From Marinobacter alexandrii (GTDB lineage Bacteria > Pseudomonadota > Gammaproteobacteria > Pseudomonadales > Oleiphilaceae): DNA of 64,000 nt. A model generated the notes under the pieces. That model worked only from the letters and a program-made list of their open reading frames with translations, ran no database searches and was not told where the DNA came from. The stretch spans positions 474,001 through 538,000 of the forward strand of contig NZ_SWKM01000014.1 in assembly GCF_005871205.1 (NCBI RefSeq), given 5' to 3'. This document shows positions 1 through 64,000 of this stretch, one piece after another; the stretch's first letter is position 1; every line of letters begins with the position of its first letter. The position numbers were made by a program, and so were the translations under genes.

Positions 1-11
1 ATAGGGAGCGA

Positions 12-37
12 GGCGCCCGTTTATCAAAACGGGTGCC
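12..37. other. Strong hairpin at the left edge
   Basis: An 11-bp stem (one G-T wobble) closes on the tetraloop ATCA: the left arm is 12-22 and the right arm 27-37. No T-run follows on the plus strand, so it is not a classical intrinsic terminator in that direction. It could be the end of a transcript unit lying left of the window or a recombination site at the island edge. Bases 38-233 show no gene; they are AT-rich and probably hold the promoter of the downstream seven-gene operon. Confidence 0.4.
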
Positions 38-233
38 AGGCAGAGTCCAAGGATGCGACGGTAAGAAAAATTACTCTCCTGTAAATAGTTCTACCTTTCA
101 CTCCGCTTCTCTTAAAGCCTTCCTGTTTTAGGTATCTGAATAATATACATTTAAGATCCTGGCACGCTTCTAGCTATTTCAACATATATAAGAAGTCAGA
201 CGCGGAACTTTAGTGATTTAAGGAGAATTACAG

Positions 234-905
234 ATGTCGGAACTCAAAAAATTCCAGGTGCAAACTGCACGTCCGCTGCCAGTTGTCGTGTTGGCAGATA
301 CCAGTGGAAGCATGTCGGTTGATGGCAAGATTGACGCATTGAATCGAGGCCTTAAAGACATGGTCGCCAGCTTTGCTTCCGAGAGTCGTCTTCGGGCGGA
401 GCTCCAAGTTTCGGTGATTGCTTTTGGGGGCGATAAGGCCGAGATGATTTTGCCACTTACCCCCGCCCATCAGATTGAGGGTATCACGCAGCTTGAGGCT
501 TCTGGCATGACGCCTCTCGGGGGAGCTCTGACCATCGCCAACGAGTTGATTGAAGACAAGGAACGCATTCCTTCCAGGGCATACAAGCCGGTGGTGGTTC
601 TCATCTCCGATGGCTATCCGAATGATGATTGGCAGGAACCGTTTCAACGTTTTGTTAATGGTGAACGTGCCGCCAAGGCAACACGGTTTGCCATGGCTAT
701 TGGCTCGGATGCGGACGAAGCCATGCTGGGCGACTTTGCGAATGACCCCGAGGCGCCGCTTTTCCGTGCGGAGAACGCGCGGGATATTCACCGATTCTTC
801 CGTGCGGTCACCATGAGTGTTAATGCCCGCAGTCAATCAGCTAAACCAAACCAGTCAGCTCCGCTGCAGATTCCCGCAGATGACGACGAGGATTGGGAAT
901 TCTGA
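234..905 (+). CDS. TerY-like von Willebrand factor A domain protein
   Basis: A 223-aa single VWA domain protein without signal peptide, so cytosolic. The metal-ion-dependent adhesion site is complete: DTSGSM at residues 22-27, Thr93 in MTPLGG, and the SDG at 125-127. Length and layout match the TerY family of tellurite-resistance-associated VWA proteins, which bind a divalent metal and scaffold partner proteins. The ATG has an AGGAG ribosome site seven bases upstream. It is the first gene of a seven-gene run and its stop overlaps the PP2C start (TGATG), so translation is probably coupled. VWA, PP2C and kinase together form the TerY-P triad predicted by comparative genomics to couple phosphorylation signalling to DNA processing. 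The acidic tail (DDDEDWEF) may be an interaction motif, which is inference. Confidence 0.88.
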   Translation: MSELKKFQVQTARPLPVVVLADTSGSMSVDGKIDALNRGLKDMVASFASESRLRAELQVSVIAFGGDKAEMILPLTPAHQIEGITQLEASGMTPLGGALTIANELIEDKERIPSRAYKPVVVLISDGYPNDDWQEPFQRFVNGERAAKATRFAMAIGSDADEAMLGDFANDPEAPLFRAENARDIHRFFRAVTMSVNARSQSAKPNQSAPLQIPADDDEDWEF

Positions 906-1597
906 TGAGGCTGTTAGCCGCCGGAGCATCGGTAAGGGGCCCGGCCCACGAACAGGATGGCTCCCCGAATCAGGATGCTCTTTCTGTGCGCGGGTGTGGT
1001 GGAGGTTGCTTTGTTGCTGTCGCTGACGGACTGGGTAGTCGCTCCCGCAGTCATATCGGTTCTAGGAGAGCGGTCGAGCTGGCTCGCGAGGTTGTTCTCG
1101 ATCTGAAAACCTCTACCAGTGCCGACGTACCTGCTCAGTTGAGTCGAGCATGGCGGTCTGCATTCGCGAATCGCTATGGCGATTATGAGACTACATGCCT
1201 CTGGGCGTGGGTTGATGCTGATGGGCAGGGGCACGTCTGGCAGGCGGGAGATGGTTTGATGCTTATCCGCAGCCAAGGCAAGTTCCGGATTCTATTGGAT
1301 CAGAAGGACGGGTTTGGCAATCAGACAACGACGCTTGCGCAGGCCGAGACCGAGGGTGCCGTCAGTGCTGATATCACACTGACCTCACCAGGTGACGGTG
1401 TACTTCTGATGACAGACGGAATCTCGGATGACCTTATCCCGGAGCAGCTGGAGCCATTTTTCAACGCGATTTATCGACGCCAGAAGCGAAGCAGCAAACG
1501 GCGAATGAAGCGCTGGTTGGAGACAGAGTTAAAACAGTGGTCCACGCCACGCCACGGCGATGACAAGACCATCGCAAGCATTTTCAGAATGGATTAA
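905..1597 (+). CDS. PP2C-family serine/threonine phosphatase
   Basis: A 230-aa PP2C (PPM) phosphatase. Metal-binding signatures are visible: NQD at residues 22-24, ADGLGS around 40-45, MTDGISDD near the middle of the C-terminal half and a terminal GDDKT. These positions supply the aspartates that hold the two Mn/Mg ions. The chosen ATG at 905 overlaps the VWA stop codon; an in-frame start 12 bases upstream is possible but lies inside the VWA gene. The likely role is to reverse phosphorylation by the adjacent kinase, with the VWA protein as substrate or scaffold. It is a minimal catalytic domain with no transmembrane segment. Confidence 0.87.
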   Translation: MRLLAAGASVRGPAHEQDGSPNQDALSVRGCGGGCFVAVADGLGSRSRSHIGSRRAVELAREVVLDLKTSTSADVPAQLSRAWRSAFANRYGDYETTCLWAWVDADGQGHVWQAGDGLMLIRSQGKFRILLDQKDGFGNQTTTLAQAETEGAVSADITLTSPGDGVLLMTDGISDDLIPEQLEPFFNAIYRRQKRSSKRRMKRWLETELKQWSTPRHGDDKTIASIFRMD

Positions 1598-1601
1598 GCA
1601 C

Positions 1602-3002
1602 ATGAGCACGACAACCAAACCGAAAGCAGCCCGCGTTGTTCAGGATACTAAGGGAACTAGTTATCAGCTTGTTCAGGAAATAAGTCGAGGCGGGCAGGGT
1701 ATTGTCTACCGCACCAACCATCCAGAGGTGCTGGTCAAAGGTTTCACCAATAAAGATGAACAGGCTATTGGGCGATGGCGCCGGCACATCGAGTGGTTGG
1801 TTCGCCAGGATCTGGGGGCGCTCAAACTCTCCAGACCTTTAATCATGCTCGCTCCGCCACGGAACGGCTACGTTATGGAACTGATGGATGGGTTGGTTCC
1901 TCTTCAGAGCCTTCTGGACAGCTTCGTCAAGGCTGGGGAAGAAGCCTCGGAGGATTATCTCAAGCAAGGAGGGCTTCGCAGGCGCGTGCGTATGCTTTGC
2001 CAGCTAGCGCGAACGCTCAACCAGCTCCATGCCAGAGGCATGCTTTATGGGGATCTTTCCCCTTCCAATATTTTTGTTTCCGATGATGCTGAGCATGCCG
2101 AAACTTGGCTGATCGACTGTGACAACATCAGTCTCGAATCGCATAATGGACTGACATTGCACACGGTTGATTATGGTGCTCCTGAGGTTGTTCGGGGCGA
2201 CTCGTTGCTGTCCAGCCTCACTGACTGCTGGAGTTTCGGGGTTATTGCTTATCAGTTGTTGACACACAATCACCCGTTCAAGGGCGACATGATTAATGAT
2301 GGCGAGCCCGAAGATGAAGAGGCCGCCATGCGCGGCGAACATCCCTGGATAAACGATTCTGAGGATTTCGACAACGAGTGTTCAGGCAACCTGCCTCTGC
2401 AGTTAGTCGACCATAGCCGCTTACCTGAGCTTTTCCGACGTTGTTTTGAGGAGGGATTGACTAATCCGTCAGAGCGCCCCTCCATGGCGGAGTGGCTCGA
2501 AGCTTTGAGCGAGAGCGATGAGCGAATGGTTCTTTGCCAGAGTTGTGGGGGGCATAACCTTTTGCCGGCCAATTTTGGTGGCGATGAAGGGGAGGAATGC
2601 TTTTTTTGTCCGTCAGCCATTGATGAAAACCTGGTGCTATTTGAGGAGTTTATTGTCCCTCCACAAGAAAACGAGGTTGTTCCAGAGGCGGATGACTGGG
2701 TGTCCACGGGCAGGAAGGTTGTCCTGCAGCCCGGAGAGAAACGTGAGCTCAAGAGGCTGATGCCAACATTCAGCTACGACCGCTGGCCTGAAGATCACCT
2801 GCAAGTGGAATATACGGAGCCTGGGCTCGGGATTCGTCCACTGCCAAACGGTACCGTTCATGTTCAGCGGGGGAAAACCGTAAAGCAGGTAGACAGTTAC
2901 CAGGGGCTGAAAGAAAGCCTGCGGGGAAAATACGACACGCCTTATTGGATTCACATCGGTGAGCTGCAAGATCAGCACATCGTCTGGCAGTTCAGGTGGT
3001 GA
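1602..3002 (+). CDS. Serine/threonine protein kinase with zinc ribbon (TerY-P type)
   Basis: A 466-aa protein. The kinase domain spans roughly residues 20-305: glycine loop GGQGIVY at 30-36, probable ATP lysine Lys46, catalytic loop YGDLSPSN at 149-156 (YGD in place of HRD), metal-binding DCD at 172-174 in place of DFG, and APE at 193-195. These variants keep the catalytic Asp151 and Asp172, so activity is plausible. A four-cysteine zinc ribbon follows (C312, C315, C333, C336), then a beta-rich tail of about 110 residues that I do not recognise. It starts four bases after the PP2C stop and ends six bases before the helicase. The sensor that triggers it is not obvious; the zinc ribbon or C-terminal domain is the best candidate. 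Confidence 0.86.
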   Translation: MSTTTKPKAARVVQDTKGTSYQLVQEISRGGQGIVYRTNHPEVLVKGFTNKDEQAIGRWRRHIEWLVRQDLGALKLSRPLIMLAPPRNGYVMELMDGLVPLQSLLDSFVKAGEEASEDYLKQGGLRRRVRMLCQLARTLNQLHARGMLYGDLSPSNIFVSDDAEHAETWLIDCDNISLESHNGLTLHTVDYGAPEVVRGDSLLSSLTDCWSFGVIAYQLLTHNHPFKGDMINDGEPEDEEAAMRGEHPWINDSEDFDNECSGNLPLQLVDHSRLPELFRRCFEEGLTNPSERPSMAEWLEALSESDERMVLCQSCGGHNLLPANFGGDEGEECFFCPSAIDENLVLFEEFIVPPQENEVVPEADDWVSTGRKVVLQPGEKRELKRLMPTFSYDRWPEDHLQVEYTEPGLGIRPLPNGTVHVQRGKTVKQVDSYQGLKESLRGKYDTPYWIHIGELQDQHIVWQFRW

Positions 3003-3008
3003 TGAATC

Positions 3009-6000
3009 ATGGAACTTAAAGATTTCCCGCTGTTTTCAGAAGACCTGCTTACCCTAACAAGCAAAGAAGACCTGAGCGGTTTTCAGTCCGGTCACAAGGT
3101 GCAGTTCCAGCCATACGATGATGACTGGATGGCTATTCAGGGCGATGCTCGCGTGGTTATAAGCTGCAGCCCAGTTGATCGAGTGCTGTTTGAACGCCTT
3201 GCCCAGAGAGACCAAGTGCAATGGTTGCTCACGACAACGCGTAAAGGGCAGTTGCTTGTTCAGTATTGCGCGCCAGTTGAGGTTTCGCCCATGGGGCTGG
3301 AACTTGGCTTGGATGAGCTGATCCTTGATGACCTGTACGGCAAACAGGAAATAGTTGAAAGGAATGTTGACCTGGCCTGCCGTTGGTTTGAATCCCAGTT
3401 TGTGGTGGATGCGGAAGGTGAGTATTGGCTAGCCCTTGCCAGGTTTTCTAATCGTGCTGCAAAAGGTGGTTTCCAGCTTTTGGGTGATGGGTGGCGGGCA
3501 GATGTAGAGCGCAGAGATGATGGCGCCTTGCTGGTCAAGAGAGTTACCCGACATGTCCGGAAAGGCAGTGCGTTCTCCTTACTGACCGGAGAGTTCACTT
3601 TCGTGGATGCATCTGTGGCGGCTGCACTGAACAGTGGATCTCAACAGGCAATCCTTGATGCGACTCTGCGAGATAACGAAAGCTATCTGGAGCTGTGGAA
3701 CCTATACAACGATAAGGAATGGCAGAACGCGCTTAATCAGGCGGAGACCCTGCGGTCCCTGAGGTTTGTAGTCTGCGAGGCCTTTGAGGATGGGCGGGAG
3801 AACGCCTGGCGCCTGATTCCGAGAACACCCGATGATTATCGGGAGTTTCGTGATCGTTGGACTGGTCTTGATCTTCCTGCGAACACACAGGTGGATATCG
3901 GCGTAAATCCGCCGGATTGGATGGAAGAGTTGGCTACGGATGAAACTCAGGGCGACGCTGCTAATACGCCGCGAGGCACGATTTTATTCAAGTCGGACCA
4001 TTTGGTTTTTCGTCCCGCCTCCAATCGAAAAGCTGTGCGGCCACGAGAGAAGGAGGGTTGGCTGTACCTGTCACTGGCTGGTTACCGAACGGTAGGCAAG
4101 CGCCGGCTTACTGCCAAGCAATCCATTGATTCAGGAAAGCGTCTGCCTCAGCTGAAATGGCTTCTGGAAGGCGTTGCAGTGCCTGCGGCACGTCGTAGGA
4201 GAATTGATGGGCTCACACCCTATGCAAAAGAGACGTTCAAGGGAGGAAAACCAACGGAAAAGCAGAACCAGGCATTGGATGCTGCACTGAATACCCCGGA
4301 TCTGGCGATCGTTATTGGACCTCCCGGTACTGGTAAAACCCAGGTGATTGCGGCTTTGCAGAGGCGCCTGGCCGAGGAGTCTCAGGACCAGAATCTCTCT
4401 GGACAGGTTCTGATAAGCAGCTTTCAGCATGATGCTGTCGATAACGCTCTGGATCGCAGTGATGTTCTGGGTCTGCCTGCTACACGGGTAGGCGGGAAGC
4501 GTGGTTCTGGTGACGAGGAAACTCTGATCGCCCCATGGTTAGACCGTCACACGAGCTATCTTCGGGAGAAAGTCGCGGCGGAGTACGAGAAGTTTCCCGA
4601 GCTCGAAAAGATCAAACAATTATCTGAGTCTTTGGCCTTCATCCGGGTGGCAGGATATGAACCTGATCGCCTTGCTGATGAACTCGAGCAAATCTTGACC
4701 AGGGTAAGGGAACTTGAAGCCCATGGTCTCATACTTCCACCCGGCGTAGAGGCGCAACTGGAAGACTACATCAGCGAATTACGCAGCAGTCATCACAGTG
4801 CAGGGAAAAAGGTAGGGCGTGACCCCTCTGTGCTCCGCAAAATCAGGTCTCTGAGGGAGACTGAGACTTCGTTTCAGGACGATGGTCCAGACCGAGCTTG
4901 GGATCTGCTGAATTGGCTGAAACGCAATGATCCGCGAGCTGACGGTGAACTTCTTTCCTTTTTGGAACAGCTTGCTGACGCAGAACAGCCAGATAAGTCG
5001 AGCCTGATGGAGCTGGTTAGCTGGAAGAGTCGGCTTTTGGATCTGAACCTGCCGGACTATCGCCCCCCAGAGTTGAGATTCCGGATTGGCGAGAAAGGTC
5101 TAAAACTGCTGAATGATTTAGAGAGACTTATCGAGAGCAAGGTTCAGAAGCGCAAACAGGGCGTTGCCTGGGTGCTTGAACAGCTCTCGGATAGCCTCAG
5201 TCTTGACCGTCAGGCCGCCCAATCCGTTGTGGATGAATACTCCATGGTGGTGGGTGCCACCTGCCAGCAATCTGCTGGACAGCAAATGGCCAATCTAAAA
5301 TCGGTGGCTGGCTTTGATACTTCTGAAATCGAATTCGAAACAGTAGTCGTGGATGAGGCGGCACGTGCTAATCCGTTGGACTTGTTTGTCCCGATGGCGA
5401 TGGCGAAGCGACGCATTGTTTTGGTGGGGGATGACCGGCAGTTGCCACACATGTTGGAGCCGAATATTGAAGGGCAGCTGCAGGAGGAACATCAACTCAC
5501 CGAGCAGCAACTGGAGGCATTCCGGTCCAGTCTGTTTGAGCGACTGAGAATCAAGCTTCAGGATCTCGAAAAACAAGATTCAATCCGACGGGTTGTGATG
5601 CTCGATACCCAATTCCGAATGCACCCGGTTCTGGGCGATTTCGTGAGTCAGCATTTCTATGAGTCGGCAGGGCTTGGGAAAGTCCACTCCGGCCGAGGCG
5701 CTGAGGACTTCTTGTTTTCGGAGCTCTTCCTCAGTGGGATGAAAGAGCTGGGAAATTATTACCGGGATCGTGTTTGTCAGTGGATCAATGTCCCGCCGGC
5801 AGACGGCAAAGCAAGTAAGCGGGGGACGAGCCGCGTCAGAGAAGCGGAGGCTGAACGAGTCGCTGATGAGGTTAGGCGTGTTATGGAAGCCGGTGGCGAA
5901 AGCCTTTCGGTTGGTGTGATTACGTTCTATGCCGCTCAGCGGGATCTGATTATGGAGAAGTTATCCCAAACCAGGGTTAACGGAACACCGTTGATGGTCA

Positions 6001-6404
6001 AGCAAGAAGGTGGGTATGAGCCACATGATGATTTCAAATGGACACGGAAGCAAAACGCAGACGGATCCTACAGCCAGGAAGAAAGGCTTCGAGTTGGGTC
6101 AGTGGATGCCTTTCAGGGCAAAGAGTTTGATGTGGTCCTGTTGTCTTGCGTGAGGACCTACCAGGCGATGAAACCTTCAAAAGCTCAGGGGGCAGATGTT
6201 GATGAGCGGGATAAGCAACTGAACCGCCAGTTTGGATTCTTGAGGTTACCAAACCGGATGAACGTGGCAATGAGCCGCCAACGACAGATGTTGATATGCG
6301 TTGGTGATGCTGGTCTGGCAACCAATGCGGATGCCGAAGAAGCAGTCCCTGCTTTGGCCGGATTCTACCAATTATGCGGAGGTGATTATGGCAGCCTTCG
6401 CTGA
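3009..6404 (+). CDS. UPF1/DNA2-like superfamily 1 helicase
   Basis: An 1131-aa protein. The N-terminal ~400 residues are unrecognised. The SF1 helicase core begins with Walker A GPPGTGKT near residue 440, then the motif II block VVVDEAARANP near 780 (DEAA rather than DEAD), VGDDRQLPHM near 806, QFRMHP near 870, VDAFQGKEFD near 1031 and NRMNVAMSR near 1083. The order and spelling match the UPF1/NAM7/DNA2 branch, which unwinds RNA or DNA 5' to 3'. A long helical insert (about 520-730) separates motifs I and II. No nuclease motif was noticed. The gene is translationally coupled to the next one, which starts 17 bases before this stop. In TerY-P neighbourhoods such helicases are considered nucleic-acid-processing effectors. 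Confidence 0.88.
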   Translation: MELKDFPLFSEDLLTLTSKEDLSGFQSGHKVQFQPYDDDWMAIQGDARVVISCSPVDRVLFERLAQRDQVQWLLTTTRKGQLLVQYCAPVEVSPMGLELGLDELILDDLYGKQEIVERNVDLACRWFESQFVVDAEGEYWLALARFSNRAAKGGFQLLGDGWRADVERRDDGALLVKRVTRHVRKGSAFSLLTGEFTFVDASVAAALNSGSQQAILDATLRDNESYLELWNLYNDKEWQNALNQAETLRSLRFVVCEAFEDGRENAWRLIPRTPDDYREFRDRWTGLDLPANTQVDIGVNPPDWMEELATDETQGDAANTPRGTILFKSDHLVFRPASNRKAVRPREKEGWLYLSLAGYRTVGKRRLTAKQSIDSGKRLPQLKWLLEGVAVPAARRRRIDGLTPYAKETFKGGKPTEKQNQALDAALNTPDLAIVIGPPGTGKTQVIAALQRRLAEESQDQNLSGQVLISSFQHDAVDNALDRSDVLGLPATRVGGKRGSGDEETLIAPWLDRHTSYLREKVAAEYEKFPELEKIKQLSESLAFIRVAGYEPDRLADELEQILTRVRELEAHGLILPPGVEAQLEDYISELRSSHHSAGKKVGRDPSVLRKIRSLRETETSFQDDGPDRAWDLLNWLKRNDPRADGELLSFLEQLADAEQPDKSSLMELVSWKSRLLDLNLPDYRPPELRFRIGEKGLKLLNDLERLIESKVQKRKQGVAWVLEQLSDSLSLDRQAAQSVVDEYSMVVGATCQQSAGQQMANLKSVAGFDTSEIEFETVVVDEAARANPLDLFVPMAMAKRRIVLVGDDRQLPHMLEPNIEGQLQEEHQLTEQQLEAFRSSLFERLRIKLQDLEKQDSIRRVVMLDTQFRMHPVLGDFVSQHFYESAGLGKVHSGRGAEDFLFSELFLSGMKELGNYYRDRVCQWINVPPADGKASKRGTSRVREAEAERVADEVRRVMEAGGESLSVGVITFYAAQRDLIMEKLSQTRVNGTPLMVKQEGGYEPHDDFKWTRKQNADGSYSQEERLRVGSVDAFQGKEFDVVLLSCVRTYQAMKPSKAQGADVDERDKQLNRQFGFLRLPNRMNVAMSRQRQMLICVGDAGLATNADAEEAVPALAGFYQLCGGDYGSLR

Positions 6405-7878
6405 GAGCGGAACCTATCTGAAGTTCAGTAAACGTCCAAGGTCAGAATCTCGGTCAGTTTTGTGGCCGGTCCTTGTGCATCGAGTCCTTTACCCGGAGCC
6501 TCGCCAGCCCGAGCTGAACCTTTTTCAGCGCGCAGTTCTTGGACTGATTAGGGCTAATCGCACTAAGCAGGCTGATATTGCCGGGTTGACAGGCTTACAC
6601 CCTGAACTGATCACCTTGATAGTCGCACAGGGTATCAGTAACGGTTGGTTGATGTCGGCTGCGGATAAGTTGACCGATAAGGGCCAAAGCCTGCTGGATG
6701 ATGAGGATGACGAATCTACTAACCTAAAAGCCGGTTTTCTGCTGCAGGATGCGATAACCGGAGACTTCTGGCCTCGAATGGTCACGAGGCTAGAGCAGGT
6801 CGAATCTGTCGACCCTCAAGCCAAGTTTCCGGAATTTTCCATCGAGAGGAAAACGGGCAAGACGTTTAGGCCTTTTCTTGCCAGAGCAAACAAACAGAAC
6901 CTCCCCAGCCTCGATAACGATTTATTGGCTAGAGCCTACCGGGAATACAGAAAGGATTATCGCTCAAGCCAGCAATTGGGCGAAATGCATACCACATCTG
7001 AATATGTGCGTTTGCAAGGCGTTCAGCGCCTCGACGAATCCCCTGAAGCGGCAAGAATTGTGGTTTGGGTGACCGGTGACGAGGAAGGCGACGAGCTTTG
7101 GTCGGTCAATGATCCGTTTGGTCTACGGGAAAATGCTTGGTGGCTTGAGGATGCTCTGAGGCAACTGCTGGAATCTGATACGAATCTTCGGACATACCTG
7201 GCACGACTGATTGGAATTCCCGATGTCGGGGCAATGACCAACGAGCAGTGGTTGAAAGAAATACAGAAGAGAACTGAGCTCGATATCTTGATCGAGTTTC
7301 CATGGGTGGAGGCACAGCCAGATATTAAGCGATATTTTGCCCGGTTATTGAAGTGGAGGCACAAGATCGATTCAGGCTTGGCTTGGGACTCAGACTTGGA
7401 GGCAGCTCTCGGCGATTGCCAGAAGCTTCTTGAGGTTGTCATGCAGTGGTTGATTAAGACTTATCCGGCAAATATTGGTCAGATTCCGAAATCTGGAAAG
7501 CCGGATTGGAGTTTGAATGAACGATTGTTGGGCGCGCTGGCGATTCCTTCTTTCAACAGTGAGGTTACTCGATCATTGGCGAGGCAGGATTTGCGTCAAG
7601 TAATCCGAGCATGCCAGAACCCCACTAGTTCTCTCAAAGCGCTACTGTTTGCGGCAGGAATGGGAGCTCTAGCTGACCATCAGCATCCCCTCAAGGTCCT
7701 ATCAGACGAGGATTTACAGATAGCAAAGCTGTTAAAGCTGGCGGATCTTCGCAACCAAGGTGGTCACGCACAAAGTCGCTTTAACAAACGGAAGATCGAA
7801 GAGATTTCCCAAGAATCAGTGATCGAAAATATTGAATACGCAAAGAATTTCACGGAATGCTTTAAGGATTGGATGTAA
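6388..7878 (+). CDS. Uncharacterised protein with N-terminal winged-helix-like region and C-terminal HEPN-like motif
   Basis: A 496-aa protein not recognised as a whole. The ATG at 6388 has a GGAGG ribosome site and lies inside the helicase end. Residues ~45-110 look like a winged helix-turn-helix (helices around LFQRAVLGLI and TGLHPELITLI). The centre is helical and charged. Near the C-terminus lies R455-N-Q-G-G-H460, the R-N-x3-H pattern of HEPN ribonucleases, followed by a final helix ending IEYAKNFTECF, which is also how many HEPN domains end. An all-helical stretch precedes it. HEPN assignment is by motif and position only. If correct, it is the probable toxic RNase effector of the operon. 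Its stop (TAA) overlaps the next ATG by one base. Confidence 0.7.
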   Translation: MAAFAESGTYLKFSKRPRSESRSVLWPVLVHRVLYPEPRQPELNLFQRAVLGLIRANRTKQADIAGLTGLHPELITLIVAQGISNGWLMSAADKLTDKGQSLLDDEDDESTNLKAGFLLQDAITGDFWPRMVTRLEQVESVDPQAKFPEFSIERKTGKTFRPFLARANKQNLPSLDNDLLARAYREYRKDYRSSQQLGEMHTTSEYVRLQGVQRLDESPEAARIVVWVTGDEEGDELWSVNDPFGLRENAWWLEDALRQLLESDTNLRTYLARLIGIPDVGAMTNEQWLKEIQKRTELDILIEFPWVEAQPDIKRYFARLLKWRHKIDSGLAWDSDLEAALGDCQKLLEVVMQWLIKTYPANIGQIPKSGKPDWSLNERLLGALAIPSFNSEVTRSLARQDLRQVIRACQNPTSSLKALLFAAGMGALADHQHPLKVLSDEDLQIAKLLKLADLRNQGGHAQSRFNKRKIEEISQESVIENIEYAKNFTECFKDWM

Positions 7879-10337
7879 TGGCTAAGAGAAATGGAAATAA
7901 GCGCAGCTCAGCTCAAGGAATGCCAGATAAATCAGCAGGCCCAGCTCGTCAGACCTCGTCACTAGAAAAATATATCCCGATGTGGACCGCTTCATTCGAG
8001 AATGCGTCAAAGGTATACCAATCCCTTGGCTCCAGCATGGATATCGATGTTGACCAAGAATGGCTTGGGAAAGTACTGGATACGTTACAGAAGGCTGACG
8101 ACACGGCTCCCGTAGTCCGGTGGATAGAAAAATTCGCGGATGTATGTAAAGAGCTCGGTAAATATCAGGAGAGGCTCAATGATGAGTATCTCGAGCGGTG
8201 GGAGCAGGCCAGTAAATTGGGCGAGGACAATGATTCCGAGAGAAAGCGTCTTGAAGACGAAGCCCAACTCATCGAGAAAGAGCGGGGCTCCCTGGAGCAG
8301 CGGACTGCTGAATTGGATGAGGCCGAGCGCCGGGTGGCCACCAAGAGGAGTGAGCTACTGAGCACGGAGCGATCCCTGAAGCAGAGAGAGGCAAACGCCG
8401 AGGCAGGATTTGCCGAGCAAAATGAGAAAGCTCTTAAACAGCTTGAAGCACAACAGCAACAGTTGGCGAGGCAGAGAGAGGCTGATCTTGAAGAGCTGCA
8501 AAACCGGAAGAGGGCTTTAGCCGATGAGATCAGGCAGGCCGAGATGCAGCTGTTGGAAATCAAACATAGTTGCTCGGAGGCGGAGGCTGAGCGCACGAGA
8601 CTGCTCGATCAGCGCGAGCAAGAGCTTGGGCAGGAAAAAGCCAAACTGGACCGGGGTCGCGGCAGGCTGGAGCGGGAGTGGGCAGACCTGAAATCTTCAC
8701 AAGTTTTAATCAAAGAAGAGGTCGCGACCGAATTGGAGCAAGAGCGGGCTGGATTCGAGCGGCAGCTCGAAAAAATCGCAGGACAACGCGATAAAGCTTG
8801 GGCTCAGACCCAGGAATTGAAAGAGCGATTGTATGATCTACAAGAACTTAGCAATGCCCTAGGCGAGAGAACTCCGGATGAAATTCTTGAGGGCCTTGAA
8901 AACCTGAAAAGCGAAAATGGGGACCTCAAAAGGAAGCTTGAAGAATCTGATGCCGCAGAATTGCAGCGTGATAACCAGTATTTACGTGACAAAGTTTCGG
9001 ATCTCGAGCGAGATCTCGCTACCATGCGTCCCGACCTTGACGCGGCTCGTCGGGAATTAAGTGTTAAGCGTGTGGCGGCAACGGAGCTTGAGGCCATCGC
9101 CCGCGAAAAGCGTGTTCTTGAATCGCACAAGAATACCTTGTCCTTTCACATTGACGATCTTGAGAGTCGCATCGACCAGTTGACCAACGCACAGAAGGCG
9201 AAGACTTCTTTTCCCGCAATGTCGCATATGGACACTGACAAAAGCTTTCAGGCAAGTATCGAATTGGAACATGTTCCGGATTTGAAGAGCTTTGCTGGTG
9301 AACTGCGACACCGTATTGCCCGAGCTGAGAAGAACGTAGAGCTGTTTTATCCAATTGAGGATATCCGACTTCTTCTGGGTGGCTTAGCGATGAGTCAGTT
9401 GCATGTGTTCCAGGGGATCAGTGGTACCGGTAAGACCAGTCTTGCGAAGGCCTTCGCTAAGGCGATGGGTGGCTTCTGCCAGGACATAGCTGTTCAGGCT
9501 GGTTGGAGAGACCGTGATGATTTACTCGGTCATTTTAATGCATTTGAGCGTCGGTTTTACGAGAAGGACTGCTTGCAGGCATTATATAAGGCGCAGACCC
9601 CTCACTGGCAGGATACCTGTAATGTCATCCTTCTCGATGAGATGAACCTCTCACGCCCTGAACAGTACTTTGCGGAGTTTCTATCTGCTCTTGAAAAGAA
9701 CAACCCGGACGAGCGATTGATTAGTCTTTCAGAAACGGCGTTGCCCGGAGCGCCCAATATGCTCCGAGACGGTCGTCAAATCCTTGTTCCAAAAAATGTC
9801 TGGTTCATTGGTACGGCAAACCACGATGAAACGACAAATGAGTTGGCAGACAAGACGTACGACCGCTCTCACGTAATGACGCTGCCAAAGCAGGACGATA
9901 GTTTTGAAATCAGGGAATATCAACCTACAAGCTACTCCTTCAGGTCGTTGCAAAACGCTTTTGATAACGCCTGTAAGGAGCACGAAACATCTGTAAAAAG
10001 TTTGCTGGGTAAGTTGACCGGTAATGGATTCACAAGACAGCTTGAGAATGACTTTGGTCTGGGTTGGGGAAATCGGTTTGAGAAACAGGCGCTGCGATTT
10101 GTCCCTGTGATGTTGGCATCAGGAGCGACTCGCGGAGAGGCTTTGGACCATCTTCTCGCAAGCAGGGTGATGCGCCAGGGTAAGGTGACTGGTCGCTTTG
10201 ATGTAAACGCAGACTCGGTGCGCAAACTAATGGCTTCTTTGGAAACATTCTGGGACCAGTCGGGCCTTGATAGCGCACCGGTTACGTCACTTGAGCTGCT
10301 AGAGAAAGACATTAAGCGCAAGGAAGGTGGCTTTTAA
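7878..10337 (+). CDS. McrB-like AAA+ ATPase with long coiled coil
   Basis: An 819-aa protein. Residues ~115-440 are strongly charged, rich in E, K, Q, R and L and predicted coiled coil. The AAA+ module follows: Walker A GISGTGKT at 513-520, Walker B ILLDEMN with Asp587 and Glu588, and sensor-like GTANHDETT starting at Gly645 with an arginine-finger-type DRSH shortly after. These spellings are those of McrB and related MoxR-helix-2-insert GTPase/ATPases (DEMNLSRPE, GTANxDxTT). McrB proper is a GTPase that translocates DNA for the McrC nuclease; here the usual DNA-binding N-terminus is replaced by the coiled coil. The start ATG overlaps the previous stop, and the stop overlaps the next start. 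Confidence 0.87.
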   Translation: MAKRNGNKRSSAQGMPDKSAGPARQTSSLEKYIPMWTASFENASKVYQSLGSSMDIDVDQEWLGKVLDTLQKADDTAPVVRWIEKFADVCKELGKYQERLNDEYLERWEQASKLGEDNDSERKRLEDEAQLIEKERGSLEQRTAELDEAERRVATKRSELLSTERSLKQREANAEAGFAEQNEKALKQLEAQQQQLARQREADLEELQNRKRALADEIRQAEMQLLEIKHSCSEAEAERTRLLDQREQELGQEKAKLDRGRGRLEREWADLKSSQVLIKEEVATELEQERAGFERQLEKIAGQRDKAWAQTQELKERLYDLQELSNALGERTPDEILEGLENLKSENGDLKRKLEESDAAELQRDNQYLRDKVSDLERDLATMRPDLDAARRELSVKRVAATELEAIAREKRVLESHKNTLSFHIDDLESRIDQLTNAQKAKTSFPAMSHMDTDKSFQASIELEHVPDLKSFAGELRHRIARAEKNVELFYPIEDIRLLLGGLAMSQLHVFQGISGTGKTSLAKAFAKAMGGFCQDIAVQAGWRDRDDLLGHFNAFERRFYEKDCLQALYKAQTPHWQDTCNVILLDEMNLSRPEQYFAEFLSALEKNNPDERLISLSETALPGAPNMLRDGRQILVPKNVWFIGTANHDETTNELADKTYDRSHVMTLPKQDDSFEIREYQPTSYSFRSLQNAFDNACKEHETSVKSLLGKLTGNGFTRQLENDFGLGWGNRFEKQALRFVPVMLASGATRGEALDHLLASRVMRQGKVTGRFDVNADSVRKLMASLETFWDQSGLDSAPVTSLELLEKDIKRKEGGF

Positions 10338-12220
10338 TGTGGTTGGACCGCCTCACAGGTGAACGTCGTAAGGATTTGCCCGAAGTTATAGGGTCGGGGC
10401 GATATCTGGCTGAAGCGAAATTAACTGATCAACATAAGGTGGGCCCAGGAGCCGGCAGCCTATTGGTCGATGATGGTAGTGAAGTCGCCATTGTTGATGG
10501 CCAGCGGAAATCCTTCAGGCTGCCCGCCAGATCTCTGGCCCAGAAGGTGGAGTTATTCGAGCGTATCCTCGATACGATTGATTCGAGCATCGATAACGAG
10601 ACTGAGTTGGCCTCTCCGTTGATGCCTGAGGGGGTAGTCAATGAAGATAGCCATTTGAACTCTTTTGACTCAAAACTGCTCAAGATTATCGGGGCAGGGC
10701 ATCTTCATCAGATATCGATGAGACCGCGATTGGATCTGCACTATGAAGATGAAGTCACAGATGTCGCGAGGGCGAAGAGATTGGCCAAGGGGGCGTTGGT
10801 TCACCTCGCCTCACATTCTGAATGCTGGCAACGGCAGACCTTGTCCGGTGTGATACCCAAGAGAGTGAAGGCCCGGTTCAGTGAGGACGACTTTAATATT
10901 TACGAGAACCGAGTTTACGCACGGTTGCTCGACAAGATAGAACAATATCTGAGCAAACGAGTCGGTACGCTACGGCAGTTGCAGACTGCTGTTAGTGAGG
11001 CTTTGGAGTTCTACGGAGCTAATGACCTGCATCATCGCCTGACCGAAGAGATTTGCAGGCTTTGGGGAAAAGCCTTCACGCAGGATTCAACCAGCAAAGC
11101 GTCCGAACAGCTCACGAAGACGCTTGAGCAGCTCGAGAATGCACTGGGAATAGTGCGTGGCCTTAAGCAGAGAGGCCTTTACCTATTGGTTAGTCGCGCC
11201 GCACAGATCGGAGATGGACTCCATCTTACGAATATCCTAAGTCATGATCAGCATTACCGCCATTTACCGATTCTTTGGAACGAGTTGAGGAATGTCATTG
11301 GTGGCAAACGGACAACACCTGATGAACGAAGAGAACTAAATGAAGGACTGAATCGTGCCTATTCGAGGTATGCCGGGCTGGTTCTGCGTCATGCGTTGAC
11401 CCCTTATCTCGGAAATGAGTTTTCATCCAATTGGGCCGGCCTTAATCTCAAGCTTAAACAGGTGGGCCTCGATTGGCAGTTACTTTTATCGCCCAGTGAC
11501 TCGAACAGAGCAGAGCGAGTTCTGCTTGAAATTGTACCTTGGATGGGACTGAGCGACCGTCCGGAGGACGTTCAAGCCGATCAGAATGATGAGCGCCTTT
11601 CCGCGAGGATATTAGCTTGGCCAAACTTGAGTGACGATCGTTTATACTCCGGTGAAGATGCTATCGACGGTGTGTGGGTGCAGCTATCTCCATTCGATCT
11701 GTATGGCGTCGAGAGGTTTGGTCGTCTGGTTGATCAGCTACTGCAGAGAGAGCTGGTGTCTGGATACGGTCGCCCAATCATCAAGGTGCCAACTAGGTCC
11801 CTAGAGGTGGCAGAGAATGTTAAAAGGCTGGCGGTAAACAGGGAAAAGTACCAAATCAGAGTTCTTGAGGCTTTGTCCCCAGTAGATCTTTCGAATGTGG
11901 AACGTTCACTGGAAAGCGAAAATGCTGCAGCCCAAGCTTCTGAACTTGATCGGAGACACCAAGAGATTGTGGCGCTCCAGAAATGCCCGGTTTGCGCCGG
12001 ATCCGTTAAGGTTATTCATCAAGAACCTAGTGGATTTGTTGCTGACTGCGGTCCTTGTAAGACGAAGCGGTATTTGCGGAGCAATGGGGCAGGGCTGGAG
12101 TATGAGCAGAGTCTCGCTGGCTTAAGTGATTTCAGGTTGGTGGGTAGAAGGAGTTATTCGTTTCAGATTGGATGGCAGCCATTAAACAAAAATGTCGCTG
12201 GTCGAGCGTCATTTTCATAA
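10337..12220 (+). CDS. McrC/DUF2357-like partner protein with zinc ribbon
   Basis: A 627-aa protein. The segment YENRVYARLL at residues 189-198 resembles the ENR-containing helix conserved in DUF2357/McrC-like proteins that pair with McrB-like ATPases. Near the C-terminus is a zinc ribbon, C550-x2-C553 and C571-x2-C574. I could not find a clear PD-(D/E)xK nuclease motif, so nuclease activity is not shown. It is directly coupled to the McrB-like gene (TAATG overlap), which supports a two-component machine. It is the last gene of the operon, and 103 bases later the convergent integrase gene ends. Family assignment rests on context plus the ENR motif. Confidence 0.68.
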   Translation: MWLDRLTGERRKDLPEVIGSGRYLAEAKLTDQHKVGPGAGSLLVDDGSEVAIVDGQRKSFRLPARSLAQKVELFERILDTIDSSIDNETELASPLMPEGVVNEDSHLNSFDSKLLKIIGAGHLHQISMRPRLDLHYEDEVTDVARAKRLAKGALVHLASHSECWQRQTLSGVIPKRVKARFSEDDFNIYENRVYARLLDKIEQYLSKRVGTLRQLQTAVSEALEFYGANDLHHRLTEEICRLWGKAFTQDSTSKASEQLTKTLEQLENALGIVRGLKQRGLYLLVSRAAQIGDGLHLTNILSHDQHYRHLPILWNELRNVIGGKRTTPDERRELNEGLNRAYSRYAGLVLRHALTPYLGNEFSSNWAGLNLKLKQVGLDWQLLLSPSDSNRAERVLLEIVPWMGLSDRPEDVQADQNDERLSARILAWPNLSDDRLYSGEDAIDGVWVQLSPFDLYGVERFGRLVDQLLQRELVSGYGRPIIKVPTRSLEVAENVKRLAVNREKYQIRVLEALSPVDLSNVERSLESENAAAQASELDRRHQEIVALQKCPVCAGSVKVIHQEPSGFVADCGPCKTKRYLRSNGAGLEYEQSLAGLSDFRLVGRRSYSFQIGWQPLNKNVAGRASFS

Positions 12221-12323
12221 GCCAACAAAAGCGAAACGGCTCTTACTATGTCCAGTTTTAGTACAGGATAAAAAGTCGTACTCAATGGTGCTCAGAGATA
12301 ACCAGCACTATCCGTTTGCTGAA

Positions 12324-13121
12324 TTAGCCAACATATTGGTACCCGGCGTTCTGCAATGCTTCTTTTAGTGACTCCTCAGGGGGTTCTTCATAAATTAGCG
12401 TCGTAGACGGCGAAACGTGGCCAGCAATTTTTTGAGCGACTTTAACTGATTTTTTTTGTTCGTGAATGATATTTGTCATTAAAGTCCTCCGTCCGCTATG
12501 GGAACTTGCCCTCTCAATACCCGCCCAATGTCTCTGCATCAGCGCTAAATGCTCCTGAAGTGTATTGGGAGAGTATGGGCCTCCTTTCTGAGTCAGGAAT
12601 AGAGAATCAGTCTTTTTCACCGAAGGCTGCGCGGCCAAGCGGATGAAAAGGTAATTTTCTATAGCCGTTCTCAGCGCAACGTCATTCATCGGAAGATCGC
12701 GCGATTTACCGCGATGCTTCTTAACCTCGGGATAAAAATCCTCCGGTTTGATCTCGGCGCCGGCTTTAGCCATGGTTTCAATTCGCTGAACAAGCTGGTG
12801 GAAATCGTAAACACTGAAGCTGATCCGACGGCGTTGGTAAGTTGATTTGGATCGCCTAAGAGCATCGGCACCTTTGGTGTAGGCCGCAGGCAACGCCAGG
12901 ATTTCTTTAAGCTTGAAGGAACGCTGGCCAGAATTGTCAGGGCCGAGTTCGGCAACGTCTTTGATCTGTAAAAGCGCAATTTCCTGGACTCGCAACCCAA
13001 GCTTGAAGCTAATCTGCACCAGCGCCGTATTTTTTCCCGGATAGCGATGCTCTTGGATCGCGCTCAAGAGGTGGGCGAACTGATCTGGCGTTAGTACGCG
13101 TGCCTGGCCGGTTTTGCTCAT
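12324..13121 (-). CDS. Tyrosine recombinase / phage-type integrase
   Basis: A 265-aa site-specific recombinase. The catalytic pattern is present: first Arg in GLRVQEIALL, HSGRR (H-x2-R), then GHVSPSTTLIY where the second His and the Tyr nucleophile lie. The SAM-like N-terminal core-binding domain is short. Of two in-frame starts the inner ATG (13121) was chosen because AGGA sits nine bases upstream, while the outer one has no spacing. It converges on the McrBC-like operon and is the only mobility gene next to the seven-gene island. No tRNA adjoins it, so the attachment site is not evident. It may be the island integrase or a solitary chromosomal recombinase. Confidence 0.9.
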   Translation of the reverse strand: MSKTGQARVLTPDQFAHLLSAIQEHRYPGKNTALVQISFKLGLRVQEIALLQIKDVAELGPDNSGQRSFKLKEILALPAAYTKGADALRRSKSTYQRRRISFSVYDFHQLVQRIETMAKAGAEIKPEDFYPEVKKHRGKSRDLPMNDVALRTAIENYLFIRLAAQPSVKKTDSLFLTQKGGPYSPNTLQEHLALMQRHWAGIERASSHSGRRTLMTNIIHEQKKSVKVAQKIAGHVSPSTTLIYEEPPEESLKEALQNAGYQYVG

Positions 13122-13223
13122 TAGCATTGCTCCTGGTAACGCATAGGTGCAGCAGGAAAGGGCGAAAATAAAATCCGTAATAATGTTATTTTAACGGATT
13201 TTAGCCTGGTTGCTTGAAGAATA

Positions 13224-13511
13224 TCAGTCATAAGGGCAATCAGGCCCACCATACTCGGCACCGACAGGACCGCCGACAGCACCTTCCAGCTTTCGCTTCC
13301 TGATCCAAGCTAGTGCGATGTCATCCATGATCTCTGCGGGTATTTCTACCATGACGACTTCGATAGTCTGATCCCGAAAGGTTTCCTTAGTTACTTGGAA
13401 CTCAGTGGGGCTGCTGAGCTCCAGGAATACATTCTTGGGCTCTTCAGAGAGTAGCTCCTGAATGTAGAGATGGTGGCGAGGACCACTCGTAATCGACGCT
13501 TTCGTACTCAT
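13224..13511 (-). CDS. Hypothetical protein, 95 aa
   Basis: The start ATG at 13511 has a clear GGAGG ribosome site; a longer frame begins at 13583 without one. The product is a small soluble acidic protein with a central beta-like stretch (FLELSSPTEFQVTKE, then TIEVVMVEIPAEIMDDIALAWIRKRK) and a Gly/Pro-rich tail. No family was recognised. It sits just upstream of the integrase gene (103 bases between its stop and the integrase start) on the same strand, so it could be a small regulator or accessory gene of the mobile segment, but nothing in the sequence proves this. Confidence 0.55.
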   Translation of the reverse strand: MSTKASITSGPRHHLYIQELLSEEPKNVFLELSSPTEFQVTKETFRDQTIEVVMVEIPAEIMDDIALAWIRKRKLEGAVGGPVGAEYGGPDCPYD

Positions 13512-13712
13512 TCGATTAATCCTCCATTTCTGGCGAGAGAATTTGAAAGTCGAAGCCGGAGGCGCAGTAAGGCAGAGAACCAATGGCCTCGATGTTATTC
13601 ACGCAACGACGCGCAGCGCGATTCATAGTTCACGCTGGGGTGGATTATCTATCAGGGAACATCAGTGGACTATTGATTCACCCCCAAATGAAATCAGAGA
13701 GTTAACCCTTAT

Positions 13713-13770
13713 AGTACTTGTTGTGGAAATTAAGTACTTGTTGTGGAATTTTTTAGCACTTGTTGTTGTC
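13713..13770. repeat. Three direct repeats of AGTACTTGTTGTGGAA type
   Basis: The 16-mer AGTACTTGTTGTGGAA occurs exactly at 13713-13728 and 13733-13748. A degenerate third copy, AGCACTTGTTGTTGTC, is at 13755-13770. Spacings are 20 and 22 bases, about two helical turns, like iterons or recombinase arm sites. The third copy overlaps the 3' end of the gene ending at 13753. A related copy lies 1.9 kb away at 15630. The surrounding 13584-13752 stretch holds no gene. Confidence 0.7.
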
Positions 13771-14067
13771 GCCCAGCAAATTCCCGTATACATCGATGAC
13801 TTCACATCTAAGACTGCGCATAATGTATATTATGTTAAATGCTGTGGAGCCGTTGGAGCAGATCTCGGGAATTTCCGCCAGTTCATCGTTTTGTCTTACA
13901 CGGTCCTCCAGCGCTTCAGTCTGTTCTGCTAAGTATTTGAGTTCTTCAGTGATCAGAAGTATCGGCACTCCGAAATCAGTGGGCGGCGCAAAAGCTTTAG
14001 GCTGGTCAATGTAAAGCCAGGTGAACCATACGCACAGTATGACCATCGAAATTGAAATGAGGGTCAT
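13753..14067 (-). CDS. Small predicted membrane-anchored protein, 104 aa
   Basis: One N-terminal hydrophobic segment (residues ~3-19, ISISMVILCVWFTWLYI) followed by an acidic helical region (EELKYLAEQTEALEDRVRQ) and a short cysteine-containing C-terminus. An AAGGAG precedes the ATG closely. No family was recognised. The gene lies between the recombinase area and the patatin gene, in sequence of lower GC than the flanking chromosome, and its last codons run into the AGCACTTGTTGT repeat. Its topology suggests a periplasmic helical domain. Bases 14068-14343 upstream contain no gene. Confidence 0.5.
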   Translation of the reverse strand: MTLISISMVILCVWFTWLYIDQPKAFAPPTDFGVPILLITEELKYLAEQTEALEDRVRQNDELAEIPEICSNGSTAFNIIYIMRSLRCEVIDVYGNLLGDNNKC

Positions 14068-14343
14068 AGCTCCTTTGAGCAGCTTGGGCAGCTGAAACCG
14101 ATAACTCTTGCTCGAGCAAATCGTATTCTTTCTTCCATTTCTAGTTAGATCTCCCCTAACCCAGCTTTATTTTGAACTCTTGACCTTCAAGGTTTCCGCG
14201 AAATGCGACTGATCCTGATCCCATATTAGGTCCACCCAGAGTTGGTAATAGTAGGAAAACTCTAATCTGCGGCGCAACTAAAACAGGGATGGTTACAACC
14301 GACATCATGGATGCTTTGTGTAACGTCCCTCTCCATTGACAAC

Positions 14344-15378
14344 TTAGCCTAATCTATTAACGGGGTTGACTCGTGGATCCTCAAACCATTCGAAGTATTT
14401 TTCGGTACCTCCAATACCTTCTTCAATCAAATCGTCTTTTTTCGGATCGGAAATATCAAAATCAACAGTTCCGACGTCGAGGGTGTTGATATAAACGGTT
14501 CTCTGCCAGTCGTCGCCATGCAGGTGGAGGTTATTTTGGACGTTCATCAAAGCACCAAAGAGTGAACGGGCGTAGTCTGTAAAATTTTCGATCGGCTTGC
14601 CTTTGATTGGCTCATCGTAACGATAGAGTCCAATTTCATCCCTTTTGTCCAGGCGCAGTCCCAGTGTTTGACAATTATATATGTAAGGGCTTCGGCCTGG
14701 CCGCTGTAGCTCCAATCGCGCATTCTCTTTGTTGTAGTATTCGGTAGTCCGAGCAGCGTTGCGATCCCTTCTCATATCGATGTAGCGTTTTCGGTCAAAC
14801 AGCTTGATGGGATAGTTGAGCTGGACACCACCGTCAACGTACACATCCCTGCGCTTACCATAGCGAACGGCAGTGAAAAACAACGGGAGAGACATCGAAA
14901 TTCGAACGGCAGTAGCGAGCTCCATTGACGCATGCCGCTCGGCAGAGAAGACCTCCGCATAGCCGGTAGACAAATTAGTACCCACCACATAAAGGCTGGG
15001 CCGCCCCTTTTCCAAAAGATCTCCAAATGTTGCTCTGCGACTTCCTAATCGCGCTTCTATAAGATCGCCTATCCAGCCCTTAAAGAACTCTCCCTTATGC
15101 CAGCCAAATAATTCCGCCAGCCTCACGGTGTCCCGTATGATGCCAAACGAATCATCCATGAATTCGCGAAAATCAGTTGAGCGGAGTATCTCTTGCTGCT
15201 CTGCAATGGTGTATCCCAGCGAGAAAATCAGTGCATTGATTGCTCCAGCACTTGTGCCACCGACCCTCACTATGTCCGGAAGAATGCCTCGCCCCTCAAG
15301 AATTTGCATTGCACCGACGTATGCGATGCCTTTGACGCCGCCTCCCTCAAAGATTAAATTTTTAAATTGGCTAGCCAT
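14344..15378 (-). CDS. Patatin-like phospholipase
   Basis: A 344-aa patatin. The oxyanion-hole GGGVKG is at residues ~8-13, the nucleophile elbow GTSAG follows around 42-46 and the dyad aspartate is in DGG near residue 182. No signal peptide is visible, so it is probably cytosolic and acts on glycerophospholipids or related acyl esters. ATG 15378 was preferred to one six bases upstream because its spacing to GGAGG is better. No cyclase or gasdermin-like partner lies next to it, so a role as a defence effector cannot be argued. It sits between two imperfect copies of a 25-bp repeat and may be a passenger of a small mobile segment. Confidence 0.85.
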   Translation of the reverse strand: MASQFKNLIFEGGGVKGIAYVGAMQILEGRGILPDIVRVGGTSAGAINALIFSLGYTIAEQQEILRSTDFREFMDDSFGIIRDTVRLAELFGWHKGEFFKGWIGDLIEARLGSRRATFGDLLEKGRPSLYVVGTNLSTGYAEVFSAERHASMELATAVRISMSLPLFFTAVRYGKRRDVYVDGGVQLNYPIKLFDRKRYIDMRRDRNAARTTEYYNKENARLELQRPGRSPYIYNCQTLGLRLDKRDEIGLYRYDEPIKGKPIENFTDYARSLFGALMNVQNNLHLHGDDWQRTVYINTLDVGTVDFDISDPKKDDLIEEGIGGTEKYFEWFEDPRVNPVNRLG

Positions 15379-15626
15379 ATACATTTTCCTCCTGAAAACG
15401 CACGACCGCATGATTGAGGGCCATCAAGATCGCTACTGGCAGGACTTCAGAGAGAAACGACCTCTCACACGAGGGGGCGGAGTATTCAAAGCATAGTAAA
15501 GCCTAGTGAGATTGCTAAATACTTATATTCCGAATCTATCCGATGTGATAACAGCCAGATCCCGAAATTTACTTTAAGTTTGTTTAGCAATTTGGCGAGC
15601 CAGTCGCTGAAATTTCGTTGCTGAGA

Positions 15627-15651
15627 TTTAGTACTTTTTGTGGTCGTCCAG
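15627..15651. repeat. Distant copy of the 25-bp repeat (pair of 13752-13776)
   Basis: Bases 15627-15651 match 13752-13776 at 21 of 25 positions in direct orientation, both reading TTTAG-ACTT-TTGT-GTCG-CCAG at the invariant sites. The pair brackets the membrane-protein gene and the patatin gene. The right copy touches the point where the receiver-domain remnant begins. This may be an old integration duplication or attachment-site pair. The region 15379-15637 otherwise shows no gene. Confidence 0.5.
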
Positions 15652-15862
15652 TTATTTCGCCGATATCGTTGGTAACGGCCTCGAGGCAGTGCAGGCAGCC
15701 AAGGATTTCGACTATGACATCATTCTCATGGATATCTTTATGCCTGGTGACCAGGAAAAATTCCTCAGTGCGGGTATGGATGATTACCTGGCTAAGCCCC
15801 TGAACAAGAGCACGTTGATAAAGATGCTGAACAAATGGATTTTGCAGGAGGCGGGTACCTAG
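15638..15862 (+). pseudogene. Response-regulator receiver domain remnant
   Basis: The frame encodes part of a CheY-like receiver of the kind found at the end of hybrid sensor kinases. DIVGNGLEAVQAA and the phosphoacceptor strand IILMDIFMPG are followed directly by the end of the domain, FLSAGMDDYLAKPL. The ~30-40 residues normally between them, including the conserved T/S strand, are missing, and the N-terminal acidic pocket strand is absent. The deletion stays in frame, but a working fold is not possible. Its start coincides with a direct repeat at 15627-15651. It is probably the leftover of a chromosomal two-component gene destroyed by insertion. Confidence 0.75.
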
Positions 15863-16018
15863 TAAAAGGGATACCCACGTCATGATGCTTTCTGTGCTCG
15901 TTCAAGAACCATCACAGCCACTTAATTCCCTACATCTGTATCGCACCGACGCCCAGGCCCTGTGTCTATTTTTTGATCACCATACCTATAAGCTTTCAGT
16001 GAACACTGGAGGTGAATT

Positions 16019-16336
16019 ATGGCTACCCTTAAGTCTCTCGTTTCACGGCTCAGACTCTATCGGACACACCACGCAACCCGACGCGATCTTTCCCATCGAT
16101 TGCACGGGATGAGCTCTCAGGAATTGGATGCGCTTATTCGAGACATCGGAATTTCCAAATCAGAAATGCTCGAGGAAGCAAGCCGGCCTTTCTGGAAAGC
16201 TGGGCCCGTTGATGGGTCTAAGGCCAAGTCAGTACGAACAGATCGAAAGCAGCCCTGGAGCTACGCGCTCAAGGTGCTGGTTAAAATCAGACCGCAAAGG
16301 CACTGCTCCGAGAAATCACGGATGGCAGGAACGTAG
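16019..16336 (+). CDS. DUF1127-like small basic protein
   Basis: A 105-aa protein with a GGAGG ribosome site. Residues ~15-62 follow the DUF1127 pattern: basic helix RLYRTHHATRRDL, then MSSQELDALIRDIGIS and a final RPFWK. DUF1127 proteins are usually 45-75 aa and end near RPFW; here a basic tail of ~45 residues continues, which may be read-through after loss of the original stop. Members elsewhere act in RNA turnover and phosphate/carbon metabolism through their arginine-rich helix, but the function is not established for this one. Confidence 0.6.
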   Translation: MATLKSLVSRLRLYRTHHATRRDLSHRLHGMSSQELDALIRDIGISKSEMLEEASRPFWKAGPVDGSKAKSVRTDRKQPWSYALKVLVKIRPQRHCSEKSRMAGT

Positions 16337-16381
16337 AAGTTACACTAGGGTTCTGTGCACACTTGAAAAAGGCGGAACACG

Positions 16382-16606
16382 ATGAGCGAAAGAAAAGGAC
16401 AATATTTTGGTGCCAAATGCTGGCAGCAAGGGCTAAACGTCAACGAAACAATTGCCGAAGCCGCCAAAGAGATAGGCATAGACCAGTTGTCGACGGATCC
16501 GCGCACCTGGCCACCATTCGTCCATGGTGCCGAAGAGGCTTGGCAGGATAAGAACCTGGCGCACCTTGATGAACAGGCAAGGCTGCGTGATCTGCAGAAA
16601 GCCTAA
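16382..16606 (+). CDS. Hypothetical protein, 74 aa
   Basis: A short soluble protein beginning MSERKGQYFG, with an amphipathic helix (NETIAEAAKEIGI) and a charged C-terminal helix. No family recognised. It follows the DUF1127-like gene by 45 bases on the same strand and is followed by a terminator-like hairpin, so the two may be co-transcribed. Confidence 0.5.
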   Translation: MSERKGQYFGAKCWQQGLNVNETIAEAAKEIGIDQLSTDPRTWPPFVHGAEEAWQDKNLAHLDEQARLRDLQKA

Positions 16607-16636
16607 TCGTTCCTGGCTATTGAGACTAATCTAAAG

Positions 16637-16674
16637 CATGGGTTGCTCTAATTTGGGTGGCCCGTGTTTTTTAT
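16637..16674 (+). terminator. Probable intrinsic terminator
   Basis: CATGGG at 16637-16642 pairs with CCCGTG at 16661-16666 (one G-T wobble), and a run of six T follows. The loop is long (18 bases), so the structure is only moderately stable. It lies 30 bases after the 74-aa gene. Confidence 0.5.
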
Positions 16675-16822
16675 TCTGGATCTGTGTTCACCAGTTCCTC
16701 GTCATTCTCATCCCAATAGCTAGACTTTTGGTCAGCATGGCGGAATAAGCTGTTCGCCCTTTATAGCGCTGGCCAGGATTTAGATAGACTGGGGCAAAGC
16801 AACAGAGAAACCATCCGCCGCC

Positions 16823-19546
16823 ATGATCAATTTCCGATTGCCCACCCTGCTTTTCGCTTTCGTCGTGTCTATCGGCGCAGGTTATTCTGGCTCGGCTATG
16901 GCGGCACTCGATGACTTGCTCCCACCAGTACAGACCGAAACTGAACGATTCCCTCCTGCGGAAGATGAAGACGCCGAGACTTCAGGCGAAACAGAAGAGG
17001 CGGAAGAAGAGCCGGAACCCCAACTTGAGCCGGTCAGACCTGAAATAGAAGCGCCAGACGAACCCCTGGTGAGCTCCCTGCCCACGCCCAAAACCGCCGA
17101 TATTCAGCAACAGATTCAAAAACTGCGCGACGCCCTGGACGGCCGGCAACATGCCCTCAGCCTGAGTGAACAACGCCTGGACTACGCCGAGTCACTGCTG
17201 AACCGGCTGAACAACGAATACGAAAGTTTTGAGCTTCGCCTGGAACGAGCGGGCCTGAATCTGACGGACGACTACGCGAATCTGCTTCGGCAGCGGCTTG
17301 AGCGTTTGCGGGATCAGACCATTGCTGCCGGGCTAACTAAAGGTATTACCGCCCAACTGTCAGCCGCGCGAGAAGAACAGTTGCGGTTGGAAGAGTTTGA
17401 AGCGGTGATTGAACCCGACGACGATGCCCGTGGCAGGCTCGCAGTGAAGCGTGCGCAGCTTCTTCGGCAATTACACAGCACGGTCACCAAGCATATTGAG
17501 GTACTGAACGAGTACTACAACATTGTTATTCAGCTCCAGGATCGGCTTGAAGCCTATCAGACACTGCTTCAGCAGCGGCTGTTCTGGTTGCCCAGCACCG
17601 AGCGGGTTGATCTGACCATTTTCAGCGAGGTTTTTCGGGGACTCGCCTGGTTTGTCTCCGGCTTTAAATGGGAGTCTTTGAAGGAAGCTGTTTCGGTATC
17701 GATCGATGAGAACTGGCCGCTAATGAGCCTGCTAACCGCCCTACTCCTGATCATGGCGATCCGCCGCCGGGGGCTTCGTAAGGCGCTTGTCGACACCGGC
17801 TACCACGTTGGCAATGTGCGCCGGGATCGTTGGCAATTTACGTTTTCCGCGCTCATATACAGTCTGTTGCTGGCCTTGCCGGGCGTAATTGCGCTGACCA
17901 TCGGCCATTTGGCCCTGGAAGGTGGCAATCGGTTCTTGCATGCATTGTCCCGGGGCATGTCCAACGCCGCGTTTGTCGCTTTTCTTCTGCGCGGGATTTT
18001 CACCGTGGCCTACAACAAAGGCTTGGGTGAGCGTCACTTCCAGTGGAAATCAAACACGCTACGGGTGCTTCGCAAGCAAATCCCGATTTTGCTGGCGGTA
18101 CTCATCCCGATCATCATTGTGATGCCAGCGATGTCGACCACCAAGGGCGCGGTATTCAGTGACAGCCTGGGGCGGCTGCTGTTTGCAGTAGCATCAATCG
18201 CCCTCGCCTTTTTCGCCCAGCGCTTTATGTCGGCGGTACGTAAGGACCAGCCGAACAGGAAAGTGCTGAAGCTCCTCCACGGGTTTGCGGTTGCCATGCC
18301 GCTCATGCTGGCTTTCATTTCACTCTGGGGCTATCACTACACCGCGGTTCGTTTTGAGGGGCTGATGTTCATCAGTCTTTGTTGGCTGGCCTTTGTCATC
18401 CTGCTGCATTACCTGGGCTTGCGCAGTCTTACCGTTCGTGAGCGCCGGATGACACTCAAGCGCGTCATCGAGAACCGGGAAGCGGAGCGTAAGATTGCAG
18501 AAACCCGGGAGGCAGCAGAAACCTCTGGTGAAGGTGTGCCCTTAAGCTATGACATACCCCAGCGGGATATGGATGACATCAGCCAGCAAAGTGAAACCGT
18601 GCTGAAGATTTTCTCGCTGATATTGGCCGCCGCCGGCCTTTGGGCGCTGTGGGACAATGTTTTCCCGGCATTGGGAATATTCGACGAAATAACCCTGTGG
18701 ACTATCAGTACGGGGATTGAGGGCGAAAGCCCGGTCCCGATTAATCTCGGAGACCTGATGGTTGCCCTGGCCATCGGCGTAGGCACGGTTCTAGCCGCTC
18801 GTAACCTGCCCGGTACCATGGAAGTTGTGTTCCTGAGCCGGCTCAACCTGGAACCGGGCGTGGGATACGCCATCACCACGCTGGCAACCTATACCATCGT
18901 TTTTATCGGCATTGCCGCCGCGCTTGCCGGGCTCGGCTTCCAGTGGTCAAAACTGCAGTGGTTGGTAGCGGCCCTGGGTGTTGGCCTTGGCTTTGGTCTG
19001 CAGGAAATTGTCGCCAACTTTGTCTCGGGAATCATCCTGCTGTTTGAGCGCCCGATCCGCGTTGGCGATACAGTCACCATTGGCGGCATTACCGGCACGG
19101 TTTCGCGCATTCGAATTCGGGCAACCACCCTGGTGGATTGGGATCGAAAAGAGCAGATCATTCCGAACAAGACTTTCGTGACCCAGGATTTGACCAACTG
19201 GACCCTGTCAGACCCTATCACCCGGGTGATCGTCCGCGTGGGCGTAGCCTATGGCTCCGATGTCGATAAGGTTCAGGAGTTGCTGCACCAGGTGGCCGTA
19301 GAGAATGAACGTGTGGTTGAAGAGCCTGCACCGGCGGTATTCTGCGTTGAGCTCGGTGACAGCCAAATCGATTTTGAGGTGCGCGTGTTCGTCCGGGATC
19401 TGCTGGACTTCATGCCGTTGTCTCACGAGTTGCATTCGGCCATCACCCGCACACTGAAAGAAGCCGGCATCCAAATCCCCTTTCCACAGCGGGATATTCA
19501 CATCCGAACGGAACCCCTGCGCAAGGATTCTGGCCAACCCGAGTAA
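16823..19546 (+). CDS. MscS-family mechanosensitive channel (large, MscK-like)
   Basis: A 907-aa inner-membrane channel. Residues 1-27 form a signal peptide ending in SAMA. An acidic linker (E/P-rich, ~35-85) leads to a periplasmic coiled-coil region (~95-240). Some ten hydrophobic segments follow from ~265 to ~720. The pore helix and MscS signature are in the C-terminal third (GVGLGFGLQEIVANFVSG, then FERPIRVGDTV), and the alpha-beta cytosolic domain ends the protein. Such channels release solutes on hypo-osmotic shock. It is transcribed alone, and no strong ribosome site precedes the ATG. Confidence 0.9.
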   Translation: MINFRLPTLLFAFVVSIGAGYSGSAMAALDDLLPPVQTETERFPPAEDEDAETSGETEEAEEEPEPQLEPVRPEIEAPDEPLVSSLPTPKTADIQQQIQKLRDALDGRQHALSLSEQRLDYAESLLNRLNNEYESFELRLERAGLNLTDDYANLLRQRLERLRDQTIAAGLTKGITAQLSAAREEQLRLEEFEAVIEPDDDARGRLAVKRAQLLRQLHSTVTKHIEVLNEYYNIVIQLQDRLEAYQTLLQQRLFWLPSTERVDLTIFSEVFRGLAWFVSGFKWESLKEAVSVSIDENWPLMSLLTALLLIMAIRRRGLRKALVDTGYHVGNVRRDRWQFTFSALIYSLLLALPGVIALTIGHLALEGGNRFLHALSRGMSNAAFVAFLLRGIFTVAYNKGLGERHFQWKSNTLRVLRKQIPILLAVLIPIIIVMPAMSTTKGAVFSDSLGRLLFAVASIALAFFAQRFMSAVRKDQPNRKVLKLLHGFAVAMPLMLAFISLWGYHYTAVRFEGLMFISLCWLAFVILLHYLGLRSLTVRERRMTLKRVIENREAERKIAETREAAETSGEGVPLSYDIPQRDMDDISQQSETVLKIFSLILAAAGLWALWDNVFPALGIFDEITLWTISTGIEGESPVPINLGDLMVALAIGVGTVLAARNLPGTMEVVFLSRLNLEPGVGYAITTLATYTIVFIGIAAALAGLGFQWSKLQWLVAALGVGLGFGLQEIVANFVSGIILLFERPIRVGDTVTIGGITGTVSRIRIRATTLVDWDRKEQIIPNKTFVTQDLTNWTLSDPITRVIVRVGVAYGSDVDKVQELLHQVAVENERVVEEPAPAVFCVELGDSQIDFEVRVFVRDLLDFMPLSHELHSAITRTLKEAGIQIPFPQRDIHIRTEPLRKDSGQPE

Positions 19547-19748
19547 AATCAGGTCGCCGCGGCATTCAGTGGCTATTTTGCCCAGCTTGGATGAGCATCC
19601 GGCAAAACTTTATTAACTGGCGGTAATAAATATTGAGGGCCATACTTTAGGGACTCGGAGGGACCGGGTAGACAACGCGAACCATAAAAGAATGACAACG
19701 CGTTAATCTTATTTCGAATTTCTCGGCGTAGGACAACGGTGTTTGCCG

Positions 19749-21263
19749 ATGATGTCCTGGAAAAAGCAGAACGGATTCAGCCTGCAGGAACTGCGACGGT
19801 GCTTACAAACCGCTACCAGCTTTCAGAACTGGTACACGGTCGCTTTGACCCTCGATAACCTCTCTGGCGCAGAAGCCTGGCGCCAGAGCGATGCCTCCGA
19901 ATTCTATGACTTCCTCGATATCCGTGCTCGCTATGAGCAACTGATCGCCCTCCTCGACGAAGGGAATCACGAAGAACTCCTGTACGTTCTGAACGAAGGC
20001 ATCCATGGCAACATGAGTGGCATGGGCCGACCGATTCTATATGACCGGGCGATGACCGGTACCAAGTGCCTGATTGATGAATACGTGACGGCCATTGCCG
20101 ATGCGCTCTGGGTGGTTGCCGAGGCTCCCTCGGAAAAGATTTCACTGCAGGACAAAGTCGATTTCTTCCGTCGGGCCAGTCACTGTTATGGCCGCTCAGC
20201 CCTGATGCTCAGTGGCGGTGCCGGCCTGATCTACTCCCACCATGGAGTTGTGCAAACACTCATTGAGCAGGACCTACTGCCGAACGTTATCTCAGGCGCC
20301 AGTGCCGGTGCCTGGGTGTCGGGCCTGTTGGCCATGTACACCAATAAAGAGCTGAAATCGGGCGTGATTGGGGGCTATCGCTATGATTTTCCGATACACC
20401 TGAACCCATTGCGGGTTTTGGCAGGCTTGGAACCGGGCGTTTCGCCGTTGTCGATCAAACAGTGCGCGATGGACGGGATAGACAATCACATGACGTTCCA
20501 GGAAGCGTACGAACACACTGGACGCTACATCAATATTTCAATCGCGCCGGCTGAAAAACACCAGAATTCTCGTTTGATGAATGCCATTACCTCGCCCAAT
20601 GTGTATATCCGTTCGGCCATGGATGCTTCCGGCAGCGTTCCGGGAGTGGTGCCACCCGTCACCCTCTATGCGCGCGGCGCCGATGGCAAACCCAAGCCGT
20701 ACCTGCCTACGCGTAAATGGGTCGACGGCTCCTTTGCTGAGGATTTGCCGGCCAAGCGACTGTCCCGGCTGTTTGGGGTCAATCACTACATCGTCAGCAT
20801 GATCAATCCGGTGGCCGTGCCATTTGTCGATGATCCAAAGCTGCGCACGCGCCGACGGATTCGCACCGTGGCCAATACCATGATGACCGATGCGGCCACA
20901 GATCTGCTCAGTGGCCTGGAGCACTGTCTGACTCGAGTGGGAGTTTCGTTCATCAGCCCGGCTATACTGATGGCGCACGGGGTGTTGAATCAGAGCTATA
21001 CGGGCGATGTGAATATTATTCTTGAGAAAAGGAACTTCTACTGGCGCAACGTGCTGTTCAGTTATCACGGGGATGAGGAAATCGACAATCTCGTGCTCGC
21101 TGGCAAGCGCAACACCTGGCCTAAACTGGCGATGATCCGCAACGCCACTATGATTGGCCAGGAGCTGGATACCATCCTGGATTCGCTTGATCAGAAGGAA
21201 TTTGGAGTCAGACCAAATGCCGGAGAACGTCGCAGGCTGACGCTACCTTCGGTGCCCTGTTAG
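19749..21263 (+). CDS. DUF3336 / patatin-domain triacylglycerol lipase-like protein
   Basis: About 504 aa; the ATG at 19749 is adjacent to another ATG and to a TTG two codons upstream, so the exact start is open by a few codons. Residues 1-140 match the DUF3336 helical domain found before the patatin domain in yeast Tgl3/4/5 and bacterial relatives. The patatin core begins with MLSGGAGL, contains the nucleophile elbow GASAG and the aspartate in VDGSF. The probable activity is hydrolysis of neutral lipids or acylglycerols, which fits an organism that stores wax esters and triacylglycerols. It converges on and overlaps the protease gene by four bases. Confidence 0.87.
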   Translation: MMSWKKQNGFSLQELRRCLQTATSFQNWYTVALTLDNLSGAEAWRQSDASEFYDFLDIRARYEQLIALLDEGNHEELLYVLNEGIHGNMSGMGRPILYDRAMTGTKCLIDEYVTAIADALWVVAEAPSEKISLQDKVDFFRRASHCYGRSALMLSGGAGLIYSHHGVVQTLIEQDLLPNVISGASAGAWVSGLLAMYTNKELKSGVIGGYRYDFPIHLNPLRVLAGLEPGVSPLSIKQCAMDGIDNHMTFQEAYEHTGRYINISIAPAEKHQNSRLMNAITSPNVYIRSAMDASGSVPGVVPPVTLYARGADGKPKPYLPTRKWVDGSFAEDLPAKRLSRLFGVNHYIVSMINPVAVPFVDDPKLRTRRRIRTVANTMMTDAATDLLSGLEHCLTRVGVSFISPAILMAHGVLNQSYTGDVNIILEKRNFYWRNVLFSYHGDEEIDNLVLAGKRNTWPKLAMIRNATMIGQELDTILDSLDQKEFGVRPNAGERRRLTLPSVPC

Positions 21264-21850
21264 TCCACCCGGGCAGCAATTTCCTCAAGCGTATTGTACT
21301 CACACTCGCGCTCAGCGATGAAGCTGTCGGCGGAGTCAATGAGGATATTGTCGTCACGCATGAAGCGACGGCCCAGCAACACAGGATATTTAAAGTTACC
21401 GCGGTCTGTTAGTGAGAACTGGGTTTCGTGCACAGCCCCTGCAATGCAGAAATCCATCTTTACCACGTACCGGCGTTGGGAGGGGGCGCTCTTGCGCTTG
21501 ATGAGCACGGTGCGATGCACAGGGCGTTCAAATTCCAGGATGACGTCTTCGTGCTCAATACTGCCTTCGCTGGGCTGGTCTTCATGATCGCCCAGTGGCA
21601 GTTGGAACTTCACCCATTCTTCGTCGCCCTTCTTGAATCCTTCCACGTTCACTGCGTGTAATGAAGAAGTCTTGGCCCCTGTGTCCAGGCGAGCTTTCAA
21701 TCGTACGCTGGTTTCATTCATGACCAGCCACTCAACGAAGCCGAGGGTTTCCGGAACAGATTTGTCCGAATCCTCAGACGCTTCTGCTAATGCGGCGCCC
21801 GCCGGCAGTGCCAGGGAAAATGCGAGTGCCAGTGAAGCCATAAGTTTCAT
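21260..21850 (-). CDS. Retropepsin-like aspartic protease (putative ATP-dependent zinc protease family)
   Basis: A 196-aa protein with a signal peptide (cleavage likely after ALA near residue 22), so periplasmic. The active-site motif LDTGAKTSSLHA is around residues 55-66. The family (PF05618) is commonly named ATP-dependent zinc protease, but the DTGA motif is that of a retropepsin aspartic protease. A second conserved block, FKYPVLLGRRFM, follows. Its start overlaps the acpH stop by four bases, so the two genes form a small operon. Confidence 0.85.
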   Translation of the reverse strand: MKLMASLALAFSLALPAGAALAEASEDSDKSVPETLGFVEWLVMNETSVRLKARLDTGAKTSSLHAVNVEGFKKGDEEWVKFQLPLGDHEDQPSEGSIEHEDVILEFERPVHRTVLIKRKSAPSQRRYVVKMDFCIAGAVHETQFSLTDRGNFKYPVLLGRRFMRDDNILIDSADSFIAERECEYNTLEEIAARVD

Positions 21851-22422
21851 TCAAAATCTCCTGCAAAGCATTGTAAATCTGGGAAAAAGCGAAGAAACCG
21901 TTTTTCCAGTTCAACGTCATTTGCCCGGATTTCGTCAATCATTCCGGTAAACTCATTGGCGAACCGAATGCGTCCTGCCACGCGATCGAGGGCGTAACCA
22001 ATGCTCTCTAAATCCCGGTATGCACCGAACCAATCGTGCTCCACCATGCGTCGCGTCACCCTGGCCATTTTCTCGGGCATAAGGTGCTCATTAGACTGAA
22101 GTTCCTGGTAAATAAGCCCGACAAAGATATCACGATCGATCTGGCTAAAACGTTGCCAGTGTCTTAACAAATAGTGATCGTAAAGAATGTCGAGGGCAAC
22201 GCCGGCGAACCGTCGCCGTTGCTTCGAAAAGATCGCCTTGCTGGCAAGGACCTCGGGGTGCTGGTCGGTGAAACTGTCGACCGCCCTGTGGTGGTAGATG
22301 CCCTGCTGCACGGGAGCCGGCAGCAGGGACACATCAATACCCCGGGTAAAATCGCCAAGAATACTGCCCACTCTAGCCTCGGGTGAATCCGGTGCGAGAA
22401 AGACATGGGCAAGGTGATTCAA
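21847..22422 (-). CDS. acpH: Acyl-carrier-protein phosphodiesterase
   Basis: A 191-aa AcpH-family (PF04336) enzyme that removes the 4'-phosphopantetheine arm from holo-ACP. The N-terminus MNHLAHVFLA and the metal-site stretches SILGDF, HHRAVDSFTDQHP and DILYDHYLLRHW, which carry the conserved His and Asp residues of this HD-like fold, are typical. Length agrees with the E. coli protein (193 aa). It lies 23 bases after the outer-membrane-protein gene on the same strand and overlaps the protease gene downstream. Confidence 0.92.
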   Translation of the reverse strand: MNHLAHVFLAPDSPEARVGSILGDFTRGIDVSLLPAPVQQGIYHHRAVDSFTDQHPEVLASKAIFSKQRRRFAGVALDILYDHYLLRHWQRFSQIDRDIFVGLIYQELQSNEHLMPEKMARVTRRMVEHDWFGAYRDLESIGYALDRVAGRIRFANEFTGMIDEIRANDVELEKRFLRFFPDLQCFAGDFE

Positions 22423-22445
22423 GCAAACTCCTGGCGATTAAGGGA

Positions 22446-22988
22446 TTAGAAGTTGAACTGCACGCCAACTCCAAGACCGTCTACGGTAACGTCATCGTCG
22501 TCATAGTAACGCATGTACTCAAGGTTACCAGAGACATTACGAGCGAACTCCATGTTCAAACCGACACCGTAAGATACGTCGCTGTCGTCGTCGGTAACGG
22601 TGTTGAACGGCCCTTCTGCCTCAACTTCAACCCGGGTGAAGCCAAGCACCGCGTAAGGCGTTACAGGGGATTCGTTGACGATGTTGAACGTGGCATAACC
22701 ACCAAAGAAGTTGTCGACGGAATAATCGATACCACGGACGCGATCGTCATCCACGCCAAATCCGCCCCGGGCTTCAAAGCCCAAAAACGGAGTGGCCATG
22801 ACCCCAGCCTTGGCCGAGAGCGTGCCCACATCGGCGTCATCGCCTCCGGCGTCGAGACTCATGAAGGTGTAGTTAAGGCCAGTGTAAACCCCACCAACAC
22901 CGGATTTGTACATGTCTTGAGCGTTCGCGGCACTGGCGACAAAAAGGCCTGAGGCCAAGACGACGGCAAATGAACGTGAATGTTTCAT
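22446..22988 (-). CDS. Outer-membrane beta-barrel protein
   Basis: A 180-aa protein with a cleavable signal peptide (ASAANAQ, residues ~17-24). The rest alternates short hydrophobic strands with acidic turns rich in Asp and Gly and ends in VGVQFNF, the C-terminal phenylalanine signal for outer-membrane insertion. It resembles the eight-stranded OmpX/OmpA-like porin family. Substrate or role cannot be told. The Asp-rich loops (for example DDDDV) suggest a cation-binding surface, as is common in marine outer-membrane proteins. Confidence 0.85.
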   Translation of the reverse strand: MKHSRSFAVVLASGLFVASAANAQDMYKSGVGGVYTGLNYTFMSLDAGGDDADVGTLSAKAGVMATPFLGFEARGGFGVDDDRVRGIDYSVDNFFGGYATFNIVNESPVTPYAVLGFTRVEVEAEGPFNTVTDDDSDVSYGVGLNMEFARNVSGNLEYMRYYDDDDVTVDGLGVGVQFNF

Positions 22989-23199
22989 TGCTTGTTCTCC
23001 TTATCGAGCAAAGTATGGCTCTCTTTAGAAGTTGCACCAATAACACGGGCAATACCAGAGCCCAGATCCCCATTTACCCCTTCTTTACAGTGATTTAATG
23101 CTCTGTTAATTCGCACACCGTAAGCGCCGTTTTCTTGCGGAAGCCGTCACCCACAGGTATTCTGACGCCGACTCTTGTTTCAGCTGGCCTGAGCATTCT

Positions 23200-24651
23200 T
23201 TGAGAAACCTCTATCCCGTAATCTTCATTGTTAGTGTCATGTTTGTGCTTTTGAGCATTTTCATGACGTTACCAGTCATTTTTCTGGCAGGTTCTATCGC
23301 GCCGAACGCCTCGGCGTTTGCAGAATCGGCCAGTATTGTCTGTGGCCTCGGGATTCTTGGCATCGTTACCACCTACCGGCAGTCTCGCGATTTGAAGCCC
23401 CGGTTCATGTTTGTCCTGACGGTTTCCAGTTGGTTCATTCTCACCCTGTGTTCCGCGTTGCCGTTTTACCTCAGTGGTAACGACATCTCCGCGCCGGATG
23501 CCTTTTTTGAGGCGACCTCCGGCATAACCACCACCGGGGCGACCGTGCTCAGTGGTCTGGATAGCATGGACCAGGATCTGCTCCTGTGGCGCTCTATTCT
23601 GCAGTGGATTGGCGGTATCGGCATTATCGGCATGTTCGTTGCGGTCTTGCCGTTTCTTCGGGTCGGCGGCATGCGGCTTTTTGCCACCGAATCCTCGGAG
23701 TGGACGGATAAGGCCCTGCCCCGGATGAAGACCCTAAGCCGAGGGCTGCTGGTGGTTTACGTGATTTTTTCCATAGTGGCGGTGTTAACCTACTGGGTCT
23801 CGGGAATGACCCTTTTTGATGCCTTCAACCATGGCCTGACCAGTATTGCCACAGGTGGGTTTTCCACCTCTGACATGTCGATGGGCAAGTTCAGTGACCT
23901 GATCCTGATGGAAGCGACCCTGTTCATGATTCTAGGCAGCCTGCCGTTTTTCCTGTTTGTTCGGGAGATGCATGGCCAGCATGGCGTGCTGTTTCGTGAC
24001 CAACAGGTGCGCTTTTTGCTCACGATACTGCTGCTGATTCCGGCGGTACTGACGCTCTATCGGTGGGCGGTCTCGCCGGTACCCTTTGATCCGCTACACA
24101 ACTACGCCTCTACTCTGTTCAACGTAACCTCGGTAGTGACCACCACCGGCTATGCCTCTGAGGATTACTCAGCCTGGGGCCCACTGGCCTTCGTGTTGTT
24201 TTTCTTCCTGATGTTCATCGGTGGCTGCTCGGGCTCAACCTCCGGTGGCATGAAAGTCTTCCGCTTCCAGCTGTCGATCATCATCCTCAGAGAACAGCTG
24301 ATGCGCTTGCTGCATCCTCGTGCGGTATTAACGCGGAATTACAATAGCCGGGCAGTCAGTGACGAAATCATCTCGTCCATGATCGCCTACAGTTTCATCT
24401 TCCTGCTCTGCCTGTTGGTGATTACGGTGGCACTCGCGGCCATGCAGCTGGACTTCATTACCTCTTTGTCGGGCGCCTTGTCCTCGCTAACCAATGTCGG
24501 CCCCGGGCTGGGTGACATCATCGGCCCATCGGGGAACTTTGGTCCCCTGCCGGATGGCGCCAAATGGGTGCTCTCAGTCGGCATGCTGATGGGTCGCCTG
24601 GAAATCCTCAGTGTCATTATCGTGCTGTCGCCCGCCTTCTGGCGCAGCTAG
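23200..24651 (+). CDS. trkH: Trk-type potassium uptake membrane protein
   Basis: A 483-aa polytopic membrane protein with about ten to twelve hydrophobic segments. The four pore-loop repeats with selectivity-filter glycines are visible: EATSGITTTGAT, TSIATGGFST, TSVVTTTGYASEDY and the last LTNVGPGL. TrkH forms the K+ channel regulated by a TrkA ring; no trkA is nearby. The start is a TTG with weak ribosome signal. An ATG 15 codons in is the alternative but would cut the first membrane helix. Confidence 0.92.
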   Translation: MRNLYPVIFIVSVMFVLLSIFMTLPVIFLAGSIAPNASAFAESASIVCGLGILGIVTTYRQSRDLKPRFMFVLTVSSWFILTLCSALPFYLSGNDISAPDAFFEATSGITTTGATVLSGLDSMDQDLLLWRSILQWIGGIGIIGMFVAVLPFLRVGGMRLFATESSEWTDKALPRMKTLSRGLLVVYVIFSIVAVLTYWVSGMTLFDAFNHGLTSIATGGFSTSDMSMGKFSDLILMEATLFMILGSLPFFLFVREMHGQHGVLFRDQQVRFLLTILLLIPAVLTLYRWAVSPVPFDPLHNYASTLFNVTSVVTTTGYASEDYSAWGPLAFVLFFFLMFIGGCSGSTSGGMKVFRFQLSIIILREQLMRLLHPRAVLTRNYNSRAVSDEIISSMIAYSFIFLLCLLVITVALAAMQLDFITSLSGALSSLTNVGPGLGDIIGPSGNFGPLPDGAKWVLSVGMLMGRLEILSVIIVLSPAFWRS

Positions 24652-24738
24652 GGCTATTATTAAACAAGCACTATCTAAACGAGTGCTATCGTTCAGAGCC
24701 CTGCCGCCCTAGTGGGTGGTTAAGTTAAGGTCATCGTC

Positions 24739-26244
24739 ATGACCCGTGTCCTGTTCGTCACCAGTGAGGTTCATCCGTTGGTCAGAACCGGCGGATTGGC
24801 CGACGTGTCCGCCAGTTTGCCTGAGGCGTTAGGCCATATTGGTTATGACATCAACATCCTGTTACCCGGCTACCCTGAAGCCCTGAAGCTAACCCGTGAC
24901 ACTGGGGCTCTGCATAAAGCCCGTCTGTGGGTCGACAGTTACGATGTGAACTTATGGCAGACTCGATTACCGGGCACCGCCGTTACCCTTTGGGTAGTGG
25001 ACTGTGCCCAACTTTTCGGTCGCTCTGGGAACCCCTACACGAACTCGAAGGGACAGCCCTGGAAGGATAACGCCCGGCGTTTCCAATTGTTTGCCAAGGT
25101 AGGGGCCAAGATTGCGCTCGGAAAGGCCGGGTTATCGTGGACACCCGAGCTAGTGCACTGCAACGACTGGCAGAGCGCTTTGCTGCCAATCTACCTGGAA
25201 TTGATTCCTGACCGTCCCAGCACGGTATTCACTATTCACAATCTGGCCAGCCAAGGCCTGTTCCCACGCGATACTTTCAGAAACCTGGGCCTACCTGAAC
25301 ACCTGTGGAGCTACGATCTACTGGAATTCAAGGGACAGCTTGCGTTCATCAAGGGCGGCCTGGTGTTCAGTGACCGAATCACCACCGTGAGTCCGGCCTA
25401 CGCCGAGGAAATCCAGCATCCCGAATTTGGTTGCGGCCTGGAAAACCTGCTTCACCAACGCCGTCATGAACTGGCGGGTATTCTTAACGGCATTGATACG
25501 CGCACCTGGAATCCTGAAAACGACCCGCACATCCCTCACCACTTTGGCTCCGAGGATATCAAGAGCAAACGCCTGTGCCGCTTTCAATTGCAGCGGGACC
25601 TCGGGCTGGAACAGACCGAGTCCCCACTCTTCTGCTTTGTGGGTCGGCTAGTTGAGCGAAAAGGCCTCGACTGGCTTCTGGACATATTACCGGCGCTGTT
25701 TAGGCGAGGCTGCAAGTTAGCTCTACTGGGAGACGAGTCAAGCCATAGAGAGCCAGGTACTCAAGAGTCGGGCTCTGAGGAAAGGAAGTATGAGGGAGAG
25801 CTGGCCAAGCTGGCACGGCAATGGCCCCTGCGGCTGTCAGTCACCTTTGAGTACGATGAAGGCCTGGCCCACCGCATAACTGCGGGCAGTGACATGCTCC
25901 TGATGCCCTCACGATTCGAACCGTGCGGGTTGAACCAGCTGTACAGCCTGCGCTATGGCACTGTTCCGATCGTGCATCAGGTCGGCGGGCTGCGGGACAC
26001 CGTCTTTGATGCCTCTGACAGCAGCAGCAAGCGACCCAACGGCTTCTGCTTTGATATTCCAGATGCCTCGGCTTTTCTGGCCACCATCGAACGGGCACTG
26101 AGATTTTATGAAAATCGAAGGGCGTGGCGCCGGCTCCAGGAGAACGCCATGACAGGCGATTATTCCTGGAACCACAGCGCCCGACTCTACAGCGATCTGT
26201 ACCAGAACATCCTTGCCGAACGGCAGCACGCCATTTGGGATTAG
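24739..26244 (+). CDS. glgA: Glycogen synthase (ADP-glucose type)
   Basis: A 501-aa GT5 glycosyltransferase that extends alpha-1,4-glucan from ADP-glucose. The N-terminal RTGGLADVSASLPEAL (KTGGL in most family members) binds the nucleotide sugar. HNLASQGLFP and the acceptor-side GILNGIDTRTWNP are conserved, and the C-terminal PSRFEPCGLNQLYSLRYGT holds the catalytic-site glutamates. A short insert near residues 335-355 (Ser/Glu-rich) is unusual. It is 87 bases after trkH and otherwise alone; no glgC, glgB or glgP is in the window. Confidence 0.94.
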   Translation: MTRVLFVTSEVHPLVRTGGLADVSASLPEALGHIGYDINILLPGYPEALKLTRDTGALHKARLWVDSYDVNLWQTRLPGTAVTLWVVDCAQLFGRSGNPYTNSKGQPWKDNARRFQLFAKVGAKIALGKAGLSWTPELVHCNDWQSALLPIYLELIPDRPSTVFTIHNLASQGLFPRDTFRNLGLPEHLWSYDLLEFKGQLAFIKGGLVFSDRITTVSPAYAEEIQHPEFGCGLENLLHQRRHELAGILNGIDTRTWNPENDPHIPHHFGSEDIKSKRLCRFQLQRDLGLEQTESPLFCFVGRLVERKGLDWLLDILPALFRRGCKLALLGDESSHREPGTQESGSEERKYEGELAKLARQWPLRLSVTFEYDEGLAHRITAGSDMLLMPSRFEPCGLNQLYSLRYGTVPIVHQVGGLRDTVFDASDSSSKRPNGFCFDIPDASAFLATIERALRFYENRRAWRRLQENAMTGDYSWNHSARLYSDLYQNILAERQHAIWD

Positions 26245-26260
26245 CCTGGCATGGCTTGCT

Positions 26261-26920
26261 TCAGAGCGCGTGCTGCCGGATAAATCGACCAATGTCGACG
26301 ATTTCTTCCAGACAAACGCTGTGCTCCATCGGGAACGTCTGATAATTCGGGGCAAACCCCATGGATTTCAGGGCCTCCACGCTTTGTACCCCGAGCGATT
26401 CCGGCACCATGGGATCAAAGGTGCCGTGATAGACGGAGATAGGAATCCCGGCGTTGGCGCTGGACGGCTTAACCGTCTTGGCAGTGGCAAAGTACGTCGA
26501 CAGAGCCAGCACACCGGCCAGTCGGCGGGGGTAACTCAGGCCCAGTTCGTAAGCAACAGCACCGCCCTGAGAGAAACCAGCGATGACGATCTTCTCAGAC
26601 GGAATACCGCGCTCGATCTCGCGGTCCACCAATTTACCAACAGCATTGGCGGAAGCCATCAGTTGTTGAGTATCCACGACGCGGTCGATATCCATGGCCT
26701 TGATGTCATACCACGCGGGCATGCGCATGCCGCCGTTAATGGTTACCGGAAGCTCGGGGGCGTGGGGAAAGATGAAGCGGACGGCCGAACCTTCGGGTAG
26801 ACCCAATTCCGGCACTACAGGTTCGAAATCATGACCACTTGCTCCCAGCCCGTGCAGCCAGATGACCGCAGCTGTTGGATTCGGAGCGGTTTCCAGTTCA
26901 ATGTAATCAAGATCCTGCAC
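26261..26920 (-). CDS. Carboxylesterase/phospholipase, alpha/beta hydrolase
   Basis: A 219-aa member of the carboxylesterase 2 family (PF02230). WLHGLGASGHDF forms the oxyanion loop, the nucleophile lies in GFSQGG, and the Asp of HGTFDPMVP with the His of PMEHSVC complete the triad. No signal peptide is present, so it acts in the cytosol on short-chain esters or lysophospholipids. The start is GTG with GAGGTG upstream. It is 38 bases downstream of the acyltransferase gene on the same strand, so the two are likely co-transcribed. Confidence 0.9.
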   Translation of the reverse strand: MQDLDYIELETAPNPTAAVIWLHGLGASGHDFEPVVPELGLPEGSAVRFIFPHAPELPVTINGGMRMPAWYDIKAMDIDRVVDTQQLMASANAVGKLVDREIERGIPSEKIVIAGFSQGGAVAYELGLSYPRRLAGVLALSTYFATAKTVKPSSANAGIPISVYHGTFDPMVPESLGVQSVEALKSMGFAPNYQTFPMEHSVCLEEIVDIGRFIRQHAL

Positions 26921-26958
26921 TCAACACCTCGTTAACGTCGGTAAATAAATGATTCGTG

Positions 26959-28182
26959 TTATTCCGGGTTCTGTTCGTCCGAGTTCGCTTCCAGCGCCGT
27001 CACCACCGGGTTCGCGTACATATCCAGAAGGTACGGACGGATGGCCGGATCACAGGCGTCCAGGCGCCGATCCATTTCCGCCTCGGCGGCCTCCATTTCG
27101 GCCGGTGACCAGGCCTCGGCGGTCACCACGGTGTCGGTGACCGTCTCAGGTGTCGCGTGGGCATCGGGATGTACGCCGCGAGCATGGTACGCGACCAGAT
27201 TCGAGGCATGCAGGTGGTAGTTGGCGTGCATTTCCCGATCAATCAACGCAGACATGGCCTTGGCGTCGTCCGGCGCGTTCTGGATGGGTTTGCCAAAGTG
27301 GACGTGCACATGGCCCTTGAACCCGGTCAGACCTTTCATGATTTGATCTGTGTCTTCGCCCTCAGCCTTGGTGTAGTTGCCATTGCGAGCACGGGCTTCC
27401 AGTTCCCGGGCCTTGTCTTGATCGCAGGGGTCATATTCATAGGCAATCGAGACCGGAACTACGTGCAGCCTGTTCATGGCTTCTGCAAAACTGAGCCCAC
27501 TCTTTTTGCGGCTCATGTAGAACATCTTGATGATGGCGGGATCGGTGAAGTCGAGGCCGTCTTTGGCCCGACCTTCCCGCTGTGCGATCCAGATGCTGTT
27601 GTTGGTATCGATACTGTGGTTAATAAAGCCAGAGAGCGTTAAATAGGCATCCCGCATCTCACGAGGACTTGTCATGTTTCGACGAACCACAAAGCTCTTG
27701 TTCAGTCGCATCATCTCCGCAAACACGCGGTTGGCCAGCAGGTTGTCACCAATGGCGATGCGCGTAGTGTGGAAACCATTCTCGAACAGCAGGTAGTTCA
27801 CCACCATCGGGTCAAAAACAATATCCCGGTGGTTGGAGATAAACAGGTGTGCGCTGTTCTTGTCGAGATTTTCCAAGCCACTGACGGTAACGCGTGAAGT
27901 GGTGCCGTCCACCAACTCGCCAACGTAAGATGACAGTCTGGCTTGCAGGTCATCAACCCGGTGGTATTGGCCAAAATGGTTCGCCAACCAGCGCCTAATA
28001 AATACCCTGAGCACTGCCGGAGCCCAGCGGGCAAGTGCCGGCGATTTGAATCGGCCGACCATATCGAGAAATTCCTGATCGTTTACCAGGCGCTGAATGG
28101 CCGGGCCGGTCTCTTCGTCCGAATACGGACGGATGGCATCAAATTCCTGCATGGAAGCCCTGTTATTATCGGTGTCTGTCAC
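26959..28182 (-). CDS. Glycerol-3-phosphate / 1-acylglycerol-3-phosphate acyltransferase-like protein
   Basis: A 407-aa protein of the PlsC-like acyltransferase superfamily. The catalytic H-x4-D is NHRDIVFD near residue 118; further blocks are FVVRRN and the substrate-binding region around [13 protein letters not shown]. It is longer than PlsC (~245 aa) and shorter than PlsB (~800 aa), a class with helical flanks of unknown role. The GTG start is supported by GGAA upstream; an ATG ten codons later is the alternative. It would esterify a glycerophosphate backbone in membrane lipid synthesis. Confidence 0.83.
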
Positions 28183-28359
28183 AGAATTCCGCTAAACGGT
28201 GATTCAAAAACGCGGTATTGTAGCGTTTCTCAGGTTACTTTGCCTCCATCCCCCGTCATTGGGTTTCGCCACCCTCGCCAACGAATCTGGTATCATTCCC
28301 GCCCACGCAATTTGACCCTGCAATCCTGCCGGCATACACGTCGGTTAACCGGTTACCTT

Positions 28360-30228
28360 ATGCATTTTGAACAGAACTTCGAAGAACTGAGCACAGAGCG
28401 CCCGACCACCTCTCGCAGGGATCCCGAACAGGTGCTCCACGAGGTATTCGGTTACGAAACTTTCCGGCCGCTGCAGGGCGATATCATTCGGGAAGTGGTC
28501 GATGGCCGCGATGCCCTGGTGCTAATGCCAACCGGGGGGGGTAAATCCCTTTGCTATCAAGTTCCGGCCCTGGTTCGGCCCGGTACCGCCGTGGTCATCT
28601 CGCCGTTGATAGCCTTGATGCAGGATCAGGTTGCAGCGCTGAAGGAGCTGGGCGTTAAGGCGGCATTCCTGAACTCGACCATGGACATGGAGCAGGCGCG
28701 GGCCACCGAATACGCGTTGGCAACGGGTGAACTTGATCTGCTGTATTGCGCGCCCGAGCGATTGATTCAGCCACGCACCATTGACCTGCTGCACGACGCA
28801 TCTATCTCTCTGTTCGCCATCGACGAAGCTCACTGTGTATCCCAGTGGGGCCATGATTTCAGGTCTGACTACCTCCAGCTCAGTATGCTGGCCAACGAAT
28901 TTCCGGCTGTGCCGCGCATAGCACTGACCGCCACCGCCGACGAACGCACCCGTAAGGAGATTGCCGAGCGGCTGTCCCTGACCGAAGCGCGGCACTTTGT
29001 CAGCGGCTTTGACCGCCCGAACATCCAGTATCGAATTGCGCCTAAAACTAATGCAAACAAGCAGTTGCTGGACTTTATTAAAGCTGAACATGACAGCGAG
29101 TGCGGCATCGTCTACTGCATGTCCCGCAACAAGGTGGATGCAACCGCCCGCATGCTGGCCGGTAAAGGCTACACCGCTCTGCCCTACCATGCCGGTCTCC
29201 CGTCCGAGATCCGGGCGCTGCATCAGGAACGATTCCTGCGCGAAGACGGTGTCATTATTGTCGCCACCATTGCCTTCGGAATGGGCATCGACAAGCCTGA
29301 CGTTCGGTTTGTTGCTCACCTCGATCTGCCCAAGAGCCTCGAGGCCTACTACCAGGAAACCGGTCGTGCCGGCCGGGACGGAAAACCGTCAACGGCGTGG
29401 ATGGTCTATGGCCTGCAGGATGTCATCAAACTGCGCCAGATGCTGGAAGCGTCACAGGGCAACGATCAGTTCAAACGGGTAGAACGGCAAAAGCTGGACG
29501 CCATGCTTGGCCTGTGCGAAGTAACCCGGTGCCGGCGTGAGGTGTTACTGCGTTATTTCGGGGACACTCAGGACGAGCCCTGCGGCAATTGCGATACCTG
29601 CCTGAACCCTCCTGAGACCTGGGACGGGACCGTCGCGGTCCAGAAGGCATTGTCTTGCGTTTTTCGGACCGGCCAGCGTTTTGGTGTTACCTACCTGATT
29701 GATGTGCTCCGGGGCTCGGAAAACGAACGAATCCTGCAGTCGGGCCACCAGGCAGTGTCCACCTACGGGATTGGCACCGAGCTGTCAGTAAACGAGTGGA
29801 AGTCGGTGTTCCGGCAACTGGTGGCCAATGGCTACCTGCGCGCCGACCCCGAGGGCTACGGCGCCCTGCAATTAACGGAAACCTGTCGCCCCCTGTTAAA
29901 AGGCAAACAGCCCGTTGAGCTGCGCAAAGATCCAGTGGTTAAGAAAACTTCGTCGAGAAGCCAGGGCAGCCGCAATGGTGCGGCGATCCGCGATCAGATT
30001 ACCGATCAGGCCGGCTGGGATGCCCTACGGGCGTGTCGTAAGGATTTGGCCGACAAGCAAGGGGTTCCGCCCTACGTTATTTTCCACGACGCCACCCTCT
30101 TCGACATGCTGGAGCGCAAGCCCCAGTCCCTGGACGAGTTGGCGGAGGTTAGCGGCGTGGGCGCCGCTAAGCTGGAGAAGTACGGCGCCATTTTCCTTGA
30201 AACGCTGTCCGGTCTGGAGCGCTCCTAA
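28360..30228 (+). CDS. recQ: ATP-dependent DNA helicase RecQ
   Basis: A 622-aa RecQ, the usual length. The frame is open far upstream, but the family alignment begins at the ATG at 28360. Motifs: PTGGGKS (Walker A), IDEAHC (DEAH), QWGHDFR (aromatic-rich loop), GRAGRDGKP (motif VI). The RQC zinc site is formed by the C-x-x-x-x-C and C-G-N-C-D-T-C block near residue 375-410. The C-terminal HRDC domain ends the protein. It unwinds DNA 3' to 5' in recombination and fork repair. Confidence 0.96.
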
Positions 30229-30240
30229 GCGCTCCGTTTA
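30216..30240 (+). terminator. Hairpin across the recQ stop codon
   Basis: GGAGCGCT (30216-30223) and AGCGCTCC (30228-30235) form a perfect 8-bp stem with a CCTA loop, followed by GTTTA. The stop codon sits between the arms. The T-run is short, so it is a weak intrinsic terminator or mRNA 3'-end stabiliser. Confidence 0.45.
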
Positions 30241-30272
30241 TCACTATCCGCTAACAACTCTTTTCACAGGGC

Positions 30273-30836
30273 TTACTCGCCCTCAGCTTTGAAGCCCTGC
30301 TTTCGAACCCGGTAATGGGCGATGGAGTTGGCAACGTGGTTGCCCTCCTGATCGTGCAACTGACCTTCCAGAGTGAACTTGGCGCGACCGGTAGCATCGG
30401 CGTCCGCCAGAATTCCTTTGACCATTTCCGGTGTCAGTGAAAACTCTACGGTGACATCGGAGTTTGCCGGTTGCAGAAACTGCAGGGTCATTTCCTTCAG
30501 GATTGGCGTGTACGAAGGCCCAAGATCAAACAGTGTCAGCACGCCACCGGGGATTTCCGCGACCAGGAAATAGGCGCCGGCGTACAAACTGCCAAAGTGA
30601 TTCTTGTTGCCCTTCAGGCGAATTCGGGCCTTCACGTAGCCCGGCCGCAACTCTTCCACACTGAATCGATTGCGGGTGGCAAATGGGATCGACAGGCCGA
30701 TGATCCGGTTTACAGCGGCATAGCCGCCAGTCTTTCGCAGCCACGCCAGAGGATTCGCCAGGGTGGCGTTGGAATCTGAATGCGCAACCCATTGCCCGGT
30801 TGCGCCGATAATCGTGTCGATAAGTGCCATGTTCAT
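30273..30836 (-). CDS. DUF4442 hot-dog-fold thioesterase-like protein
   Basis: A 187-aa protein matching DUF4442, a hot-dog domain related to PaaI/YiiD thioesterases. The segment NHFGSLYAGAYFLVAEIPGG corresponds to the conserved helix with the N-H-x-G-S pattern of the active site. The beta-rich C-terminal half follows (MTLQFLQPANSDVTVEF). The substrate is probably an acyl-CoA or acyl-ACP, but this is not known. It is convergent with recQ and 52 bases downstream of the chemoreceptor gene on the same strand. Confidence 0.82.
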   Translation of the reverse strand: MNMALIDTIIGATGQWVAHSDSNATLANPLAWLRKTGGYAAVNRIIGLSIPFATRNRFSVEELRPGYVKARIRLKGNKNHFGSLYAGAYFLVAEIPGGVLTLFDLGPSYTPILKEMTLQFLQPANSDVTVEFSLTPEMVKGILADADATGRAKFTLEGQLHDQEGNHVANSIAHYRVRKQGFKAEGE

Positions 30837-30888
30837 GCTCTATTTGGGAGATTGCCTGATCTTCGCACAATTGGCTTCCGGGTGCCTG

Positions 30889-32775
30889 TTACACCCGGAA
30901 CCGTGACGCATTCTGGTTCAGCGTGCGACCAATGCTTTCAATCTGCCCACTGTAAACGTCGTTTTCGCTGGCTGCCGCAGCTGCTTCCTGACCTTGATCG
31001 GCAATGCGCGTGATGGACGAATTCAGCTCTTCGGTCACTGAGGTCTGCTCCTCCGATGCGGTCGCAATCTGAGAGGTCATCTGGTTGATGGAGGTAATGG
31101 CCTCGGCAATGCGATTCAGGGCGTCCATGGCATCCTGGGCTTTCTCCATGCTGACGTTGGAGACCGCCGTAGAAGCATTCATTACCGCGACCGCGTTGTT
31201 GGCACCTTTTTGCAGCCGGTCGGTCATGTTGTTGATTTCTTCAGTACTCGACTGGGTTCTCTGCGCCAGGTTTCGAACTTCATCAGCAACAACAGCGAAC
31301 CCTCGCCCTGCTTCACCGGCCCGCGCAGCTTCAATGGCCGCGTTCAGCGCCAGCAAATTGGTCTGCTCCGCAATCCCCTGAATTACCTCCAGCACGGTAG
31401 TGATAGATGAAACATCTTTGCCCAAGGCGTTAATAACCTCGGACGCAGAGTTAACCTCTTTGGACAGCTTCTGCACTGCATCCCGTGAGGCGGCAACGGT
31501 TTCAAGGGAGGCACGGCTATCATTGTCTGCAGTATTGGCAGCATCCGCTGTCTGCTGAGCATTTTGAGCAATTTCCCCTGCCGCTGCCGACATCTCGTTG
31601 ATGGCTGTTGCCACGACATCAATTTCCGATTGCTGATTTTCGACGCTTGAGCGGCTGGTGCTGGCAGTTTCACGCAGCGAGCGCACGTTGTGGCCTAGCT
31701 CCTCGCTGCCCCGTTGGACATCACGAACCACTGTCTGGATATTCTCAACAAAGCGGTTGAAGCTCTCAGCCAGTTGACCGAATTCGTCCTTGGCACTGAC
31801 ATCCAGCCTCTGGGTGAGGTCTGCATCGCCAGCGCTGATGTCCGCCATCGCGGTGTTAAGACGGCGAAGTGGCGCCATCATGACCTTGATACCGAAGTGC
31901 AGTAAGACGAGCGACACGAGCAATCCGATAACAGCCATTACCAACCCGGTCACGCGAGCGCTTTGAACCGGTGCATTGATCAGGTCCTGGTTGACGAAGG
32001 TGCCCAGATACCAATCGACGCCACGGGCATCTTCGATGGCGTGAAAGCTGGCTTCCCAAGAGGCGTCATCGTCCTGGTATTGGTGGGCGCTTCCGTCGAG
32101 ACTCGGGGCTTTGCCGATGAGAGTCTTGATGTTTTTACCGATCAACGCCTGATTTGGGTGAAACAGCACAATACCCTTGGCATTGATCAGCGCGGCGTAG
32201 CCCGCGCCTGCGAGAGTAATGTTGTCCAGGGTTTCCTGAATGGCGCCTAATCCAATGTCCGCGCCAACAACACCTTTATACGTTCCGCCTTTCACTGGAG
32301 CGGAAGCAGAGATGATCATGCCGGTGCCGGCGGCATCCTGAAATGGGTCCGTAAAGGAGGCTCGGCCAAGCCTGGATGTCTTTTGATACCAGGGCCGAGT
32401 CCTGGGATCGAAGTCAGAGGGAAGACTCGCGTCGGCCTCTTCGGATTGCATCATCATTCTACCGTCAGCACGGCCGACGTAAACAGCAGAAAACCCACCG
32501 CCGGCGGTCACGGTTTGGAACACGGTACGCACCTGATCATCTGATTCGACCGCAAGGAGAGAATCTGCAACAGCTTCAGTCATCTGCAAACGGGTATTGA
32601 GCCATTCGGCAATGTTTGGCGTACTTTGCGCTACTGAATCGACGATTAACGCGTCAACATAGGTTGACGTGGTTTTCCGTAAACTAAGGTCGCCGGAAAG
32701 CGTGAAGGCGCCCATCACCAGCACGAGTAAAACACCAAAACCAATCTGCAGTTTCTGGCCAAATGTTAGATTCAA
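30889..32775 (-). CDS. Methyl-accepting chemotaxis protein with double Cache domain
   Basis: A 628-aa chemoreceptor. An N-terminal membrane segment (~10-27) and a second around 275-297 flank a periplasmic double Cache sensor (pieces such as [18 protein letters not shown] and GVVGADIGL, the last two typical of dCache_1). A HAMP domain with DLTQRL follows, then the cytoplasmic signalling helical hairpin whose tip contains [27 protein letters not shown] places it with receptors that sense amino acids or other small molecules, but the ligand is unknown. The start is TTG with TGAGGT upstream. Confidence 0.93.
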
Positions 32776-32969
32776 AACGGGATACCTCAGGAAGAGTCGT
32801 TATTTCTGAAATGGCGCGCAAGAGTATTCGTTTACGTATCAGAATACTGTTAAAAGTTGTTTCGACCAGCAGTGCGAACTCTTTAGCTGCTTCTGATAAA
32901 CTTTTGCTGTTTCGCTGCTCAGACAGCAGCATGTCCACTGCTTCATCTCACTGGCGGGAGCCGATCTGA

Positions 32970-34490
32970 ATGGCCCACGAAGAACTGCACCTCAATCTCC
33001 GAAACCTGACGCTTGACGACTATGATCAGCTCCAGGTTCTGATGGATCGTATCTACGACGACATTGGCGGGGCCTGGCCCAAAGAGACCATCAAGGCACT
33101 GGTAGAGCAGTTTCCGGATGGCCAGATCTGCATTGAGGACAATGGCCAGCTGATTGCGGTTGCGCTGACCGTGTGCGTGAAATACGAGCGCTTCAGCAAC
33201 CCGCACACCTACGACGACCTGATCCTTCGGAACGAAAAGATCTGGCACAACGCCAACGGTGACTCTCTGTATGGCCTAGATGTGTTCATTCATCCGGAAT
33301 TTCGCGGGTATCGTCTTGGCCGCCGTCTATACGAGGCGCGCAAGGAACTGTGCCGGTCCATGAACCTGCGTGCCATTCTGGCGGGCGGTCGCATACCGAG
33401 TTATTACAAATATGCAGACCAGTACACGCCAGCAGAGTACATCCAGCGGGTGGATCGCAAGGAAATCTACGATCCGATTCTGAGCTTTCAGTTGTCCAAC
33501 GATTTCCAGGTAACTCGGCTGATGCACAAATACCTGCCCGAGGATGAGAAATCGCTGGGATACGCCACGCTGCTGGAATGGCGAAACATCCTGTACACGC
33601 CGCCCTCCTCAGTGCTGAACGTCAAGAAGACTCAGGTACGACTGGGTGCCGTTCAGTGGCAGATGCGTGAATTTACGTCGGTCGAAGAAGTGCTCAAGCA
33701 GGTTGAATACTTCGTGGACGCTCTCTCTGACTACAAGAGTGACTTCGCCCTGTTCCCGGAATTCTTCAACGCGCCGCTCATGGGTCTGACCGATCAGATG
33801 GACCAGACCCGGGCCATCCGCTTCCTGGCCGGGTTCACCGAGCAGTTCCGTGATGAAATGTCCGAGATGGCAGTTAGCTACAACATCAATATCATCACCG
33901 GTTCCATGCCGCTATTGGAAAATGATCGGGTCTACAACGTCTCTTACCTGTGCCACCGAGACGGCCGGGTGGATGAGCAACGTAAGATCCACATCACCCC
34001 ACACGAGCGCCGGGACTGGGTCATCGAAGGCGGCAGCGATTTTGAAGTGTTCGATACCGACGCGGGTCGCGTCGCGATCATGATCTGTTACGACATTGAG
34101 TTCCCTGAGCTGGGCCGGATTGCCTCAAGTGAGGACGTCGACATCATCATGGTGCCGTTCTGGACCGATACCAAGAACGGTTACTTGCGGGTGCGTCACT
34201 GTGCCCAGGCCCGGGCCATTGAAAACGAATGCTACGTTGTGATCACCGGCAGCGTGGGCAATTTGCCAAAAGTTGAAAACCTTGACGTCCAGTACGCGCA
34301 ATCGTCCGTATTCTCGCCCTCTGATTTTGCGTTTCCCCATGACGCCGTAATGGCCGAAACGACACCAAACACTGAAATGATCATGTTCTCAGATATGGAT
34401 CTGGAGAAGCTGAAACTGGTGCGAAACGAGGGCTCAGTTACCAATCTGAAGGATCGTCGTGTTGACATGTACGACCTGAAAAAGAAGTAA
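32970..34490 (+). CDS. GNAT acetyltransferase fused to carbon-nitrogen hydrolase
   Basis: A 506-aa two-domain protein. Residues ~8-200 form a GNAT N-acetyltransferase; the acetyl-CoA loop is near FRGYRLGRRLY. Residues ~225-480 form a nitrilase-superfamily amidase with a full triad: Glu264 in FPEFF, Lys339 in QRKIHIT and Cys373 in MICYDIEFPE. Fusions of this type are widespread in proteobacteria, but their substrate is unknown; acetylated amine plus amide hydrolysis has been guessed. GGGAG precedes the ATG. The 194 bases before it, up to the chemoreceptor gene, hold the divergent promoters. Confidence 0.9.
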   Translation: MAHEELHLNLRNLTLDDYDQLQVLMDRIYDDIGGAWPKETIKALVEQFPDGQICIEDNGQLIAVALTVCVKYERFSNPHTYDDLILRNEKIWHNANGDSLYGLDVFIHPEFRGYRLGRRLYEARKELCRSMNLRAILAGGRIPSYYKYADQYTPAEYIQRVDRKEIYDPILSFQLSNDFQVTRLMHKYLPEDEKSLGYATLLEWRNILYTPPSSVLNVKKTQVRLGAVQWQMREFTSVEEVLKQVEYFVDALSDYKSDFALFPEFFNAPLMGLTDQMDQTRAIRFLAGFTEQFRDEMSEMAVSYNINIITGSMPLLENDRVYNVSYLCHRDGRVDEQRKIHITPHERRDWVIEGGSDFEVFDTDAGRVAIMICYDIEFPELGRIASSEDVDIIMVPFWTDTKNGYLRVRHCAQARAIENECYVVITGSVGNLPKVENLDVQYAQSSVFSPSDFAFPHDAVMAETTPNTEMIMFSDMDLEKLKLVRNEGSVTNLKDRRVDMYDLKKK

Positions 34491-34502
34491 TAGGCGTGAT
34501 TA

Positions 34503-34531
34503 CAGGCAGTTAAAAGTTGAATAACTGCCTG
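34503..34531 (+). terminator. Perfect 10-bp stem-loop after the GNAT-nitrilase gene
   Basis: CAGGCAGTTA and TAACTGCCTG pair perfectly around a nine-base loop, starting 13 bases after the stop. No T-run follows, so it may be a Rho-assisted or mRNA-stabilising structure rather than an intrinsic terminator. Confidence 0.45.
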
Positions 34532-34603
34532 AACCGCTGTTCGTAGGACACTGATAGCGTTGCTAAACTGCAAATCAGTGGCTATCGTTTAATCAATATA
34601 AAG

Positions 34604-34621
34604 CTGCCTTAAGGAAGGCAG
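34604..34621 (+). other. Short hairpin in the leader of the PilZ-like gene
   Basis: CTGCCTT and AAGGCAG pair around an AAGG loop, 31 bases before the ATG of the PilZ-like gene. It may affect translation or be the end of a regulatory leader. No riboswitch core was recognised. Confidence 0.3.
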
Positions 34622-34652
34622 GCTAAGGCCGATACGGAAATCACCCGAGACC

Positions 34653-35057
34653 ATGTTAATGACTGAAGCACTACCGGACCTTATCGCACAGTTTCGAATC
34701 AGGCAGGGCCTCTTCCGCAAGGAACTGGTCGAAGCCGCTCTTTACGAGCTTGATGCGTATGGGTGTGTGATGAAAACCGACAAAATGTTTAATCCAGGCG
34801 ATACCATCGTTCTGGACCTGGTGATGGACATGCCGTTCGACAAGCTCCGCGCTGAAGGCGTGACCGGCCTGGTGACTGAGCGAAGGAAGCACTGCAGTAA
34901 CTTCTATTATTCAATTGATTTTGTTGAGTTCGATTCAGATAACGACTCTCCCCTAACGGAGAAGCTGCGGCGAATTCGGGAAGTTCTCTCGAAAAAACAG
35001 TCTCTGAAGTCGAGGCGTTCGCCAGGGTCTATTTCCGGTGTCCGGCAAATGGCCTAA
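34653..35057 (+). CDS. PilZ-like domain protein
   Basis: A 134-aa protein with the beta-barrel pattern of PilZ (FNPGDTIVLDLVMD, GVTGLVTERRKH, FYYSIDFVEF). The c-di-GMP motifs are degenerate: FRKELVEAALYELDAYGC stands where R-x3-R and D/N-x-S-x2-G are expected, so binding of c-di-GMP is doubtful. The C-terminal tail is basic. ATG 34653 and an in-frame ATG two codons later are both possible. It precedes the phasin-like gene by 42 bases and may be co-transcribed with it. Confidence 0.65.
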   Translation: MLMTEALPDLIAQFRIRQGLFRKELVEAALYELDAYGCVMKTDKMFNPGDTIVLDLVMDMPFDKLRAEGVTGLVTERRKHCSNFYYSIDFVEFDSDNDSPLTEKLRRIREVLSKKQSLKSRRSPGSISGVRQMA

Positions 35058-35099
35058 TACCCGTTGTTCGTAATGCCCTCATCCCCAAGGAGACAGTTC

Positions 35100-35768
35100 A
35101 TGGCAAAGAAGGCCAAACCTAGCGTTGACAAAATTGTCAAAAAGGTAAACAAGGAATTCGAAAAAACGTCCTCTCAGATTGAGGGACTGGTCAATGATGC
35201 GCTGAAGCAGTTTGACAGCCTGCAGCAACAAGTTCAGGAGCCTGTGCGAAAGCTTCTCAAAGAGGTCGATGAACTTCGCGATCGCGAAATGAAACGTTTC
35301 AACGAGGAGTTTGAACGCCGTCTGAACGAATTCCACGAACTACAGAACAGCATCCTGGAGCGTCTTGGTGTCGCCTCCAAGGACGTTGCAAAAGACGTCA
35401 AGAAACAGGCTGAGCAGGCCAAGAAGCAAGCAAAGTCTGTGAGTAGTGCGACCAGTTCAGCGACCTCGACCGCGAAGAAGGCCGCTGCGCCCAAGTCGAC
35501 TGCCAAGAAGCCTGCGGCAAAGAAACCAGCGGCCAAAAAGCCCGCAGCAAAGAAACCGGCGGTTAGTGAAGCTAAGCCAGTAAACAAGAGTGACCTCACG
35601 TTGGTGAAAGGCATTGGCCCGGCCACCGCGAAAAAAATGAAGGACGCAGGTATTACCTCCATCGATCAGATTGCTAACCCCTCCGCCGCCGATCAGGAAA
35701 AGCTGAAGGCTTTCTCCAACGTTAAAGGATTTGACCAGTTCAGCACCGAAGCTAAGAAAATCATCTGA
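35100..35768 (+). CDS. Coiled-coil protein with AAKKP repeats and helix-hairpin-helix C-terminus
   Basis: A 222-aa protein. Residues ~5-100 are amphipathic helices resembling phasins. Residues ~125-165 are Ala/Lys/Pro repeats (AAKKP units) like the histone-H1-like tails of PhaF-type phasins and AlgP. The last ~50 residues are a helix-hairpin-helix fold (VKGIGPATAKKMKDAGI). It may bind DNA or polyester granules and help segregate them. The ATG with AAGGAGA upstream was chosen over a longer frame. Its stop overlaps the selD-fusion start (TGATG), a coupling with no obvious functional reason. Confidence 0.7.
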   Translation: MAKKAKPSVDKIVKKVNKEFEKTSSQIEGLVNDALKQFDSLQQQVQEPVRKLLKEVDELRDREMKRFNEEFERRLNEFHELQNSILERLGVASKDVAKDVKKQAEQAKKQAKSVSSATSSATSTAKKAAAPKSTAKKPAAKKPAAKKPAAKKPAVSEAKPVNKSDLTLVKGIGPATAKKMKDAGITSIDQIANPSAADQEKLKAFSNVKGFDQFSTEAKKII

Positions 35769-38044
35769 TGCGAACGCCTGACCAGCCTGTATTACGGGAT
35801 ATTGTCCTGATTGGCGGCGGGCACAGCCACGTCGGGGTGTTAAAACGGTTCGCTATGAACCCGGTACCCGGCGTGCGCCTGACCCTCATCTGTCGCGACA
35901 CCCACACCCCCTACTCCGGCATGTTGCCCGGCTACGTTGCCGGTCACTACAGCTACGATGATGTCCATATCGATCTCAGCAAGCTTGCGGAATTTGCAGG
36001 CGCTCGATTCTATCGGGCTGAAGCCATCGGTATCGATCGGGAGAACAAGCGTGTGCTGTGCCGTGAGCGGCCAAATGTTCCGTACGATCTCCTTTCGATC
36101 AACATTGGTTCCTCCCCCCGGGTAAACGAAGTGGAAGGGGCTTCTGAGCATGCCGTTCCCGTTAAGCCCATCACTGGTTTTAACAACCGTTGGCTTGCCC
36201 TACTCTCACGAATTGAAAATCACGAAGGCCCGCTGACCGTGGGCGTAGTCGGCGCCGGTGCCGGTGGCGTGGAACTCACACTGGCCATGCAGTTCCGCCT
36301 TACCCGCGAACTTAAACAGCGCGGTAAAGATCCTGACCAGCTCCACTTTCATCTGTTTGATGCTGCGGATCAGATCCTGCCCACGCACAATTCCAAAGTG
36401 CGGGCCGTGTTTGAGAAAACCCTGGCTGAGCGCAATGTAAAAGTTCACCTCGGATCGCCAGTGCAGAAAGTTCAGGAAGGCCTACTGCATACCGAATCCG
36501 GCAAATCGCTACAGGTTGATGAAGTCTTGTGGGTTACCCGCGCCGGTGGACCTGAGTGGCTGAAGGATACGGGCCTCGCTCTTGACGACGGTCTGTTTAT
36601 CCGGGTACGCGATACGCTGCAGGCCGAAAACGACGACAGCATCTTTGCCGCAGGCGATATTGCCAACGTGCTCAATCATCCGCGGGAAAAGGCCGGCGTG
36701 TTTGCGGTTCGCCAGGGCCCGCCTCTGGCCGACAACCTCAAGCGGCTGGCTGTGGGCAAGGCACCCAAGGATTTCCAGCCCCAGAAGAACTGGTTGGCGC
36801 TGATCAGTACCGGTGACAAGTACGCTATTGCCTCCCGGGGCAATTTTGAAATGGACGGCGCTGCTGTCTGGCGCTGGAAAGACTGGATCGATCGTCGCTT
36901 CATGAAAAAATTCAACGATCTCCCGGAGATGAAGGACGACGCCAAGCTTCCCGATACCGCGGCGGCCCAAAACCCGGAAGAGGCGTCTCAGGCGATTTCG
37001 GCGGTAGCCATGCGTTGTGGCGGATGTGGTGCCAAAGTTGGCAGCACTGTGTTGTCCCGTGCCCTCGGCGAACTGCGCCCGATCGATCGGGACGATATCG
37101 TGATTGGTCTGCACGCACCGGATGATGCTGCCGTGTTGCGCGTCCCACCGGGCAAGGCGGTGGTTCATACCGTCGACTTCTTCCGGGCGTTTATTGACGA
37201 CCCCTATGTGTTTGGCCGCGTTGCCGCCAACCACAGCCTGGGTGATGTGTTCGCCATGGGCGCCGAAGCACAGAGTGCGACAGCCGTTGCCACAGTGCCA
37301 TACGGCATCGAATCCAAGGTTGAGGATGTCGTCTACCAGATGATGTCTGGCGCTGTAGAGGTTTTGAATGAGGCGGGCTGCGCCCTGGTCGGCGGGCATA
37401 CCGGTGAAGGCAAGGAACTGGCGCTGGGTTTTGCGGTAAACGGCCTGATCGATCCGGACGAAGTCATGAGCAAAGGTGGCCTGCGCGCCGGTGATGCTCT
37501 GATTCTGACCAAACCGATTGGTACCGGAACGCTGTTTGCAGCTCACGCCAAACTGGCCGCCAGGGGACGCTGGATTGATAGCGCTCTGAGCTCCATGATC
37601 CAATCCAACAAACTGGGTGCCGAATGCCTCAGGCGTTATGGCTCCCGGGCCTGTACCGACGTGACCGGTTTCGGGCTGCTCGGGCACCTGGTTGAGATGA
37701 CCCGGCCCTCTGGCGTTGATGCCGAGCTCGACTTGTCTGCCATCCCGGTGCTGCCAGGTGCAGAGGAAACCGCCGCGGCAGGCATTCTGAGTTCGCTGCA
37801 ACCGGCCAATATCCGCCTGCGTCGCGGCATTCGTGATCAGGAAAAGTGGGTAAATCACCCCAGATACCCGCTGATCTTCGATCCTCAGACCGCCGGTGGC
37901 CTGCTCGCCAGTGTCGCCGCTGATCAGGCTGAGGCCTGCGTGCGCGAGCTGAAAGCGCTGGGCTATCCCCACACGGCCATCATCGGCCGGGTTACAGCCC
38001 AGGACATGCAGGGCGCCATCGAACCTATCTCGCTCAAGGATTAA
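35768..38044 (+). CDS. selD: Flavoprotein oxidoreductase - selenide, water dikinase fusion
   Basis: A 758-aa fusion. Residues 1-~400 are a pyridine-nucleotide-disulfide oxidoreductase of the NADH-dehydrogenase type: FAD-binding GGGHSH at 16-21, a second dinucleotide site VGAGAGGVEL, and AAGDIAN. Residues ~412-758 are SelD: catalytic Cys420 and Lys423 in CGGCGAKVG (equivalents of E. coli Cys17 and Lys20), DDAAVL, VGGHTGEGKE and DVTGFGLLGH. SelD makes selenophosphate from selenide and ATP. The flavoprotein half may reduce selenium species to selenide, which is inference. The active residue is Cys, not selenocysteine. It converges on senB. Confidence 0.93.
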   Translation: MRTPDQPVLRDIVLIGGGHSHVGVLKRFAMNPVPGVRLTLICRDTHTPYSGMLPGYVAGHYSYDDVHIDLSKLAEFAGARFYRAEAIGIDRENKRVLCRERPNVPYDLLSINIGSSPRVNEVEGASEHAVPVKPITGFNNRWLALLSRIENHEGPLTVGVVGAGAGGVELTLAMQFRLTRELKQRGKDPDQLHFHLFDAADQILPTHNSKVRAVFEKTLAERNVKVHLGSPVQKVQEGLLHTESGKSLQVDEVLWVTRAGGPEWLKDTGLALDDGLFIRVRDTLQAENDDSIFAAGDIANVLNHPREKAGVFAVRQGPPLADNLKRLAVGKAPKDFQPQKNWLALISTGDKYAIASRGNFEMDGAAVWRWKDWIDRRFMKKFNDLPEMKDDAKLPDTAAAQNPEEASQAISAVAMRCGGCGAKVGSTVLSRALGELRPIDRDDIVIGLHAPDDAAVLRVPPGKAVVHTVDFFRAFIDDPYVFGRVAANHSLGDVFAMGAEAQSATAVATVPYGIESKVEDVVYQMMSGAVEVLNEAGCALVGGHTGEGKELALGFAVNGLIDPDEVMSKGGLRAGDALILTKPIGTGTLFAAHAKLAARGRWIDSALSSMIQSNKLGAECLRRYGSRACTDVTGFGLLGHLVEMTRPSGVDAELDLSAIPVLPGAEETAAAGILSSLQPANIRLRRGIRDQEKWVNHPRYPLIFDPQTAGGLLASVAADQAEACVRELKALGYPHTAIIGRVTAQDMQGAIEPISLKD

Positions 38045-38045
38045 A

Positions 38046-38075
38046 GGCTTAGCTTAGCTTAGCTTAGCCTAGCCC
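38046..38075. repeat. Pentanucleotide tandem repeat (AGCTT)
   Basis: Six 5-bp units, GGCTT, three perfect AGCTT, AGCCT and AGCCC, fill the gap between the selD-fusion stop and the last codons of senB. The senB stop codon lies inside the array. No terminator hairpin was found in it. Confidence 0.75.
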
Positions 38076-39052
38076 TCAAGATTGGAGCGGCGCTGGAGAG
38101 CTATTTCCAGTGCCCGCTCCAGTGAGCGTTGTTCGTTCTCTGGGGTGAACAGAGAGGCACGTTCACTCACCTGCCCCTTAAGCCGTTTCAGAAATTCCGG
38201 ATCGGATTCTGCCTTCTGCAGCAATCTGGCCAATGCTGCATCATCCCGGGCCCGGTAATAGCCCTGGTAGTCTTTGCCCAGCAACCCCCGATTACCGGGA
38301 ATGTCTGAGGCTATGATCGGCAACCCTGCCCGGCAGGCTTCCGACACCACGTTCGCACCTCCCTCCATCACCGAACTCATCACCATCAACTGGCACTGCG
38401 CCATCAGGTTTTGTGTGTTGGGCTTGTCCAGCTCACCGAGCCACTGAAAACGCGGGTTTTCGGCCATTTGCTGTTCTACCAGGGCTTGCCATTGAGCATT
38501 GTGGGGCTTGCCGGCATTGAGAATACGCACCCGGGACTCAGCCGTCAGTAACCGTACAGCCATCGCCGCCCGCAGCGAATCCTTCTCTTCCCGCAAATGA
38601 CCGATCACACAAACATCGAACGTCTCGGACGTGATCGCCTTGTTGGTGGCGGGCGGGATCTCATTGGCCGATTGATAGAGAGTAAGCAGTTTGCCTGCGA
38701 ACTCCTCCGGAATATCTTCCGAAACCAATGCGTGCAAACCGATCAGCACATCGGCCGCAGCCATGGATGCCCGGGTGGGAAGCGGGTATTCCTGTTGATG
38801 CCGGTAAATGTCGGTGCCGGTCAGTGCCAGAATCAACGGTGTTTCCGGCCAGCATTTGCGGAAGGTTTGAATGGCATCGTGGCTGCGCCAGGCATGCAGT
38901 GCGATAAACAGGTCACAGGGCGCGCCATCGTACTCAGTGACAACATTGACCTGATGCCCGGCATTGCCCAACAGTGATGCCCACCGTTCAGCGGTCGCCC
39001 GATTGCCGGCCTTTGAACCAGGCGGCGCTGGTGTAATCAGAGTAATCTGCAT
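38069..39052 (-). CDS. senB: SenB-type selenosugar synthase (glycosyltransferase)
   Basis: A 327-aa GT-B glycosyltransferase of the TIGR04348 type, judged by ITLITPAPPGSKAGNR at the N-terminus, YDGAPCDLFIALHA, LALTGTDIYR and the C-terminal MEGGANVVSEACRAGLP. SenB enzymes join selenophosphate and a UDP-sugar to form a selenosugar. The SelD fusion next door would supply the selenophosphate. The ATG at 39052 has AGGAAG upstream; a longer frame begins at 39157 but reads through a low-complexity Glu/Asp segment. No SenA (selenoneine synthase) is present here, so the final product is open. Assignment from memory of the family; not verified. Confidence 0.8.
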   Translation of the reverse strand: MQITLITPAPPGSKAGNRATAERWASLLGNAGHQVNVVTEYDGAPCDLFIALHAWRSHDAIQTFRKCWPETPLILALTGTDIYRHQQEYPLPTRASMAAADVLIGLHALVSEDIPEEFAGKLLTLYQSANEIPPATNKAITSETFDVCVIGHLREEKDSLRAAMAVRLLTAESRVRILNAGKPHNAQWQALVEQQMAENPRFQWLGELDKPNTQNLMAQCQLMVMSSVMEGGANVVSEACRAGLPIIASDIPGNRGLLGKDYQGYYRARDDAALARLLQKAESDPEFLKRLKGQVSERASLFTPENEQRSLERALEIALQRRSNLEG

Positions 39053-39236
39053 GGCGGCTGTCTTCCTGGTCGTTTGCTCGCGACAATCATTTTTTTCGTC
39101 AGGCTGCTCTTTTTCTGGACTGCAATCGTATAGCTGTTCCGAGACGTCGTAAATCACGGTATGCTGATGAAGCCAGTATTTTCGGCAGCTTACAACTCAA
39201 AAGAACGAACCATCCCCGGAAAGAAAGGACCCTCAA

Positions 39237-40106
39237 ATGGCTCTGAATATCATACGGAAATTGGCCGCCGCAAGTGCCATGCTGTTCGCTTGTTCGGCCG
39301 CTGTTTCAGCCCAGACTCTCGTGTTCACCGCGATTCCTGATGAAGATGAAACCAAGCTTGTTGAGCGCTTCCGTGGTATCGCTGACTATCTGTCTGAGAA
39401 TCTGGACGTTGATGTTCGCTACATCCCGGTGAAATCCTACGCCGCAGCCGTGTCTGCATTCCGCAACAATCAGGTGCAGCTGGCCTGGTTTGGTGGCCTG
39501 TCTGGCGTACAGGCGCGCTCGCTGGTGCCCGGCTCCGAGGCGATCGCCCAAGGTGTTGAGGACCAGGCGTTTTATTCTCACATCATTGCCCATAAAAGCA
39601 CCGGCCTGAACGAAGCTGAAGATCTGCCAGAGGCGCTGCGTGGGAAAACCTTCACGTTTGGCTCCAAAGGTTCAACCTCCGGCCGTCTGATCCCCGAATA
39701 CTACATCCGCGAAGCCTTCAACGAAGCGCCGGACGACGTGTTCTCACGGGTTGGCTTTAGTGGTAACCACACTCGCACCCTGCGCCTGGTTGAAGCGGGC
39801 ACTTATGAAGTGGGCGCCATCAACTTTTCCGTCTGGGATAAAGAAACCAAAGACGGCAACGTGGACACCGATGCGGTCAAGGTCATCTGGACGACACCCA
39901 GCTACCCCAACTACCAGTGGAGCATTCGCGGTGATGCGGACGAGCGGTTTGGCGAAGGCTTTACCGATCGGGTTCAGCAGGCGCTGTTGAACATGAAGGA
40001 TGAGGAGCTGCTCAACAGTTTCCCGCGTTCCGGTTTCATCCCGGTTTCCAATGACGCCTACGCGCCGATAGAAGCCGTAGGAAAGCAGATTGGAATCATC
40101 GATTAA
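39237..40106 (+). CDS. Putative selenium-oxyanion ABC transporter substrate-binding protein (PhnD-like)
   Basis: A 289-aa periplasmic protein: signal peptide to ~26 (AVSAQ), then a phosphonate-binding-type fold (VFTAIPDEDETKL, LAWFGGLSGVQAR, FTFGSKGSTSGRLIP). This matches, as I recall it, the TIGR04553 group, named for putative selenate transport because the gene travels with selD and the SenB-type glycosyltransferase, exactly the arrangement here. A phosphonate role is the alternative but no phn lyase genes are present. It diverges from senB across 184 bases, which must hold both promoters. AAAGGA precedes the ATG. Confidence 0.82.
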   Translation: MALNIIRKLAAASAMLFACSAAVSAQTLVFTAIPDEDETKLVERFRGIADYLSENLDVDVRYIPVKSYAAAVSAFRNNQVQLAWFGGLSGVQARSLVPGSEAIAQGVEDQAFYSHIIAHKSTGLNEAEDLPEALRGKTFTFGSKGSTSGRLIPEYYIREAFNEAPDDVFSRVGFSGNHTRTLRLVEAGTYEVGAINFSVWDKETKDGNVDTDAVKVIWTTPSYPNYQWSIRGDADERFGEGFTDRVQQALLNMKDEELLNSFPRSGFIPVSNDAYAPIEAVGKQIGIID

Positions 40107-40756
40107 TGTCGGGATTTGATCTGTCTGGCCTGACGGCCTCGTTTGGAGGGGAGCGGGTGATTGGCCCGCTTTCGCTCCAAGTAAAGGAAGGAGAGCGAGT
40201 TGCGTTGGTCGGCAAGAGCGGCGCTGGCAAATCGACGCTGATCAGCCTGATTCATCAGCACGTAGGCGGTACCTCTTCCCTGGTTCCGCAAGACCTTGGA
40301 CTGGTGAATGCCCTGCCGGTATTTCACAACGTGTATATGGGGCAACTTGACGCCCACCCCACCTGGTACAACACCCTTACCCTGATGCGCCCGTTCTCCA
40401 AGGACTCAGCCGCGGTGCGCGCGCTGCTCAAAGATCTTTCCATGCCGGAAAAAATCTGGATGCCGACGGCTTCCCTGTCCGGCGGCCAACGACAAAGGGT
40501 GGCGATCGCCAGGGCGGTGTTTCGAAAAGCAGGCTTGTTATTGGCGGATGAGCCTGTGTCGGCACTGGACGGCCCGATGTCTCACCTGGTGATGGACCTG
40601 ATGAGCAAGCGATTTCCCACCAGCGTTGTGGCTTTGCACGACGTAGAGCTGGCACTGCAATACTGCACCCGCATCGTCGGCATTCAGGACGGCCAGATTG
40701 CTCTGGATGAATACAGCGAGCGACTGACTTCCGCCGACATTACCCCACTGTACTGA
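40106..40756 (+). CDS. ABC transporter ATP-binding protein (PhnC-like, selenium locus)
   Basis: A 216-aa ATPase subunit. Walker A GKSGAGKST, signature LSGGQRQRVAIARA, Walker B LLLADEPVSALDG and the H-loop His of ALHDVELAL are present. It is shorter than typical PhnC (~260 aa) because the N-terminal and helical regions are trimmed. Its ATG overlaps the binding-protein stop by one base (TAATG), and the permease begins eight bases after its stop, so the three make one importer. Confidence 0.88.
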   Translation: MSGFDLSGLTASFGGERVIGPLSLQVKEGERVALVGKSGAGKSTLISLIHQHVGGTSSLVPQDLGLVNALPVFHNVYMGQLDAHPTWYNTLTLMRPFSKDSAAVRALLKDLSMPEKIWMPTASLSGGQRQRVAIARAVFRKAGLLLADEPVSALDGPMSHLVMDLMSKRFPTSVVALHDVELALQYCTRIVGIQDGQIALDEYSERLTSADITPLY

Positions 40757-40764
40757 CGCCTCCC

Positions 40765-42231
40765 ATGTTCTCCTCACCTACGGTTCGAGTCAGTTTTCTA
40801 TTTGTTGCCATTGCCCTGGTCGCGCTGGTGTTTGCCGACGTTGCCATCACGGCCGCCAACCCCTGGAAAGACCTGGGCCGCTTTTTCATGGGCATTGTCA
40901 CTCCGGACTTTTTCAGCTCCGAGGGCGTTGCGCTAGCGCTATTGCGCACGGTGGCCTTTGCCTTCGTGGGTGTGGCGTTGGGCGGCCTGTGCGGTTTCGT
41001 TCTGTCTCTGGTGTATCGCAACCCGGCGGTGCGCATGTTCTGCGCGTTTATCCGCGCCATCCATGAGCTTTTCTGGGCCCTGATATTTCTGCAATTCTTC
41101 GGCTTTCACCCGCTCACCGGTGTATTGGCCATCGCGATCCCTTACGCCGGTATTTTTGCCAAGGTGTATTCCGAGATCTTTGAAGAGGCGGACCCAACCC
41201 CAGGCCGCCTTCTGCCGCCAGGAACCGGCGTGGTGTCTGCATTCCTGTACACCCGCATTCCGGATTGCTGGGTTCAACTGAGAACCTACACCGCCTACCG
41301 GCTGGAGTGCGGTTTGCGCTCTAGCGCGATCCTGGGCTTTGTCGGGCTGCCAACCCTGGGCTTTTTCCTGGAATCCGCGTTTTCCCAGGGCCATTACTCC
41401 GAAGCCGGGGCCATGCTGATTCTGTTTTATGTACTGATCGCCACCATGCCATTGTGGGTCAAGCCCAAGCTGCTCCCGGTCTACATCCTCGGCGCGCCGT
41501 TTTTTCTCGGTGAGGGCCTGCCCATCGTCTGGGGCAATGTGGAGCGGTTTTTCACCCAGGATATTATTCCGTCGCCCCTTCGGAACGGTGAGGGAATGGG
41601 CGGCCTGATGCCGTGGCTCGGGGATGTAATGGCGACCGAGGCGCTGCCCGGCATCTGGAACACCCTGGTGCTTACCCAGATTGCCCTGGTGGCCACAGGA
41701 TTGATTGCTCTGCTGACCTTTCCGCTGATATCCAACCACTTTGGCGGGCCGGTGCGCCGCACTGGCGGTCACATTTTTCTGGTGATTGCCCGCTCTACCC
41801 CGGAGTACATTCTTGCGTACATTCTCCTGCAGCTCTGGGGGCCATCAATGTTGCCAGCGGTAGTCGCCCTGGCCCTGCATAATGGCGGCATCATCGGGCA
41901 TTTGATCGGTCGGCAATCCAGTGCAATAGACCTGCGCCCCGATGCGGCGACTGGCTTCAACCGCTACACCTACGAGCTGGTGCCGCGTGTGTACCGGGCG
42001 TTCCTGGCGTTCCTGTTCTATCGCTGGGAGATCATCATGCGGGAAACCGCAATACTGGGCATCCTGGGGATTTACACCCTCGGGTTCTATGTTGACAGCG
42101 CCATTCAGAACATCCAGTTTGACCGAGCGATGATGCTGATCCTGGTAACGGCTTTGCTGAACATCGGCGTCGACGCGCTTGGTCGATTCATCCGAAAGAA
42201 GCTGGCACTTCAGACCATGCCAACCTGTTAG
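40765..42231 (+). CDS. ABC transporter permease, tandem PhnE-like
   Basis: A 488-aa inner-membrane permease with about 11-12 hydrophobic segments arranged as two PhnE-like halves (~1-240 and ~280-488). Each has the cytoplasmic coupling region (EIFEEADPTPGRLLPPGTG in the first; the second has DLRPDAATGFNRYTYELVPRV). A tandem permease removes the need for a homodimer, which is known in the putative selenate transporter group. It closes the importer operon. Confidence 0.85.
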   Translation: MFSSPTVRVSFLFVAIALVALVFADVAITAANPWKDLGRFFMGIVTPDFFSSEGVALALLRTVAFAFVGVALGGLCGFVLSLVYRNPAVRMFCAFIRAIHELFWALIFLQFFGFHPLTGVLAIAIPYAGIFAKVYSEIFEEADPTPGRLLPPGTGVVSAFLYTRIPDCWVQLRTYTAYRLECGLRSSAILGFVGLPTLGFFLESAFSQGHYSEAGAMLILFYVLIATMPLWVKPKLLPVYILGAPFFLGEGLPIVWGNVERFFTQDIIPSPLRNGEGMGGLMPWLGDVMATEALPGIWNTLVLTQIALVATGLIALLTFPLISNHFGGPVRRTGGHIFLVIARSTPEYILAYILLQLWGPSMLPAVVALALHNGGIIGHLIGRQSSAIDLRPDAATGFNRYTYELVPRVYRAFLAFLFYRWEIIMRETAILGILGIYTLGFYVDSAIQNIQFDRAMMLILVTALLNIGVDALGRFIRKKLALQTMPTC

Positions 42232-42398
42232 GGACGGCACTCCCTTCAGCCTGCTGAGACCCGGTATCAGTGGGACACCAATCACAAATCAAAGATAAGC
42301 CCATAGTTTTTGGCTGGTTCTGCCAAGCTGTTGGTCATTGCACCAGATTACATTCCGTTACAATCCACCTATCTTCTCAGTGATTGGATTCGGATGTT

Positions 42399-42968
42399 AT
42401 GACAGACGGGCTGATTTTGGTGACACAGATTGGATTGGTCGCGCTGGTGTTACTGATGGCATTACGAATGGTGACGTTAGTTCGCTCCGCCCCGGTGGAT
42501 GGGTTGCAAAGTAGCCGAATGGAGATGTCCGAATTTTCCGGCTGGACGGCCACGGGCATGATGCCCCCGGCATCGGCACCGGATCGAACCGAACTGTTTA
42601 CCCAGCTCCACATACTTGCAGGCCTGCAGGAGCGGGATTGTCGGATCCGCGGCCTGGACCTGGCCGATTCACCAGCCGCCGTTCGGGCGTATGCCGCTGC
42701 CTGGCTCTACGGGGCTGCCTGTGCGCTGTGTGATCACTCCGTTCGCCATTCTGACTCACTTGCGGGCATCGTGGCTCACATCGCCAGCCGTAAAACCGGC
42801 CTTAGTCAGACACAGGCACTTCAGGCAATCGCAACATTAACCAACAGCAGTGCCGGGCTGGCGTGTTTTCGGGAAGGTCTGCAGGGGGCCAAATTCTGGA
42901 GCCATCATCACTATGTCGCGTCGCAACACAGTCTCTACGAGGCTGTTACCACCCACTCGTTCATTTGA
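42399..42968 (+). CDS. Hypothetical membrane-anchored protein
   Basis: About 189 aa: one N-terminal membrane helix (~5-25, LILVTQIGLVALVLLMALRM), a linker and a helical soluble domain. The domain is rich in Ala and His (YGAACALCDHSVRHSD) with two cysteines. No family was recognised. The ATG at 42399 was taken; a TTG five codons upstream is possible. It overlaps by eight bases with the convergent gene. Bases 42232-42398 hold nothing obvious. Confidence 0.55.
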   Translation: MTDGLILVTQIGLVALVLLMALRMVTLVRSAPVDGLQSSRMEMSEFSGWTATGMMPPASAPDRTELFTQLHILAGLQERDCRIRGLDLADSPAAVRAYAAAWLYGAACALCDHSVRHSDSLAGIVAHIASRKTGLSQTQALQAIATLTNSSAGLACFREGLQGAKFWSHHHYVASQHSLYEAVTTHSFI

Positions 42969-43275
42969 TGGCCGCCGCCTTGGGCGCATCTTCCAATGTC
43001 CAAAGGGTGCCAAGTTGAGTAGGTTCAGGGTCCTCAGGTAAGTGTACGGGGGCTCCGGCGATTGCCGGTTTGGTAAAGCCACCCTCGTCGGTGGGCTTCA
43101 TGGTTTCAACATCCACCGAGCGCACCAGGTAAACACTATCGCCCGAAACCACGCGAGCGCGGTGCGTTAACCCAAACACAAACCGGCAGTAGTCCAGCTT
43201 CAACTGAATGAGGTCCTGCTCCGCTTTGCGGATTTTCCGCAACAGTACTTTCTGGACACTATCTCCGTAATCCAT
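42961..43275 (-). CDS. Hypothetical protein, 104 aa
   Basis: A small soluble protein: a basic N-terminal helix (SVQKVLLRKIRKAEQDLIQL) then a beta-like middle (RARVVSGDSVYLVRSVDVE) and a proline-rich acidic tail. GGAAG lies upstream of the ATG. No family recognised. It resembles small proteins conserved in Oceanospirillales-type genomes, but I cannot name one. Convergent overlap with the previous gene. Confidence 0.55.
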   Translation of the reverse strand: MDYGDSVQKVLLRKIRKAEQDLIQLKLDYCRFVFGLTHRARVVSGDSVYLVRSVDVETMKPTDEGGFTKPAIAGAPVHLPEDPEPTQLGTLWTLEDAPKAAAIK

Positions 43276-43366
43276 GACGTCTTCCCTAGTGTTGGCGACA
43301 AGATTACTGGAGTCTACACATTAGCAAGGGGTTGTCAGCTACGGGGGGCTCAGGTTTTGCGGTCTC

Positions 43367-43822
43367 TCACAGAGTGTGTGCCTGAAACTCCATGTGGAAG
43401 GGAGCGGTATCAATGCTGGACTGCCCCTGCTGAAGATTCAGGCGCCAGCGCATATCGGCCCCAGTGGTGCAAAGAGGGGCACTGAAGCGCGCCACATAAC
43501 GGCCGTCGCCCTGTCGACGAAGCGGAACCGGGTATTCGCCCATGTACATGGACTCGCCCTGAAGTACCGCGAGCAGTCGGTCGGGGGCTTCGGCTGCCGT
43601 CACGATAAGCTCGTATTCAGCATCCTGATCCGTCAGCCGCTTTAACGCCACATGCCACTTGCCATCCAGGTCAGCCCAGGAGCACGGCCCGGAATCCAGA
43701 TCACACTCGGATTTCGCACCCGTTGCAGCGTCTGGCTCCACAGTTTTAAGCAGACGAGGCCCGAAAACCGCCGCTACCAACAGCATCAGCATCAATCCCA
43801 CTACCATAACCGCTCGTAACAT
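43367..43822 (-). CDS. Hypothetical membrane-anchored periplasmic protein
   Basis: A 151-aa protein with an N-terminal hydrophobic helix (residues ~2-20) followed by a beta-rich domain with three or four cysteines (CDLDSGPC, then PLCTTGADMRWRLNL), suggesting disulfides in the periplasm. GAGGT precedes the ATG. No family was recognised; the domain layout resembles small copper-metabolism accessory proteins, but there is no metal-binding motif to support that. Confidence 0.55.
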   Translation of the reverse strand: MLRAVMVVGLMLMLLVAAVFGPRLLKTVEPDAATGAKSECDLDSGPCSWADLDGKWHVALKRLTDQDAEYELIVTAAEAPDRLLAVLQGESMYMGEYPVPLRRQGDGRYVARFSAPLCTTGADMRWRLNLQQGQSSIDTAPFHMEFQAHTL

Positions 43823-43953
43823 ACTCGTACCTCATCTGCAGACAGCGGCATTATGGAGCTTATCCGTTGTCAGGCAAAGCTTTCTAAACCTGTGTCAGTC
43901 ATGAGAAAATATCGCGCTTCTATTTCTGGCCCATTTCAAGACAGGATACGCCC

Positions 43954-44874
43954 GTGCAACCGGACATTTCCGTACAGCACCTCAGCAAGTTTTATGGCGA
44001 CGGTTTTCAGGCGCTGAAAGACATCAATCTGGAAATCAAACGGGGCGAAATCTTCGCCCTGCTCGGCCCGAATGGCGCTGGTAAGACCACCCTCATCAGC
44101 ATCATCTGCGGCATCACCAACCTCTCCGAGGGCGTGGTGAAGGCTGCCGGCCATGACATCGTCCGCCAGTACCGCAAGGCCCGCCAGTCCATTGGACTTG
44201 TGCCACAGGAACTGAACACCGATTCGTTCGAGACAGTATGGAGCGCAGTGTCTTTCAGTCGGGGCCTGTTCGGCAAGGCGCCCAAGCCTGAGCACATCGA
44301 AAAAGTGCTCAAAGACCTGTCCCTCTGGGACAAACGCAACAATCGGATTATGTCGCTGTCCGGCGGTATGAAACGCCGGGTCATGATTGCCAAGGCGCTG
44401 TCCCACGAGCCCCAGATCCTGTTCCTGGACGAGCCCACGGCCGGTGTCGACGTTGAGTTGCGCAGGGACATGTGGGAGATGGTACGAAAGCTCCGGGAAA
44501 ACGGCGTCACTATTATTCTCACCACCCACTACATCGAAGAAGCGGAAGAAATGGCAGACCGGATCGGGGTGATTCGCGAAGGCCAGATTATCCTCGTGGA
44601 AGAGAAAGATCGGTTGATGAGCAAGCTCGGCAAGAAGGAGTTGCGCCTTCAGCTACAAAGCAAGCTCGACAAGATGCCAGGGGAACTGACGTTGGAGCCC
44701 ATCGAGTTGTCCGAAGACGGCTACGAGCTGATCTACACCTTCGACTCCCAGCAGGAGCAGGCCGGCGTTGCCCGATTGCTTCGCACCCTCGGAGACCTGG
44801 GCATCGACTACCGCGATCTGCAAACGCGAGAGAGCTCCCTGGAAGAGATTTTCGTTGGCCTGGTGCACGAATAA
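43954..44874 (+). CDS. ABC-2 exporter ATP-binding protein (YadG-like)
   Basis: A 306-aa ATPase. Walker [10 protein letters not shown], signature [15 protein letters not shown], Walker [12 protein letters not shown] and the H-loop TTHY are intact. The family is that of YadG/DrrA-type exporters. The start is GTG with CAGGA upstream. It is followed by its permease partner after 26 bases and then by the DUF192 protein, which overlaps the permease stop. The exported substrate is unknown. Confidence 0.9.
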
Positions 44875-44900
44875 GGCCCGCGGCCCCACTGGAGAAAGGC

Positions 44901-45662
44901 ATGAATTTTTACGGCGTTCGCGCAATCTATAACTTTGAAATGGCCCGCATGAAACGCACGCTGATGCAGAGCGTGCTGTCCCCGGTGATCTCGACCTGCC
45001 TCTATTTCGTGGTGTTCGGTTCCGCCATTGGATCTCGCATGGGTGATATCGACAACATCAGCTACGGCGCTTACATCATTCCCGGCCTGGTGATGCTATC
45101 ACTGCTGATGCAGAGCATTTCCAATGCGTCTTTCGGAATCTACATGCCCAAATTCTCGGGCACCATCTACGAGGTACTGTCGGCACCTGTGTCCTACGTT
45201 GAGGTGGTTCTGGGGTACGTGGGCGCCGCTGCGACCAAGTCCGTGATCCTTGGCCTGATCATTCTTGCCACGGCTCGGTTGTTTGTCGACTACGAAGTAT
45301 TGCACCCATTCTGGATGGTGGCGTTTCTGGTGCTGACTTCGGTCACCTTCAGCCTGTTTGGCTTTATCATTGGCATCTGGGCGGACGGTTTTGAGAAACT
45401 CCAGATCGTACCCATGATGATTGTCACGCCGCTGGTATTCCTGGGTGGTACTTTCTACTCCATCGACATGCTTCCGTCGATCTGGCAGACCATCAGCCTG
45501 TTCAACCCGGTGGTCTATCTGATCAGCGGCTTCCGCTGGGCGTTTTATGGGGTTTCCGACGTACACATCGGCATCAGTGTCGGCATGACCCTGGTGTTCC
45601 TCACTGCCTGCATGTTGGCCGTCTGGTACATCTTCAAAACTGGCTACCGGCTGCGCTCGTGA
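44901..45662 (+). CDS. ABC-2 type permease (YadH-like)
   Basis: A 253-aa membrane protein with six hydrophobic segments, as is usual for ABC-2 permeases (PIIGALMLSLLM-like helices, then the conserved [13 protein letters not shown] and [15 protein letters not shown] loops). The ATG has GGAGAAAGG upstream; a longer open frame to the left overlaps the ATPase gene and is out of register with its protein. The stop overlaps the GTG of the next gene. Confidence 0.9.
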
Positions 45663-46165
45663 GATCCTCGCTGCGGCCGCTGTTGCTGGGAATTGCTTGC
45701 ACGGGCATCTTGACCTGCGCGTGCGCGGCTGACGCCTCCATCCCCCAGCCCAGGCTGCCAGAAGTGGCTGCCTGCTTCGTCACCGATGACGGAGCTGTGC
45801 CGGTGACTCTGGAGGTGGCCCGGGAATTCAGCCAACGACAGGCCGGACTGATGGGGCGTGAATCTCTGCTGGAAGATGAAGGCATGCTATTCCAGTACCC
45901 GGATCTGCAAAGCTCTGATCGCGGCTTCTGGATGTACAAAACCCTGCTTGATCTCGATATCGCTTACCTGGATAAGCGGGGCAGGATCGCCAGTATTCGC
46001 CAGATGGCACCCTGCGTGACCAGCAGTGCGGGCAGCTGCCCCACTTACCCGGCTGGCGTGGCCTTCCAATCCGCCGTAGAAATGAACCAGAATTTCTTTT
46101 CAGACCACGGTATCGAAGTGGGCGACCAGCTGATGACCGGGAAAGAGCACTGCTCCCGTCCCTGA
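45659..46165 (+). CDS. DUF192-domain periplasmic protein
   Basis: A 168-aa protein with a signal peptide ([15 protein letters not shown]) that contains cysteines, so a lipoprotein is possible. The DUF192 core includes [23 protein letters not shown] and [17 protein letters not shown]. The GTG start overlaps the permease stop (GTGA), which suggests co-expression with the exporter. DUF192 proteins are small beta-barrel proteins of unknown biochemical role. Confidence 0.85.
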
Positions 46166-46194
46166 GCAGCCCTACCCTTGGCCTTTGGCCGTCT

Positions 46195-46986
46195 CTAGTC
46201 GTTACTCCATTCCGCTTTACGTTTTTCCAAAAACGCGCAGATGCCTTCACGGGCATCACTGGCCTGCATGTTTTCCGCCATCACCTGGGAGGTGAATTCG
46301 TAAGCGTCGGCCAGCGGCAGCTCCAGTTGACGGTAAAATGCCTCTTTGCCCACCTTCAACGCCTGGCCGGATTTGTCGGCAATGGTCCGCGCCATGCGAT
46401 ACACGGTCTCATCCAGCACCTGCTCATCCACCACCCGGTTAACCAGGCCGATGGTTTCCGCGCGGATGGCGCCGATCAATTCGCCGGTCAGCAACATTTC
46501 CATAGCGTGCTTGCGGCTGACATTTCGTGACAGCGCGACCATCGGAGTAGAACAGAACAAACCGATGTTGACGCCGGGGGTGGCAAACCGCGCGGTGTCG
46601 GCGGCTACGGCCAGATCACAACTGGCCACCAGTTGACAGCCAGCGGCGGTGGCGACACCGGCAACCCGGGCAATCACCGGCTTGGGCAGATTGACAATCT
46701 GCTGCATCACCTTGCTACACAGCTTGAACAGAGCCAACTGAAACTCATGATCATCGAAGCGGCTCTGAATCTCGGTGAGATCGTGTCCGGCACAAAACAC
46801 GTTGCCACGAGCAGCCAGCACCACCACACGGGTTTCCGAATCCTCCGCTACCTGTTCCAGGGCTGTCGACAGCTCCTCCAACATAGCCATCGATAGGCTG
46901 TTTCGCCGATGTGGTTGATCCAGGGTGAGTGTGGTAATCCCGTTCTCAGTGTATTGGCGCAGCAAAGGTACCTCTGCAGACTCCAT
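46195..46986 (-). CDS. Enoyl-CoA hydratase/isomerase family protein (ECHDC3-like)
   Basis: A 263-aa crotonase-fold protein. FCAGHDLTEI forms the first oxyanion-hole loop and GVATAAGCQLVASCDLAVA the second. The two catalytic glutamates of classical hydratases are not in place: Gln stands in AAGCQLV and Gly in TPGVNIGLF. This spelling matches the ECHDC3 subgroup, so hydratase activity is doubtful. ATG 46986 has GGAGG eight bases upstream; a longer frame to 47046 has no ribosome site. Confidence 0.88.
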   Translation of the reverse strand: MESAEVPLLRQYTENGITTLTLDQPHRRNSLSMAMLEELSTALEQVAEDSETRVVVLAARGNVFCAGHDLTEIQSRFDDHEFQLALFKLCSKVMQQIVNLPKPVIARVAGVATAAGCQLVASCDLAVAADTARFATPGVNIGLFCSTPMVALSRNVSRKHAMEMLLTGELIGAIRAETIGLVNRVVDEQVLDETVYRMARTIADKSGQALKVGKEAFYRQLELPLADAYEFTSQVMAENMQASDAREGICAFLEKRKAEWSND

Positions 46987-47165
46987 AATGGTTCCTCCCG
47001 GTGGGATTCCGATGGTATTGGTTCTAACCTTCAGTATTAACCACACCCCCCCACACTGTCGAAGCGACTTTTGTAGAAGGCTCAGGAGCTTACCGGGGGG
47101 GTTGTGATCCGGGGCTTTGGCCTACAGGTAAGTGACAGTGGATCGCGCATTAAAAGGAGACATTG

Positions 47166-47309
47166 ATGTTGAAGTCGAAGATTTTTAAGGCCGTTGTCGC
47201 GGTAGCCATTATTGGCGGTGGCTTGTTGGTGGTCTATCAGGATCAACCTGATCCGCCCACGGGCGATATAAACCGGATTGAACCAGTGCCCAAGCAGGAC
47301 AGTCCGTAA
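47166..47309 (+). CDS. Small predicted membrane protein, 47 aa
   Basis: Reads from ATG at 47166 to TAA at 47307-47309, with AAAGGAGA a few bases upstream, an ideal ribosome site. The sequence has a basic N-terminus (MLKSKIFKAV), one membrane helix (~8-23, VVAVAIIGGGLLVVY) and a Pro/Asp-rich tail (QPDPPTGDINRIEPVP). It is too short for usual gene calls. It lies 72 bases before the DMT permease gene on the same strand and may be its leader gene. Confidence 0.65.
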   Translation: MLKSKIFKAVVAVAIIGGGLLVVYQDQPDPPTGDINRIEPVPKQDSP

Positions 47310-47381
47310 CGCTACCCCACGTTGCACTGGCCCGCGACCAACCAACGGGGCCCCATCCGTTCATTTATAGGGAAGTAACCA

Positions 47382-48251
47382 TTGCATACCACACGTATCA
47401 AGGGACTGACCATCGCGGCGCTTGGGGTTCTGTTCATTACGCCCGATGCCCTGCTGGTAAAAATCACCTCAGTGGAGCCGGTGGTGTTTCTGTTCTGGCG
47501 CGGCCTGCTACTTGCCCTCAGCTTCCTGATCATCAACGCGGTGCGTTATCGCTCGCGCCTGGTCCCGGAAATGAAGCGGTGCGGCTGGAAAGGCTGGTTC
47601 TGTGCCTGTGCCTTCGCGGTCAGCACCCTCGGCTTTGTCGTGGGCATGAAAAATACCGCCGCCGGCAATGTACTGATCATCCTGAATACCGCACCGGTCA
47701 TTGCCGCCCTCATCGCCTGGTTGGTCTGGAAGGAAACACTGCCGCTTCGAACCTGGGTGATCATTGTGGTTTGCGTGACCGGGGCCTCCATCATGGCCAT
47801 TGGCGAATGGGGGCGAGGTGAACCACTGGGGTTGGTCATGGCCGGTGTTGCGGCCACGGCCCTTGCAGCCAACCTGAATGTGGCCCGCTCACAGCCAGAT
47901 GCCGACATGAGCGTGATGCTGATGTTCGGAGCGCTGGTGTTGGCCGCACTGGCTGCCATAGCCGGAGGCGCCAAGCTTCCATCGGTTCGGGACGGTCTGT
48001 TTATCGGATTGTTGTGCCTGTTTTTCCTGCCGATCGCCGCCACACTGATTCAGATTGGGCCACGCTACATACCGGCGGCCGAAGTCAGCATGATGTTGCT
48101 ACTGGAGACGGTGGTGGGAGCCTTCCTGGTCTGGCTGGTGCTGGGCGAAGTGCCTACCACGCTCAGCCTGTTTGGTGGCGTGATCGTATTCTCGGCCTTG
48201 CTGGCGCACGGCTGGATTGAGGTGGCCCGCTACCGCAGGGCCAGTGTTTGA
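47382..48251 (+). CDS. EamA/DMT-family transporter
   Basis: A 289-aa polytopic protein with ten hydrophobic segments in two EamA repeats (TSVEPVVFLFWRGLLLALS in the first, RYIPAAEVSMMLLLETVVG in the second). These proteins export or import small metabolites such as amino acids; the substrate here cannot be told. The start is TTG with GGAAG about eight bases upstream. It converges on the GGDEF-EAL gene after nine bases. Confidence 0.88.
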   Translation: MHTTRIKGLTIAALGVLFITPDALLVKITSVEPVVFLFWRGLLLALSFLIINAVRYRSRLVPEMKRCGWKGWFCACAFAVSTLGFVVGMKNTAAGNVLIILNTAPVIAALIAWLVWKETLPLRTWVIIVVCVTGASIMAIGEWGRGEPLGLVMAGVAATALAANLNVARSQPDADMSVMLMFGALVLAALAAIAGGAKLPSVRDGLFIGLLCLFFLPIAATLIQIGPRYIPAAEVSMMLLLETVVGAFLVWLVLGEVPTTLSLFGGVIVFSALLAHGWIEVARYRRASV

Positions 48252-48260
48252 TATACACCG

Positions 48261-50231
48261 TTACGCTGGCTTTCCGCTTGGGAAGAAAGTTTCGTTCATT
48301 TCGGGCTGGGCAGCTCGATGTTCAAGCCAACTTAACAAATCGGGGAACGCCAGCGGACGAGAGAACAGGTAGCCCTGAACGGCATCACACTGATTCAGCG
48401 CCAGCCACTCCAGTTGGTCTTTACGCTCTACCCCCTCGGCCACCAGTTTGAGGCCAAGGGTTTTCGCCATCAGAATGACCGACGAAACGAACGCGGCATG
48501 CTTGGTATTCACGGGAATCTCGTCAAGAAAGGATTTATCCAGCTTCACGGTGTCAGCATTCAGTTGAGTCAGATAGCTGAGCGATGAATAGCCAGTTCCA
48601 AAGTCGTCCAGAGCCACACCAAATCCTAAGCGCTCGATATCCCGCAGCATCATTTTCACCTCAACACTTTCCAGCATTAGCGCACTCTCGGTTATCTCAA
48701 GGTCAATTCCGCGCTGCGTGCCGTCCAACTGATCAGCGATCTGTTCAAGTAAGCCGATCAGGTTCGGGTCGGCAAACTGCTTAACCGAGACATTGACCGC
48801 GATGGAGAATGTCTCGGGTAACATCGGACTCTGCACCAAACGGGTGGCTTCCCGCAGTACCCAGCGGCCCAACGCCATGATATCGCCAGTGGATTCAGCG
48901 ATGGGTATGAAATCGGACGGGCTGACTGTGCCCATGGTCGGGCTTTGCCACCGGATGAGCGCCTCGGCGCTGTTTACCGCCCCCGTTGCTATTTCCACCT
49001 TCGGCTGCAGGAACACCTCAAACTCGTTTGACTTGATGGCCTGCTGAAGCTCCGATCGAATGCCCATCCAACGATTCAACCGATCCGACATTGAGGAATC
49101 ATAGCGCGCAAAGGAGTTTCCTGGATTTTTGGAGGCCTCCCTCATTGCCGTTACCGCTTTGCTGATCACGGCAGACTCATCGTACTCATTGCTGCCAAGC
49201 GAAGTGGCACCAATAGACACCGAAAGATACAGTTCCTTAGTTCCAGAAAAATAAGGGTGATTAAACGCACGGAACAGACCTGCGATCGTGTCTGATTCCA
49301 TATCTTCATTTTGCTCAGTCGTGAGAATCAGATACTCGCCCAGGCCCAGGTGAGCAACCGTCAGGGCATCGCAGCCCGGCGTTTCAATTCTCCGTGCAAC
49401 TACTTTCACCAAACGGTCGACGATTGCTTTTGTGTGCGTCGAGTACATCCGCTCCAGATCATCCACCTTGAGCGACAACAAGGTATAGGGCGTGTCATTG
49501 GAAAGCCGTGCCTTGCGGATGTGCCCTATCATCCCCGCCAGATTCAGCATCCCTGTAACTGTATCCAGGTATTTGTCACGCTTAAGCTTCTGGATCGTGG
49601 ATACACTGGTCGAAAGCCGGCGCCTGACGTCAACCGACGACACCAGATTCTTGGCCATGATCATTTGTTTGTACGTCGACAGCACACTCGCCCCCAGAAG
49701 CATCACCAACATCCAGGTCTCGTGATTGATACCAAGCTCCAGACTCTTCTGCACCAGAAGGGAGCTGGCCGCACCAAGAATCAGTATTGGGTGCAGGATA
49801 GCCGCCGGCAGACAATAGGCCAGTACCGGCATGGGCACGGAAACAATGGCGAACAGAACCATGAACAGGGCTACTTCCTGCCAGAATCCCAGCGATTCCA
49901 GGCAAATGAACGTAAACACTCCCCACATCACCCCATAGCTCGCAAACGCCCAAATAAAGTTCCGCGTCCACGCTACGTAAGTGTTGGCACTGGGCTTGCG
50001 CCGGGACAAAAACAGCGCGAGATAGGTGAAGCCGTAAAGCAAAATGAACGCAATCGCCCAGATCTGGAGGGCATCTCGGGTTTGAGGGGTTTGAAACAGG
50101 GTTGCACAACTGATTGCGGCCAACATGCCGACCAGCGGTATCTCCCTTGCTCGCGTGAACAGTAGTTCCGCTAATTCAAGACGAAAATACTCCGCGCGCA
50201 TGGAAACCAATAAAGCTTTCAGTTGGGTCAC
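48261..50231 (-). CDS. GGDEF-EAL protein with degenerate cyclase site
   Basis: A 656-aa protein. About six hydrophobic segments lie in residues ~25-200. A GGDEF domain (~225-385) has the signature replaced by GLGEY, so diguanylate cyclase activity is unlikely. The EAL domain (~400-645) is intact: SAEALIRW, NVSVKQFAD, ITESALML, LDDFGTGYSS and AEGVE with the expected metal residues. It is probably a membrane-bound c-di-GMP phosphodiesterase, with the GGDEF domain as a GTP-binding regulator. GTG start with AAAGGA upstream. Confidence 0.9.
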   Translation of the reverse strand: MTQLKALLVSMRAEYFRLELAELLFTRAREIPLVGMLAAISCATLFQTPQTRDALQIWAIAFILLYGFTYLALFLSRRKPSANTYVAWTRNFIWAFASYGVMWGVFTFICLESLGFWQEVALFMVLFAIVSVPMPVLAYCLPAAILHPILILGAASSLLVQKSLELGINHETWMLVMLLGASVLSTYKQMIMAKNLVSSVDVRRRLSTSVSTIQKLKRDKYLDTVTGMLNLAGMIGHIRKARLSNDTPYTLLSLKVDDLERMYSTHTKAIVDRLVKVVARRIETPGCDALTVAHLGLGEYLILTTEQNEDMESDTIAGLFRAFNHPYFSGTKELYLSVSIGATSLGSNEYDESAVISKAVTAMREASKNPGNSFARYDSSMSDRLNRWMGIRSELQQAIKSNEFEVFLQPKVEIATGAVNSAEALIRWQSPTMGTVSPSDFIPIAESTGDIMALGRWVLREATRLVQSPMLPETFSIAVNVSVKQFADPNLIGLLEQIADQLDGTQRGIDLEITESALMLESVEVKMMLRDIERLGFGVALDDFGTGYSSLSYLTQLNADTVKLDKSFLDEIPVNTKHAAFVSSVILMAKTLGLKLVAEGVERKDQLEWLALNQCDAVQGYLFSRPLAFPDLLSWLEHRAAQPEMNETFFPSGKPA

Positions 50232-50413
50232 TCCCTATCCTTTCCGGGCAAATTGGCGTGCGCACGAAGCGTACGTGTAAACGCTAACGTAGTTGGTTAG
50301 GAAAAGGTTCCATATTATTGAAAATTAGCTAGAAATAGATCTAGCAATAGGAACATCAACTATGCAAAACGGAGCAGGATTGCCCGGCGACTTGAAACAG
50401 CAGAATTAAGGTG

Positions 50414-50500
50414 TGGTGCTCCGGGCCGGAATCGAACCGGCACGACCGTGAGGTCGAGAGATTTTAAGTCTCTTGTGTCTACCAATTTCACCACCGGAGC
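50414..50500 (-). tRNA. tRNA-Leu (TAA anticodon)
   Basis: The minus strand folds into a class II tRNA of 87 bases including an encoded CCA. The 7-bp acceptor stem is GCTCCGG with CCGGAGC, followed by discriminator A. The anticodon loop is CTTAAAA, giving TAA, and the T-arm holds GGTTCGATTCC. A variable arm is present, as for leucine tRNAs. It decodes UUA and, by wobble, UUG. Confidence 0.97.
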
Positions 50501-50581
50501 ATCGGAGGGGGGAGTCAGACGGGCCGAATTGTATAAGGGCCGGTTCGGTAACGCAATTCCGATTCCCGGCACCCTCGCCTG

Positions 50582-51211
50582 TCAGGCTTCGGTGGGCTTT
50601 GTGGCCCGGCCTTTGTAGATGTAGCCAGCTATCCTGGGTGTTTTGGGTACGTAAAGGTTTTCCAGCTCGGTGATCTCGAAACCGGCGCTGCTAATGAGAT
50701 CGGCGATATGGCGGTTCAAGTGGCATCCGCCCGCGATTTTTCGCCAACCCGGAGTTATCCGGTGCTGCCATTTTTGGGTGCCGGCATCCGGTGATTCACC
50801 ATGTTCCAGGAACAGCAATACGCCCTCGGGCTTGAGCACGCGCTTCATCTGCTGCAGTGCTGCGTTCCAATCGGGAATGGTACACAAGGTGAACGTGAGC
50901 AGTACGGTATCCACGCTCTCGTCCGCCAATGGGATCTTTTCGCCCGGCAGGTCAAGCCACTCAACCTTTACCGCTGAGCGGGCAAGATTGGCAGTAGCCT
51001 TGCGGCGCATCCCCTCTGATGGCTCCAGGCCATAAACCAGCTCGACTGAATCGGGCTTGTAGAATTGCAGATTGATGCCAGATCCCATACCCACCTCAAG
51101 CACCACACCGCGGGCTTCTGGCACTACCTGTTGGCGCAGTTTCATTATCTGGCCCACGGAGCAGGCACGGTCAATCAAGTGGGGCAAAATCCGTTCTTCG
51201 TAAAAGCTCAT
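50582..51211 (-). CDS. Class I SAM-dependent methyltransferase
   Basis: A 209-aa protein with a Rossmann-type methyltransferase core: motif I VLEVGMGSGINL, the acidic residue in LEPSEGM, and motif IV region TVLLTFTLCTIPD. Post-motif RVLKPEGVLLFLEHG resembles UbiE-like and thiol/phospholipid methyltransferases, but the substrate is unknown. The ATG at 51211 fits the family start; a longer frame to 51328 adds a poorly structured, Cys-rich lead. Confidence 0.85.
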   Translation of the reverse strand: MSFYEERILPHLIDRACSVGQIMKLRQQVVPEARGVVLEVGMGSGINLQFYKPDSVELVYGLEPSEGMRRKATANLARSAVKVEWLDLPGEKIPLADESVDTVLLTFTLCTIPDWNAALQQMKRVLKPEGVLLFLEHGESPDAGTQKWQHRITPGWRKIAGGCHLNRHIADLISSAGFEITELENLYVPKTPRIAGYIYKGRATKPTEA

Positions 51212-51390
51212 CAGGTCACCATAATTGTTGCAGGTCACGGGAGCGACAATTCGCCCTATCGAATTCGCCTGTGTTTTTAGTAGCATGGTATCCATCTGCC
51301 GGTAATAACAACAGACAATAGGCGCCAAGGCAGCGGCCGCGGGAGTTCGGCTCTCGTTTATTGAGATGTGTAAGTTACCGGAGGGTTCCC

Positions 51391-52824
51391 ATGGAACTAG
51401 ATCCTCTTCTGCTTTCGCGAATTCAGTTCGCGTTTGTGGTGTCCTTCCACGCCATTTTCCCGGTGTTTACGATTGGCTTGGCCTCATTTATCGCGGTTCT
51501 TGAAGGATTGGCCTTCAAAACCGGTGATGGTGTCTGGGTTAAACTGTCCGCTTTCTGGACCACAGTGTTTGCGGTTGTCTTCGGCATGGGCGTGGTGTCT
51601 GGCATCGTGATGTCGTTCCAGTTCGGCACCAACTGGAGTAATTTTGCCCAGGCCTCCGCTAATTTCCTCGGGCCGGTACTCAGTTACGAAGTGATCACCG
51701 CCTTTTTCCTGGAAGCGGCGTTCCTTGGCGTGTTGTTGTTCGGGCGCGACAAGGTTCCGGCCGGCGTGCATCTGATGGCCGCGATTATGGTGGCCACGGG
51801 CACGTTCATCTCATCGTTCTGGATTCTGTCCGCCAACAGCTGGATGCACACTCCAGCAGGTTACGAACTCAGGGAGGGCGTGTTTCACGTAACGTCCTGG
51901 AGTGAAGCCATCTTCAACCCCTCCTTCCCTTACCGGTTCCTGCACATGGCCCTCGCCTCCTTCCTTACCGGCGGTTTTGTGGTCGCCGGGGTGAGTGCCT
52001 GGTATCTCTTGCGCGGACGCGAAATTGAGGCCAATCGAAAAGCCCTGTCGATGTGCCTGTGGTTGCTGCTGTTCATAGCTCCGGCGCAAGCCGTGGTTGG
52101 CGATTATCACGGCCTGAACACCCTGGAACATCAGCCAACAAAAGTGGCGGCCATGGAGGGCAACTGGGAGACCTCCAAAAATGTTCCGCTGCTCCTGTTC
52201 GCCATTCCCGATCAGGACAACCAGAGCAATCTCTATGAAATCGGCGTGCCCGGTCTCGCCAGTCTGATCCTTACCCACGAGTGGGATGGCGAGGTTCCCG
52301 GTCTGAACGAGGCACCCATTGCAGAACAGCCACCCGTTGCCATTGTGTTCTGGGCGTTTCGGGTGATGGTGGGCCTGGGCCTGCTGATGATTCTCTTCGC
52401 AGTAACAGGACTGATCTTGCGCGCCGGCGGCCGATACTGGCGCAGCACCTGGTTCCTCCACGGGCTTCGATTCATGAGTTTCACCCCGTTCTTGGCGGTT
52501 CTCGCCGGCTGGATTGTCACCGAAACTGGTCGTGCGCCCTGGCTGGTGTACGGGGTGATGACTCATGCCGAATCGCTCACGCCGTCCCTTACCGGCGGCA
52601 TGGCCCTGTTCACTCTGCTTGGTTATATGATCGTTTATGCCCTGGTCTTCTCTGCCGGGCTCTATTACCTGCTGCGGGTGCTCTACGTGGGCATGGAAGA
52701 CAGCCACGATGGCGATAAATACGAAGCTGAGCGACCAAGCCGGCCGTTCTCTGCGGCCCACGTGTCGTTTGAGATTGACCAGAACGGCCACACTGGCAAC
52801 CCTGCGTCTCAGGAGGGTCACTGA
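51391..52824 (+). CDS. cioA: Cytochrome bd-type quinol oxidase subunit I, cyanide-insensitive type
   Basis: A 477-aa membrane protein of about nine helices. RIQFAFVVSFHAIFPVFTIG at the start carries the axial His of heme b595, and GVVSGIVMSFQFG, NSWMHTP and the shorter Q-loop (FRVMVGLG) mark the CIO/CydA-II class rather than the long-Q-loop E. coli class. GGAGG precedes the ATG. It transfers electrons from ubiquinol to oxygen and tolerates cyanide or sulfide. It heads a tightly packed operon cioA-cioB-cydD-cydC. Confidence 0.93.
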   Translation: MELDPLLLSRIQFAFVVSFHAIFPVFTIGLASFIAVLEGLAFKTGDGVWVKLSAFWTTVFAVVFGMGVVSGIVMSFQFGTNWSNFAQASANFLGPVLSYEVITAFFLEAAFLGVLLFGRDKVPAGVHLMAAIMVATGTFISSFWILSANSWMHTPAGYELREGVFHVTSWSEAIFNPSFPYRFLHMALASFLTGGFVVAGVSAWYLLRGREIEANRKALSMCLWLLLFIAPAQAVVGDYHGLNTLEHQPTKVAAMEGNWETSKNVPLLLFAIPDQDNQSNLYEIGVPGLASLILTHEWDGEVPGLNEAPIAEQPPVAIVFWAFRVMVGLGLLMILFAVTGLILRAGGRYWRSTWFLHGLRFMSFTPFLAVLAGWIVTETGRAPWLVYGVMTHAESLTPSLTGGMALFTLLGYMIVYALVFSAGLYYLLRVLYVGMEDSHDGDKYEAERPSRPFSAAHVSFEIDQNGHTGNPASQEGH

Positions 52825-52826
52825 TT

Positions 52827-53828
52827 ATGGAACTCTTCGATCTGCCCCTGATCTGGGCGTTTATCATCGGCTTCGGCATCATCATGTATGTGTTGATGGA
52901 CGGATTTGATCTTGGCGTTGGCATTCTTTTTCCGTTCGCACCGAACGAGGAGGCGCGGGATGTCATGATGAATTCGGTTGCACCGGTCTGGGATGGCAAC
53001 GAGACCTGGCTGGTGCTTGGTGGCGCCGGTCTGCTGGCCGCTTTCCCCCTGGTGTACACGATATTCCTGCCTGCGCTCTACATCGGCGTATTTCTGCTGT
53101 TGGCGGGCCTGATTTTCCGGGGCGTAGCCTTCGAATTCCGGTTCAAGGCCCGATCGTCCCGGTACCTCTGGAACTGGGCCTTTGCCGGCGGCTCCACGAT
53201 TGCGTCCTTCGCCCAGGGCGCGGTTGTTGGTGCCTATATCCAGGGCTTTGAAACCTCAAACGGCGTTTATGTGGGAGGAGCTCTGGATTGGTTAACACCG
53301 TTCTCGGTGCTTACTGGCCTGGGTATGCTGGCCGGCTATGCCCTGCTCGGTTCCACCTGGCTGATCATGAAAACCGAAGGCGAACTGCAGGCCTGGGCTT
53401 ACCGTCTTACCCTGCCGTTGCTGACCGCGGTTCTAGTGGTGTTTGGGGTTATCAGTATCTGGACACCGTTCGTGGACGAGCTGGTTCGGGACCGCTGGTT
53501 TGCGAACCTCAGCGTGATCTGGATTTTGCCGGTGCTCACCTTACTGTGCGCCTTCCAGATCTACCGATCGGTACGAAACCGGTACGAGGGCATGCCTTTC
53601 GTAGCCACTATGGGGCTGTTTATTACCACCTATCTGGGCCTGGTGGTCAGCCGCTGGCCGTACGTGGTGCCGCCTGATTACACCCTGTGGGAGGCCGCTT
53701 CCGCTTACCAATCCCAGCTCTTCCTGCTATTGGGGCTGTTGTTTGTAATCCCGATCGTGCTGGTCTATACCGCATGGACGTATTGGGTTTTTCGCGGCAA
53801 GGTTCGTGCGGGCGAGGGCTACCATTAA
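52827..53828 (+). CDS. cioB: Cytochrome bd-type quinol oxidase subunit II
   Basis: A 333-aa CydB-family membrane protein with eight to nine helices. The family signature ADGFDLG-like block is YVLMDGFDLGVGI, and APVWDGNETWLVLGG is fully conserved. It starts two bases after the cioA stop and ends exactly where the cydD GTG begins. It pairs with subunit I to form the oxidase; no cydX-type small subunit was seen after it. Confidence 0.95.
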   Translation: MELFDLPLIWAFIIGFGIIMYVLMDGFDLGVGILFPFAPNEEARDVMMNSVAPVWDGNETWLVLGGAGLLAAFPLVYTIFLPALYIGVFLLLAGLIFRGVAFEFRFKARSSRYLWNWAFAGGSTIASFAQGAVVGAYIQGFETSNGVYVGGALDWLTPFSVLTGLGMLAGYALLGSTWLIMKTEGELQAWAYRLTLPLLTAVLVVFGVISIWTPFVDELVRDRWFANLSVIWILPVLTLLCAFQIYRSVRNRYEGMPFVATMGLFITTYLGLVVSRWPYVVPPDYTLWEAASAYQSQLFLLLGLLFVIPIVLVYTAWTYWVFRGKVRAGEGYH

Positions 53829-55556
53829 GTGGGAGAAACAGCCGATCCAAACTCTTCAGGGGCTCAAGGATCTGCTTTAGCCCCTGAACAGTACCAGGTA
53901 AAACAATGGTTGGCAGAGCTCGGCAAGAGCAACCGCCGGTGGATGTACGGTGCCGTAGTGGCGGGGGTGGTAACCGGTATTTCTGCCCTGGTGCAAATGA
54001 CCATAATCGCCCTCATCGTCCATCGGGGTGTCGGCGAGGCTGTGCCAGTCAGAGAGCTGTCTCCCCTATTTCTTGGGCTCTTGGCCGCCGTTTGTGTTCG
54101 CGCTCTCGGCCAGGGTATGCAAACGCGCATGGCTGCCCGGTGCAGCGAGCATGTCCGGTGCGATGTGCGGCGGCAGATCCACCAACACTGGAACGCCTCT
54201 GGCCCCGTCGCCCTTGGCCATTTTTCCGCGGGCGAGCTGGCCAGGGAGTGGCTGGATCACGTTGAAGCGCTGCACGGTTATTACGCACGGTTTCTGCCCC
54301 AGCTATTATTAGCCTTAATCATCCCCAGTCTCATACTGATCCTGGTATTTACCCTGGATTGGCTCGCAGCCCTGCTTCTGTTGTTGTCCGCGCCCCTGAT
54401 TCCCCTGTTTATGGCACTTGTGGGAATGGGTGCGGAAAAGCTCAACCAGCAGCACTTCCAGACGATCAGCCGGCTCTCCGGGCAGTTCCTGGATAAGGTC
54501 CGCGGGCTGACCACGCTGCAACTGTTTGGACAAACGGACGCCGCCGCCTCTGTGCTCGCCACCCGCTCGGATGCCTATCGGCGCATTACCATGAAGACCC
54601 TTCGAATAGCCTTCCTGTCTTCGGCTGTTCTTGAGTTCTTTGCCTCAATGGCGATAGCAGTCATCGCCATTTACATCGGCTTTGGTTTGCTTGGGTACAT
54701 CACCTTTGGCCCCGCAGACGAACTGACCCTGTTTTCCGGGCTCCTGATTCTGCTGTTAGCACCGGAATTCTTCCAGCCACTGCGAACCCTTTCCCAGCAC
54801 TATCACGACCGGGCATCCGCACTGGGTGCCGGTGCCGAAATTCTGTCCCGAATGAATCGCCTGGGGCGTGGTTCTCCACGCGGCGGCCACGATGGCCAGC
54901 GCGAGGATAAGCCTCAAGACAGCGTTCTGCTGGGCGCGGTGGGCCTGTGCTACCGCCAGGAACAGCCGATCTTTTCGGATTTATCACTGTCGTTCGAGAA
55001 AGGTGATTGCATTGCCCTCACCGGCCCGTCTGGCGGCGGCAAAAGCAGCCTGCTTCATTTGCTGGCCGGGTTCGTAGTGCCGGATGAGGGATCGATTTCA
55101 GTATTCGGAAAACCACCCGGCTCTTTCAGTTTTGGCTGGCTCGGACAAACCGGGTTCCTGGTTCAGGGCTCCTGGGCCGACAACCTTCGCCTGACCCGTC
55201 CGGACGCCTCAGACATCGCCATCGAAACAGCCCTCACCAATGCGGGGCTGCGGCCTTTGCTGGAAAGTCGTGATGCCGGCATTCACAGCCAGGTCTCGGA
55301 AGACGGCCAGGGGCTGTCCGGTGGACAGGCGCGAAGGTTGAGCCTGGCCCGTATCTTCGTGGCAGATTACGACCTGATCCTGCTGGACGAGCCCACTGCC
55401 GGACTGGATACCGACAGCGAAGTGCATGTGATCGAAGCCCTGCACAAACTGGCTGAAGCCGGCAAGACGCTGATTTTTTCGACGCATCACCAGGCACTGC
55501 TGACTCTCGCTAACCGGGTATTACTGGTTTCCGATGGAGAGCTGCGGGATGCATGA
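53829..55556 (+). CDS. cydD: Thiol reductant ABC exporter subunit CydD
   Basis: A 575-aa half-transporter: six membrane helices (~35-320) then the ATPase domain with Walker A GPSGGGKSS, signature LSGGQARRLSLARI, Walker B ILLDEPTAGLD and H-loop STHHQ. With CydC it exports glutathione and cysteine to the periplasm, needed for bd-oxidase assembly and cytochrome maturation. The GTG start directly follows the cioB stop; no separate ribosome site is seen, so re-initiation is likely. The 28-residue lead is poorly structured, so a start further in remains possible. Confidence 0.92.
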   Translation: MGETADPNSSGAQGSALAPEQYQVKQWLAELGKSNRRWMYGAVVAGVVTGISALVQMTIIALIVHRGVGEAVPVRELSPLFLGLLAAVCVRALGQGMQTRMAARCSEHVRCDVRRQIHQHWNASGPVALGHFSAGELAREWLDHVEALHGYYARFLPQLLLALIIPSLILILVFTLDWLAALLLLLSAPLIPLFMALVGMGAEKLNQQHFQTISRLSGQFLDKVRGLTTLQLFGQTDAAASVLATRSDAYRRITMKTLRIAFLSSAVLEFFASMAIAVIAIYIGFGLLGYITFGPADELTLFSGLLILLLAPEFFQPLRTLSQHYHDRASALGAGAEILSRMNRLGRGSPRGGHDGQREDKPQDSVLLGAVGLCYRQEQPIFSDLSLSFEKGDCIALTGPSGGGKSSLLHLLAGFVVPDEGSISVFGKPPGSFSFGWLGQTGFLVQGSWADNLRLTRPDASDIAIETALTNAGLRPLLESRDAGIHSQVSEDGQGLSGGQARRLSLARIFVADYDLILLDEPTAGLDTDSEVHVIEALHKLAEAGKTLIFSTHHQALLTLANRVLLVSDGELRDA

Positions 55557-57165
55557 GCTGGCACCCTGGTTACGGTTGATATTTCAGCGCTGGGGTAGAC
55601 TCTCGGTCGGAGGCCTGCTGCTTCTGATTACCCTGCTTTCCGGGATGGGGCTTCTGGCGCTATCGGGCTGGTTTATCACCGAGACGGCACTGGCCGGGCT
55701 CCTGCTCGCAGCCGGCGCCCAGGCCTCTATTAACCTGTACACCCCCGGAGGCGGTATTCGTTTGTTTGCCCTGACTCGAACCGTCGGGCGCTATCTGGAA
55801 CGGGTGTATAACCACGATACGGTCTTACGCCAACTGTCAGATATTCGAACCCGGTTATTCCGGCAACTGGCGGCCACGCCTCGCAGTCATCGTCGTGGGC
55901 TATCCGGCGCCCAGTGGCTCTCGCGATTAACCCGCGACGTGGATGCCCTGGACACGCTGTATCTGCGCCTGATTGCGCCTACCGCCTTGGCAGTGGTGGT
56001 CAGCCTGCTGATGGTGCTCTTGGCCCTGATCCTCTTCGATACCCGAATCGCCCTGTGGCTTGGACTGTTGCTGGGCATTGCCCTGCTCTATTCGACCATT
56101 GGCACACTGGCCCGCACCCGACAAACCTCCCGCCGGCTCAGCGATGGTGAAGAACGGTTGCGCACCCACATTATTGAACACCTCGAAGGCTTTGCAGAAC
56201 TCACCGCGGCCGGGCGCACTGGTAAGCATGCGGCCTGGTTGATGCGTCAGGCACACGGCTTCGCCAAGGAACAGGCAAAGGTGGATCGGCGCTTGGGCTG
56301 GAATCAGGCGTTAACACACCTTCTGATCAACCTCGCTGCGATCGTTGTCCTGTGGGCAGGATTCGGGCTGTTTCAATCCGGGCAGATCTCAGGGCCGGTG
56401 CTGGTGTTGTTACCCATTGCCCTGCTGGGACTGGCCGAGGTTTATGCAGTGTTGCCGGAGGCCTTCGGAAAATTCGGGGCCACTGAAGCCTCCGCAAACC
56501 GTCTAAACCAAGATTCTCTGGATGCTCCCGGGGAAGGAACAATTCAAGCAACAGAACCGCCCAATGGCACGGCGCTGGTCGCAACAGAACTGGGAGTGCG
56601 CTACGACGACTGCCCGCCAATCTTCATGCACTTCAATCTGACCGTTGCTCGCGGAGAACACCTGGGGCTAGTTGGTCACTCCGGCAGTGGCAAATCGACT
56701 CTGGCAGATGCTCTGGCGGGCCTCTCGCCTGCGTTTCAAGGCGACATTGCGCGGCTGCCAACGAGTTACCTTACCCAGAGCACAGTACTTTTCGAGGACA
56801 CATTGAAGGCAAATTTGCTGGTGGGCGATCCTGAAGCCAGTGATACCCAGCTCTGGCGGGTATTGGAGCTAGTCGAATTGGCCGAAAGGTTCGCAAGTGA
56901 GCCTGATCAGCTGGAGACTTGGCTCGGCAGCAGCGGAAGCCGGCTTTCCGGTGGCGAAGCCCGGAGGATCGCCCTGGCCCGGGTACTGTTGAGTCCTGCA
57001 CCATTGTTGATACTGGATGAGCCGTTTACCGGGGTGGATTCGCCTACGCGGGGGCGCATCTGTAAAAATCTGCGGTATTGGCTGAAAGGAAAAGCGGTGA
57101 TTGCCTTGGGCCACGGGCCGGATGCCCTACCGGACACCGACCGCGTGATTCACCTGATTGCCTGA
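55549..57165 (+). CDS. cydC: Thiol reductant ABC exporter subunit CydC
   Basis: A 538-aa half-transporter with six helices (LLITLLSGMGLLALSGW, the conserved CydC first helix, then YLERVYNHD and others) and an ATPase domain: Walker A GHSGSGKST, signature LSGGEARRIALARV, Walker B LLILDEPFTGVD. The H-loop is LGHGPD. The ATG overlaps the cydD stop by eight bases. It ends the operon, nine bases before the convergent reductase gene ends. Confidence 0.93.
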   Translation: MHELAPWLRLIFQRWGRLSVGGLLLLITLLSGMGLLALSGWFITETALAGLLLAAGAQASINLYTPGGGIRLFALTRTVGRYLERVYNHDTVLRQLSDIRTRLFRQLAATPRSHRRGLSGAQWLSRLTRDVDALDTLYLRLIAPTALAVVVSLLMVLLALILFDTRIALWLGLLLGIALLYSTIGTLARTRQTSRRLSDGEERLRTHIIEHLEGFAELTAAGRTGKHAAWLMRQAHGFAKEQAKVDRRLGWNQALTHLLINLAAIVVLWAGFGLFQSGQISGPVLVLLPIALLGLAEVYAVLPEAFGKFGATEASANRLNQDSLDAPGEGTIQATEPPNGTALVATELGVRYDDCPPIFMHFNLTVARGEHLGLVGHSGSGKSTLADALAGLSPAFQGDIARLPTSYLTQSTVLFEDTLKANLLVGDPEASDTQLWRVLELVELAERFASEPDQLETWLGSSGSRLSGGEARRIALARVLLSPAPLLILDEPFTGVDSPTRGRICKNLRYWLKGKAVIALGHGPDALPDTDRVIHLIA

Positions 57166-57174
57166 ACCTGAGGA

Positions 57175-58416
57175 TTACCGGGTTTCCAGAACCTCAAACG
57201 TGAGACCGGCGTTGCGGGTCAAACGGTCCAACAGGCTGCCGTTCAGCAGGGAGGACGGTGTCCAGAAACCGCCCTCTTTCTCGGCCGGAATGTCGAACGC
57301 CAGGCACATACCGGCTTCGCCCAACATTTTGCCCGTTGAACCATAGCCGGGGTCCTGATCTCCGGTGACCTTGGTGATGATAGTTTTGCCGTCCTCGGTG
57401 CGCCCCACGAACCGCAGGTCGTAGTATCCTGCTTTCTGGGCTTCCGGGCTGGGCCCTTCACCGGGCTGGGGCACGAACTTCTCCACCAGCCAGCGCGAGG
57501 GCTTGATGGCCGACGCCGTGAAGAAAGCGGCAAGGCCGCTGGTGATGCCGTAGGCCGCCAAACGGCCTTTCATGCCCCGGCCCGTCATCATCGCTTCATC
57601 GTAGGTGAATTCCTTACCGTAACGCGCGTTCTGCAGCGCGTTCGAGCGGTGGATGATGCGGGTGTTGATCGCCCCCATCACAAACGGCGCCAGCCAGACG
57701 TTAAAGGTCTTATCGTACTCGGCGCCCTTGAGGCTGGGCTGACGGGCCTCGGAGCGATGTCCTGCCGGAGAAATGGAAAACGGGTTGGCCAGTTCTTTGC
57801 GCAGCTTAGGATCCGCTCCAGCTTCTTTGGCGATGTTCATCATGGAGGCCACAGTGCCACCGGAGAACTCGCCCTTGAGGGCCTTTACCCGCATCCGGAC
57901 ATTCTGACACGGCTCACCAAATGTCTGCTCGGCTTGCTGCTGAAGAAACCAGACGCCCATGTCGGATGGAATGGAATCGAAGCCGCAGCAATGGACAATG
58001 CGCGCACCGGAGGCTTTGGCCTCGTCTTCATAGCGGTCGACCATTTTGCGGATCCATTGCACTTCCCCCGTCAGATCGCAGTAATCCGTTCCAGTACGCA
58101 CGCATGCCTGAACCAGAGGTTCACCGTAAAGCGCATAGGGACCCACGGTGGAAATAATCACACGGGTCTGGGCACACATGGCCTGCAGTGCCTGCTCATC
58201 GGCGGCATCGGCCAGGATGACGGGAAGATCCTTGGCCTTGCTGCCAAGGTCGCTTTTCAGAGTATTCAGTTTGGATTCGGAGCGCCCGGCAATGGCCCAA
58301 TTTACCGTTTTCCCTAGTCCATAGGTCTCAAGCAGATAACGGGTGAGAATTTGGCCAACAAAACTGGTGGCGCCAAATACGACCAGATCGTAGGTCGTCT
58401 CTGCTGATTTAGTCAT
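57175..58416 (-). CDS. Saccharopine dehydrogenase-family / trans-acting enoyl reductase-like protein
   Basis: A 413-aa protein with an N-terminal Rossmann fold (VVFGATSFVGQILTRYL, residues 12-28) that would bind NADP. The middle contains CCGFDSIPSDMG and the C-terminal VTGDQDPGYGSTGKMLGEAGMCL, both characteristic of the trans-acting enoyl reductases of mycobacterial lipid synthesis and their proteobacterial relatives. The probable substrate is an unsaturated acyl chain. AAAGGA precedes the ATG. It is followed upstream by the membrane protein at 58449, in the same orientation. Confidence 0.82.
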   Translation of the reverse strand: MTKSAETTYDLVVFGATSFVGQILTRYLLETYGLGKTVNWAIAGRSESKLNTLKSDLGSKAKDLPVILADAADEQALQAMCAQTRVIISTVGPYALYGEPLVQACVRTGTDYCDLTGEVQWIRKMVDRYEDEAKASGARIVHCCGFDSIPSDMGVWFLQQQAEQTFGEPCQNVRMRVKALKGEFSGGTVASMMNIAKEAGADPKLRKELANPFSISPAGHRSEARQPSLKGAEYDKTFNVWLAPFVMGAINTRIIHRSNALQNARYGKEFTYDEAMMTGRGMKGRLAAYGITSGLAAFFTASAIKPSRWLVEKFVPQPGEGPSPEAQKAGYYDLRFVGRTEDGKTIITKVTGDQDPGYGSTGKMLGEAGMCLAFDIPAEKEGGFWTPSSLLNGSLLDRLTRNAGLTFEVLETR

Positions 58417-58448
58417 TGCTCATCCTTTGCGTTTCATATGATTGATTT

Positions 58449-58865
58449 TTAAGCGGCCGTGCGTGGCGCGCGGGCGCCCATCACAACCATAAACACGGCG
58501 ACACCCAGCCCCCAGAAGCCGTTAAGAAGCAGGCCACCAACCCAGGTCTGAGCCGACACTTCGAGACCTTTCATCGGAAACACTACCAGCATGGCAACCG
58601 CTGTTGGCCCGACCGCGCCCAACAAAATATGGCCGAGCCAGTACTTAGCCCCGGCCAGGCGGCCAACGAGGAGCCAAAGCACCATACCCCAGAGACCGCC
58701 AAAAAACGCTAAAGAGAGAACTGCAGGCACGCCCAGTGGCGGCACCGGCGTTAAGTTGAAGGGTGCCATCGGGACGACGCCAGCTAGATAAAAAACCACG
58801 AACAGGCCCTGATGGAAGACCAGAGTTGCAAGAAAACCGGCGATAAATGCTTTAATCCAGACCAT
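58449..58865 (-). CDS. Hypothetical four-helix membrane protein
   Basis: A 138-aa protein with four hydrophobic segments (KAFIAGFLATLVFHQGLF, LSLAFFGGLWGMVLWLLVG, HILLGAVGPTAVAMLVVFP, GLLLNGFWGLGVAVFMVV). No catalytic motif is visible. It reads in the same direction as the reductase gene with 32 bases between, so it may be co-transcribed. No family was recognised. Confidence 0.7.
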   Translation of the reverse strand: MVWIKAFIAGFLATLVFHQGLFVVFYLAGVVPMAPFNLTPVPPLGVPAVLSLAFFGGLWGMVLWLLVGRLAGAKYWLGHILLGAVGPTAVAMLVVFPMKGLEVSAQTWVGGLLLNGFWGLGVAVFMVVMGARAPRTAA

Positions 58866-59053
58866 AATGAGTCCCTGTCAGTGTATTATTCTTTAGTCTT
58901 AAGTGGTTGATTCTGCACAGCGCAGCAACACACTGCAAATGTTATTGTCATTGCTGTGCCAGAGGCCGCTTTCCATGCCGCCAGGTGCATTTGCGTCGGC
59001 TGGGCCAATCGCTTGTAATCGTTAATGGGGCAGACTGCCCAACAGAATTCAAG

Positions 59054-59404
59054 ATGACGCCGAGGAGGTACACATTGATTACAACCCTGTTGATAGTAAG
59101 CCTGGCTCTTGCCGTTTTCAGTGGCTTTCTGTGTTGGCAGGTCATTGAACAGCGCAAGATGATCGCGCAGATGATGGAGTCCGACGACATTGATGGCGAA
59201 GCTCCAGATCCCGAGCTGGTGCTAACCATGCGAGTGCTGGACCCGATCGCCATCGCCAAGCGGGAATCCCGCTCAGGTCGCATGCTTGCCGACAAGCTGC
59301 CGGTCATGGTGCGGAAAATGGTCTACCAGGAAGTGATGAAAGAGCTGGAGACCGAGATGGCGGAGCGGGAAATCGATGTCCACATGCACATTGAATACCG
59401 CTAG
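59054..59404 (+). CDS. Hypothetical membrane-anchored protein, 116 aa
   Basis: A short N-terminal hydrophobic helix (residues ~7-28) is followed by an acidic linker and two amphipathic helices (IAIAKRESRSGRMLADKLP, VMVRKMVYQEVMKELETEM). Single-pass topology. The ATG at 59054 was chosen because the frame before it (from 58907) is Cys-rich and non-typical. It precedes the next hypothetical gene by 15 bases. No family recognised. Confidence 0.55.
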   Translation: MTPRRYTLITTLLIVSLALAVFSGFLCWQVIEQRKMIAQMMESDDIDGEAPDPELVLTMRVLDPIAIAKRESRSGRMLADKLPVMVRKMVYQEVMKELETEMAEREIDVHMHIEYR

Positions 59405-59419
59405 GAGAGGATCGATAGT

Positions 59420-59899
59420 ATGAGCACTTCCCTGATCATCCCGGCGGTCCTGCTACTCGCTTCGCTAATCGCGTTGGGCTTCACGCTAAGCCAGTTGCAA
59501 GCTTCACGACGACAGCTGAGGATTCTCAATGCTCAACGAATTGCCGCCCAAAGCGATATTCAGAAACGCAGGATGGAATTGGAGGAGGTCCGCAACCGGG
59601 CAAAATTACTTGAAGACACGGTGTCCGGCGGCGCCAGTGCCGTGGAGAGGGTTCACAAAGCGATTTCCAACACCACATTTGGCCTGATCGACCTATTTTC
59701 CCGGGACGAAGAGTTCCGCCAGAGCGCCCGAAAAGCGCGCGACACCCACGATCAAACCAGCACGACGGTGTACAAGACCGTTCGCACCACCAACAAGGCT
59801 CTGCATATTCTCGCCGACACCCTGATCATTGGGAAGGCTGAGAAGCAACTCGCCTCGAGAAAACCAGGCGGCAGCGACTCACCCAAGACGGGAAAATGA
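59420..59899 (+). CDS. Hypothetical membrane-anchored coiled-coil protein
   Basis: A 159-aa protein: N-terminal membrane helix (residues ~5-25), then a coiled coil (QRIAAQSDIQKRRMELEEV), and a second helical stretch with a Ser/Thr-rich middle. AGGAGAGG lies upstream of the ATG. Together with the preceding gene it looks like a small membrane-associated pair, function unknown. It converges on rlmA. Confidence 0.6.
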   Translation: MSTSLIIPAVLLLASLIALGFTLSQLQASRRQLRILNAQRIAAQSDIQKRRMELEEVRNRAKLLEDTVSGGASAVERVHKAISNTTFGLIDLFSRDEEFRQSARKARDTHDQTSTTVYKTVRTTNKALHILADTLIIGKAEKQLASRKPGGSDSPKTGK

Positions 59900-59914
59900 C
59901 CCCTATGGCGGCAA

Positions 59915-60757
59915 TCAGAGCTTGGCGAATCGCTGCAGCGTAACGTCTACCGTAACCGTAAGCTCGCTCAGATTCGCCGCCCGCGCCCGGCCCTCGGCAC
60001 TGGCACGATAAAGGTGCGGCGTCATCGCCAGCAAATCGGCAATCACCGTTTGCCCCGTCAGGGTCAGGGTATGGCGAACCGGCTCAGACGCCACCAGCCT
60101 GAAGCCTTCTGGCGCGGTCTCGTTTCTGGGCCTTTCCGGTTTCAGTTCCGGATAGATGATTTCCCTCAGTTCCCGAAGGTGATCAGGTCCCGCATCCACC
60201 TGCAAAACCAGGCCCCCTGATTTCAGGACACGATGGAATTCACCATAAACCGGGAAGCCGAAAAGGCACAGTACGGCATCCAGCGTGCCGGGCAATACCG
60301 GCAGATTGGCGTTACTGCCCACCACCCAACTTATCCGTTTATCCTGCTTGGCTGCAGCCAGCACCGCCCACTTGGAAATATCCAGACCGACAACAGCCGC
60401 CTCCTGGGTTTCGGGCAGTGATTCGGCCAGGCGCCGGGTGTAGTGGCCCTCGCCACAGCCAGCATCCAGTAAACGGACCCGTTCAGCTTCCGGCAAGACG
60501 CCTGCTGCGGCCCGGTTTACGGCGTCTGAGATGGTGTTGTAGAAGCCGGCGTTCAGGAAACGCTGCCGCGCGGCTACCATGTCTTTGCTGTCCCCGGGAT
60601 CGCGGGATCGCTTCTTCTGCACAGGTAACAAATGCACATAGCCCTGGCGGGCAATGTCATAGCTGTGTCCGGCCTCGCAGCGCCAGCTCTTACCATCACG
60701 GTGCAGGGTCTGGCCATCAAGTGGGCACGCCAGTGCATCAAAGGGAATGAGGGACAT
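59915..60757 (-). CDS. rlmA: 23S rRNA (guanine-N1)-methyltransferase RlmA
   Basis: A 280-aa enzyme that methylates N1 of G745 (E. coli numbering) in helix 35 of 23S rRNA. The N-terminal zinc-binding region and the conserved block LLPVQKKRSRDPGDSKDM are clear, and motif I of the SAM domain is LLDAGCGEGHY. The zinc ligands are C11, D14, C27 and H31: the second Cys of the usual C-x2-C is Asp here. The gene is followed by a hairpin terminator shared with the etf genes. It is probably transcribed alone. Confidence 0.93.
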   Translation of the reverse strand: MSLIPFDALACPLDGQTLHRDGKSWRCEAGHSYDIARQGYVHLLPVQKKRSRDPGDSKDMVAARQRFLNAGFYNTISDAVNRAAAGVLPEAERVRLLDAGCGEGHYTRRLAESLPETQEAAVVGLDISKWAVLAAAKQDKRISWVVGSNANLPVLPGTLDAVLCLFGFPVYGEFHRVLKSGGLVLQVDAGPDHLRELREIIYPELKPERPRNETAPEGFRLVASEPVRHTLTLTGQTVIADLLAMTPHLYRASAEGRARAANLSELTVTVDVTLQRFAKL

Positions 60758-60822
60758 GAGAAAAATTCCGACTATCAGGATGATTCGGTAACTCAGGCGC
60801 GCCTATTTTATGACCGCCCAAC

Positions 60823-60849
60823 AAAAAAGGCACCCGAAGGTGCCTTTTT
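60823..60849. terminator. Bidirectional intrinsic terminator after etfA
   Basis: A-run then GGCACC, CGAA loop, GGTGCC and a T-run: the stem is A/T-flanked so that it reads as a terminator in both directions. On the minus strand it lies 15 bases after the etfA stop and would end etfBA transcription. On the plus strand it has no gene to end immediately upstream. Confidence 0.88.
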
Positions 60850-60864
60850 CAAGCGTTGAGAAAG

Positions 60865-61806
60865 TTACAGAACTTTCTTCAGCTCTTCTTCCAGCTGCGG
60901 TACTGCTTCAAACAGATCCGCTACCAGGCCGTAATCGGCCACCTGGAAGATCGGCGCTTCTTCGTCCTTGTTGATCGCAACGATCACCTTGGAGTCAGAC
61001 ATACCGGCCAGATGCTGGATGGCACCGGAGATGCCCACGGCAATGTACAGCTGCGGAGCAACAATCTTACCGGTCTGGCCAACCTGCATGTCGTTCGGTA
61101 CGAAACCAGCGTCGACAGCAGCACGGGATGCGCCAACTGCAGCACCCATCAGATCGGCTACCTGCTCCAACATTTTGAAGTTGTCGCCGTTCTGCATGCC
61201 ACGACCACCGGAAACAACGATACCGGCGCTTGCCAGATCAGGCCGGTCAGACTTGGCCAGCTCTTCGCTTACGAATTGGGACAAGCCAGCGTCTTTTACA
61301 ACGTCCAGCTGTTCGACAGCTGCGGAACCACCTTCACCAGCAACTGGGTCGAAAGCGGTCGGGCGAACGGTAATAACTTTGATGCTGTCACTGGATTTTA
61401 CAGTGGCAATCGCGTTACCTGCGTAGATCGGGCGAACGAAGGTGTCTTCGGACTCCACACGCATGATGTCGGACACCTGCGCAACGTCCAGCAGTGCAGC
61501 AACGCGTGGCATGAAGTCCTTGCCCACGGTGCCAGCAGCGGCCAGGATGTGGCTGTAGCCCTTGCCTACTTCGGCAACCAGCTCACCCAGGTTTTCACCC
61601 AGGAAGTGGCCGTAGGCAGCGTTGTCGGCAACCAGTACCTTGTTAACGCCTTCAGCCTTGGCAGCAGCTTCGGCAACGGCGCTGCAGTTCTCGCCGGCAA
61701 CCAGGACGTCGATGTCTCCGCCGATGGCCTTGGCGGCCGCTACAACATTCAGGGTAGCCTGCTTCAGGCTGCTGTTGTCATGTTCAGCAATTACAAGGAT
61801 GCTCAT
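60865..61806 (-). CDS. etfA: Electron transfer flavoprotein alpha subunit
   Basis: A 313-aa ETF alpha. The C-terminal FAD-binding domain is diagnostic: VGASRAAVDAGF, QVGQTGKIV and YIAVGISGAIQHLAGM. With EtfB it carries electrons from acyl-CoA and other dehydrogenases to ETF-QO. The ATG overlaps no gene but abuts the etfB stop directly (61807), so the two are translationally coupled. Length matches the family (310-320 aa). Confidence 0.97.
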   Translation of the reverse strand: MSILVIAEHDNSSLKQATLNVVAAAKAIGGDIDVLVAGENCSAVAEAAAKAEGVNKVLVADNAAYGHFLGENLGELVAEVGKGYSHILAAAGTVGKDFMPRVAALLDVAQVSDIMRVESEDTFVRPIYAGNAIATVKSSDSIKVITVRPTAFDPVAGEGGSAAVEQLDVVKDAGLSQFVSEELAKSDRPDLASAGIVVSGGRGMQNGDNFKMLEQVADLMGAAVGASRAAVDAGFVPNDMQVGQTGKIVAPQLYIAVGISGAIQHLAGMSDSKVIVAINKDEEAPIFQVADYGLVADLFEAVPQLEEELKKVL

Positions 61807-62556
61807 TTAGATCACCTTCGCTTCGTTCTTCAGTTTATCGACGAGCTCTGCAACGTCTGCCACTTTCACGCCAGCCTGACGGGAAGCAGGCGCTTCAACC
61901 TTCAGGGTGGACAGGCGCGGGGCGATGTCGACGCCCAGATCAGCCGGGCTCATGGACTCGAGCGGCTTCTTCTTCGCCTTCATGATGTTCGGGAGCGAGG
62001 CGTAACGTGGCTCGTTCAGGCGCAGGTCTGTGGTAACAACCGCCGGCAGTTTCAGTGACACGGTCATCAGACCACCGTCTACTTCGCGGGTTACGTTAAC
62101 CTTCTCGCCTTCAACAACCACTTCTGACGCGAAAGTGCCCTGCGCCATGCCGGTTAGTGCTGCGAGCATCTGGCCAGTCTGGTTGTTGTCAGAATCAATG
62201 GACTGTTTGCCGAGAATAACCAGCTTCGGCTCTTCTTTCTCGACAACACTTTTCAGCAGCTTGGCCGCTTCGAGGGACTGAACCTCGTCGTCGGTTTCCA
62301 CGTGGATACCACGGTCAGCGCCCAGGGCCAGTGCAGTTCGAATCTGCTCCTGTGCAGCTTTCGGGCCGATGGAGACCACCACGATTTCACTGGCAACACC
62401 CTTCTCTTTCAAGCGAACCGCTTCTTCAACAGCGATTTCACAGAACGGGTTCATTGCCATCTTGACGTTGGCGAGATCAACACCGGTGTTGTCCGGCTTG
62501 ACGCGCACCTTTACGTTGTAGTCGATTACTCGTTTTACAGCGACCAGAACCTTCAT
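61807..62556 (-). CDS. etfB: Electron transfer flavoprotein beta subunit
   Basis: A 249-aa ETF beta with the family N-terminus [20 protein letters not shown], the AMP-binding region around [20 protein letters not shown], and a C-terminal tail typical of proteobacterial ETF beta ([13 protein letters not shown]). GAGGA precedes the ATG. It is the first gene of etfBA and faces the ETF-QO gene across a 527-base divergent spacer. Confidence 0.97.
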
Positions 62557-63083
62557 AGATTCCTCGTTCTTCTACGATGGGTTTAAAGACTCGCAATCAG
62601 AAACACTCTTTTGCGACCCCGCAGCTGCGGACCTCGGAGTATTCTTGATTCCTGTAGTTTCGACGTGAAGCCGGAATTATGGGCCTTCACATCGAACGTT
62701 ACAAACAGCTTCCTCACGCGGGGCCTGCTGTCACGGCGGACTAATACTGCAGGCAAAGGGTGAACGGGTCAATAGTCCCGCTCTGACGCGCCAGGAGCGT
62801 TTTTCAAGCTGATTGGCCAGTGTTGACTGTGCCAGCCAGTGAGACGATACTAAAAAACGCCTCAGAACACACGATGTTTCGGTGTACACGTACAATGCCA
62901 AAGGAGAGACAGAATTTCAAACAAACGTTTGTTTGATTCTGCAAATACGATACCCTCTCCGTTAATAGTCGGTGTTATCGGCTTCGGGCAGTCGTCTATA
63001 GGCAGTTTTACCGGTATGATGACGCCCCAGAATTCCGCCTACGGGCACACAATATCCATTAAAAGAAGTTTGAGGAGACCAAC
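62557..63083. promoter_or_regulatory. Divergent etfB / ETF-QO intergenic region
   Basis: The 527-base spacer contains no gene with a credible ribosome site and frame. It must hold the promoters of etfBA (minus) and the ETF-QO gene (plus). A perfect palindrome sits at 62917-62936. I did not find a confident -35/-10 pair by eye. Confidence 0.6.
62917..62936. promoter_or_regulatory. 20-bp perfect palindrome, candidate TetR/PsrA-type operator
   Basis: TCAAACAAACGTTTGTTTGA is its own reverse complement and lies 147 bases before the ETF-QO start. The CAAAC/GTTTG half-sites are like those bound by PsrA, a TetR-family fatty-acid sensor that controls beta-oxidation and etf genes in pseudomonads. That the regulator is PsrA is inference. 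TetR-type operators are usually palindromes of this size. Confidence 0.72.
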
Positions 63084-64000
63084 GTGGAACGCGAATCGAT
63101 GGAGTTTGATGTTCTTATCGTCGGCGGCGGGCCTGCAGGCCTGTCGGCAGCTTGCCGTGTCATGCAGTTGGCACAGGAAGCTGGCGAAGAACTCACCGTA
63201 TGCGTGGTAGAGAAAGGTTCCGAAATCGGCGCGCACATCCTTGCCGGTACCGTGTTCGAGCCCACTGCCCTCAACGAACTCTTCCCGGATTGGAAAGAGA
63301 AAGGTGCCCCGCTGAATACGCCGGTCACCCGCGACGACATCTTCCTGCTGAAGAACCAGGAAAAAGCCACGAAGATCCCGAATGGTTTCGTGCCCAAGAA
63401 CATGCACAACCATGGCAACTACATTATTAGCCTGGGCAACCTGTGCCGCTGGCTGGCCGAACAGGCCGAACAGCTGGGTGTTGAGGTTTACCCTGGCTTC
63501 GCCGCTTCCGAGACCATTGTCGAGGATGGCCAGGTTAAGGGCATCATCACCGGTGACATGGGCGTAGCCCGTGACGGCTCCGAGAAAGACGGCTACATGC
63601 CGGGCATGGAGCTACGCGCCAAGTACACCCTGTTTACGGAAGGCTGCCGCGGTCACCTGGGCAAGCGCCTGATCAATGACTTCAAACTCGACGAAGGCAA
63701 GGATCCCCAACACTACGGCATCGGCATTAAAGAGCTGTGGGACATTGATCCTGCCAAGCACGAGCCAGGCCTGGTCGTACACACTACAGGCTGGCCGCTG
63801 AGTGAATCCGGTACAACCGGCGGCTCTTTCCTTTATCACCTGGAAAATGGTCAGGTTTACGTGGGCCTGATCACCGATCTGTCCTACAGCAACCCGCACC
63901 TGAGTCCGTTTGAAGAATTCCAGCGCCTCAAGCTGCACCCGGAGATCTCCAAGTACCTGGAAGGCGGCAAGCGTGTTTCCTACGGCGCCCGTGCTATCTC
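63084..64000 (+). CDS. Electron transfer flavoprotein-ubiquinone oxidoreductase (partial, runs off the right edge)
   Basis: The frame opens at GTG 63084 (GAGGAG upstream) and is still open at base 64000, giving 305 residues of about 550. The start is MERESMEFDVLIVGGGPAGL, an FAD-binding Rossmann motif, followed by GAHILAGTVFEP and LGNLCRWLAEQAE, FTEGCRGHLGKRL and GWPLSESGTTGGSFLYH, all typical of ETF-QO. The enzyme passes electrons from ETF into the ubiquinone pool at the inner membrane. The 4Fe-4S cluster domain lies beyond the window. It diverges from etfBA. Confidence 0.95.
   Translation, partial: MERESMEFDVLIVGGGPAGLSAACRVMQLAQEAGEELTVCVVEKGSEIGAHILAGTVFEPTALNELFPDWKEKGAPLNTPVTRDDIFLLKNQEKATKIPNGFVPKNMHNHGNYIISLGNLCRWLAEQAEQLGVEVYPGFAASETIVEDGQVKGIITGDMGVARDGSEKDGYMPGMELRAKYTLFTEGCRGHLGKRLINDFKLDEGKDPQHYGIGIKELWDIDPAKHEPGLVVHTTGWPLSESGTTGGSFLYHLENGQVYVGLITDLSYSNPHLSPFEEFQRLKLHPEISKYLEGGKRVSYGARAI

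Follow-up and report, generated by a model that had tools for sequence, protein, structure and literature searches.

The window, by which we mean the whole 64,000-nucleotide stretch of Marinobacter alexandrii DNA analyzed here, carries a compact group of selenium-related genes at positions 35768 to 42231. The window genome comprises 4.34 Mb in 19 contigs, with the locus on contig C14. The first gene (35768 to 38044, forward strand) encodes a 758-aa protein in which an FAD/NAD oxidoreductase (residues 11 to 382) is fused to a selenophosphate synthase, SelD (about residues 415 to 747). It converges with senB (38069 to 39052, reverse strand), the gene for a SenB-type selenosugar synthase, and 24 bp separate the two. 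Position 39052 (ATG) was taken as the senB start, within an open frame that extends to 39157. Beyond a divergent intergenic region of 184 bp (39053 to 39236), three forward-strand genes encode a putative importer: a TIGR04553 periplasmic binding protein (39237 to 40106), an ABC transporter ATPase of 216 aa (40106 to 40756), whose start codon overlaps the 3' end of the preceding gene, and a permease of 488 aa (40765 to 42231). An initial annotation had proposed a SelD fusion, a SenB-type enzyme, and a PhnDCE-like importer in this interval, with senB and the importer divergent. All of these genes lie where it placed them, the family scores agree, and the divergent arrangement was confirmed.

Both parts of the fusion protein matched curated families well above their cutoffs. 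The N-terminal part scored 507.1 bits against TIGR03169 (cutoff, 310), and the SelD part scored 302.2 bits against TIGR00476 (cutoff, 125). Against TIGR04369, a model named "fusion_not_SelD," the fusion scored 471.3 bits, under the cutoff of 700. The Cys and Lys of the SelD GCGxK motif are catalytic, and both are retained, with GCGAK in the window protein aligning to GCGCK in 3U0O, which we take to be the selenide, water dikinase of E. coli. A profile search of the genome returned this single SelD above the cutoff and two weaker matches below it. SenB scored 407.7 bits against TIGR04348 (cutoff, 300). When residues were read from an alignment to 8JJN, 10/10 of the active-site residues of V. 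paradoxus SenB proved to be kept (N20, T23, H58, R61, T83, T85, D86, R155, K158, and E231); the roles of these residues are given in the available portion of PMC10891094. The SenB motif EGGAHV reads EGGANV in the window protein. Based on the family score and the active-site residues, SenB is predicted to be a selenosugar synthase.

The corresponding loci of M. sediminum and M. similis (L007 and L008) have the same gene order as the window, which argues that the clustering is not due to chance. The SelD fusion, binding protein, ATPase, and permease are 94 to 98% identical to their counterparts in these two species, and SenB is 88% identical to that of M. sediminum and 86% identical to that of M. 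similis. Within the divergent intergenic region, a block beginning at 39124 (AATCGTATAGCTGTTC...) seems by eye to be conserved in 5/6 aligned loci of the genus and is a candidate promoter/operator. A scan for sigma-70 promoters gave 1 match, compared with 3.1 in shuffled sequences, i.e., below the shuffled level, and Rfam at the gathering threshold matched no RNA element between positions 30000 and 48000.

The binding protein of the importer scored 417.3 bits against TIGR04553 ("putative selenate"; cutoff, 250) and 156.1 bits against the PhnD model, under the cutoff of 261.1. The ATPase matched Pfam ABC_tran (83 bits; cutoff, 25) and scored 154.8 bits against the PhnC model, under 266.1. The permease had no Pfam match; it aligned to the PhnE model in two stretches (201.1 bits, under 216.7) and is a predicted fused tandem of two PhnE-like halves. 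One alternative explanation is that these genes encode a phosphite, phosphate, or phosphonate transporter that lies next to selenium genes by accident. Membership in the PhnD superfamily is consistent with such a transporter, whereas the equivalog cutoffs for PhnD, PhnC, and PhnE of the phosphonate transporter PhnDCE were all missed.

The distribution of the importer points to selenium. Among 398 Pseudomonadota genomes, TIGR04553 was found in 34, SenB in 13, and SelD in 129. SelD was present in 32/34 genomes with the importer versus 97/364 of the others (Fisher test, 3.7e-15, with kinship ignored). When counted by genus, SelD accompanied the importer in 20/21 cases and occurred in 66/191 genera without it (4.7e-8; kinship is not fully removed by this count). 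The two importer genomes without SelD were G143, whose binding protein had no detected ATPase or permease next to it, and G263, a 78%-complete genome. All 13 SenB genomes also contained SelD, and 8/13 contained the importer (P = 1.2e-6). Many of the surveyed importers are just 33 to 40% identical to that of the window.

Gene neighborhoods gave a similar picture. In the 33 other importer genomes, about 20 kb around the importer was searched by tblastn for SelD, SenB, SenA, and MnmH. At 14/34 importer loci (window included), selD, senA/senB, or mnmH lay in the stretch read, and in G356 selA was located about 2.4 kb from the importer. With the latter counted, importers were linked to selenium genes (within about 10 kb) in 15/34 genomes, representing 10/21 genera. 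At an assumed chance of 2% per genome, which is our own estimate, the probability of such linkage is 4e-17, or 3e-12 by genus. The linked genes themselves are varied. In G383, which belongs to the same order, the window layout recurs with senA (bearing the YNF triad described below) between senB and the importer and with egtD at the other end. Three further genomes (G366, G019, and G202) have egtD, senA, senB, and the importer together, along with selD; the G202 SenA scored 378.8, under the cutoff. The importer is found with selD and mnmH in G054, G207, G379, G372, and G387 and with selD in G271. Plasmids were also searched (644 records matched at 1e-25, most of them distant), and five importer loci were opened. 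A Sphaerotilus plasmid carries mnmH, the ATPase, the permease, the binding protein, and selD in a single run, and on a Paracoccus liaowanqingii plasmid, selA and genes for formate dehydrogenase lie a few kilobases from the importer; selenium genes were not found at the other 3/5 loci. Given this variety of linked genes, the presence of the importer tends to track selenium use, irrespective of which final product is made.

A selenium gene beside every importer was also considered as a rule and was rejected, as the stretch read contained none of selD, senA/senB, mnmH, and selA at 19/34 importer loci. Three of these 19 loci (L063, L084, and L086) are cut by a contig end, and the search covered the genes just named. 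A recurrent, informative neighbor was sought at the unlinked loci and was not found. One neighbor family occurs at five of them (the one member scanned was xylose-isomerase-like) and another at four (the one member scanned was a periplasmic binding protein). The unlinked loci favor a phosphorus transporter, whereas the co-occurrence with SelD and the linkage in several genera argue against one and support selenium specificity for the putative importer.

The closest solved relatives of the binding protein, by sequence and by Foldseek rank, are the PhnD1 proteins of Synechococcus MITS9220 (7S6G) and Prochlorococcus MIT9301 (5LQ5 and 5LQ8), to which it is 45, 39, and 39% identical, respectively, in structural alignments. 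The predicted structure (mean pLDDT, 95.1) gave TM-scores of 0.66 to 0.69 against PhnD1 versus 0.77 to 0.80 against the apo, open PtxB of P. stutzeri; the better PtxB score may perhaps be due to the open form of the model. Family scores separate these relatives: the aligned stretches of PhnD1 exceed the TIGR04553 cutoff of 250 (335.6 for 7S6G and 302.7 for 5LQ5), while that of P. stutzeri PtxB (5O2J) falls below it (164.9). The ligand-binding residues of PhnD1, as listed in the accessible text of PMC10284923, are mostly kept in the window protein. D11, Y44, S124-T125-S126, H156, N174, and Y204 are unchanged, T65 is replaced by Ser, as in 5LQ5, and D203 is replaced by Asn in the window protein and its kin. 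The D203N substitution was considered as a selenium signature and rejected, because selD- or mnmH-linked importers of other genera keep Asp; the same source records D203N in some picocyanobacteria as well. Pocket residues do not tell the window protein from PhnD1, and this near identity counts toward a phosphorus cargo.

Published binding data for PhnD1 also weigh on that side. For Prochlorococcus PhnD1, the part of PMC5700983 available to us gives Kd values of 0.051 µM for phosphite, 182 µM for phosphate, and 109 µM for methylphosphonate, and two rows in PMC10284923 give 1.7 to 2.8 µM with phosphite for Synechococcus PhnD1 proteins. The 7S6G protein was crystallized with co-purified phosphate (PMC10284923). 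The relatives thus prefer phosphite and bind phosphate weakly. When phosphate was depleted, a P. putida "phosphonate/selenate binding protein," a possible homologue, rose from 0.309 to 0.959%, compared with 0.328 to 2.680 for PstS1; this response, too, would suit a phosphorus transporter. Against it, neither phosphite nor methylphosphonate supported growth of the two picocyanobacterial strains tested that have PhnD1 without the second system (PMC10284923). The role of the solved picocyanobacterial PhnD1 proteins has been described in print as unknown or paradoxical. In its available sections, that paper terms the PhnD1 system paradoxical, proposes that it is a constitutive phosphate transporter, and cites one strain with induction of PhnD1CE in phosphorus-deficient medium. 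It further reports no measurable affinity of PhnD1 for hypophosphite, deduces a requirement for three trigonal oxygens, and names tesA, which is not a selenium gene, as the conserved neighbor. Taken together, we regard accidental proximity of a phosphorus transporter as a rather unlikely explanation of the importer.

Selenate is tetrahedral, like sulfate, and sulfate is far more common in seawater. Because selenite is trigonal, like the phosphite held by the relatives, and selenate resembles an abundant anion, we favor selenite over selenate as the probable cargo. We tentatively extend this to the family as a whole, as a proposal that could well prove wrong: TIGR04553 importers may take up selenite through a phosphite-shaped pocket for selenoproteins, selenouridine, selenoneine, and ovoselenol alike, and the PhnD1 proteins of marine Synechococcus and Prochlorococcus may belong among them, in which case their affinity for "phosphite" would be a by-product of selenite binding. 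Our literature search returned no account of a TIGR04553 protein that binds or takes up selenium and, with subscription papers mostly outside its reach, no paper linking PhnD1 to selenium. The string "selen" is absent from the main texts of PMC5700983, PMC10284923, and the review PMC8786288.

The initial annotation had named selA, selB, mnmH, and senA as genes to look for elsewhere in the genome. SelA gave no match in the window genome at E 1e-25, while MnmH is present (548.3 bits; cutoff, 361), so SelD can supply selenouridine as well. The earlier view that the locus forms a metabolite route, rather than only a selenoprotein or tRNA route, thus holds in part: SelD adjoins SenB and no SelA was matched, but the description is incomplete, as mnmH is also present. 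For senA, the genome has one gene of the FGE type, a 476-aa open frame at C1:476792-478222, on a different contig from selD-senB. Its product scored 419.1 to 419.2 bits in the NCBI SenA model, just under the cutoff of 420, and its closest solved relative is OvsA (8U41/8U42, "selenoxide synthase"), with 628.7 bits versus 152 bits for SenA (8RYZ/8K5I). In printed alignments, three residues of 8U41 (M, Q, and A) are changed to Y, N, and F in the OvsA variant 8UX5. The MQA triad was found in 37/71 aligned rows, comprising 8U41 and 36 OvsA-like rows from the genus, which represent 31 distinct genes. The remaining 34 rows, which are SenA/EgtB-like and in some cases duplicated, read YNF (n = 26), YNY (n = 4), Y-x-F (n = 3), and FYA (n = 1); the FYA row is the OvoA of G138, and its alignment is doubtful at the triad. 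This split indicates that the triad separates OvsA from SenA/EgtB, which the curated model does not. As suggested by variant 8UX5, the triad residues may decide the substrate of OvsA. Judged by score and triad, the predicted C-Se bond-forming enzyme of the window genome is of the OvsA type and not SenA.

A joined query was run against 71 genomes of the genus, with the listed matches reaching to about E 1e-104. Among the matches listed, OvsA occurs in 63/71 genomes, a number that includes the broken OvsA of G453, found in pieces and corresponding by position to M. similis. SenB occurs in 62/71, and all 62 of these also have OvsA (one broken), again among the matches listed; on the same basis, 8/71 genomes have neither gene and G455 has OvsA alone. 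Within these listed matches, EgtD is present in 7/71 genomes and a methyltransferase adjoins OvsA in 22/71. In G138, G174, and G070, the methyltransferase lies 3' of OvsA on the same strand, and that of G138 belongs to the ovothiol-type family TIGR04345 (299.4 bits; cutoff, 170). In the window genome, ovsA has no methyltransferase gene as its neighbor, and a search of all of contig C1, C14:1-77000, and the window gave no methyltransferase of the ovothiol type. One methyltransferase match in this genome, at 43 bits and 26% identity, was judged to be due to chance. The joined query also gave a third, unlisted match in the window genome, which was not located within these three regions. Ovoselenol is the likely end product predicted from these genes, with its unmethylated precursor as an alternative.

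The cell might instead keep the selenosugar itself, or the product of an unknown partner, with OvsA dispensable in this lineage. The ovsA gene of M. similis has two breaks, whereas its senB is full-length, so SenB persists there without a full OvsA. Likewise, G219 has senB-selD with no match to SenA/OvsA at 1e-20 or to EgtD at 1e-10. Against this stand the full-length ovsA genes of the window genome and M. sediminum, together with the presence of OvsA in 62/62 SenB genomes among the matches listed for the genus, and we consider retention of the selenosugar quite improbable. EgtD had no match in the window genome (G000), G138, M. sediminum, M. similis, or G219, with 17 genomes searched, whereas G070 and G174 have EgtD beside an EgtB; with no EgtD match, the window genome would make no hercynine of its own by the known route. 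Selenoneine, formed if SenB fed a true SenA acting on hercynine, was rejected as the product and is highly implausible: the SenA model is missed by less than one bit and egtD-senA-importer clusters exist in G383, G366, G019, and G202 (the last with SenA below the cutoff), but EgtD is unmatched and the enzyme resembles OvsA rather than SenA in both score and triad (MQA, not YNF).

We therefore return to selenium assimilation feeding a selenometabolite, by way of the importer, SelD, SenB, and then OvsA, with a share for MnmH, as the probable role of the locus. The TIGR04553 binding protein, the ATPase, and the fused permease would import a selenium oxyanion, with selenite favored. The selenium would be reduced to selenide, perhaps with help from the oxidoreductase fused to SelD, and the SelD half, judged by family and motif, would convert it to selenophosphate. 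SenB is predicted from its family and active-site residues to couple selenium to a UDP-sugar, and OvsA would place the C-Se bond on histidine to give ovoselenol or its unmethylated form. Some selenophosphate may pass to MnmH, whose gene is present, for tRNA selenouridine. The initial annotation had envisaged import, activation, and attachment to a sugar. Activation and attachment are supported by the families and residues of SelD and SenB; import is backed by co-occurrence and linkage, although the solved relatives prefer phosphite.

Fusions of an oxidoreductase to SelD, the enzymes SenB and OvsA, and the family name TIGR04553 are already known. New here are the OvsA-type enzyme as the next step, the quantified link between importer and selenium, and the kinship of the importer with picocyanobacterial PhnD1. 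SenB and SelD would supply a selenium antioxidant pathway that was described recently and occurs in most of the genomes sampled from this marine genus; a standard database model scores the key enzyme of that pathway, OvsA, so close to its cutoff that the enzyme is nearly misnamed. Bacteria are still missing a selenium importer, and the one attached to this locus is a concrete candidate; according to PMC13188914, a specific transport system with high affinity for selenium has yet to be identified in any prokaryote. If the wider proposal is true, a transporter central to the nutrition of abundant marine cyanobacteria would be re-read as a selenium system and not a phosphorus system.

Several components can be compared with known systems. 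An NADH oxidoreductase-SelD fusion is described in PMC2432076, which in its available part proposes that the fused oxidoreductase reduces selenium to selenide; the window fusion differs in the company of SenB and the importer. In PMC5029168, an ATPase of the ABC type was noted in the vicinity of orphan selD genes and was assigned to no system. YedE, predicted as a selenium transporter in the portion of PMC5322559 available, is a membrane protein unrelated to the TIGR04553 importer. The term "selenate ABC transporter" occurs in PMC13077682 (as an annotation, with speculation about selenite export), PMC9426549 (in a proteome table), and PMC3781023. With respect to the NCBIfam entry TIGR04553, "putative selenate ABC transporter," the window binding protein scores well over the cutoff and is accompanied by an ATPase and a permease; the name specifies selenate, whereas we argue for selenite. 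Picocyanobacterial PhnD1 shares TIGR04553 membership by score and a nearly identical pocket with the window protein and differs in its treatment as a phosphorus transporter, its tesA neighbor, and Asp rather than Asn at position 203.

A selenoneine cluster, senA-senB-senC, was reportedly described in Variovorax by Kayrouz et al. in 2022. The active-site residues of its SenB (PMC10891094) are the same as those of the window protein, and SelD likewise adjoins SenB; PMC10702425 is a further reference for this cluster. In contrast to the Variovorax cluster, the window SelD is an oxidoreductase fusion, an importer is attached, and the locus is without senA and egtD. The OvsA reaction, which puts a C-Se bond onto histidine, and the biosynthesis of ovoselenol are said to have been reported by Kayrouz et al. 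in Nat Chem in 2024. The window genome resembles that ovoselenol system in having a relative of OvsA (by score and triad) together with SenB and SelD in one genome, and related genomes resemble it further in the ovothiol-type methyltransferase adjoining OvsA. It differs in that ovsA lies on another contig than selD-senB, with no methyltransferase beside it, and it may also differ in that its selD-senB locus includes an importer.

When five OvsA-type proteins were scored whole with NF041186, the NCBIfam model for SenA, their scores (419 to 441 bits) straddled the cutoff of 420. These proteins came from the window genome (G000), three congeneric genomes (G070, G138, and G174), and one further genome (G400). 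Because the scores lie around the cutoff, annotation may assign the name "selenoneine synthase" to ovoselenol synthases.

In Marinobacter similis A3d10 (loci L120 and L145), ovsA carries two breaks and senB is full-length; thus, SenB is retained without full OvsA. Genome G219 encodes a senB-selD pair (L068:9574-11588); searches of this genome detected neither SenA nor OvsA at a threshold of 1e-20, and EgtD was likewise absent at 1e-10. This pair either serves a different selenium end product or acts with an unknown partner. On the 25-kb Methylorubrum populi plasmid pMPOP01 (L139), a senA-senB pair adjoins an insertion sequence transposase gene, and these selenoneine genes are possibly mobile.

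Two variants of the binding protein, from genomes G271 (L066:8571-9422) and G143 (L067:9602-10390), carry Asn-Asn or Asn-Thr at capping positions 203 and 204 (PhnD1 numbering). The G143 genome lacks SelD, and no ATPase or permease was detected with its variant. The ligand of these variants is perhaps a different one.

Elsewhere in the window, six codirectional open frames (893-13127) adjoin an integrase-like gene (assigned by eye). They include phosphatase-like (also by eye) and kinase-like frames, an MkoA-like helicase (276 bits), a weak MkoB match (31 bits), and a protein matching PDC-M26A (124 bits); one of the six is without a match. This run is a candidate anti-phage defense island, possibly Mokosh-like.
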